Assembly: GCA_020350365.1 (NCBI GenBank)
Contig: CP070712.1
Coordinates: 237,758 to 274,821 of the forward strand
DNA: 37,064 nt
Origin: Thermoplasmatales archaeon
Lineage (GTDB): Archaea; Thermoplasmatota; E2; DHVEG-1
Direction of reading: 5' to 3'
This document shows, piece after piece, positions 1 through 37,064 of this stretch (its first letter is position 1; the number at the start of each line of letters is the position of its first letter). A program made the position numbers and the translations under genes. A model generated the notes under the pieces. That model worked only from the letters and a program-made list of their open reading frames with translations, ran no database searches and was not told the origin of the DNA.

Positions 1-791
1 CCAAGTTTTAGAGGTAGATAAGGGCATGGCCAAACATCTCCATTTGGAATAATCGAACAATAGCTAATACCTGCAAGACAACCTCTTGTATATCTACCAA
101 TATCAATATCCATCTGCTTTGCAATTCTCATAAATTGTGGTGCACATGTTGGTTTAATATCAATTTCAAGGTCCTGACGTTTCTTTAAAATCAATTTGAT
201 TAATTTCTCATATTCTTTTTCCCTAAGAGTTTCTTCTTCGATGTTTTCAGCTCGTCCTGTTGGAACTAAAAATAATACATGATGAGATCTCGCACCTAGG
301 TCTTTTGCAAGATCACAAATTTGTTCAATATCTTCAACATTTCTATCAAAAACTGTTGTATTAATTTGGAATGGTAAACCAACTTCAGAACAATTTTTCA
401 TCGCTTGAATAGATTTTTCGAAAGTTCCTTTCATACCACAGAATTTATCAAGTTTTTCTTTTCCCATCATGTGTAAAGAAATTGCAACACATGAACCTCC
501 AGCATTTTTAATTTTACTTGCTAAATCACGAGTTAGAAGAATACCATTAGATCCATATACTGGCCTAAGACCAAGTGAAGCTGCATGGCTGGTTAGTTCT
601 AAAATGTCTTTACGTAGGAATGGTTCACCACCTGAAAAAACCATTAATTTAAAACCGGCTAAGGCAATTTCATCTAATAGATATTTGCCTTCCTGTGTAT
701 TCAACTCATTTCTAGCTTTATTGCCTGCATCTCTATAACAGTGTTCGCAACTCAGATTACATTTGTTTGTAACATTCCATGATGCTATCAA
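1..791 (-). CDS. ahbD: AhbD-type radical SAM heme b synthase (3' end beyond window)
   Basis: Partial gene; the C-terminus lies off the left edge. Conceptual translation shows the radical SAM CNLSCEHC cluster about residue 11, a SGGEP motif, a PTGRA segment, and near the window edge the run RYTRGCLAGISYC followed by IPNGDVWPCPYLP. That last part is the auxiliary [4Fe-4S] cluster region typical of AhbD/NirJ2. The family decarboxylates Fe-coproporphyrin III to heme b in the archaeal siroheme-dependent pathway. I place the start at a TTG (789-791) because a GGTGG sequence lies 6 nt upstream and an in-frame stop closes the frame a few codons further up; no ATG is available in this frame. It lies downstream of ccmF in the same orientation (186-nt gap), so heme supply and heme attachment are adjacent. 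AhbC or NirJ cannot be wholly excluded without the C-terminus. Confidence 0.85.
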   Translation of the reverse strand, partial: MIASWNVTNKCNLSCEHCYRDAGNKARNELNTQEGKYLLDEIALAGFKLMVFSGGEPFLRKDILELTSHAASLGLRPVYGSNGILLTRDLASKIKNAGGSCVAISLHMMGKEKLDKFCGMKGTFEKSIQAMKNCSEVGLPFQINTTVFDRNVEDIEQICDLAKDLGARSHHVLFLVPTGRAENIEEETLREKEYEKLIKLILKKRQDLEIDIKPTCAPQFMRIAKQMDIDIGRYTRGCLAGISYCSIIPNGDVWPCPYLPLKL

Positions 792-977
792 ATAAGTCCA
801 CCAGAAGCAACAATATTTAATAACTATATAAATTACATTTTATAAATACTTTTTTCATCTGAAATATTTTTAATTTAATAATTAATATTTGATTTCAAAT
901 TATCAAAAAATTGCTAAAATAACAACATATTTGGATTGTTTTTTTTAAATATAACATTTATTTGGAACAATTGGTTA

Positions 978-3035
978 TTATTTTCTTAATTCGTCTTCTA
1001 AAATATTTTCGTAGTATTTATCATCCTTAATCTTTTCAACTTTTTTATACTTCTTTAAAGATTCACTTTCTACTTCTCCACGTGTTGTAATTTCAGCTGC
1101 AATTCTAAATAACATACCAATAGCTAAAAGCCACATCCCTAACCACAATATTTTCATCAAGGGTAAAATTTTTACCTCAATATCAACAGATTCAACTATC
1201 TCTGGATTGTCTCCATACGCTTGTTGATAAATAAGATAAACATCATCAAAAAGAGTATCTACAATTTTAATTTCATTCCTTGTTTGACCATCTAACAAAA
1301 TCCATCCAGGTTTTTCTTGGCCAATTAATTCATTTCCCTTCCAGACCTCTATTACTACATATCCTTCAGTTGTAGTACTTTTTCCGCTTATTAGTTTTAT
1401 TGTATAATCACCAATATTATCACCATACTCTCCCGCAGTTAAATACATTTTTTTCTCTTCAACAAAATATGTACTAGATACATAACCAATGACGATAAGA
1501 ACAATTGCAATATGAATAATATGAGCAGATACTATTCGTATTGATTTCCAAGGTCTTTTTATGTTGAAACTTTTAATAGATTTATAAATTGCTCCTATTA
1601 ATGAAAAAGCAAGTATTGGTAATGATGCAAAGGCTATGTTAAAACCTGTTATGAAAAAACAAATAATCGAAAATATTAGTATACATACACCAAGGACAGC
1701 AATCATCTTTCTTCCAGCATATTTCCATAGTAAACAAAATATCAATACAAAAAGTAACAAATAAGAAAATAATCCAACCCAAGTATTGAAAACATCTGGA
1801 TCCCAACCATTAACTCCAATGTTTAAAAGAATAAAAGTTATTAACGTTGTTATAACAAACAAAACTATTGTTGCAAGCATAAGTATTTCATCACTTATCA
1901 TTTCTGATAGACTGTAGAAACGCTCTTTTGTTCCTATTTTTTCTTTAGCTAACCTATTATATCTATAAAAGACAAGAATTCCTGTAATAATCAGACAAAT
2001 TACCATAAAAATAAAATAAGTAAGAACTGTCAAATTTTCCATAAGTATGTTTGTAAATCTTTGTAATGGATCTATTGAGACTTGTGCTTCACCAAAAGTA
2101 TGAACAGATACCCAAATACCTCCAGCACGTGTGACAAAAGTAGCAAAGATTACAAGAATAAATGAAAATATGCCCATTATTGGTGCTAATAATCTATAAT
2201 CATTTTTTCTTTTATACATTAACTGAACATGAAGAAAACATGTGAGTAATATCCAAGGTATAAGTGAAGATGTTTCAACTGGATCCCATCCCCAATATCC
2301 ACCCCAACCCAATACAATATATGCCCAAAGAGCGCCAATGCCGATACCAAGTGTTAAGAAAATCCATCCCAATCTACTCCAATTTATAGAAAATGAAAGC
2401 CAATCTTTACGTCCTGTGATTAGATTTGCCAATGCTGCAGCAAATGGAATTGCTAAAAAACCATAAGCTAAAAATACAATTGGTGGATGAAGAATCATAA
2501 GTTCAGTCTGAAGTAATGGATTTAAACCACTGCCATTGGGACTTGCAAGTAAATTTGCAGAAGAAGTTGGTTTAAATATATCATGAAGATTTAATATGAA
2601 TAAAAGAACAAACATAACCATTAATAAAAAAATCCTTGTCCAATCCAGTGTATCTAAGTCCACAGATTTTTTATTTTTTTTATTAAGACCATATTTGAAT
2701 GTTTTTATTTCTTCAATGAACCAAGGTGTAATGATTGCCCATATCCAAAAGAGCAGAGAACCAGCCATTCCAGCTAAAACTCCTGCAAATTTGTATTGGA
2801 GAGCAAGATCATTACTGCAATGTCTCCAAACATAATCAATAGATACATCTGAAACAAGGAAAAGATAATACAGATAAATTAATGTAAAAGTTATTACAAC
2901 AAATAATAATATTGTAATAAACCTTGCATAAGAATTATAAATGCTATTTTTAGATTTTAATCGAAGAACTGAAAAAATAATACCTATTAATGCTAAAATT
3001 AAACAAATGTATATAGGGAGATTTTCAAATGACAT
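978..3035 (-). CDS. ccmF: Cytochrome c maturation heme lyase CcmF
   Basis: A polytopic membrane protein of 685 aa, similar in length to bacterial CcmF. It has the tryptophan-rich WWD signature at residues ~243-261 (GWGGYWGWDPVETSSLIPW), His183 in ILHPP and His269 in FLHVQ, both candidate heme ligands by family analogy, and a large outward loop before the last helix. CcmF receives heme from CcmE and attaches it to CxxCH motifs of exported apocytochromes. It is encoded 4 kb from ccmABCDE and on the same strand as ahbD. No CcmH-like protein, its usual bacterial partner, is seen in the window. A TATA-like TTATAAAT ends 26 nt before the ATG, so the mRNA is probably leaderless or nearly so. Confidence 0.95.
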   Translation of the reverse strand: MSFENLPIYICLILALIGIIFSVLRLKSKNSIYNSYARFITILLFVVITFTLIYLYYLFLVSDVSIDYVWRHCSNDLALQYKFAGVLAGMAGSLLFWIWAIITPWFIEEIKTFKYGLNKKNKKSVDLDTLDWTRIFLLMVMFVLLFILNLHDIFKPTSSANLLASPNGSGLNPLLQTELMILHPPIVFLAYGFLAIPFAAALANLITGRKDWLSFSINWSRLGWIFLTLGIGIGALWAYIVLGWGGYWGWDPVETSSLIPWILLTCFLHVQLMYKRKNDYRLLAPIMGIFSFILVIFATFVTRAGGIWVSVHTFGEAQVSIDPLQRFTNILMENLTVLTYFIFMVICLIITGILVFYRYNRLAKEKIGTKERFYSLSEMISDEILMLATIVLFVITTLITFILLNIGVNGWDPDVFNTWVGLFSYLLLFVLIFCLLWKYAGRKMIAVLGVCILIFSIICFFITGFNIAFASLPILAFSLIGAIYKSIKSFNIKRPWKSIRIVSAHIIHIAIVLIVIGYVSSTYFVEEKKMYLTAGEYGDNIGDYTIKLISGKSTTTEGYVVIEVWKGNELIGQEKPGWILLDGQTRNEIKIVDTLFDDVYLIYQQAYGDNPEIVESVDIEVKILPLMKILWLGMWLLAIGMLFRIAAEITTRGEVESESLKKYKKVEKIKDDKYYENILEDELRK

Positions 3036-3060
3036 GGAAAGGGGTTAAACTTCCTTATCT

Positions 3061-3068
3061 ATTTATAA
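3061..3068 (-). promoter_or_regulatory. TATA box for ccmF
   Basis: TTATAAAT on the minus strand, ending 26 nt before the ccmF ATG at 3035. Archaeal transcription usually starts about 25 nt downstream of the TATA centre, so this predicts a leaderless transcript. No good Shine-Dalgarno lies at the normal distance. Confidence 0.5.
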
Positions 3069-3339
3069 TTATTTGATTTTTTATTAAAAGATTTCATATT
3101 TGGTTTGTAATTTTTTTATTTAAGATTTAAATTAGAATGGCAAAAGATTTTATTTCTAAGTTATTGGGTGTTAAAAATAATTTAATTTAGGTTATGCCCT
3201 CAAATTAGATAATAAATAGATAGAAAATTATATATAGACAATAAAATTAATATTGATTAAATTTTCAAATAATATAAATATCAAGATATCAGAAATCACT
3301 TAATATAGGTTTAAGAAATATCTTTAACCATTAATAAAT
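3069..3339. other. AT-rich intergenic region between divergent genes
   Basis: Divergent promoter region between ccmF and the zinc-ribbon membrane gene. I see only AT-rich sequence with several TATA-like stretches. One, around 3299-3309, would place a start site about 20 nt before the rightward gene. No ORF with coding character, hairpin or repeat was recognised. Confidence 0.4.
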
Positions 3340-3351
3340 ATGGAGAATAAA

Positions 3352-3876
3352 ATGTCACCTTCAAAAGGAAAAATACCTCTTATTGTTTTAATAATACTCT
3401 GGAGCATAATGCAATTCATTTCTTTATGGGCTTTGATTTATGGAAAACAATGGTTTGAGAGGATTTTGATTCTAAATATAATTTTATTATTATTTCTTAT
3501 TGTGTTTGTTTATTCTAGAATTATAAAACCATCTGTTTATGACAATATTGTAAAAGAAAAAAAAATAAAAGATGATTCATTACATTTTAAATGTCCAAAA
3601 TGTAAAGGATTTTTTGCAGTTAAAAAATCAAAAAGCATCTATGATGGTCCATTGAAATTAACCTGTCCTGCTTGTGGAACAATAGGAACAATACCAATTT
3701 CTCCAAAATTGATAATAGCTAAGATACCTGATGAAAAATCAATAAATACAGATTTTAAATGTAGTAATTGTGGAGAACAAATATCAATATTTACTGAAGG
3801 AACAAAGTTATTTAATAAAGTAAAATTATTTTCATGCCCATGCTGTAATACCCAACAACCTTTGAAGAAAATATAA
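3352..3876 (+). CDS. Membrane protein with two zinc-ribbon domains, function unknown
   Basis: About 174 aa. Two hydrophobic helices fill the first 60 residues. The C-terminal cytosolic part holds two zinc-ribbon-like units, CPKC...CPAC and CSNC...CPCC, each with about 25 residues between the Cys pairs. I chose ATG 3352 rather than the in-frame ATG at 3340 because GGAG at 3342-3345 lies 6 nt before 3352, and nothing resembling a ribosome site precedes 3340. I do not recognise the family. The pattern (helices plus cysteine ribbons) is common in uncharacterised archaeal membrane proteins, and no specific role should be assigned. It converges with the transglutaminase-like gene 40 nt downstream. 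Confidence 0.75.
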   Translation: MSPSKGKIPLIVLIILWSIMQFISLWALIYGKQWFERILILNIILLLFLIVFVYSRIIKPSVYDNIVKEKKIKDDSLHFKCPKCKGFFAVKKSKSIYDGPLKLTCPACGTIGTIPISPKLIIAKIPDEKSINTDFKCSNCGEQISIFTEGTKLFNKVKLFSCPCCNTQQPLKKI

Positions 3877-3916
3877 TTACTCGGACTTCTTTAAAAATAC
3901 GAGTTATGATTTTTAA

Positions 3917-5494
3917 TTAAGAAAATTGTGTTTCAGATTCTTTTTCTTCTATTAATATCCCATTCATATATATTTGGGTTTTTAAAATTGTAGATTTCCC
4001 ATGTGGAACATTTAGTTGTAAATTAATTTGTTTTTTTTCACCAGGTTTTAATGTAGATATACTACTTTTTTCTAAATTGTATTTTTGGCCTGCAGATGTA
4101 TAAAATGCACCATCAATTCTTATTTCATTTGCTTCCTTGGTTCCAAGGTTCTCAACAATAAGCCTTAGTTTGATAATATCTGTTTTCCCATTTAATATAA
4201 CTCCTTCAGCTTTCTTCCATTCGTGATGTAAAAGTGGCCTTGATGTAAGGGGATATATAGTTACCTCGTCGATATCGGGCCATGCACCTGAAGAATCCCC
4301 AAGTTCATGGTCCTCATAGGTTGTCTCAAGATAATAATATTCATTGATGAAATAATCATACTTTGATAGTTCTTGATTAATATTTACTCCAATGGCCATG
4401 TGATATGGAACATCTAGAAGTGATATATTGTATCCCATAAGCATAAAAATGTTTCCTGCTAAAATAGATTTATCTTCACAATCACATGGTTGCTTATCAA
4501 GTATTTCCACAGGGTATCTTGGATATTCATAGTTATGGTCGTTTGGATCATCCCATTGATACTCAAGATATTGGACAAATGATGCAATTAAGTTAATTTT
4601 AGTAACATCATCAGCATTACCAACAATGGACAAAAGTAAATCTTTAACTAATGAAAGATATTGATCATCATAAGGATCAAAGATATATGCTCCATAGTCA
4701 TTAATATCAAGTCTATCTAAATCACTATAATAGTCATGTAAGTATTGTGGTAGAGGAATATCGAGTTTTCTAATCTTGTTATTATATTCCCAACTGAAAT
4801 GTTGAATTGGAACATTTTCTTCTGGAATAATCGAATCTGACGATTCAGCTAAGATCTCATTATTTTTGTCATATATTGAGATATCACAATTTTTCTCACC
4901 GACACTTATGGAATCAATATAAAGATAACAACTAATTAATTGATTGTCATTAGGTAAAACAACGGTCGGAAGGACTTGTGCAGATGTTGATTTACCATTA
5001 ATGGTTAAATCAATTGAGTAAGGATATATTGGTACATCACCATTATTTTTAACTGTAATGATTACTCCGATGAGTGAATAATCTTGATTCTCTTTCCACC
5101 ATTGTCCTTCAATAGATGTTATTAAAAGATTCGATTTTTGAAATGTGTATTTTTTATTATAAATTTTATTCATGCTATTATCAAATATTTCTAGATGATA
5201 GTTGCTAGAGGATAGAGTTTCACGATAGGATGATATAGGAATTAAAATCTCTTTTTGGCTTGTATACAATTTATCTGTATAAAAAATTTGATTATCTTGA
5301 GAAATGAGATTAACATTTATAATATTATTTGCATTAAAATTGATTAATAAACTTGGGAAGCCATTATCATCAACAACATTAGATGAAACCAAAGAAAATG
5401 TTGTTTCTTGAGTAAATAATAAAATATATCCAAATATTATTATAATTAATAAGATTGCAGAAAAACAAATTAGGACTTTTTTTTTAGTTGACAT
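3917..5494 (-). CDS. Membrane-anchored transglutaminase-like (cysteine peptidase fold) protein
   Basis: 525 aa. An N-terminal helix (residues ~7-27) acts as signal anchor. Residues ~30-225 are beta-rich CARDB-like. Residues ~285-395 form a transglutaminase-like domain with the apparent catalytic residues Cys339 (CDCEDKS), His365 (DVPYHMAIGV) and an acidic residue near Glu390 (YYYLETT). The tail after ~430 is another CARDB-type beta domain (VENLGTKEANEI, TLKPGEK). Archaeal transglutaminase-like proteins are generally thought to act as proteases or amidases rather than cross-linkers; the substrate here is unknown. The protein should face the outside of the cell. It stands alone between convergent and divergent neighbours. 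Confidence 0.8.
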   Translation of the reverse strand: MSTKKKVLICFSAILLIIIIFGYILLFTQETTFSLVSSNVVDDNGFPSLLINFNANNIINVNLISQDNQIFYTDKLYTSQKEILIPISSYRETLSSSNYHLEIFDNSMNKIYNKKYTFQKSNLLITSIEGQWWKENQDYSLIGVIITVKNNGDVPIYPYSIDLTINGKSTSAQVLPTVVLPNDNQLISCYLYIDSISVGEKNCDISIYDKNNEILAESSDSIIPEENVPIQHFSWEYNNKIRKLDIPLPQYLHDYYSDLDRLDINDYGAYIFDPYDDQYLSLVKDLLLSIVGNADDVTKINLIASFVQYLEYQWDDPNDHNYEYPRYPVEILDKQPCDCEDKSILAGNIFMLMGYNISLLDVPYHMAIGVNINQELSKYDYFINEYYYLETTYEDHELGDSSGAWPDIDEVTIYPLTSRPLLHHEWKKAEGVILNGKTDIIKLRLIVENLGTKEANEIRIDGAFYTSAGQKYNLEKSSISTLKPGEKKQINLQLNVPHGKSTILKTQIYMNGILIEEKESETQFS

Positions 5495-5740
5495 AAAGCA
5501 ATATTTTAGATATAATAATTCATCATTTAAAAAGGTTCTGAGATAGAATTAATTTACTTAAAATAAGATTATGTTGAATCTATAACATTAAAAGATTTTT
5601 TAGAATAATTTAATATTTCTAAATTCCCGTCATTAAAGAAATTGTCACATTATATTAAATAATGAATTAAACCAATTGAATTAAAATTTAGAAATATTTA
5701 TATATACTAGATGTAATATAGATAATCAGAGATTGTCCAT

Positions 5741-6268
5741 ATGCAAACGAAAATAAAAAAATCAAATGCAATCTTAGGAATACTAGTCGCAGCATTCATG
5801 ATAGTGTCAGTAACTTTCGTTTTTGGTCTTGAAAACCCATTAACATTATCTCTAGAAACAACCAAGCCGACAATAATAGAAATCAAAGAAGATCATAGTA
5901 ATAAGCCAATCTCACACGGCGCTCCCGGAACAGGCTGTGCAGATTGTCACTTAGATCAGCTTAGTGAGTACAAAATTATGGATGGTGGTCCAAATCATAA
6001 CAGGACCTGGTGTACAGTTTTATGTCACTATAGTGGTGGTATGGGTCCAGAATTACCACTTGTTTTTGGTAATGAAACAACACCCGGTGGAAATGTAACA
6101 ATGCCACATCACTATGAAGATGACGTTAGACCAGGATTCAACAGCTGTCTTAGCAGTAGATGTCATGAAGACTCAGCTAACCCTGATGATATGCGGTATG
6201 CAAAAAATCCAGATTATACTGGCCACGATCTATGTGTACTATGTCATGCATTTAGTCATGGCGACTAG
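5741..6268 (+). CDS. Small exported multiheme cytochrome c with mixed heme motifs
   Basis: 175 aa. Residues ~8-30 form a signal peptide or anchor. Four candidate heme sites are visible: CADCH (66-70), CTVLCH (91-96, CX3CH), CLSSRCH (136-142, CX4CH) and CVLCH (165-169). Several extra His residues (59, 86, 97-171 region, e.g. HH at 123-124) could supply distal ligands. It is a tandem paralog of the next gene; the block LETTKPTIIEIKEDHSNKP is closely matched there. A TATA-like stretch lies around 5693-5707. The gene is followed by a strong hairpin terminator, so the two paralogs are probably transcribed separately. No known cytochrome family was recognised beyond the heme motifs; a role as a small exported electron carrier is inference. 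Confidence 0.85.
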   Translation: MQTKIKKSNAILGILVAAFMIVSVTFVFGLENPLTLSLETTKPTIIEIKEDHSNKPISHGAPGTGCADCHLDQLSEYKIMDGGPNHNRTWCTVLCHYSGGMGPELPLVFGNETTPGGNVTMPHHYEDDVRPGFNSCLSSRCHEDSANPDDMRYAKNPDYTGHDLCVLCHAFSHGD

Positions 6269-6292
6269 TAAAATAACTAAATAAATCTAATG

Positions 6293-6330
6293 CGATTAAT
6301 CTCCCAAATGGGGATTAATCGTTTTATTTT
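6293..6330 (+). terminator. Hairpin terminator after the first small cytochrome
   Basis: CGATTAATC-T-CCC pairs with GGGGATTAATCG around an AAAT loop (6293-6321) with a single bulged T. It is followed by a T-rich tract. It lies 24 nt after the stop codon, and separates the two paralogous cytochrome genes. Confidence 0.75.
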
Positions 6331-6458
6331 AATTTCTACATAATACTTAAGAAATTAATTTAATTATCAAAATTAAATGTCAACAAAATAAATTCAAATT
6401 TTTAAAATGTTTATTTATTTCAAATTACTGCAAAATAGTTATATATAAAATTAAATAT

Positions 6459-6986
6459 ATGAAATATGAAAAAATGAAAAAAAATTCACAAAAAATAAAA
6501 AAATTAAATTTTATATTAACTTTATTAACACTTACTTTTATTTTTATATTGTTCACTTTTGCTATTGATGTTATGAGCAATGGCTCATTTTCATTATCTC
6601 TAGAAACCAGAGAACCATCAATAATTGAAATCAAAGAAGATCACAGTGTTAAAAAGTTATCACATGGCGCTCCAGGAGTTGGTTGTGCAGATTGTCACTT
6701 AAATCCCATAAAGAGTATTTCTATATGTAGAAGCTTATGTCACTATGATGGTGGTATGGCAAAGGTGCCTCCAGAAATAATTGGCGGTGAATTACCTGGA
6801 GGAAATGTCTCTTTATACCATCACAATATTTCTGCTGAGTTTAAAAATTGCCTTAACTATATATGTCATGAAGATCCAGATCATGAAGATGATGCACGAT
6901 ATGTTCTAAAATCTGCATATCAAGGTCATGATGCTTGCATGTGTCATGAATTTGGACATTCAAGCAATCCTCCAAATCATAATTAA
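6459..6986 (+). CDS. Small exported multiheme cytochrome c, tandem paralog
   Basis: 175 aa. A Lys-rich start and hydrophobic helix (residues ~17-37) precede four candidate heme sites aligned with the upstream paralog: CADCH (76-80), CRSLCH (90-95, CX3CH), CLNYICH (131-137, CX4CH) and CMCH (160-163, CX1CH). The last site has lost one residue relative to CVLCH in the paralog and may not bind heme normally. The TATA box at ~6440-6450 lies so close that transcription should begin near 6470, so ATG 6474 (Met6) may be the real start, read without a leader. It shares the SLETREPSIIEIKEDHS block and the GCADCH context with the neighbour. Confidence 0.82.
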   Translation: MKYEKMKKNSQKIKKLNFILTLLTLTFIFILFTFAIDVMSNGSFSLSLETREPSIIEIKEDHSVKKLSHGAPGVGCADCHLNPIKSISICRSLCHYDGGMAKVPPEIIGGELPGGNVSLYHHNISAEFKNCLNYICHEDPDHEDDARYVLKSAYQGHDACMCHEFGHSSNPPNHN

Positions 6987-7106
6987 AAAAATCAAATAAG
7001 ATAATTTTTTTTGTGGAGAAATTGAGAGTAAATTCATCTATATTTACAAAATTATAAATAAAGCAATAATTATCTAATTAAAAATCCAAAATATTCTATC
7101 TTTGCA

Positions 7107-7493
7107 TTAATATTTTGAAGGGCATCCAATCTGGATTGTTTTTGATTCAATATGTGTTGTGTTTGATAAAAAAATTCCAGATACTACGATGGTTTCATTA
7201 ACACCAAAACCCTCAGGATACCAACTTGTATGTGTTACATTTATTGCATAGTTATTATTAATAGAATCTACAAGAGTAAAATTTCTGGATGTACTAGTCC
7301 ATTCTGTTACAATTCCAGTGACTTCTAATTCTTGACCATCAAAGCTACTTGACTTTTTAAGAATCTCTGAAACATCATAGATTTTCCCTGGGACCATTCC
7401 CCAAAGAAGAAGAGCTAAGATTATAACCACTATAAATACAACAATTACAATTTTTATTTGTCCTTCAGAGATTTTTCTTATTCTTTTTTTCAT
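7107..7493 (-). CDS. ccmE: CcmE heme chaperone, CxxxY type
   Basis: 128 aa. An N-terminal helix (residues ~13-33) anchors an outward OB-fold domain (VTGIVTEWTSTSRNFTLVD). The protein ends in GCPSKY: the heme-binding HxxxY of most bacterial CcmE is replaced by CxxxY, the variant known from archaea and some Desulfovibrio-type bacteria. CcmE takes heme from CcmC and passes it to CcmF. It is the last gene of ccmABCDE, and its start overlaps the end of ccmD by 29 nt in another frame. The chain stops directly after the Tyr, without the flexible tail seen in bacteria. Confidence 0.93.
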   Translation of the reverse strand: MKKRIRKISEGQIKIVIVVFIVVIILALLLWGMVPGKIYDVSEILKKSSSFDGQELEVTGIVTEWTSTSRNFTLVDSINNNYAINVTHTSWYPEGFGVNETIVVSGIFLSNTTHIESKTIQIGCPSKY

Positions 7494-7623
7494 CGATTAT
7501 CTCCTTTAACATCTCTGTTTCTTGTTTGAGTTTACGTTGGGCTAAGTGTAATTTAAGAACATATAAAAACACTCCTGCCCAAATGACTGTATATGCAGCA
7601 TAAAGATAGATTAAATCAGACAT
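7465..7623 (-). CDS. ccmD: CcmD, small membrane subunit of the heme exporter
   Basis: A 52-codon ORF between ccmC and ccmE. Translation begins MSDLIYLYAAYTVIWAGVF, one transmembrane helix, followed by a basic helix (LAQRKLKQETEMLKEI). This is the usual CcmD layout: Tyr/Ala-rich helix, then charged cytosolic coil. It starts 2 nt after the ccmC stop and its 3' end overlaps the ccmE start by 29 nt, the gene order ccmA-B-C-D-E of classical operons. CcmD is needed to release heme-loaded CcmE from the CcmABC complex. It is short and easily missed by gene finders. Confidence 0.88.
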   Translation of the reverse strand: MSDLIYLYAAYTVIWAGVFLYVLKLHLAQRKLKQETEMLKEIIDEKKNKKNL

Positions 7624-7625
7624 TT

Positions 7626-8309
7626 TTAACCTCCTACCTTTTGTTTTATTTCTTCAATTATTTCTCTCATTGTATCAATCTCTACCTTGCTAATTAGAAG
7701 ATAGATATATAAAAATGTAAATGCAATTACTGAAATACCAAGAGCCATTCCCATTGAACTCTGTAGACTTCCTTCAGATGTTGCAATAACAGTTGGATGA
7801 TACTGCTGCCAAATTCTATTAGCAGCAAAACTTAAAGGAACACATATGAAACCTATTATACCAAATACAGCGCTTAAATTTGCCTTACTTACTTTTGATT
7901 TTGCATTTGCCCTTAATGCCAGATAAGCAATAAATATCAGCCAAAGAACAAGGGTTATGAAAAGTTTGAGATCTTCCCATCTCCAAAAAGCACCCCAAAC
8001 AGCTTTTCCCCATAAGGGACCTGTTGTAATTGCTAAAGTACAAAATACAATTCCTATTTCAGCAGATGCAAAAGCAATTTTATCCCATTTAAAATCTTTA
8101 GATTTCAAATAAAATATACCTGTCACAAATGTAACTCCAAATGCAAGATAAGAAAGCCATGCAGAAGCAACATGGAAATAGAAAATTCTCTGTACATCGC
8201 CCATTGTAGTATGTGTTGGAGTGTAGATAAATGCAAGATAAATAGATATAAGAATTAAAATTATCGCAACTCCGAATATCAAATCTTTTATATTTATTTT
8301 AAATCTCAT
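7626..8309 (-). CDS. ccmC: CcmC heme handling protein
   Basis: 227 aa with six predicted helices. The WWD domain is at residues ~100-116 (WGKAVWGAFWRWEDLKL), and the two expected heme-ligand histidines are His46 (RIFYFHVASAW) and His171 (WQQYHPTVI). CcmC loads heme onto CcmE on the outer face of the membrane. The ATG follows the ccmB stop by 1 nt and the stop precedes ccmD by 2 nt, so translation is probably coupled. Confidence 0.95.
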   Translation of the reverse strand: MRFKINIKDLIFGVAIILILISIYLAFIYTPTHTTMGDVQRIFYFHVASAWLSYLAFGVTFVTGIFYLKSKDFKWDKIAFASAEIGIVFCTLAITTGPLWGKAVWGAFWRWEDLKLFITLVLWLIFIAYLALRANAKSKVSKANLSAVFGIIGFICVPLSFAANRIWQQYHPTVIATSEGSLQSSMGMALGISVIAFTFLYIYLLISKVEIDTMREIIEEIKQKVGG

Positions 8310-8310
8310 T

Positions 8311-8979
8311 TCAATCTCCTAAAATATAGTCAATCAATAGATAACCAATAGCAAGGAAGACAACATCAAACATCAATATAAATCTTACCTCTTGCATAAC
8401 ATCAAAAAGATGCGCTCCTTCAAATATTTTTGATGTGGCACTAATAGCAGATATTACAATTGTGAAAAGTAAAATTGGTACTAAAAGTACTGGAAGCATA
8501 ACTTCACTTTGAGAAAGATTGGAAGATATTGCAGAAATTATATTTCCAAGAGCAGCAAAACCTATAGTTCCGATAATTATTAAGATAAAAAGAGCCACTA
8601 GATCAGGAGTAGCAATAGAAAAAAATACAAAGAAAATAAGAAGAGAAAAAAGCTCAAGAAGGAGAATAACTAGAAAATTAGAGAGAAACTTACCAAAATA
8701 AATTGAAGAGTTTGATATTGGTGCAAGTAAAAGACCTTCACATGTACCTTCTTCTAATTCACGTTTGTATGTTGGAGATAAAGAAAACATACCGCTAAAG
8801 AAAAACGTAATCCAAATAATAGGAGACGCAATTAAGAGTAATGAAAAATCAATAATTGAAAAAGCGAATCTAAAAGAAGCAATAATCATAACTGAAAGTA
8901 AAAGATAATTATTTATCATCTGTTTGTTCCTAAATTCGATTTTAATTTCTTTTAGAAAAATTGTTTTTATAGCATTCAA
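8311..8979 (-). CDS. ccmB: CcmB heme exporter permease
   Basis: 222 aa with six predicted helices. The N-terminal FLKEIKIEFRNKQ and the central YKRELEEGTCEGLLLAP correspond to the conserved CcmB motif containing the cytoplasmic coupling region. It is the membrane subunit of the CcmAB ABC transporter, whose ATP hydrolysis releases holo-CcmE. Its start overlaps the ccmA stop (ATGA, 8976-8979). Confidence 0.94.
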   Translation of the reverse strand: MNAIKTIFLKEIKIEFRNKQMINNYLLLSVMIIASFRFAFSIIDFSLLLIASPIIWITFFFSGMFSLSPTYKRELEEGTCEGLLLAPISNSSIYFGKFLSNFLVILLLELFSLLIFFVFFSIATPDLVALFILIIIGTIGFAALGNIISAISSNLSQSEVMLPVLLVPILLFTIVISAISATSKIFEGAHLFDVMQEVRFILMFDVVFLAIGYLLIDYILGD

Positions 8980-9692
8980 TTTTGTTCCCTCAGTAATATA
9001 TCCTTGTATTTTTTTGAAAAAGTATCGATTTTTTCTCTTTTTGTCTCGTAGACTATTTGTCCATTAGATAGAATTCCACTTCGTGTAGCAACTTCAAAAC
9101 CTTTGCTTATATCATGGGTTATAAAGAAAAAGGTTTTCCCCCTTTTATTTAATTGAATAATAATATCATTTAAAATTTCTTGAGCTCTAATGTCTAATCC
9201 AGCATATGGTTCATCTAAAAAAATAAGATCTGGATTATGTAGTAGAGCTCGTGCTAGTGCAAGTCTTTGTTTCATACCCCTTGAGAAATTACCAATACGG
9301 TCATGAGATCTGTGATATAATCCAATTTCCTTAAGTAAATTTTCAATTCTTTCTTTTTTATTTTTAATAGAATAAAGATTCGCATAAAAATTTAAATTTT
9401 CCAGTGCTGAAAGATCGTTATATAAGTAAGATTGATGAGACATAAATCCGATTAATGCTCTGATTTGCTTTGTTGAGTGTCTTCTAATTATTTCGCCAAA
9501 TAATGATAACTCTCCTGAATCTGCGTATAGAAGAGTCGATAGGATTTTTACTAAAGTAGTTTTACCTGCACCATTTGAGCCATACAAAATATATCTGTCT
9601 CCCTTTGTAATATTGAGATTAATATTTTTGAGTACTTTTAGTCGTCCATAGGATTTTGAAATGTTTTTAGCTGTTAATATGTTGTCATTCAT
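8976..9692 (-). CDS. ccmA: CcmA heme exporter ATPase
   Basis: 238 aa ABC ATPase. It has Walker A GSNGAGKT (38-45), signature FSRGMKQRLALARAL (136-150, a variant of LSxGQ), Walker B LIFLDE (156-161) and H-loop His193 (ITHD). It is the first gene of ccmABCDE and overlaps ccmB by 4 nt. Taken alone it resembles many ABC ATPases; the neighbouring ccmB and ccmC fix the identity. Confidence 0.93.
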   Translation of the reverse strand: MNDNILTAKNISKSYGRLKVLKNINLNITKGDRYILYGSNGAGKTTLVKILSTLLYADSGELSLFGEIIRRHSTKQIRALIGFMSHQSYLYNDLSALENLNFYANLYSIKNKKERIENLLKEIGLYHRSHDRIGNFSRGMKQRLALARALLHNPDLIFLDEPYAGLDIRAQEILNDIIIQLNKRGKTFFFITHDISKGFEVATRSGILSNGQIVYETKREKIDTFSKKYKDILLREQN

Positions 9693-9878
9693 CTAGCCTG
9701 ATAAAGTACACTTATTTTAAAATATTTCCCTATTGTTCTAAAATCTTCAAATTTTTTTTAATAGCTAATAGGCAAATATAAATATAAAAACATTATATTA
9801 CCCAACTCTTATAATTGATTTAAATATAGACAATTATTTGAAGTTATAATGAGGGGCAAGAAGCATTAAGGTGAATCA

Positions 9879-11333
9879 ATGAAAACAAGATTATACAAAT
9901 TAATATTCTTATTTAGTCTATTAATTCTAATTATGACATCACAAGTTTCATTTGGGGAAAGTTTGGATATTTCTCCCAATTCTATTAAAATTGATAAACT
10001 GATAGTAGAAATCGGTCAAAAAGCAGATATTAAAACATTTAAAATTAATCAACTTTTTTATATAAACAACACAGGCAATAATCCGTTTAATGATACTTTT
10101 TATATTTGGGTTCCAGATGATTGCAAAATTATTGCAGATTGTTGTAATGAAACTCCTAATATGGCTTGTAGATATGATGCAAGAGATGAAATGTGGTGTT
10201 TTTATTTTAATGAAACAGAAGATAAGAATATTTATGTTGGTTATCCAATCTCAAATGAGAATAAACTTTCGTACTTCGGACAACAGGAATCATTTACAAT
10301 TACAGCTTTTTCGACCTCTAATTCATCAATTAATAACGATACTGTCAAGTTGAATGTTACGGTTGGTGGATCATATAAAAATAGAGATGAAGAAATTTTT
10401 CAGGGTAGTGGACTTCATATAAAATCTGGATATGAGATTATTGGAATAACTCCATGGATGTCACCCTATGATTCTTTTAACATGACTGGTTTTGATAAAA
10501 TATATGTTTTTAATAATGGTACAGAAAATGAAACAATTGAATTTGGGATAAATGATGTTCCTAAAGGATGGAAAGTTGAAATCAGGAGTAAAAATTTTTC
10601 TAGTATCATTAACAACATTACGCTTTCTCCACAAGAACAAGTAGATTTGAATATTGTAATTACAGCTCCTTCATATCTTGCCAAGATCCTTGTTGAATTC
10701 ACTGCCCAAGCAGTGGACGATGAAAATAATGGTAGATGGACATTTACAAATAAATATTTTTATGAAACAGAATCAGTATTCTATCAGATATTATCTACTT
10801 CGCCTGAAGGTTTAGAAACAAGTAATGACTTAAATTCTTCACACGAGAAGCCCTATTGGTATGAAGAATATGGTAGATTCTGGTATCTTGCATCGGCAAA
10901 TAATATTCAACCAAATAACGAGTCATATGTTACAATAAGTTTGGAAGCAAAAATTCCAACCAACCCAGTTACCATTAATATAAATCCTTATTTCTATGCA
11001 TTATTATTGATTATAATTGCAATTATTGTAGTTATAATATTAAAAAAGATTGATTACTTTAAAGAAAAAGACATAGATCACAAAATGAAAAAACAAACTG
11101 AAAAAATAGAACCAGAACAAAAAGAAATAAAGGATAAAGATCTTTCAGAGAAGAATTTAAAAGTAATAAAAAATCTTGAAAAACAAAAGAAAAAAATATT
11201 ATCAGAAATTAAACGAGTTGAAAAAGAATTTAAGGATGGAATATTAGATAAAAAAGATTACAAACGTTTAAGGGATAAATATAAAAAACAAGCTGTTGAA
11301 ATATTAAAAGAAATTGATCAGCGGCGGGAATAG
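9879..11333 (+). CDS. Exported membrane-anchored protein with CcmI-like cytosolic coiled coil
   Basis: 484 aa. Signal peptide ~1-26; an outward beta-rich part with many Asn glycosylation-type sites; Cys pairs at DDCKIIADCCNE; an NPCBM/CARDB-like repeat around 190-280 (VPKGWKVEIRS); one helix at ~368-388; then a Lys/Glu-rich cytosolic tail. The last 60 residues (ILSEIKRVEKEFKDGILDK, then KDYKRLRDKYKKQAVEIL) resemble the coiled coil of CcmI-type proteins, with the pattern E-x-x-x-G-x-[LI]-x-x-x-[DE]-Y. It is divergent from ccmABCDE across 186 nt and 3 nt upstream of a lipoprotein gene. A role in cytochrome c biogenesis, such as apocytochrome handling in place of CcmH/I, is inference from position and the tail only. 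Confidence 0.65.
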   Translation: MKTRLYKLIFLFSLLILIMTSQVSFGESLDISPNSIKIDKLIVEIGQKADIKTFKINQLFYINNTGNNPFNDTFYIWVPDDCKIIADCCNETPNMACRYDARDEMWCFYFNETEDKNIYVGYPISNENKLSYFGQQESFTITAFSTSNSSINNDTVKLNVTVGGSYKNRDEEIFQGSGLHIKSGYEIIGITPWMSPYDSFNMTGFDKIYVFNNGTENETIEFGINDVPKGWKVEIRSKNFSSIINNITLSPQEQVDLNIVITAPSYLAKILVEFTAQAVDDENNGRWTFTNKYFYETESVFYQILSTSPEGLETSNDLNSSHEKPYWYEEYGRFWYLASANNIQPNNESYVTISLEAKIPTNPVTININPYFYALLLIIIAIIVVIILKKIDYFKEKDIDHKMKKQTEKIEPEQKEIKDKDLSEKNLKVIKNLEKQKKKILSEIKRVEKEFKDGILDKKDYKRLRDKYKKQAVEILKEIDQRRE

Positions 11334-11336
11334 AAC

Positions 11337-11771
11337 ATGAATAAAAATATATTAGTTGTTGGAACTTTAATATTTGTTTTAATGTCAGCTATAGGTTTTA
11401 GTGGATGTATTCAATCGGATAACAATGCCAATAATATTGGAAATAAAGTACAAATCATTAATTGGTATAATGGAACATATGTAGCAGTAGATGATCTTTT
11501 ATCCAATGGTTTTGTTTATGATGAACAAGCAAAATTGTATATAGTAAATGGAACAGCAAAAAACAACGCTGATAGACAGATAAAAAAGGTAATTATACAT
11601 GTTAAATATTACGATATAGATAACAATCTTCTATGGGAGGATAGTCTATTAGAAAATGGTATACCGCCCGGCGAAACTTGGCAATTTTGGAGTTTTTATA
11701 CTAAAGATCAAGAATATTTTGAAATTGTTCATCATGTTGAATTTGATATTTCAGGTCAATTAATGGAATAG
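11337..11771 (+). CDS. Lipoprotein with FxLYD-like domain
   Basis: 144 aa. The N-terminus is a lipoprotein signal with the lipobox GFSGC (Cys near residue 24). The mature part has the FxLYD/DUF-type beta sandwich pattern: YIVNGTAKNNADRQIKKV followed by a Lys-Tyr strand and an aspartate turn, then a PPGETW turn. Such domains occur in many secreted archaeal and Gram-positive proteins and probably mediate binding; nothing specific can be said. It follows the CcmI-like protein by 3 nt and is surely in the same transcript. Confidence 0.75.
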   Translation: MNKNILVVGTLIFVLMSAIGFSGCIQSDNNANNIGNKVQIINWYNGTYVAVDDLLSNGFVYDEQAKLYIVNGTAKNNADRQIKKVIIHVKYYDIDNNLLWEDSLLENGIPPGETWQFWSFYTKDQEYFEIVHHVEFDISGQLME

Positions 11772-11930
11772 AATAAATAGTTTATTTTTGAAATTTAACA
11801 TAAAACAAATTTGTATTAAGTAATGTATCTTGATTCTCAACTCTTTTAACATTTTTTTATTAAATATAGCTCTGATCAACAGTTATAATGATTTTTACAT
11901 TAGACCAAAACATAGGTTATTATTTTTTAG

Positions 11931-11953
11931 TAAAAAAAAAGAAAAGGAAAAGA
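11931..11953 (-). terminator. T-rich terminator of the PGF-CTERM cytochrome gene
   Basis: On the minus strand the sequence just after the stop of the 11964-13367 gene is a pyrimidine run of two T tracts broken by CC. No hairpin is needed, as archaeal RNA polymerase terminates on T tracts. Confidence 0.45.
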
Positions 11954-11963
11954 ATTATATTAT

Positions 11964-13367
11964 TTACTTTTTAATTCTTTTTCTCAATAGAATTAATGCT
12001 ATTCCAATTGCCACTATGAATGCTACAGCTTCAAAACCAGGTGTACCATCATCTTCAGGTATTGGTGTACTGTCAACAGCTGCAATAACTTCAAGAGCTT
12101 TAGTGTTGGCATCCAACATTAATGCTTCTGCATAATCTGGATTGTGTGTTCCATTACTTCCATCCGCAGTTGCCAATCCAAAATTCCATAATGCTTCGTA
12201 ATATGTATCGTTCATACCCGTCTTGGTCCAAATCTTATTGTCATCTGCATAAGCCTTCTTTGTTTTCATAGTTTCAATATTTGGGCTAACAGTAGCATAA
12301 GTATTAGCATAGTTTTCATGTTGTTCTTCGATATCTTCCAGAGCAGTTGTAATGTTATATTCTGGTAGGGCAATAACTCCATCATGACATTCAACGCAAG
12401 CCTCTGGTTGCGGGACCCAAGAATGTCCTTGTTTATATTCACTAGCATTAGTTCCATGTGGTGAATTATAATGGTGACATTCAACACAATTTACATCAAC
12501 CATGTATGTTGTATCCTCTACATCAACACCAACGTTTCCTGCACGCATCTCTACCTGCGGGTGATGAACATCTTCACTTCCAAGCGAAGAGGTAGAATAA
12601 TGACATGCCTCACAAATTTCATCTTCTGATAATCTTAACTGATAATGATTTGTATTAGTTGCTTCAGGATGAGGATCATGACATGCTCCACAAGTAATTG
12701 TCCAAGTAACTTCCTCAGGAATTTCAGTTAAAGGATCACCTTCTGCATCTGCAATAAATCCCTCTGTACTTCTACAACTCATACAATCAACTCTCTGAGC
12801 ATATTCAGGTGCCTCATTTGCATGAGCAGATTCCTCCCATCCAGGAACTATTTCATCACCATACTGACGTGTCCCACCATGACAGCCAGCATCATCAGTT
12901 CCACCACAGCTACCAGCATAATGATCAACAATTTGATTGATATCTGCTTTTTTATCAGAACCACTAATATGTTCGCTTCCAGGACCATGGCAATTCTCAC
13001 AGCCAATTCCTAAAAGATGAGCATTTTCATTAGAATCCCAAGCATAAGCAGGGTCATAACCACCTTTATCTATTTCATTATAACCGATAGTATGACATGG
13101 TAACATAGAATCCCCACAACGAACATATTTATCTGTTAGAACATCATTATATAACCATTCAGAATCATCAAAAAAATAAATTCCGTGAGATGTTTCATCC
13201 CATAATTCATAATTTGTTGGATGGCACCCTTTACAAGAATCAGTTCCCAAATAGGTAGCTTCTGATTGATCTGCTGTTACAGAGTTTATAGATAAAAAAA
13301 TAAAAACAGCAGCAAAAACAACAATCATTATAGATATTTCTAATATTTTATTCTCCTTCACCTTCAT
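11964..13367 (-). CDS. Cell-surface multiheme cytochrome c (c554-like) with PGF-CTERM
   Basis: 467 aa. Signal helix ~10-32, then the c554-type pattern. Canonical CxxCH sites are at 45-49, 123-127, 226-230, 252-256, 294-298 and 324-328. Three positions where relatives carry heme motifs look altered: C84-X6-C91-H92 in RCGDSMLPCHTIGY, C154-X7-C162-H163 in CGGTDDAGCHGG, and CMSCR at 195-199 with Arg for the ligand His. So 6 hemes are secure and up to 9 possible. The C-terminus is PGF (443-445), a hydrophobic helix and RKRIKK, a typical PGF-CTERM signal processed by archaeosortase A and giving lipid anchoring at the cell surface. TATA-like TTTAATATATAG lies ~25-35 nt before the ATG. The substrate or partner is unknown. 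Confidence 0.9.
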   Translation of the reverse strand: MKVKENKILEISIMIVVFAAVFIFLSINSVTADQSEATYLGTDSCKGCHPTNYELWDETSHGIYFFDDSEWLYNDVLTDKYVRCGDSMLPCHTIGYNEIDKGGYDPAYAWDSNENAHLLGIGCENCHGPGSEHISGSDKKADINQIVDHYAGSCGGTDDAGCHGGTRQYGDEIVPGWEESAHANEAPEYAQRVDCMSCRSTEGFIADAEGDPLTEIPEEVTWTITCGACHDPHPEATNTNHYQLRLSEDEICEACHYSTSSLGSEDVHHPQVEMRAGNVGVDVEDTTYMVDVNCVECHHYNSPHGTNASEYKQGHSWVPQPEACVECHDGVIALPEYNITTALEDIEEQHENYANTYATVSPNIETMKTKKAYADDNKIWTKTGMNDTYYEALWNFGLATADGSNGTHNPDYAEALMLDANTKALEVIAAVDSTPIPEDDGTPGFEAVAFIVAIGIALILLRKRIKK

Positions 13368-13429
13368 GAGTATCTATTTGAAATAATTAAACTATATATT
13401 AAACATTTCTATTTTTAACAAATATGTGA

Positions 13430-13723
13430 TTTTATCAAAACATATTTTTTTATAATTCGATACTACGATTTTATAAAATATACAAAGTTTTATCTAGCGT
13501 ATTTAAGAAGGAAACTAAAGAAATCAAAGCGATAGCTAAAGTCTTTAAGCAAGGTGGAATAAAAAATCGTTATATTATTAGGGGATTAGAGATTGAAACT
13601 GATAAACCAAAATCAGATTTTGGAACAAATACTGCAGCTCCTATAGAGATTTATATATCTAGAATTGGAATGCCAAAACGGGTTGAACTCTATATTAGTT
13701 TTCTAGAGTTCAGGATTTTATAA
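13430..13723 (+). pseudogene. Open frame without start codon, possible gene remnant
   Basis: The gap between the surface cytochrome and the flavoprotein genes carries a plus-strand frame open from 13430 to a stop at 13723. The segment from ~13478 reads like real protein (KKETKEIKAIAKVFKQGG, then RYIIRGLEIETDKPKSDFG and PIEIYISRIGMPKRVEL), but no ATG, GTG or TTG opens it. Its end overlaps the 3' end of the flavoprotein gene on the other strand by 34 nt. I do not recognise the family. It may be a decayed or truncated gene; chance is possible. Confidence 0.35.
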
Positions 13724-15129
13724 GGATCAAGAGCAGTTTTTATATCATCCATCAAAAAGACTCTTCCACCATTTATCTTTTTAATATTTCTCCTAAAAAG
13801 AAGTCCAAATTCCCCCGGTCTTCCACCGACTCTTAATATTTCATCTGTTAATTTTTTCTCTAATGCCATAGAGGTAATGTTTTTTATAAGATTTTGTTCA
13901 TTTGAAATTGCATATGTCATAAATAAAACTGTATTTGGATCAGTGATATAGCCGACAATTCCTCCTTTCATCTTTAGCATTTTTAATGCCCTTTGCGATC
14001 CTTTAGTTAAATCGATAAACCTTGGAAGAGGGCAATATCCTTCTGCAACAATCAAACCTGGCCCAAGACTGTGCTCTCTAGACTCGAAGAATCGTTCAGT
14101 CCACTCATGATTTGCGAACTCTTTAGTTTGTTTCTTACCTCCATTATTTTTCATGATTTCTTCGGTTTTTTTCTCTTCAATGTCAATAATTCTACTATTT
14201 CCACTAAAGATAATATTTACCACAGCTCCCACTTCAGGAACATCCTTTCCTAAATCACGCAATATGTCAAAATGTGTACCATCAAGAAAAGCAATATGGT
14301 AGGGATTTATATTAGTCCTTGTTATAGATAGGATTGCTTTACCTGCTTCTTCTAAATCGGGAAAGACATATGTAGAAGGGCGAATCTCTTCCGGGGTTGG
14401 AAAAAGTTTTAGAGTCATCTTTGTAATAATTCCTAATGTTCCCTCAGATCCAACAAAAAGATCAGAAAGGTTGTATCCAGAGGAGTTGTTTACCACATTC
14501 TTAAAGCCTGTATTAATAATATTTCCATCTGGTAAAACGACCTCCAATGACCGGATTTGTTGATCAATTCCACCGTATTTATAAGATCCTATGCCAACGC
14601 CACCAGTATTTACCCAATCACCTACACTTGCTTCCGGTGCATTATTTGGATAGGCACCAATCAAAAGGTCTTCATTTAAGATAATATCATACAGTTTCAT
14701 CCAGTTAACTCCGGGTTCTACTGTCACATAAAGGCTTTCTTTATTAATTTCTAATATTTTCTGCATATCTTTCATATCTAGCAATATGCCGCCAAATTCT
14801 CTGGCTGTTTTACCCATAACTGTAACAGTTATATTGTTTTTAACTGCAAATTTAATAATTCTAGAGACATCCAAAGAATTTTGGGGTTTGACTATAACAA
14901 CTGGAACAGTTTTGAATTCAGTAGAAATTTCTTTTGATAGGGGGGCTATATCATCGTTATACAAAAGATCCTCAAGTTTGCTTTCCCTGATATGATCTTT
15001 ACCAACGATGTTAGCTAATTTTTTATAAATTTCTGACTTGACATGTTTGTTCTTTAAAAGATTTGAATCTTTTTCGACTTCATTTGGTTTGTCTTTTGAC
15101 TTTATCACATGAGAAGTATAGAAAAACAC
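13690..15129 (-). CDS. FAD-linked oxidase, D-lactate dehydrogenase / GlcD family
   Basis: 479 aa. An FAD-binding PCMH domain covers ~60-240 (VIVKPQNSLDVSRIIKFAV, EPGVNW, NTGGVGIGSYKYGG, FVGSEGTLGIIT). The C-terminal half is of the FAD-oxidase C type and ends near KTALDPYKILNSRKL, as in D-lactate dehydrogenases and glycolate oxidase GlcD. Such enzymes oxidise D-2-hydroxyacids and pass electrons to quinone or cytochrome. There are no cysteine clusters, so it is the flavin subunit only. The start is a GTG at 15127-15129; the next in-frame Met is far inside the FAD domain. No signal peptide, so cytosolic. It is divergent from the 25-heme cytochrome, so a link to respiration is plausible but not shown. 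The exact substrate is not predictable. Confidence 0.82.
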   Translation of the reverse strand: MFFYTSHVIKSKDKPNEVEKDSNLLKNKHVKSEIYKKLANIVGKDHIRESKLEDLLYNDDIAPLSKEISTEFKTVPVVIVKPQNSLDVSRIIKFAVKNNITVTVMGKTAREFGGILLDMKDMQKILEINKESLYVTVEPGVNWMKLYDIILNEDLLIGAYPNNAPEASVGDWVNTGGVGIGSYKYGGIDQQIRSLEVVLPDGNIINTGFKNVVNNSSGYNLSDLFVGSEGTLGIITKMTLKLFPTPEEIRPSTYVFPDLEEAGKAILSITRTNINPYHIAFLDGTHFDILRDLGKDVPEVGAVVNIIFSGNSRIIDIEEKKTEEIMKNNGGKKQTKEFANHEWTERFFESREHSLGPGLIVAEGYCPLPRFIDLTKGSQRALKMLKMKGGIVGYITDPNTVLFMTYAISNEQNLIKNITSMALEKKLTDEILRVGGRPGEFGLLFRRNIKKINGGRVFLMDDIKTALDPYKILNSRKLI

Positions 15130-15426
15130 ACTATTAATTTTTCTCTGTTAAATTAATCCATATAAACTTATAAATTATTAACGTTTTTTATTTTTTTCTA
15201 GATTCTATATTGAAATATAATTTTAATAAAAATATTCTTTTTAGACATATAACTAAAAGGAATCTAGTTTTACTATTCCAATATTAGGAAAAATAGGAAA
15301 ATTTTAAATCTTAAATATATATTAATTAAAAAGGATGAAAAGTGTATATTTCATCTAAAACTAATTAAAAAATAAAAAAATTACAATAATGAATACATTA
15401 CAATGATATAAGGCAGGACGTAGAAA
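15130..15426. other. Divergent promoter region between flavoprotein and 25-heme cytochrome genes
   Basis: AT-rich, 297 nt. TATA-like runs occur at ~15312-15325 for the rightward gene. A second region of A-rich sequence precedes the ATG at 15427. I see no ORF, hairpin or repeat. Confidence 0.4.
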
Positions 15427-17472
15427 ATGGATCTTTTCAACTCTGCGATAGTATTAATACCAATTGCGTTAATTTGGACTGTTGTTGTCTATCTTATTTT
15501 CAAAAAAATGATTGGTCAACAAAGAAAAAAAGACAAAGAAATGCTTCTAGGTGGTCTTCTCATATTTGTTGCTCTAGCAGCTATTGTTGTTGTAGGGACT
15601 GCAGTTTTTGAAACTGTTGAAAGCCCTGAGTTTTGTGGAACATTCTGCCATGTTATGGAACCATATTATGAATCCTATATTTCTCCAAGTAATAACATAA
15701 TGATGTCTGCGCATACAAATGAAGATATAACTTGTTCAAATTGCCACAATGAACCAGGTATCATTGGAACAATTCAAGGTCTTACTTCTGCAATTCCTGA
15801 GATGTATATCTATATTACTAATACTTATGATATTAATGATTTACATGGACATGTTTCCCGTGAAGCTTGTTTAAAGTGTCATGATTATGGTGTAAAAAAT
15901 GCTAAAGAACCAAAGCAAATTAACTCAATTGGAGGTTTGGTTGTAAATCCTCATGAGGATGATATTAAATGCTCAGAATGTCATGATTTTCATACAAAAG
16001 GTATTGGTTTAACTGAAAGTGCTTGTTCTGTTTGTCATGGAAGTTCAATTGAAAACTTTGAAGATATGATTGAAAAACATGGAATTAGAGCTGGAGAAAA
16101 CTGTATGGATTGTCATGATAGAGATCATCCTAAAAATGCAAAAATATCATTCGCAGAATTTCCATCACTTATAAACACTGAATTCTGTTCAGATTGTCAT
16201 AATGATGATGTTGAAAGACTTAACAAGCGACCCCATAAAATGAAGGTTTGTACAGATTGTCATAATGAGCACCAAGAACTTAGAATCGATTTTAGTGATT
16301 GTGGTGGTTGTCATAACCCTCCATCTAATCATGATACATCAACTACTAGTTGTTCATTATGTCATGATGGAGTAACATATATTCATTTAAAATCTTCTAC
16401 AGTTTCAGAGGATTTGTTCTCAGATCTTGAATGTTCAAATTGTCATTCTATTGAAAGTTCTGCTTATGAAGCAAGTTTCGATTCTGCTGCTCTTGAAATT
16501 TATGGAGATGAAGGATGTATCAGCTGCCATTCTGATCATGTAACAAAAAATGTTCCACATCAAAAAACAGCACCTTATAATGCTTGCGATAGTTGTCATA
16601 AAAATTATGATTCAGATAGTTCAGTTCATGATCGAACTGACATAAAATATTTAGGATTTTTAGGTATCACAAATCAATTTTGCTCTGATTGTCATGAAGA
16701 TGAGACAGACAGATTTAATGTTGGTATACATTCCGGAAGTGAATGTACAGATTGTCATGGTGAACATGAAATACGAGTAGATTTCAAAAATTGTGATAGT
16801 TGTCATAAAGAAACTCCAGATTGGCATGACACATCAACAAGTGATTGTTCAAATTGCCATATTAAACTTACTAAAATTCATTCTGAATCAGATGGAGATT
16901 CAGGCGGGACAACATCACCAGATGACAATTGTATAAGTTGTCACAACAATGGAATTGGACCATCAATTCCTCAAGAAGTAACAACAACGGTTGGAACCAT
17001 AGTTAATCCACATACTGGAATAAAGGAGTGTAATGTTTGCCATAAAGCTTCAAACCATCAGAGTGGAGATGTATTTGATGGTCTTACTCAAGATGCCTGT
17101 ATAATATGTCATGGTACTGCAATAGATAATTTTGAAGATATGTTATCAGATCATAGTAATAGAGTAGGCGCGGAATGTATGAATTGTCATAACAGAGATC
17201 ATCCGTCTGATGCAAGGATTCCATTTTCCGAATATCCTTCGATAATTAACCTAGATTTCTGTTCGGATTGTCATGCTGAAAAAGTAACGAGACTTCAAAA
17301 CGAAGATCATAACTATTTTACAGACTGTACTATTTGTCATGGTGAACATAATACTATAAAAATAGAATTTGATAAATGTATATTATGTCATGGTGATAAT
17401 CTACCATCTAACCATGATACATCTCTAATTGGTTGTACTTCATGTCATACTGATGTATCAATGATTCATTAG
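15427..17472 (+). CDS. Membrane-anchored 25-heme-motif cytochrome c (NapC/NirT-like anchor)
   Basis: 681 aa. Two helices (residues ~6-27 and ~40-61) precede a NapC/NirT-like start: ESPEFCGTFCHVMEPYYESY with a CX3CH motif at 70-75, then CSNCH at 103 and CLKCH. The rest is almost all heme motifs; I count 24 CxxCH plus the one CX3CH, about one per 27 residues. Two seven-motif modules (~15931-16390 and ~16991-17470) and a four-motif partial copy (~16660-16890) share the order FCSDCH, C[TD]xCHxEH, CxxCH, HDTS, CxxCH, IH. NapC/NrfH proteins oxidise membrane quinols and feed multiheme partners; here the anchor is fused to an extended heme wire. The cytochrome-b-like gene follows after 45 nt. No catalytic heme motif (such as CxxCK) is seen, so it is probably an electron conduit. 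Confidence 0.92.
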   Translation: MDLFNSAIVLIPIALIWTVVVYLIFKKMIGQQRKKDKEMLLGGLLIFVALAAIVVVGTAVFETVESPEFCGTFCHVMEPYYESYISPSNNIMMSAHTNEDITCSNCHNEPGIIGTIQGLTSAIPEMYIYITNTYDINDLHGHVSREACLKCHDYGVKNAKEPKQINSIGGLVVNPHEDDIKCSECHDFHTKGIGLTESACSVCHGSSIENFEDMIEKHGIRAGENCMDCHDRDHPKNAKISFAEFPSLINTEFCSDCHNDDVERLNKRPHKMKVCTDCHNEHQELRIDFSDCGGCHNPPSNHDTSTTSCSLCHDGVTYIHLKSSTVSEDLFSDLECSNCHSIESSAYEASFDSAALEIYGDEGCISCHSDHVTKNVPHQKTAPYNACDSCHKNYDSDSSVHDRTDIKYLGFLGITNQFCSDCHEDETDRFNVGIHSGSECTDCHGEHEIRVDFKNCDSCHKETPDWHDTSTSDCSNCHIKLTKIHSESDGDSGGTTSPDDNCISCHNNGIGPSIPQEVTTTVGTIVNPHTGIKECNVCHKASNHQSGDVFDGLTQDACIICHGTAIDNFEDMLSDHSNRVGAECMNCHNRDHPSDARIPFSEYPSIINLDFCSDCHAEKVTRLQNEDHNYFTDCTICHGEHNTIKIEFDKCILCHGDNLPSNHDTSLIGCTSCHTDVSMIH

Positions 17473-17517
17473 AATTGAGATATATGAAAAAAGTTGGAAA
17501 AGGATTGATTAAGACAA

Positions 17518-19746
17518 ATGTCCAAAAATAAAAGCTCAGATACAAAAAAGATTGATAAATTGCGAAAAATTTTGGATAATCATAATGATCCAGAGGTTAA
17601 AAAGGATAAATCTCTAAATTCAATACATAGAAGGTTATCAGCAAAAGAACCGTTAACACCTAGGAGAATAAATACTTTGCAAGATTCTTCACCTAAGACC
17701 TTGAAACCTAAATATATTATTTATAAAAGAGAACCTGAAATTGAACAACCTAAAAAAGAACCCATTAAAACAAAAAATCGAATTGATATAATCAAAGAAG
17801 AACAAATCAAAAAAGATGTTTCTAAAAAAAATGATCTGATTGAGATTAAAAAAATTGAAATCCCTGTACCAAAATTTTTAAAAATTGTTCCTAAAAAAAC
17901 AAAAGAACCACCACTTTTTACAGAATCTGAGAAGAAACCATCATTATCTATTGAAGAAAAATTTGAAGAAATTAAGAGTGTACCAACTGAAGAAAAATTT
18001 GAAGAAATTAAGAGTGAACCAGCTGAAGAAAAAATTGAAGAAATTAAGAGTGAATCAACTGAAGAAAAACCAAGTGATGAATTATTATTTTGCGGTGAAT
18101 GTGGAACAAAACTTAAAAAAGGAGAAAATTTTTGTGGCGAATGCGGAAAAAATATTTCAACAACTAAGGCAGTAAAATTAACTACAGAATCAACTGCAGA
18201 ATCAACTGAAGAGGATGTTGTTAGTACTGCTGAACAGCAGGATGTCGAAAGGACTGATGAATCAGAACTTGAGTTTTATAAGGTAATACCTGAGGATAAA
18301 ATAAAAGAATATAAGGATGTTCTTGATGAAATCGGAGAGTTATCTAAAGTTCAAGAATATGATAAAAAATTATCAGATATTACAGATAAAAAAACTCTTG
18401 AGCACAAAATAATAAAGACTAGAAAGTCAGAGGAAAAAGAAGAAGATGAATTAATTATCGAAAAAGTAAAACCTGGGCGAAGAGTTTCAAAAAAAGAAAT
18501 TACATCTAAAGATAAAATAAGGTTATTTCACCCTTTAGTTGTTGCTGAAATGTGGTTATTTACAATAATTCTTGGAGTACTCTTCATATTAGGTATATTT
18601 TTGATAAGAGATTGGCTTTTTGATAGTTTTGGAGTATACGGTGAGAAATTCATTCCAACAATTGATGGTGCATTTGATTTACATTTATGGTTTGGTTTTG
18701 CTTTGATGATTTTTGGATTACTTCATATAGTTATCCATATGCTTTCTAAGAAAAAAAAGGATATTTTAACTAAACAAACAGGTAGAGACTTTAAGGCATT
18801 TTTACATTCGGGTATATATCTTATTGGACTTGCTAGACGAGAGGATTATGGAACTTCAGAGAGATATAATGGACGACAGAGGATTGTTTATATAAGTCTA
18901 GTTTACATCCTTAGTTTGACTATTCTAACAGGTATTCTTTATTATTTTCATTTAATAACCCATGATATTTCAATGGTTCATGTTATTCCAGCAGGATTAA
19001 GCATCATGGTTCTTCTATTTCATTTTCTAATAACAATTAGAAAACATGATTTAATTGCATTAAAAAGTGCTTTTTTAACTGGAAAAATACCTATGTGGTA
19101 TGCAAGGAAGAATCATCCTATATGGTATGAAAATTTTAGGTCCAAAAGAGAAAAAATCACTGGAAAAATGCTTGATCCAACAATAAGTCAAACAGATAGG
19201 TCCTTAATTAAAGGAGGTAGTAATCTTGCTAATGCTGTTGCAAAATTCGCTCTTCTTCTTGATGATTCTCCAGACAAAAATATGATTGAAGCAATTACTG
19301 AAGAGCTTCGGAATAAACATAGTTCAGATGAAATGCAGAGGATAATTGAACTTGCTGATGAATTGGATAAGGAAATAGAGATAGAGGTAAAACAAGAAGA
19401 AAAGGACATAGGAGAATCCATAGAACCTGAAAAATCATCTGTAACAAAAGAAGAACCCGGACAATCTACAGAAGAGCAGAAAGAGGGTATTGAATCTAAT
19501 GCTGAAGAACTAAAAAAAGTGGAAAAAATCGAAGTATCACAATCAGAAGAAAAAATTGAGGGCCAATCTAATGAATCCACCCCTGGTGAAAAATCTGATG
19601 TGGAACCAAAAGCAATCGAAGAACCAATGAAAGAAGAAAAAACTGAAGATGTCAAAAAACCAAAGGTAAAAGAAGAAGTCGATGAAATTAAAAAGAAAGG
19701 GGAAAAAACAGAATTATCTGAAGACGAAGAAAAAAAAGAATCTTAA
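17518..19746 (+). CDS. Cytochrome b (FdnI/HydC-like) with long charged tails and zinc ribbon
   Basis: 742 aa. Residues 1-335 are Lys/Glu-rich and probably disordered, containing a 12-residue repeat (EEKFEEIKSxPx, three copies) and a zinc ribbon at ~191-210 (FCGECG...FCGECG). Residues ~335-540 hold four helices like the di-heme cytochrome b subunit of formate dehydrogenases, hydrogenases and thiosulfate reductases, with candidate heme histidines in DLHLWFG (~388), GLLHIVIHML (~402, 406), FLHSGIYLIG (~430) and MVHVIPAG/LLFHFLIT (~487, ~502). The rest is an acidic and Lys-rich tail. It follows the 25-heme gene by 45 nt. Role, by family and position: membrane electron transfer between a quinone-type carrier and the heme wire. 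The extended tails are unusual for this family and might bind cytosolic partners. Confidence 0.82.
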   Translation: MSKNKSSDTKKIDKLRKILDNHNDPEVKKDKSLNSIHRRLSAKEPLTPRRINTLQDSSPKTLKPKYIIYKREPEIEQPKKEPIKTKNRIDIIKEEQIKKDVSKKNDLIEIKKIEIPVPKFLKIVPKKTKEPPLFTESEKKPSLSIEEKFEEIKSVPTEEKFEEIKSEPAEEKIEEIKSESTEEKPSDELLFCGECGTKLKKGENFCGECGKNISTTKAVKLTTESTAESTEEDVVSTAEQQDVERTDESELEFYKVIPEDKIKEYKDVLDEIGELSKVQEYDKKLSDITDKKTLEHKIIKTRKSEEKEEDELIIEKVKPGRRVSKKEITSKDKIRLFHPLVVAEMWLFTIILGVLFILGIFLIRDWLFDSFGVYGEKFIPTIDGAFDLHLWFGFALMIFGLLHIVIHMLSKKKKDILTKQTGRDFKAFLHSGIYLIGLARREDYGTSERYNGRQRIVYISLVYILSLTILTGILYYFHLITHDISMVHVIPAGLSIMVLLFHFLITIRKHDLIALKSAFLTGKIPMWYARKNHPIWYENFRSKREKITGKMLDPTISQTDRSLIKGGSNLANAVAKFALLLDDSPDKNMIEAITEELRNKHSSDEMQRIIELADELDKEIEIEVKQEEKDIGESIEPEKSSVTKEEPGQSTEEQKEGIESNAEELKKVEKIEVSQSEEKIEGQSNESTPGEKSDVEPKAIEEPMKEEKTEDVKKPKVKEEVDEIKKKGEKTELSEDEEKKES
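17953..18069 (+). repeat. 36-bp in-frame tandem repeat inside the cytochrome b gene
   Basis: Three copies begin at 17953, 17989 and 18025, followed by a 9-nt fourth copy. Each encodes EEKxEEIKSxxx. They differ at a few positions, so the repeat is not brand new. It lies in the disordered N-terminal tail, where length change would be tolerated. Confidence 0.85.
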
Positions 19747-19853
19747 TGCGATATCAAGAAGTTAATATTGAATTTGTTATGATAGTGTTAGGTGTATTAG
19801 TTTTTTTCTGGAAAAACTGCTATCTTTTATATGTTTTTAATGGATATCCATGA
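19746..19853 (+). CDS. 35-aa membrane micro-protein coupled to cytochrome b
   Basis: An ATG at 19746 uses the last base of the cytochrome b stop (TAATG). The frame encodes 35 residues: MRYQEVNIEF, then a single hydrophobic helix (VMIVLGVLVFFW), then a short polar end YVFNGYP. The overlap implies translational coupling. Small single-helix subunits are common in respiratory complexes (CcoQ, CydX and similar), and this could be one. No sequence family is recognised; a chance ORF remains possible at this length. Confidence 0.45.
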   Translation: MRYQEVNIEFVMIVLGVLVFFWKNCYLLYVFNGYP

Positions 19854-19967
19854 GAAAACGTCAATATTTATGTAATAATTATTAATTGTTTGGAAAAATC
19901 CATATGTTTTCACCATTTATATAAGTATAATAATTAATTAATGATTATTATTGGTAGGATGAAATGT

Positions 19968-20405
19968 ATGATTAGAAAAAAAATTAAACTAATCATTATA
20001 ATTATTACAATAATTTCATTATCTGTTTTTTTATTTTTCTTTATTTTCTTACCAATGGCACTATTAGGTCCTCAACCACAACCTTTATTCTATATTTTCA
20101 ATAGCGATGATGATTCTAATCATATAGTTACAGTTGAGATTTTCAATTCTGATAACATATCTATTTATTATGAATCATTTGTTGTACAACCAGATAATAA
20201 TATCGTAATAGATAGAGGTTTTGATTGGTGTCCAAAGCATATGTTTTATTGGTTCTTCTGGGATGAAGGTTCTTATACTTTCTATGTCACATTGGATAAT
20301 ACCCATAATGAATCATATCATGCTGATCTTTATCCTGTTATGTCTGTATGGATAGATGTATATAGTTATAAAGCTCCTCTATATGTTGGTGCAGTTACCT
20401 TATAA
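19968..20405 (+). CDS. Small membrane-anchored or secreted protein, function unknown
   Basis: About 145 aa from ATG 19968. One N-terminal helix, then an outward beta-rich domain of ~105 residues rich in aromatics (WCPKHMFYWFFWDEGSYTFY). I prefer 19968 over the in-frame ATG at 19941 because GGTAGG (19953-19958) sits 9 nt upstream, and the TATA box TTTATATAAG (19917-19926) predicts transcription from about 19947. The layout, a short single domain with a strand pattern TVEIFNSDNISIYYE, suggests an Ig-like fold, but no family is recognised. Confidence 0.65.
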   Translation: MIRKKIKLIIIIITIISLSVFLFFFIFLPMALLGPQPQPLFYIFNSDDDSNHIVTVEIFNSDNISIYYESFVVQPDNNIVIDRGFDWCPKHMFYWFFWDEGSYTFYVTLDNTHNESYHADLYPVMSVWIDVYSYKAPLYVGAVTL

Positions 20406-20727
20406 AAATAAATTCAAGAAAATCTAGGATAAATATTTTGAATATTCTTGTTTTCATTCTATTTTCAATATCATCTTTTAACTTCATTCAGTTGATGAAT
20501 AGTTATGTGAATTTTAGATTCAAGCTTCTAAATTGTTTTTTAGAGCGTTTACAATTGCTGGAATGGTTGCTTTTGTTTGTCAGATGAAGTTTATCAACAA
20601 AAAGAAATTACCCTGGCGATTAAGGAGTCTAGTTTGGAAGCAAAAATGATTTTTAGGATAATCCTATTTATCCATACTTTCTCCCTCCCTTAGCTAGGCT
20701 CTTTTCAAATTATCCTTTTTAGAATAT
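20406..20727 (+). other. Intergenic region, no clear gene
   Basis: About 320 nt between the small membrane protein and the promoter of the LamG gene. A plus-strand frame ending at TGA ~20648 (RLRSLVWKQK at its end) is open for about 40 codons but has no convincing start or ribosome site. No tRNA-like fold, insertion-sequence ends or strong hairpin were found. Confidence 0.35.
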
Positions 20728-20743
20728 TGTAACATTTAAATAT
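20728..20743 (+). promoter_or_regulatory. Core promoter TGTAACATTTAAATAT of the LamG/PKD gene
   Basis: TATA (TTTAAATAT) with its upstream element. The identical 16 nt occurs in front of the M28 peptidase gene (28461-28476, minus) and in near-identical form before the 35504 gene, all 54-57 nt before the start codon. Confidence 0.7.
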
Positions 20744-20784
20744 ACCATAAAGTATATTATTTTAACAAGGGGGAGTAAAAAATA

Positions 20785-22509
20785 ATGCATAAACACAGTA
20801 TTTTTTTAAGTAAGACTATAGTTATAACTATCGTTTTATTGTTTATTGGAGCTAGTATTGTACCAATCATTAGCGGATATGACAAAAATTCAAGCATTCA
20901 ATTAAATAAAGAATATCCCACGAATCTTCCATTGAATGATGACTATATAAATGCTTATTGGAAGTTTGATGAATGCTCTGGAGACACTGTTGGAGATTCA
21001 TCAGGCCATAATTATGATGGAACAAGGTATGGGGCTACTTGGACAACTAGTGGATATTCTGGATGTGCTCTTGAATTTGATGGAGTGGATGATTATGTTG
21101 ATTTAACTGATCATGTTAATGGAATAGCTGTGAATAAAACAGATGATTATATCATTTCATTTTATTTTAAATCAACACAAACTATCAAGGGTATTATTTT
21201 AAGTTTAACAGGTTATAAGAATGTTCCAGAGTTCCGTATTGAATTACAACCAAATGGTTCTTTGTTATTTAAAATATGGACGGGTCTATGTGGAATGATT
21301 CTATACTCTGGAACAGATCATAATGATGGACAATGGCACGAAGTTGAAATCTTTTTTAATGGTTTATCTACAGATCCAAAAATGCAGATATATATAGATG
21401 GTTATTTAGAAGGAACCTTGGTGGATTGGTTATGTCCTATTGAATATACTGATTACATTGCGGCATCAATTGGTAGGAGAGCTTCAGATGATACAGGATG
21501 TTATGAGGGTGTAATCGATGAACTTAAATTTATTAAATATGAACAAGGGAATGAACAAAATCCCCCAACAATTAGTGGTCCAACAAGTGGAGAACCTGAA
21601 ATTGAGTATGATTTCACATTTACAACCAGTGATCCTGAGGAAGATGACATATTAAAACTTGAAATTGACTGGGATGATGGAACAATAGATGAAATTTTTG
21701 GACCCTTCTACCCTGGTGAAGTGGTCACTGCAAGCCATACATGGATAGCAGAAGATAGATTTGATATTATAGCTAGATCTGTAGACTCTTGGGATGAAAG
21801 CCCATGGTCAGACCCATATGTTGTAAGAATTGGAAATCAACCTCCAGACAATACGATTATTACTGGACAAAGATATGGAGATCCTCAGGAGCAACTAACA
21901 TACACATTTGTATCACATGACTATGAAGGAGAGGATATTAAATATTTTATAGATTGGGGTGATGGTACTACTACAGAGACAGATTATTATGCTTCTGGCA
22001 CTGAAATAACAGAGGATCACAGTTGGGATGCAAATGATGATTATTCAATGAAAGCTAAGGCAATTGACATAAAAAATAAAGAAGGAGATTGGACATATTA
22101 CCCAATCCGAATAGGGGATCAACCACCAAGCGATCCTAAAATATATGGGGCAGTCCAGGGTTTACCTGGAAATACCTATGATTATGCTTTTATATCTGTT
22201 GATCCTGAAGTTGATAACCTAACATATGAAATCGATTGGGGAGACGGTAATATAGAAACAAATATTGGACCAATTTTATCTGGTGAGATATTAACTCGAA
22301 GTCACTCATGGAATAATACTCGTAATTATATAATTAAATCACGCGCAAAAGATGAATATGATTATTATACAGATTGGTCAGAATTTGAAGTAATTATACC
22401 TCGAAACAAAGGAGTTACTTTTAATGCATTAGAATTGTTGTTTGCGCGATTTCCTATTACGGCTTCATTAATTAGGTATCTGTTTAAATTAGAAATTCAA
22501 GGGAGGTAA
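20785..22509 (+). CDS. Secreted LamG-domain protein with three PKD-like repeats
   Basis: 574 aa. Signal peptide ~10-32. A LamG/concanavalin-like jelly-roll domain covers ~55-255 (YWKFDECSGDTVGDSSGH, LEFDGVDDYVDL, IYIDGYLEG). Three PKD-like modules follow, each with [YF]xIDWGDG or DWDDG and ending in a S/DHSW or SHTW strand. The last ~30 residues carry the tail FARFPITASLIRYLF, of the type shared by several proteins of this window. LamG domains usually bind carbohydrate, and PKD modules act as spacers on the cell surface. The start is preceded by GGGGAG with 9-nt spacing. It forms an operon with the next gene, 4 nt downstream. There is no catalytic motif; probably structural or adhesive. Confidence 0.85.
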   Translation: MHKHSIFLSKTIVITIVLLFIGASIVPIISGYDKNSSIQLNKEYPTNLPLNDDYINAYWKFDECSGDTVGDSSGHNYDGTRYGATWTTSGYSGCALEFDGVDDYVDLTDHVNGIAVNKTDDYIISFYFKSTQTIKGIILSLTGYKNVPEFRIELQPNGSLLFKIWTGLCGMILYSGTDHNDGQWHEVEIFFNGLSTDPKMQIYIDGYLEGTLVDWLCPIEYTDYIAASIGRRASDDTGCYEGVIDELKFIKYEQGNEQNPPTISGPTSGEPEIEYDFTFTTSDPEEDDILKLEIDWDDGTIDEIFGPFYPGEVVTASHTWIAEDRFDIIARSVDSWDESPWSDPYVVRIGNQPPDNTIITGQRYGDPQEQLTYTFVSHDYEGEDIKYFIDWGDGTTTETDYYASGTEITEDHSWDANDDYSMKAKAIDIKNKEGDWTYYPIRIGDQPPSDPKIYGAVQGLPGNTYDYAFISVDPEVDNLTYEIDWGDGNIETNIGPILSGEILTRSHSWNNTRNYIIKSRAKDEYDYYTDWSEFEVIIPRNKGVTFNALELLFARFPITASLIRYLFKLEIQGR

Positions 22510-22513
22510 ATAA

Positions 22514-24442
22514 ATGAAAAAGAAAATTATTGGAATATTTGTTTGTACACTATTAATAATTACAACTGTAATCCCTGCAACAGGAAAAATTAAAACAGAA
22601 CCAAATTCACCATTATTTGCAATTGAAACTTATGTTGATGATATAACTCCATATAATGTTCCATCTTCACCATTAGTTATTTCAGCAACAGGACCAAGTG
22701 ATTTAGATGATGTAACCTTATATTACAGATGGAGTAGTGACAATGTTACTTGGACTGGTATGGAAGAGTATTCAGTTTTCGAAGACTTTGAAACAGGAAG
22801 TCAAAATACTAGTTTGTGGAATACCTATCAGAATGGAGCTGATGCTCGAATTCAGTTTGATTATCCAAATGCCCATGGTGGTAACCATGCCTGTTCTATG
22901 GATGATTACGATTCACAAAACTGGGATTATTCTCTTAACGTAATTTACACAAAATTTGATTTTTCAGGTGCAAATAATATAAATATTGATTTCTGGGAAC
23001 GTGAATGGGGTGATGAATTTCAAGATGAAGAAGAAAGTTGGTCAGGTTGGCAAAACTATGATGTTGTAGCATTTACAAATGATGGTTCAACATGGTATAG
23101 ACTATTTTCAGAGTCTCAATTAAGTGTACAGACATATACTAATTTTCAATATACTTTAAGTGATCACCCAGATTTCTCTTCACCTGTCACAAGCGATTTT
23201 TCTATAGCATTTCAACAATATGACAATGTTCAATTAGTTCAGGATGGTCGAGCCTGGGATGACATCTTAATTGAATATGTATTTGGTGCTCCAAGTGTAA
23301 ATTGGGCTGAATGGATCCATTCTAGCAATCCTGATACAACCTATCCCTGGGGTTGGTCTTTTAACTTCCCAGAGGGTACTGGATATTATGAATTTTATAG
23401 TCTTGGAAAAATAATTGGTCAGGAAATTGAAACCCCTCCATCAGTTGCTGATGCAAGATGTAGATATACTCATAGTCCCGAAGCCTATAACGAGAAACCT
23501 GCTAGTGGTAGTACCGATGTAATAATTCTTCCAGAATTGGAGATATCTATTAGTGATGGAGATGGTGATGATATGGACCTCATTTGGTATAGTAATAGTA
23601 GTGGGTCCTGGAAACCTTTTGAAACCAATTTTGAAGTTGGAAATGGGACATATAGTTTTAAAAATAGCAATTTTAGTGAGTTTGATACCACATATTATTG
23701 GTATGTTACTCTATCTGATAATATCTTTACCGTTGATAGTTCAATTTTCCATTTCACAACTGAAGAAAATCTTCCACCATACACACCAAATGATCCTGAT
23801 CCTGCAGATGGAGAAACAGATGTTTCTATCCAAGAAATATTAACTTGGTCTGGGGGAGATCCAAATCAAGGAGATAAGGTATATTATGACGTATATTTTG
23901 GTACTAGTAGTTCTCCTCCACTGGTATTAGAAAATACACAACAAACAGCTTATGATCCTGGTGATATGGAACTGGAAACTATTTATTATTGGAAGATAAT
24001 AGCTGAGGATACTCAAGGTGAAACAGTTGAAGGTCCTATTTGGAGTTTTACAACTGAAGCAGAATCAAATGCACCACCAACCGCACCAAATATTTATGGC
24101 TCACCGCAAGGACCGCCTGGAGTAGAATTATGTTGGTTATTTGTCTCAAGGGATTTTGATGGACACCAAATTAAATACGTTATCGATTGGGGAGATGGAA
24201 ACACTGAGGAAACAGATTATTATCCTGAAGGATTTGCAGTTGAGGCATGCCATATCTTTGAGGAACTCGGAGATTATGAAATTATAATTCATGCTGAGGA
24301 TGAAAAGGGACTTGCTGGTTTGGGGGATACATTTGAAATAAAAATTCAAAAACCCAGATCAGTAATTCATTCATTACTTCAAAGATTATTTGAACAATTC
24401 CCACTGCTGGAAAAATTACTATTGTTGATAAAGGTATTTTAA
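22514..24442 (+). CDS. Secreted multidomain protein (jelly-roll, Fn3-like, PKD)
   Basis: 642 aa. Signal peptide ~1-25. An Ig-like unit and a beta jelly-roll of MAM/CBM type (FEDFETGSQNTSLWNTYQNG) cover ~35-255. Two Ig/Fn3-like units follow, the second starting PPYTPNDPDPADGETDV, and a PKD unit with YVIDWGDGNTEETDYYPEG. The tail LLQRLFEQFPLLEKLLLL ends the protein and is the same tail type as in the upstream gene. Start: GGGAGG overlaps the upstream stop codon and lies 7 nt before the ATG, so translation is probably coupled. A terminator follows directly. Binding role unknown. Confidence 0.85.
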   Translation: MKKKIIGIFVCTLLIITTVIPATGKIKTEPNSPLFAIETYVDDITPYNVPSSPLVISATGPSDLDDVTLYYRWSSDNVTWTGMEEYSVFEDFETGSQNTSLWNTYQNGADARIQFDYPNAHGGNHACSMDDYDSQNWDYSLNVIYTKFDFSGANNINIDFWEREWGDEFQDEEESWSGWQNYDVVAFTNDGSTWYRLFSESQLSVQTYTNFQYTLSDHPDFSSPVTSDFSIAFQQYDNVQLVQDGRAWDDILIEYVFGAPSVNWAEWIHSSNPDTTYPWGWSFNFPEGTGYYEFYSLGKIIGQEIETPPSVADARCRYTHSPEAYNEKPASGSTDVIILPELEISISDGDGDDMDLIWYSNSSGSWKPFETNFEVGNGTYSFKNSNFSEFDTTYYWYVTLSDNIFTVDSSIFHFTTEENLPPYTPNDPDPADGETDVSIQEILTWSGGDPNQGDKVYYDVYFGTSSSPPLVLENTQQTAYDPGDMELETIYYWKIIAEDTQGETVEGPIWSFTTEAESNAPPTAPNIYGSPQGPPGVELCWLFVSRDFDGHQIKYVIDWGDGNTEETDYYPEGFAVEACHIFEELGDYEIIIHAEDEKGLAGLGDTFEIKIQKPRSVIHSLLQRLFEQFPLLEKLLLLIKVF

Positions 24443-24458
24443 AATCAATTCAACTATT

Positions 24459-24494
24459 AATTTAAGATCTCAATCTTAAATTTCTTTTTTTTTT
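24459..24494 (+). terminator. Hairpin terminator of the two-gene surface operon
   Basis: A perfect 10-bp stem, AATTTAAGAT with ATCTTAAATT, around a CTCA loop (24459-24482), running into a ten-T tract. It lies 17 nt after the stop codon. Confidence 0.8.
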
Positions 24495-24576
24495 AAATAA
24501 TTATAAAAAGATAAGAAATAAAGAAAAAGAAGAAGATATGATTTTGAATATATGCTAATTAAACTCGCCTAATTAT

Positions 24577-24798
24577 TTATTCTGATCCACGAACTTGATA
24601 TTGAGTTTGGTCTTGAGTTTGTGTAAATGTTTGAATTGAGTATCTAAATAATGATTGTACCATGATTTTTTCTTGTGCTTGATCACGACTTTGTGCCTGA
24701 TCTTTTATCTGGGATTGGTTTTGGGATGCAGCACTAACAATTGAAACGGTTGTGAGAAGTAAAATAAGGGCTATACAAAAAACCAAAATCTTCTTCAT
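24577..24798 (-). CDS. Small secreted Gln-rich protein
   Basis: 73 aa. A signal peptide (KKILVFCIALILLLTTVSIV, then SAA) precedes a mature part of ~48 residues dominated by Gln, with QNQSQ, DQAQSRDQAQ and TQTQDQTQYQ. No domain is recognised. Translation is well supported: GGGGGTGA lies 9 nt before the ATG. An upstream short ORF (24795-24866) ends in an ATGA overlap with this start, and the TATA-like TATTTATAAC at ~24887-24896 leaves a leader of about 65 nt. Low complexity means function cannot be guessed; an adhesive or matrix role is possible. Confidence 0.7.
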   Translation of the reverse strand: MKKILVFCIALILLLTTVSIVSAASQNQSQIKDQAQSRDQAQEKIMVQSLFRYSIQTFTQTQDQTQYQVRGSE

Positions 24799-24866
24799 TT
24801 TTCTTTTTCACCCCCTGAAGCTATTGAATTGCTTCCTTTTTTACACATTTTTACCATCCTCCCCAT
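24795..24866 (-). CDS. Possible leader ORF overlapping the Gln-rich gene start
   Basis: ATG at 24866, or at in-frame ATG 24857 or 24848, opens a frame of 17-23 codons, ending MCKKGSNSIASGGEKEK. Its TGA overlaps the ATG of the Gln-rich gene (ATGA). GGGGAGG lies 9 nt before the ATG at 24848, and that spacing matches other genes in this window. It may be a regulatory leader peptide; the sequence is short enough for coincidence. Confidence 0.35.
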   Translation of the reverse strand: MGRMVKMCKKGSNSIASGGEKEK

Positions 24867-25007
24867 TGTTGATTTTTATTAATGTTGTTATAAATACTTT
24901 TTGTGTAAAGTTACAAAAATGAAAATATGTTCCTATACTCTGATTTTAATCATTTATAAAATATTTGATAAGGTGTATATAAAATTAAAAAAAAAGAGAT
25001 TTTTTAT

Positions 25008-26687
25008 CTATTGAATTTCCAAGAGATATCTTATTATTGGAAATACATTTGGAAAAATTTCTATTAATCTCTGTAAAAACTGGAACTTATAAATAAGTAC
25101 TCTTGGTGTATTTAAAACTACATTTATCTCGCAGAAATCAACTGGATTATCTGAGTTTGCTACTTTTATGGAACCAGAAAATTCCATATTTTCATCTGGT
25201 GGTGCAATAACTTCGACCTCGACTGTAATTAAATCACCTGCTAGTAAATCTGTTCCACTCTCTGGATTGAACGTCCATGTTCCCCAATCTGGAAAGCTTT
25301 CAATTTCCCAGTTGAGTAAAGAATCCTCATCACCAATGTTTTTTACTGTAAAATCACCAGTTATTGTTTCTCCAGGTGTAATATTTTCCCAGCTGAGGCT
25401 GCCAGTACAATCTAGATCTGCCACCTTGACAATTCTTTGATAAACATAGGTTGACCCAGAGTATTGCCCATTTTCATCATCATATAAAGCACATATTAAG
25501 GCAAAATCATCTTTCATAAAAACAGCATTTCCAAATTGTTCCCAATATCCACCATCTGGTGGTATCAGCTTTTCTTGTTCAATCCAGTTTTCACCATCAC
25601 GTTTAAATATGTAAGCTGAACCAGAATAATGCCCATTTTCATCATCAAATTGCACTCCAATTAATGCATAATCTTGGTTTATATATACAGCATCCCCAAA
25701 TTCTTCTTCAGGCTCTCCATCCGAAGCAATAATTTTTGCCTGTTGTATCCAACTACTTCCAGTATAGTTAAATATATACACTGAACCAGAATCTTCTCCA
25801 TTATCATCATCACAATGGGCTCCCACTATTGCATATTCTCCATTTATGAAAACAGATCTTCCAAAGTAATCTCCAGTTGCTCCATCTGCAGAAACAAGTT
25901 TCTGCTTCTCAACCCAATTTGTTCCTTCTAATTTGAATATATATGCAGCGCCTACAAAGTCATCACATCTTGCACCTATAATTGCATTATCACCATCTAT
26001 AGATATGCAATAACCAAAATAGGCCCATGTTTTTCCATCCTCTGGAAGTAGTTTTTGTTCTTGATTCCATCTTGTACCATCATATTTGAATACATAGGTG
26101 GATCCCGAAGAATCTCCTAAATCGTCATCATTCATAGCTCCTATAAGGGCATATTCTCCTTCAACGCAAACTGACCATCCAAAATCAATAGCTGAGTTTC
26201 CACCCTCAGGATGAACTATTAATTTTTGTTCCTCACTCCATGTTGTTCCATCTCGTTTGAAAACGTATGCTGAACCTGAAGCTCCTCCTGTGGTTTCATC
26301 ACTTGCAGCTGAGATCAAAGCAAAATCTCCACTAATCGAAACAGAATGGCCGAACCAGTCTCCTTCTTCTCCATCTGATGCATAAAGCTTTGCTTCTTCT
26401 ACCCAATTTTCACCATCAAATTTGAAAATGTATGCAGATCCTGCATTTACAATATCATTAACATCATCCCATCTTGCTCCTATGATAGCATAATCTCCAT
26501 CAATATCTATAGAAAATCCAAACCAGTCATCATATCCACCATCTGATGTAAGAATTTTCTGATACTGAACCCATTCCTCAGTTAATGGTTGGTTCATTGT
26601 TTCATTTTTTATAATTTTTCCAACAACAAAAGTTGCATTTGTTGATAATAGCATACAAATCATTATAACTATAATTTTCTTAGTCAT
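25008..26687 (-). CDS. Secreted seven-repeat FG-GAP beta-propeller protein
   Basis: 559 aa. Signal peptide ~1-24. Seven repeats of ~50 residues follow, each reading K[LI]xxxDG-x4-FG-x-[AS][VI]-x5-[YF]A[LI]I[GC]A and ending SGS[AT]Y[VI][YF]KxDG (e.g. WFGFSIDIDGDYAIIGA). This count suits one seven-bladed FG-GAP/integrin-type propeller. Residues ~425-525 are an Ig-like domain (NITPGETITGDFTVKNIG). The tail is LIEIFPNVFPIIRYLLEIQ, the window's shared C-terminal motif. Repeats carry Asp-rich turns, often Ca-binding in this family. Start: GGAGG is 7 nt upstream. Promoter: TTTTTATACA about 38 nt before the ATG. Surface binding or sensing is likely. Confidence 0.85.
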   Translation of the reverse strand: MTKKIIVIMICMLLSTNATFVVGKIIKNETMNQPLTEEWVQYQKILTSDGGYDDWFGFSIDIDGDYAIIGARWDDVNDIVNAGSAYIFKFDGENWVEEAKLYASDGEEGDWFGHSVSISGDFALISAASDETTGGASGSAYVFKRDGTTWSEEQKLIVHPEGGNSAIDFGWSVCVEGEYALIGAMNDDDLGDSSGSTYVFKYDGTRWNQEQKLLPEDGKTWAYFGYCISIDGDNAIIGARCDDFVGAAYIFKLEGTNWVEKQKLVSADGATGDYFGRSVFINGEYAIVGAHCDDDNGEDSGSVYIFNYTGSSWIQQAKIIASDGEPEEEFGDAVYINQDYALIGVQFDDENGHYSGSAYIFKRDGENWIEQEKLIPPDGGYWEQFGNAVFMKDDFALICALYDDENGQYSGSTYVYQRIVKVADLDCTGSLSWENITPGETITGDFTVKNIGDEDSLLNWEIESFPDWGTWTFNPESGTDLLAGDLITVEVEVIAPPDENMEFSGSIKVANSDNPVDFCEINVVLNTPRVLIYKFQFLQRLIEIFPNVFPIIRYLLEIQ

Positions 26688-26817
26688 TTCATTTCCTCCA
26701 TCTGTAAAATTGAATTATATGTATAAAAAGGAATTCTTTTAATAATTTGTACATGCTGGAAAAATATAACGCAATAATTTTTAATTTGTTCAAATAAACC
26801 CATTTAAAGGCCCTTTT

Positions 26818-28422
26818 TTATCCTCCAATGTTTACATGTACAAAAATAAGTAAGACAAATCCACCTCGATTTTCAGTATCCGAAGATTCAGGTATCTCAG
26901 CAGAAACTGTTATCTGAGTAGGTCCGAATCCTAGAATATACTTTGAATTTATTGTTATATTTCCACCTGCTGGAATGTCAACAATTCCTGTAGTCTCTTT
27001 ACCAATAACGGCTCCACCATCTAGTGTGATTTTCCAGTTAATATTTTTTGCTTCCAAGCCTCCAATGTTTTTAATTTCCGCGCTAACCTTGAACAAACCG
27101 CCCTTTATAGAACCTATCTCAAGTTCAGGTCCTCCAATAATTGTAATTAAAAATGATTCAGACCATTCGCTTTTTATTCCATTTATGTCTTTAGCTTGTG
27201 CTTTAATTTCAAATATGCCAGATTTAGACCAAGTATGACTTATAATTACCTCTTCACCTGATGAATAAGATCCAATCCATCCACTGCTAGTTTCATCTCC
27301 CCAATCAATGTAGTAAAAGACATCGTCTCCATCAGGATCTGAAGTGGTAATAGTAAAATTATATTCTTGCTCAACCTCACCATTCGTTGGGCCTGAAATT
27401 GTTGGAGCATCAGGTGGATTTGAACTTAATTGAGCAAGTATAGCAAGAGTAGCAACAATTAACTTTGAAAATTTTGTAGCATATGTTATATTCATATTCT
27501 CAATAGTATCTTGAGGAGTGTGATAGTAATAGTTAAATTCGTATTCATGGTAAAATACACCATCATATCCATATTCCCAGAAATACCATTGATCACTAGG
27601 AGCTTCACCTAGCACGATTACATCAAGGAATATATAATCATAATATTCTTGACTAATACTTACAATAAGATCACTTATCCACTTAGAAGCTTCATTTTTA
27701 TAAATATTAATATTACTTCCATGAGTAGAAGTAATAGCAAATCCTATCATATCAACATTCAATACAGCTATGATATTTTCATCATTTTCATAAGCCTCTC
27801 TTGCATATTCATGACTACCTAACATCCATTGTTCTTCTCCTGAAAATGCTACAAAACGAATTGTATGATTAAAACCATATTTGCGAAAAATATAAGCAGC
27901 CGACAAAACGGTGGCTACACCAGATGCATCGTCATCTGCTCCTGGACAATTAGATACAGTATCATAATGACCACAGATTAAATAGATTTCATCACTAGTT
28001 TCATTTGTTCCAAATAAAGTAGCTTCTATATTTCTATCAGAATATCCCCCGTAATTCCAATAATGATATCGTACTTCCAAACCCATGTTTTCAAACTCAT
28101 TGTAAATATAATCTCCTGCTTCATGACATGCACTTGTACCGGTTACACGGGGACCAAATGCAGTAATATTTTCTAAATATCCTAAATATAATGTTTGGTT
28201 CATCTGTTGTATTACATTTATAATGAATTCATCGGATGAACCTGATGTGCCTTTCCAATTTTTATAAGAGTTTTCTATCAAAGAGATTCTAAAATTTGAA
28301 TTGATATCTTCAGTTGTTCCAAACGGGATATTTCCAGCAACTGGTTCAAAAGCTACACCAAAAAATAGAATAATTATTACAATTAAAAGGATTTTATTTA
28401 AAAATATTCGATTTTTATACAT
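26818..28422 (-). CDS. Secreted M28-family metallopeptidase with PKD and CARDB-like domains
   Basis: 534 aa. Signal peptide ~8-31. The M28 zinc aminopeptidase domain (~70-330) carries the ligand motifs GHYDT, GADDDASG, SGEEQ, NVDMIG and YHTPQDT, with all five metal-site regions present, so it should be active. A PKD module follows (YYIDWGDE...SHTW), then a CARDB-like beta domain. The protein ends VHVNIGG without the shared C-terminal tail. Secreted M28 enzymes release amino acids from peptides. The promoter element at 28461-28476 matches that of the LamG gene, and GGGAGG lies 9 nt before the ATG. Confidence 0.9.
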   Translation of the reverse strand: MYKNRIFLNKILLIVIIILFFGVAFEPVAGNIPFGTTEDINSNFRISLIENSYKNWKGTSGSSDEFIINVIQQMNQTLYLGYLENITAFGPRVTGTSACHEAGDYIYNEFENMGLEVRYHYWNYGGYSDRNIEATLFGTNETSDEIYLICGHYDTVSNCPGADDDASGVATVLSAAYIFRKYGFNHTIRFVAFSGEEQWMLGSHEYAREAYENDENIIAVLNVDMIGFAITSTHGSNINIYKNEASKWISDLIVSISQEYYDYIFLDVIVLGEAPSDQWYFWEYGYDGVFYHEYEFNYYYHTPQDTIENMNITYATKFSKLIVATLAILAQLSSNPPDAPTISGPTNGEVEQEYNFTITTSDPDGDDVFYYIDWGDETSSGWIGSYSSGEEVIISHTWSKSGIFEIKAQAKDINGIKSEWSESFLITIIGGPELEIGSIKGGLFKVSAEIKNIGGLEAKNINWKITLDGGAVIGKETTGIVDIPAGGNITINSKYILGFGPTQITVSAEIPESSDTENRGGFVLLIFVHVNIGG

Positions 28423-28460
28423 AACATATAGCCTCCCTATATATTAACATCAACTGAGTG

Positions 28461-28476
28461 ATATTTAAATGTTACA
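28461..28476 (-). promoter_or_regulatory. Core promoter TGTAACATTTAAATAT of the M28 peptidase gene
   Basis: An identical 16 nt to the element at 20728-20743, with its far end 54 nt before the ATG. It contains the TATA box TTTAAATAT. Confidence 0.7.
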
Positions 28477-28610
28477 TATCTGTTTTTTCGATAAATAGAG
28501 AATATTTGGTGATTATCTCAGTTTATATTTATTAAAAAAAATATCAAAATATTGTTAAAAATTAAATTTTTATATATGATTTAATTATCAGATATATTAG
28601 GTGGAATTCA

Positions 28611-29438
28611 TTGAAAAATAAAATTGCTTTAATCACAGGAGCAACATCTGGAATTGGAAAAGAAACGGCAATAGGACTTGCAAAATTAGGTGCAACAATT
28701 GTTTTTACAACTCGTGACAATTCAAAAGCAGAAAAAACAAAAAAAGAAATAATATTAAAGACTGGTAATGAAAATATCAATATACTATATTGCGATTTAG
28801 CCTCATTTGAGTCAATCAAAAATTGTTGTAAGGAGTTTAAATCTAAGTATAAAAAACTACATGTTTTAATTAATAATGCTGGCGTATGGGATTTTAAGAA
28901 AAGGATATCAAAGGATGGAATCGAGAATATATTTGCTACTAATTATCTAGCTCCTTTTATTATGACAAATCTTTTACTTGATTTATTAAAAAAAAGTAAG
29001 CCCTCTCGCATTATTAATGTAACATCTGGTATGCATTACGGAACAATTAATTTTAATGATATTGAGTTTAAGCAGAGATTTTCTGGAGCTAAAGCTTATA
29101 GACAATCCAAACTCGGTTTAATTTTATTTACACGTCTATTAGCAAAAAAATTAAAAGGTACTGGTGTAACTGTAAATTGTGTACAACCAGGCATGACTAA
29201 AACAGAACTTGGAAGAGATGCGAGTGGTTTTTCGCGTATGATATTTAAGTTAATGGGAAAAGACCCTAAACTAGGTGCTGAAACATCAATTTATCTAGCA
29301 AGCTCACCAGATGTAGAAAATATAACTGGAGAATATTTTGTAAGAAAAGAAATTAAAAAATCATCAAAAAACTCTTATGATATGGAATTAGCAAATAAAT
29401 TATGGGATGTTACTTTAAATTATGTTAAAATAAACTAA
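28611..29438 (+). CDS. Short-chain dehydrogenase/reductase (retinol dehydrogenase-like)
   Basis: 275 aa. Rossmann motif TGATSGIG (~9-16), NNAG (~87-90), catalytic Ser in NVTSG and YxxxK in AYRQSKLGLI; the order and spacing are those of classical SDRs, closest in style to the retinol dehydrogenase/WWOX group (YLAPFIMTNLLLDLL). NAD(P) preference and substrate are not predictable. The start is a TTG with AGGTGG 6 nt upstream. It is a single gene, unrelated in function to its secreted neighbours. Confidence 0.88.
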   Translation: MKNKIALITGATSGIGKETAIGLAKLGATIVFTTRDNSKAEKTKKEIILKTGNENINILYCDLASFESIKNCCKEFKSKYKKLHVLINNAGVWDFKKRISKDGIENIFATNYLAPFIMTNLLLDLLKKSKPSRIINVTSGMHYGTINFNDIEFKQRFSGAKAYRQSKLGLILFTRLLAKKLKGTGVTVNCVQPGMTKTELGRDASGFSRMIFKLMGKDPKLGAETSIYLASSPDVENITGEYFVRKEIKKSSKNSYDMELANKLWDVTLNYVKIN

Positions 29439-29575
29439 ATTTATTACTAATTCTTAGTTGATATATAGAACAGAGAATTTATATTATAACATAATATTAT
29501 TATTGTAAGATTATTTAAAAATGTAAGTTTATTGAATAATAAAAAAAATATGTTGAGAATAAAGGGAATTATAAA

Positions 29576-31270
29576 ATGAAAATATCATTTAAAGTTATAA
29601 TAATAATCTTAATTTTTCAATTATGTTTTTTACCAACAATTTGTGGTTTAAATTCAGAAAATTCTGAATTTAATAAAATTTTACAACCTATGGAAGAAGA
29701 TTTTATACAAGTTGAAAAAAATTCTAAAATGCATGATGGAACGGAGGGTCCACTAGGTGAATGGCCAGACTTTAGCCCTATTGGTTTTATTACAGCTCCT
29801 CATCCTGACTACCCTGAGTATCAAACACATCTTTATGGTGATTGGGGTGGTATTGTTGGAGAAGAGTTTATTTTTTTAAAGGATGAAAAAATTAAGCTGA
29901 TGTATCACAGTTATCATGAAACCTATATAACAGAGCATCCGTACCAAGAAGAAGTAATTAGTGATTGGGCATTAGGCTATGATCCAGTCACCAAAATCAA
30001 ATATACACCCCTTGTAAAGCCTGGAGGTCCAATACCAGGACCTGCATGGGAACATACTGATACACCAGGTTATATTCAGCACCCAATTACTGGTGAACAT
30101 CTTCTATATAACACAGTGCGGCCTGGTACAAAGTATCTACATCCAGAATGGGAAGATTTACCTGGATGGGAGGGTGCCATACAAGTTGCAACTTCCGATA
30201 CATCACCTGAAATTGGTATTCCATTTGATCAGACCTATGAAAACATGCTAGTTGCTGAGTTCTGGTGGGAACAAGGTTGGAATCAAACTGGTGTCATCAA
30301 AGGTGGTTTGTCAGAACCGACTCCTGTATGGGTACCACATTTAGGTTCTCAGGGTAAGATTAGGCTTTTTTATAGGGGATTGCATGGAGCTCCTTATTCT
30401 TATTGGAACTGGCGGATTTCTTATGCAGATAGTGAAGATGGTAAAACCAATTGGACAAAAAACCCTGTACCAACGTTTGATCCTTCAGATCCAGATAATC
30501 CCGCATATCAGTGGACATTACCATGGCCAGATGGTTTTTCCTTCCGAGGAGCATGGCAGGCCCATTGTACTGGTGATGAACGTGCCGACGGTGTACATAT
30601 GGTACTAATAGTGTCAAATCAAAACTATGCAGGCTTTGGACATATTGCGTATTACTGGTCGCCTGACTGGGGTGATACCTGGATAGGTCATCCTGATAAT
30701 CCAATAATTGCACCAGGTCAATTTCCTGGAGGAGTACCTTCTGAGGGATTCCAACGAACACCAACCTTGCTTATCGATGAAGAATACAATAGATATATTC
30801 TTGCATACAACGCAGGACATAATATAGATGAGAAATGGAAAAGACGAACATATCTTGCAACAGCTTCACGTCCTATTAATCAACCACCTGAGAGACTTAT
30901 TATTTCAGGTACAACAAATGGAAAACCAGATATTGTCTACGAATATGATTTTACAAACTGTGTTGATCCAAATAAAGATGATATGACATATCATGTTGAA
31001 TGGGGTGATGGTTTTATTGATGAAGGATTTGTGAAATCTGGAGAAGATTTTAATCTATCACATAGCTGGAGTAATGATGGAGAATACACAATAAAAGCCA
31101 AACTTATTGATGAATATGGAGCTGAAGGCAATTGGTCTACATTTGATGTTAGTATACCTCGATATAGAAATTCTCAGTTAAAAATATTTAATTTTATTTA
31201 TACAAAAATTTTTGATAAGTTATCATTTTTAAAATGGTTTTTAATAGATTTATACACTTTATTAGCCTAG
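29576..31270 (+). CDS. Secreted propeller-like protein with PKD domain
   Basis: 564 aa. Signal peptide ~1-24. The main domain (~60-435) is rich in Trp, Gly and Pro with BNR/glycosidase-propeller style strands (RISYADSEDGKTNWTK, YYWSPDWGDTWIGHPDNP, IDEEYNRYILAYNAGH), suggesting a five-bladed fold as in GH43/sialidase-like proteins. A PKD unit follows (YHVEWGDGFIDEGF...HSW). The C-terminal FIYTKIFDKLSFLKWFLIDL is hydrophobic and in the position of the shared tail but lacks FP, so it may be a diverged form. No catalytic residues can be assigned with confidence; a carbohydrate-active or binding role is only possible. Confidence 0.75.
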   Translation: MKISFKVIIIILIFQLCFLPTICGLNSENSEFNKILQPMEEDFIQVEKNSKMHDGTEGPLGEWPDFSPIGFITAPHPDYPEYQTHLYGDWGGIVGEEFIFLKDEKIKLMYHSYHETYITEHPYQEEVISDWALGYDPVTKIKYTPLVKPGGPIPGPAWEHTDTPGYIQHPITGEHLLYNTVRPGTKYLHPEWEDLPGWEGAIQVATSDTSPEIGIPFDQTYENMLVAEFWWEQGWNQTGVIKGGLSEPTPVWVPHLGSQGKIRLFYRGLHGAPYSYWNWRISYADSEDGKTNWTKNPVPTFDPSDPDNPAYQWTLPWPDGFSFRGAWQAHCTGDERADGVHMVLIVSNQNYAGFGHIAYYWSPDWGDTWIGHPDNPIIAPGQFPGGVPSEGFQRTPTLLIDEEYNRYILAYNAGHNIDEKWKRRTYLATASRPINQPPERLIISGTTNGKPDIVYEYDFTNCVDPNKDDMTYHVEWGDGFIDEGFVKSGEDFNLSHSWSNDGEYTIKAKLIDEYGAEGNWSTFDVSIPRYRNSQLKIFNFIYTKIFDKLSFLKWFLIDLYTLLA

Positions 31271-31284
31271 CTAAAACAAAAAAA

Positions 31285-32382
31285 CTATTTTTCAAATCTT
31301 TTAAAGAAATTAAAAAGATTCAAACCCATAATTTTTCTAATTTCTTCTTTTCTGAACCCTCTATCAAAAAGTCCATTCACAAGTGTTGGATAGCAAGAAA
31401 CATCTGTTAAATCTGTTGGAGTAGAAGGAATTCCATCAAAATCACTTCCAAGTCCAACACAATCTATTCCACCAACTTCAGATATATGGATGATGTGATC
31501 AATTAAAGCGTTTAGATCGACATTGTCATTTCCCTCAACAATTTTTGAATAATATTCCATTTCTATTGAATTTAGTATATCTGGATCATTCTGTCCCTTG
31601 ATTTTTTCTTGATACCAATCATTATATTTTTTCATATTTTTCAAAACTTGTTGATTAATTTCCTTTTTTAGAAAACCAGGAAAAAAATTTACACCAATGA
31701 AGCCTTTTCTTTCTGCTATTTCTATAATTAAATCATCAGATATATTTCTAGTAATATCACATAAAGCTCTTGAAGATGAATGGGATGCCATTATAGGCAT
31801 TTTAGATATTTCTAGAACGTCCTTGACAGTTTTATCAGATGCATGAGATATATCAATAATCATACCTATTTCATTCATTTTTAGAATGATTTCTTTCCCG
31901 AGTTTGTTCAGCCCATCCCATCTAGGTTTATCACCTGATGAATCAGCCCAGTCGGTGTTTTTGGTATGTGTTAATGTCATGCTTCTAAAACCTAGTAGAT
32001 AAAAAAACTCAAGAATTTCAATCGAGTTTTCTATAATGTGTCCTCCTTCTAAAGATAACCAGCAGGCTAGTTTTCCTTTTGAAATTGTTGATTTCATATC
32101 TTTTGTCGAAGTTACTTTTACTCCAAGTCCTTTAGAAAAATATTTCTTATCAAGGGAGTTATACAACAACAATGCTTTTTTAATTGATTTATTTGGCGAA
32201 TATATGGGATTTACATATAATGCAAAAATCTGGGCCTTCAGTCCTCCTTTTTTGATTTTTTCAGAGTTTAAATGACAATTATTTTCTTTAATAAAATAGG
32301 AGGATTCATCAAATATAACGTTTGCAGTGTCACAATGAGCATCAAAAATTAATAATTCGTTAAGTAATTCTTTATTTTTCAA
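31285..32382 (-). CDS. Membrane dipeptidase (M19, renal dipeptidase family)
   Basis: 365 aa. It has DAHCDT (~14-19), LEGGH, GFRSMTLTHTKNTDWADSS, DISHAS and ASHSSSRAL, and the GSDFDG motif near the C-terminus, which together carry the binuclear zinc ligands of the family. It hydrolyses dipeptides, including D-amino-acid or beta-lactam types in some members. No signal peptide; cytosolic. It lies on the same strand as the M29-like peptidase immediately upstream (55 nt), so the two may share a transcript for peptide breakdown. Confidence 0.9.
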   Translation of the reverse strand: MKNKELLNELLIFDAHCDTANVIFDESSYFIKENNCHLNSEKIKKGGLKAQIFALYVNPIYSPNKSIKKALLLYNSLDKKYFSKGLGVKVTSTKDMKSTISKGKLACWLSLEGGHIIENSIEILEFFYLLGFRSMTLTHTKNTDWADSSGDKPRWDGLNKLGKEIILKMNEIGMIIDISHASDKTVKDVLEISKMPIMASHSSSRALCDITRNISDDLIIEIAERKGFIGVNFFPGFLKKEINQQVLKNMKKYNDWYQEKIKGQNDPDILNSIEMEYYSKIVEGNDNVDLNALIDHIIHISEVGGIDCVGLGSDFDGIPSTPTDLTDVSCYPTLVNGLFDRGFRKEEIRKIMGLNLFNFFKRFEK

Positions 32383-32437
32383 CTCTTGTCAACCCTTAAA
32401 CAAATTGAATAATCTTTGTTTTGATAATTTCATTTTC

Positions 32438-33490
32438 TTATTTCAGAATTTCATATCTCAATTCTGCATTATTAATAATCTCAATTATTGAACCGTCTTC
32501 ACTAATTAATGAAAGTGTCTTTGCTTCGACTGGAGCACCTTTTGGATAACAAATATCTTGATGCACATCGCTTTTTACCTTTCCTCCCAGATGAGTACTC
32601 AATCCATATGCAATATGCAAGCCTGAAACTTTTTCATCTTCAAGAACATTTCCGGTTACAATTGCTTTCGGGTTGCAACCAATGCCAAGTTCTGCAATAT
32701 TTTTTCGTGACTCATTTTCATTAAAAAAAGTACGTCTTTCATCAGCTATTTTACCTTTACCGTCAACTTTTACAATCTTGTTTTCCTCTATAATAAATTT
32801 GATAAGTTCACCATTATATTTAACAGGTAAGGTACCCTTGGTCTTGCTTACACCATATTTATCAATTTCATCAGATGCACCTTCATAAGGTGCTTTATAG
32901 GCTTCACCACTTGGAAAATTAATCCCTTGCCCATATTTTGTGCAGTCACCAGTATCTGCATGTGCATTACGGTTTCTTATATCAATATACAATATATCAT
33001 TTGTTGAGAATAATATTTCAGCACCAATGGATTTGTTTAAAAGTTTTTCAATTGCTAATGCATACTTTTTAACATCTTGATAGTTTGCTTTAAGTGCAGA
33101 ATTCTCCATTCTTCTTTCAATACCAGGCATACTTGCACCACGAGTACTTGAACCTTCAGCTCTGCATATTGGTAATATTGATGAAGTTGCAGAAAACTCA
33201 GTCATTGCAAGTACTAGGTTTGAATTATGGACTAAATCAAGAATTTCTTTTGGAACAGGTTTATTATTCAGTCCTGTTGCTTTATATTCCATCCAATCAA
33301 CTGAAAAACCAATTTCATCACCCATTTTTTTAAATATATGATACCATTCTTTAGCCATTTCCCTGCGATCTGACCATTTTTCATTATCTTTGATATTATT
33401 ATGTGGCATATCTACTAATAATAATACCTTTTCTTTAGATTTAGGTGCAAATACATCCTTAAACATCTTTATTTTTTCTTCTTCTTGCAT
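32438..33490 (-). CDS. Aminopeptidase, M29-like family
   Basis: 350 aa. The C-terminal half has the M29-type series NFPSGEAYKAPYEGA, NIAELGIGCNPKAIVTGN, LEDEKVSGLHIAYG and KSDVHQDICY, matching the Glu, His and Asp metal ligands of thermophilic aminopeptidases. The N-terminal half is an alpha/beta domain with RAEGSSTRGASMPG. Cytosolic. It is upstream of the M19 dipeptidase. Its RBS is AGGGAGG a few nt before the ATG at 33490. Confidence 0.82.
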   Translation of the reverse strand: MQEEEKIKMFKDVFAPKSKEKVLLLVDMPHNNIKDNEKWSDRREMAKEWYHIFKKMGDEIGFSVDWMEYKATGLNNKPVPKEILDLVHNSNLVLAMTEFSATSSILPICRAEGSSTRGASMPGIERRMENSALKANYQDVKKYALAIEKLLNKSIGAEILFSTNDILYIDIRNRNAHADTGDCTKYGQGINFPSGEAYKAPYEGASDEIDKYGVSKTKGTLPVKYNGELIKFIIEENKIVKVDGKGKIADERRTFFNENESRKNIAELGIGCNPKAIVTGNVLEDEKVSGLHIAYGLSTHLGGKVKSDVHQDICYPKGAPVEAKTLSLISEDGSIIEIINNAELRYEILK

Positions 33491-33652
33491 TTAGCCTCCC
33501 TCAATTAAAAACCGTTAACAGTTTCTTCTTTATAAAACTAAATCATATAATTCAAAAGTATTGAAATTTTAACGAAGGAAACTGTAAGTTTTTTAAAAAA
33601 AAGATTTTATAAGGTTGCAATTGATTCAAATATTTGAACTTGGAGGAAAAAA

Positions 33653-33994
33653 ATGACATATTGTTCAAAATGTGGAACAAAAAACGAAGATGAGGCTGAA
33701 TTTTGTAAAAAGTGTGGAGATTCTTTAACTGGTAAGGTAAAAGTTAGTAAAAAAGGGGATCCATGTGAAGACGAGTGTGTTGTTGGTCAACGTAGTCCAT
33801 TTGCTCCTATTTTCTGGGGGGTTATTGTTATTCTTGTTGGTCTTTGGATTCTTTTTGAAATTGTTATAAAAAACACAAATATTTATAATCAATTACCAGA
33901 ATGGCTTCAAAACTTTGAGTTTTGGTGGCTTATTGGTCTTATAATTGCAATAGCAATTATTATGACAGGTGTTAGAATTATTGTAAAGAAATAA
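33653..33994 (+). CDS. Zinc-ribbon membrane protein, function unknown
   Basis: 113 aa. An N-terminal zinc ribbon (YCSKCGTKN...FCKKCGDSL), a Cys pair at DPCEDECV, then two helices (~58-79 and ~92-110). This zinc-ribbon plus two-helix layout is frequent among small archaeal membrane proteins of unknown role. GGAGG is 6 nt before the ATG, and the TATA-like GATTTTATAAGG is at ~33603-33614. Its stop lies 2 nt from the stop of the convergent gene. Confidence 0.75.
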   Translation: MTYCSKCGTKNEDEAEFCKKCGDSLTGKVKVSKKGDPCEDECVVGQRSPFAPIFWGVIVILVGLWILFEIVIKNTNIYNQLPEWLQNFEFWWLIGLIIAIAIIMTGVRIIVKK

Positions 33995-33996
33995 TT

Positions 33997-34701
33997 TTAA
34001 TACATTTTACAGGAATTGCAACATTTACTACAGATTTTACTATGATGCCAATTAGACAGCTGAATTCTTGTATCTAGCCAAAGAAAAGAAAGGATAATGC
34101 CTATTATTCCATAGATTTTATTTCCTGTAATTTCGGTTATGCCAATAATTATTATCAAAAAACTTATGATAAAAAGTGAATTTGAAATTATATGAATAAA
34201 TTCATTTCGTTTATTTGATATTATTTCAATAAAAACAAATCCAATAAGTATCATCCCTATGATAATGAGATAGAAAAATATCTCCGGTGATATTTTAACT
34301 AAAAATGAATTATAAAAAATTATCAGAATTATTGAAATTATGCAACCTATAGCCAGTCCAAGACACCCCGTACAATAAACTTTATTTTTAACTCTAAATG
34401 TATGATTTTTGAAATTGTCACAATTTGGATGATGGCCCTCGCGTTTTCTGGATGTTTTGTTTAGATTATTATTTGTTGAACTATGAAATACTCCTTTTAT
34501 TGATTTTCTGATCCAGCCTGGATGTATCGTTAGGGATATACCTATCAAACAACTAATAATAAAAAAAACACTTACAAAAAATCTATCAAATATATCAATA
34601 GTTCTAATATTAGAGTTACTTGAGATAGCTAAAATTAATAATAAAAAAGCTGCAGTAATTGATAGAAGGATATATATCAAAACTGTACTACTTTTTTTCA
34701 A
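33997..34701 (-). CDS. Polytopic membrane protein, DUF2085-like
   Basis: 234 aa with about six helices. The loop before helix 3 has HHPNCDNFKNHTF and then VYCTGCLGLAIG, resembling DUF2085-type proteins in which His and Cys residues lie at the membrane edge. The C-terminus has more Cys/His (NWHHSKICSKCCNSCKMY). A metal-binding or redox role is possible, but none is established here. Its 3' end meets the zinc-ribbon gene; its promoter faces the inverted repeat region upstream. Confidence 0.6.
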   Translation of the reverse strand: MKKSSTVLIYILLSITAAFLLLILAISSNSNIRTIDIFDRFFVSVFFIISCLIGISLTIHPGWIRKSIKGVFHSSTNNNLNKTSRKREGHHPNCDNFKNHTFRVKNKVYCTGCLGLAIGCIISIILIIFYNSFLVKISPEIFFYLIIIGMILIGFVFIEIISNKRNEFIHIISNSLFIISFLIIIIGITEITGNKIYGIIGIILSFLWLDTRIQLSNWHHSKICSKCCNSCKMY

Positions 34702-34778
34702 ATTAATCCCCTAAACTACTCTTTTTGGTCCAAATTAAATATGATATCTGTTTGACATAAGTTTTAACATTTAATATA

Positions 34779-34810
34779 TTTACATTTTTTATAGTATCAT
34801 TAAATGTAAA
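34779..34810. promoter_or_regulatory. Inverted repeat TTTACATTT...AAATGTAAA between divergent genes
   Basis: TTTACATTT (34779-34787) and its reverse complement AAATGTAAA (34802-34810) are 14 nt apart, with flanking bases extending the match to about 12 with one mismatch. They lie between divergent genes starting at 34701 and 34984. It may be an operator; AT-rich sequence lowers confidence. Confidence 0.35.
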
Positions 34811-34983
34811 CATTTTTTAAGGGGTCCTCCTACATTTAAACTATCTTATATCTAAGTGCAATATTGGTCATATTTTTCTTATATTGTTCAAAAAAGTATA
34901 AATCTTCAACATTTCTGTCAATTATTTTATTAAGAAAAATGATATTCTATATTTATTTGACTTCCTGTGGGAGGAAGAAATCT

Positions 34984-35394
34984 ATGAAGAGAATATGGAT
35001 AGTTTTTATCCTTGCATTGTTAATGCTAATTCCTGCAACCTCTGCAGTGGATATAAGGTCAGATTTAGAAGATGATAATGTTGAAATCTATAAGTTCGCA
35101 AGGATAAAAACTACAGAAAGAACAGGAGGATTTGCACTCTGTTTTCCAGGTTACCTTCGCTCAATTTATCTCTGGAGAATCATTCTCTTCCATTCTTATG
35201 TTGTTTATGAAGATAATTATTGGGAAGGATGGTATCTAACTATAAACGGTGATAAGGTTTCAAGAGGTAGTGGTTATATATTTGGCTTTTCTGGTATAAT
35301 TACTAACTGGTGGGGTGGATTAGGAACTAAACCTGATTATAATGCTTTTGAACTTGATGGTGTCGCTCTTCGCGTTATACATATCTCAGATTAA
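34984..35394 (+). CDS. Small secreted protein, function unknown
   Basis: 136 aa from ATG 34984. Signal peptide MKRIWIVFILALLMLIPATSA, then ~115 residues with an Arg/Tyr/Trp-rich middle (YLRSIYLWRIILFHSYVVY) and a Gly-Trp-rich end (NWWGGLGTKPDYNAFEL). I prefer this start over in-frame ATGs further up (from 34864) because GGGAGG (34969-34974) is 9 nt upstream and the signal peptide begins here. No family recognised. Confidence 0.7.
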   Translation: MKRIWIVFILALLMLIPATSAVDIRSDLEDDNVEIYKFARIKTTERTGGFALCFPGYLRSIYLWRIILFHSYVVYEDNYWEGWYLTINGDKVSRGSGYIFGFSGIITNWWGGLGTKPDYNAFELDGVALRVIHISD

Positions 35395-35449
35395 TTTCCA
35401 TTAAATATTTGTCACTGAATTTACTATATTAATGGATCCATTCTGTTAT

Positions 35450-35465
35450 TGTAAAATTTATATAT
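35450..35465 (+). promoter_or_regulatory. Core promoter TGTAAAATTTATATAT
   Basis: It matches the 16-nt promoter at 20728 and 28461 in 14 of 16 positions, starting 54 nt before the ATG at 35504. Confidence 0.6.
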
Positions 35466-35503
35466 CCGATAAGAGATGTTTTTATTGAGGGAGGACAAGA
35501 ATT

Positions 35504-36982
35504 ATGAAGAAAAACCCTGTTTTGTTAAATAAAACGCTGGTTTTGGGTTTTATTATATTGTTGATTTGTATGAGTGTTATTTCATCTAATGGATATATTA
35601 TAGGGGACGTTTCTGGTTATCATAATCATCTGGAATCTGTTGAAGGTTCAGGAGAATTATTGTTAAATGGTGAAATTGTTTATGCTTATTGTGCGTATGA
35701 CCCAAGCGGTCAATTAGATGAAGGTTTTGTTTATTTTGATATGGAGGAACCAGGCACATTAAAAAATATAGAAAATATTAGCAATCCTGGTCTTATGAGC
35801 GCTGGTACATGGACATGTAATAGAAAATTTCTAGTCTGTGATTCTACATTCGGTTATTTATGGAAGATAGATCCATTTAATGGTGACGTAGTGTTTATTG
35901 GAGGTGGAGGTGTAGGGCTTAACGGTCTAACATATGACACATGTGATTTTGATTATGTGTTATATGGATGTTCTTCAAATGAGCTATATAAGATTGACCA
36001 ATTTTCTGGAGAACAAACTTATATTGGTACATTTAGTAATGGTCCAATTAATATGGTTGGTCTTGCATGTGACGATGCATGTATATTATATGGATGGGAT
36101 TCAGGAACAGATAATCTCTGGATAATTGACAAAGAAACTGCAGAATGTGCATTAGTCGGTTCGTTAGGAATCGATCTTAACTATACAACAGATGGTCATT
36201 TTAATCTTGAAAGTTGCTATTTGTATTTAGCTGTTTATACAACAAAAGGCCAATTATATTACTGTGATGAGGATACTGGGGAATGTTCCCTTATAAGTGA
36301 TTTCCAAGGTGGAGCTCAGCTTACAGCTTTTGTTATACCTTTTAATTGTTTTAATGTACCACCAACTGCTCCAACAATTATTGGTTATGTAAATGAAACA
36401 CTATCTTTTTATTCTAATGACCCAAATGATGATGATATCAAATACTTTATCGACTGGGACGATGGGGAAGTTACTGAAACTGACTTCTACCCATCTGGTG
36501 AAATAGTTGAAATATTCCATGAATTTGCTAATGGAGTTTATTACATTAGAGTAAAAGCAATTGATATAGCTGATTTTGAAAGTCCTTGGTCAGAGTATAT
36601 TATAATAATTGGTAATCAACCACCAGATACACCTACTATTGATGGCCCAATAAGTGGAAAATCCGGAATTGATTATGAATACAGTTTTAATTCTACAGAT
36701 TTAAACAAAGATCCCTTAATGTTTTTTATAGAGTGGGGAGACAATACTTCAGAATGGACTGAATATATTGATTCAGGTGAAAAGATAATTTTGAAACACA
36801 ACTGGAGTAAGAAAGGGGATTATATAATTAAAGCAAAAGCAATAGATATCAATGATACTGAGAGTAATTGGTCATATTTTGAGGTTGAAATACTAAGAAC
36901 CAGAACATCTTCTTATCTGTGGTTAGAATGGCTGTTAGATCGTTTCCCATTGTTGGGAAAACTGCTGAAACTTTTTATATGA
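35504..36982 (+). CDS. Secreted propeller-like protein with two PKD repeats and conserved tail
   Basis: 492 aa. Signal peptide ~7-30. Residues ~45-285 show repeated strands of a beta-propeller (GYLWKIDPFNGDVVFIGGG, NELYKIDQFSGEQTYIGTF, NLWIIDKETAECALVGSLG, QLYYCDEDTGECSLISDF), each with W/Y-x-I-D. Two PKD-like units follow (KYFIDWDDGE...EFANGVY and FFIEWGDNTS...KHNWSKKGDY), and the tail is WLLDRFPLLGKLLKLFI. Start: GGGAGG 9 nt upstream. The signal peptide (MKKNPVLLNKTLVLGFIILL) resembles those of the LamG and M28 proteins. Probably a surface adhesin or receptor; no catalytic residues seen. Confidence 0.85.
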   Translation: MKKNPVLLNKTLVLGFIILLICMSVISSNGYIIGDVSGYHNHLESVEGSGELLLNGEIVYAYCAYDPSGQLDEGFVYFDMEEPGTLKNIENISNPGLMSAGTWTCNRKFLVCDSTFGYLWKIDPFNGDVVFIGGGGVGLNGLTYDTCDFDYVLYGCSSNELYKIDQFSGEQTYIGTFSNGPINMVGLACDDACILYGWDSGTDNLWIIDKETAECALVGSLGIDLNYTTDGHFNLESCYLYLAVYTTKGQLYYCDEDTGECSLISDFQGGAQLTAFVIPFNCFNVPPTAPTIIGYVNETLSFYSNDPNDDDIKYFIDWDDGEVTETDFYPSGEIVEIFHEFANGVYYIRVKAIDIADFESPWSEYIIIIGNQPPDTPTIDGPISGKSGIDYEYSFNSTDLNKDPLMFFIEWGDNTSEWTEYIDSGEKIILKHNWSKKGDYIIKAKAIDINDTESNWSYFEVEILRTRTSSYLWLEWLLDRFPLLGKLLKLFI

Positions 36983-36983
36983 C

Positions 36984-37006
36984 ATAGAATCCTATCTCTT
37001 TTTTTT
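36984..37006 (+). terminator. T-rich terminator with short hairpin
   Basis: ATAG/CTAT stem around AATC, followed by CTC and eight T residues just after the last gene. The stem is short; the T tract is the stronger signal. Confidence 0.45.
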
Positions 37007-37064
37007 ACTTTTCCAGTTAAACTCTATTTGTCGGTATCTCTCAAGTACGTACAAAATGTTTTGT

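Follow-up and report, generated by a model that had tools for sequence, protein, structure and literature searches.

A linked gene pair for a multiheme cytochrome c and an FdnI-like cytochrome b in a putative extracellular electron transfer island of Thermoplasmatota

The window analyzed here (the whole stretch of 37,064 nt from contig CP070712.1) contains a group of genes for multiheme cytochromes and cytochrome c maturation. Two genes lie in tandem on the plus strand: the first (15427–17472) encodes a NapC-like, membrane-anchored multiheme cytochrome c of 681 aa with 25 heme motifs (hereafter c), and the second (17518–19746), starting 45 nt past the stop codon of the first, encodes a 742-aa cytochrome b (hereafter b) with an FdnI-like four-helix core (18511–19128) and long charged tails. 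A 35-aa ORF on the same strand (19746–19853), which overlaps the stop codon of b (TAATG), is probably not a gene. On the minus strand are located the genes for (i) a decayed GlcD-type FAD oxidase (13690–15129), (ii) an OcwA-like multiheme cytochrome with nine sites and a C-terminal Loki-CTERM-like anchor (11964–13367), and (iii) a complete ccmABCEF set, comprising the ABC ATPase CcmA (8976–9692), CcmB (8311–8979), CcmC (7626–8309), the heme chaperone CcmE, which ends in CPSKY (7107–7493), and the heme lyase CcmF (978–3035). Two small secreted cytochromes are encoded on the plus strand, one with about four heme sites of mixed spacing (5741–6268) and its paralogue (6459–6986); CX2CH, CX3CH and CX4CH spacings occur in this pair, and the last site of the second protein is degenerate (CMCH). 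The region 20785–36982 encodes several large secreted proteins of the PKD/FG-GAP/M28 peptidase type, some of which have in common a C-terminal hydrophobic segment near FPLL/LLKLL that is possibly a surface-sorting signal. An Rfam search of the window found 0 RNAs, and counts of sigma-70-type promoters, which have no meaning in archaea, were at chance level.

The source genome (G000; 1.82 Mb, 64% complete, scaffolds joined with 100-N gaps) belongs to the Thermoplasmatota and is congeneric with SG8-52-3 (LSSG01; G001). Of the 100 places listed by a genome-wide scan for TGYNNNNNNTGYCAY, none but those in the island of the window formed a dense cluster of CxxCH codons. Archaea of the MBG-D/Thermoprofundales type are common and abundant in marine sediment and have mostly been modelled as fermenters or acetogens. 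SG8-52-3 was placed in this group by Zhou et al. (PMC6461988), and the word “cytochrome” is absent from the main text of that paper, the principal one on MBG-D/Thermoprofundales. Multi-heme cytochromes with a possible role in DIET have been mentioned once, for a Thermoplasmatota MAG from Guaymas (PMC10570749); the statement in the initial annotation that a module of this kind is unexpected in Thermoplasmatota was therefore too strong.

The N-terminus of c contains two hydrophobic helices (aa 7–25 and 39–57), and its heme motifs comprise 24 CxxCH and one CxxxCH, the first being CGTFCH. Shuffling of the protein yielded a mean of 0.28 CxxCH and a maximum of 3, so the observed number is far above chance; the 25 motifs and the two-helix N-terminus first noticed are confirmed. 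Outside the motifs c has 26 His residues, all C-terminal to the helices, against 25 hemes, and thus a distal His (bis-His ligation) is possible for every heme. Relatives with 17 motifs have 16–17 such residues past the helices. The loop between the helices contains 6 K/R and the N-terminus and middle loop of b are K/R-rich, which suggests that the hemes of c lie outside and the tails of b inside.

The NapC/NirT-like anchor assigned to c holds only weakly. PF03264 matched aa 39–140 of the window protein with an E-value of 2.9e-4, under the curated cut-off, and matched four of the six members of the c family (best 1.4e-5). In addition, c has two helices, whereas a textbook NapC has a single one, and its first heme site is CX3CH. 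No match to solved structures was obtained with a profile of the 17-heme core. Within c, aa 490–681 repeat aa 150–330 with 46% identity. The motif number is 17 in relatives of the same family (f1), 13 at loci of family f33 and 25 only in the window species. The conserved unit has 13 or 17 hemes, and an added internal duplication (17 + 8) gave rise to the form with 25, so the length of the heme chain is elastic.

The four helices of b, located 45 nt after c as originally described, were confirmed in the ORF within aa about 330–540 (core aa 332–537). They are flanked by tails of 331 and 205 aa consisting of about 45% K/R/D/E; a zinc ribbon (aa 191–214) is present in the window species only and absent from relatives. 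All eight b members matched PF01292 (best 2.9e-11), the window member at 1.1e-6, slightly under the cut-off. The best match of the b profile among solved structures was FdnI of E. coli formate dehydrogenase N (1kqf_C), weak at E 0.02, and the two align end to end with a common C-terminal signature, GK...W...HP.WY. An AlphaFold2 model built from eight sequences was of moderate confidence (pLDDT 62), an earlier one from four sequences being unusable (pLDDT 49). The sole convincing Foldseek match of the eight-sequence model was again 1kqf_C (probability 1.00, E 1.1e-3, TM 0.61). The FdnI-type assignment is thus upheld by both profile and structure searches. A NarI/bc1-type assignment, based on the 14-residue spacing of H58/H72 and H157/H171, was dropped after this match.

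In FdnI the heme ligands are H18, H57, H155 and H169. By alignment, the outer-heme ligands H57/H155 correspond to H58/H157 of the b core, which are invariant. The equivalent of H18 (TM1; core residue 14) is His in f33 and Met or Ile in f1 and in the ETNP sequence, and that of H169 (TM4), H171, is His only in f1, the family of the window. All eight members also share two additional His residues in TM2 (H72 and H76). The full set of four FdnI ligands is therefore not found in b, and the ligand positions switch between lineages. These alignments suggest an FdnI-related fold with an altered ligand set, in which the inner heme may use H72 or H76 together with a His of TM1 or TM4, depending on lineage.

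Conservation of the gene pair, proposed in the initial annotation as a check, was examined in 390 Thermoplasmatota genomes. The b core was detected in seven genomes, as was the N-terminal region of c. In all six genomes with a strong c match, the two genes are direct neighbors and keep a constant order, at seven loci in two families: G000, G001, G028 (bin14, CP070798), G034 (CSMAG_1320), G090 (two loci) and G095. They are separate ORFs at every one of these loci. One genome, G096 (ETNP2_MAG_1), contains b without c. In another, G060, the c match is distant (E 2e-37), and the next gene, overlapping by 4 nt, codes for an unrelated small hydrophobic protein that matches no Pfam family. The pair occurs patchily, in 4 of the about 36 f1 genomes sampled, and G002, a genome of the same genus as G000, lacks it. 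In G001, G028 and G034 the neighbor of b is ccmF, in tail-to-tail orientation, and nothing resembling the 35-aa ORF follows b. The TAATG-coupled frame is indeed present in the DNA of the window but, not being conserved in these relatives, was rejected as a gene for a micro-protein.

The most informative functional clue is the product of 11964–13367, which lay outside the initial annotation of the pair. It gave a match to OcwA (6i5b; E 9e-25), covering the NrfA-like half and nine heme sites, and a second (3e-8) to a Carboxydothermus multiheme cytochrome structure (6qvm), which we take to be OmhA from its molecule name and PMC7829351. It also showed weak matches to the NrfA-type family PF02335 and to an eight-heme nitrite reductase. 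A hydrophobic segment at the N-terminus and a match to Loki-CTERM at the C-terminus, barely above the cut-off, suggest a location on the cell surface. A homologue (44%) adjoins the pair in G090 (L023:5490–7142), and the nine heme sites of the two proteins align, three of them being non-canonical. At the position of heme 5 both have CxxCR, compared to CLKCH in OcwA; NrfA has CxxCK at its active heme. A further site has stretched spacing, CX7CH in the window and CX6CH in L023. In Thermincola, OcwA serves as terminal reductase at the cell surface and has its active sites at hemes 2 and 5 (PMC6703420). The archaeal protein is by homology a probable surface terminal reductase and, encoded next door, a likely outer end for the conduit. 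No such gene was detected in G001, G028 and G034; these either need a different outer acceptor or have assemblies that missed it.

At the other side of the pair, GlcD flanks c and b at six of the seven loci and is followed in G001, G034 and G090 by a CCG Fe-S protein (GlcF/HdrD-like), which scores against TmcB, HmcF, DsrK and GlpC models. The linked cluster of the relatives comprises GcvH, GlcD, the CCG Fe-S protein, one or two UbiA, lipoate ligase and a second GcvH, with an HpaB-family gene in addition in G034; in f33 the pair is linked to GlcD, the CCG protein, UbiA and ccmABCE. In the conserved cluster at L005:1888–10656 and L051:9400–13240 the GcvH-like lipoyl proteins keep the lipoyl-type Lys, and the cluster hints at a lipoyl-carrier-linked dehydrogenase. 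In G096 (L052:9342–16726) the same dehydrogenase module, as a GlcD-FeS fusion with UbiA, occurs next to cytochrome-oxidase-like genes, a setting that appears to be aerobic. Linkage suggests that GlcD, the GlcF/HdrD-like Fe-S protein and UbiA form the inner end of the conduit.

In the window itself, part of the PRGGATW (FAD) loop of GlcD is deleted and premature stops interrupt its C-terminus, so this copy was rejected as a working donor of c in G000. An intact GlcD is encoded elsewhere (G000:C1:1145559–1147067), and so is an Fe-S protein on the scaffold (1067399–1068661), beside UbiA, lipoate ligase and GcvH. Retention of c and b despite the decay of the linked GlcD weakly favors a mobile, shared carrier over an obligatory direct complex. 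As regards the identity of that carrier, MqnA/MqnD of the futalosine route were absent from all tested genomes with the pair, and MenD gave no match above the cut-off in them (these genomes are 64–93% complete, and other routes are possible); the “quinol” donor of the initial annotation is thus unproven. The linked UbiA genes suggest that the carrier may be prenylated. UbiA (PF01040) is greatly expanded in f1, with 6 to 22 copies per genome, and its counts are therefore not diagnostic for quinone; neither is PF00146, since Methanocaldococcus was matched too.

Conserved pairing, an FdnI-type b and a NapC-like c support the respiratory electron-export module that was originally proposed, although its micro-protein is lost and its donor can no longer be taken for granted; the OcwA-like surface cytochrome next door and the full ccm set strengthen this reading. 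The window probably represents a self-contained extracellular electron transfer island, leading from a carrier through b and c to the OcwA-like protein and an outside acceptor. In such a scheme, the cytochrome b with its FdnI fold, the NapC-like base of c, or both would oxidize a carrier in the membrane, a prenylated compound resembling quinol or phenazine. The electrons would then run along the bis-His hemes of c (25 in the window protein against 17 in the conserved core) from the membrane through the pseudo-periplasm to the surface-anchored OcwA-like cytochrome. The outside acceptor reduced by this protein might be Fe/Mn oxide, humics or an N oxyanion, or else a partner cell. Complex formation between b and c, the direction of flow, the carrier and the acceptor are what we infer. 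We counted against export, which nevertheless stays the probable reading, that no menaquinone route was recognized in the genomes with the pair, that three of these genomes yielded no OcwA-like gene, that G096 has b without c, and that the model of b is only of moderate quality.

The strongest competitor, possible though clearly less favored, is wiring without a carrier, in which cytoplasmic GlcD and the CCG Fe-S protein would pass electrons to b and on to the hemes of c. Direct Fe-S to cytochrome b wiring has been proposed for the Hmc/Tmc/Dsr complexes of sulfate reducers. The linkage of GlcD and, in three of the genomes, of a CCG protein scoring against TmcB, HmcF and DsrK agrees with such wiring, as does the failure to find a menaquinone route. 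However, b matches FdnI and not the NarI/DsrM types, c and b are intact in G000 where the linked GlcD has decayed, UbiA prenyltransferases occur within the same cluster, and the GlcD-FeS fusion of G096 stands beside oxygen-respiration-like genes without c. A fuller version appears quite doubtful: a quinone-free archaeal trans-membrane wire leading from a GlcD and HdrD/GlcF-like dehydrogenase, for which the same cluster of MBG-D-like relatives would supply lipoyl H-proteins of its own and a lipoate ligase, through a b with rearranged ligands and a 13–25-heme chain to a CxxCR OcwA-like reductase.

It is unlikely that the OcwA-like protein acts as a reductase of soluble substrates (nitrite, hydroxylamine or a sulfur oxyanion) and not on solid acceptors. 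This possibility is raised by the weak nitrite reductase matches, by the unusual CxxCR at heme 5 common to the window and G090, and by OcwA itself, which PMC6703420 groups structurally with NrfA/c554/MccA and credits with slow nitrite reduction. On the other hand, the best-matching solved structures belong to terminal reductases on the surface of metal-reducing bacteria, and three genomes that have retained c and b yielded no copy of the gene. Inward flow, with electrons taken from a mineral or partner, is improbable: FdnI itself reduces quinone, and the CymA and CbcL/MtoC families have been implicated in both directions (PMC6295460), but the linked GlcD/GlcF are, judging from their families, oxidative dehydrogenases that require an acceptor. 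That the island is a decaying relic or was mis-binned, as the GlcD pseudogene, the patchy distribution and the absence from congeneric G002 might indicate, is very improbable and largely refuted by synteny, since c and b are intact and show 51–71% identity to syntenic loci in three independently assembled genomes of the same family.

If the island exports electrons, some MBG-D-type archaea would be able to respire minerals or partner cells, and the gene pair would offer a searchable marker for metatranscriptomes. Conduits of this type have been reported from methane-eating archaea and from some bacteria, and they are barely described in Thermoplasmatota. No description of the pair was found in the literature, of which subscription journals and preprints were little covered. 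The best reading is that the island is functionally like CbcL/ImcH or the Mco of ANME, yet a distinct variant.

CbcL (with MtoC/MtrH) of Geobacter and relatives, proposed to oxidize quinol in extracellular electron transfer and variable in heme number (3–23; PMC6295460), likewise combines a multiheme c part with a HydC/FdnI-like diheme b. However, CbcL is one fused chain with six helices and without a NapC anchor, whereas the window has separate genes for a c with a putative NapC-like anchor and a four-helix b with tails. ImcH and CymA resemble c in their N-terminal helices, followed by a heme segment that is NapC-like, in c only weakly so, and by more hemes, but have 4–10 hemes and no paired cytochrome b; homologues of CymA, CbcL and ImcH were confined to Bacteria in a 2018 survey (PMC6295460). 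The Hmc/Tmc/Dsr complexes share with loci of the window type a multiheme c, a cytochrome b and an HdrD-like Fe-S protein; the archaeal loci differ in their FdnI-type b, in the GlcD flavoprotein and UbiA, and in that no NrfD was seen. Among monoderms, Thermincola (ImdcA-PdcA-CwcA-OcwA) and Carboxydothermus (OmhA) combine a membrane multiheme quinol oxidase with a surface reductase of the OcwA/OmhA type, an arrangement that the window resembles, and the available parts of the sources (PMC7911101, PMC6703420, PMC7829351) describe no b partner for ImdcA; the archaeal surface protein differs from OcwA/OmhA in its CxxCR at heme 5 and its C-terminal anchor. Mco of ANME-2a/2b, a proposed carrier:cytochrome c oxidoreductase, consists of a VhtC-type b and a 7–11-heme c (PMC9012536) and is, like the window, an archaeal pair with a HydC/FdnI-family b beside a multiheme c. 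As described, the b of Mco derives from hydrogenase VhtC and precedes c, whereas that of the window follows c and is divergent and FdnI-like. The c of the present family is NapC-like with 13–25 hemes, and its neighbors are GlcD/CCG/UbiA. The island would be a second archaeal b/c conduit next to Mco, one of separate construction.
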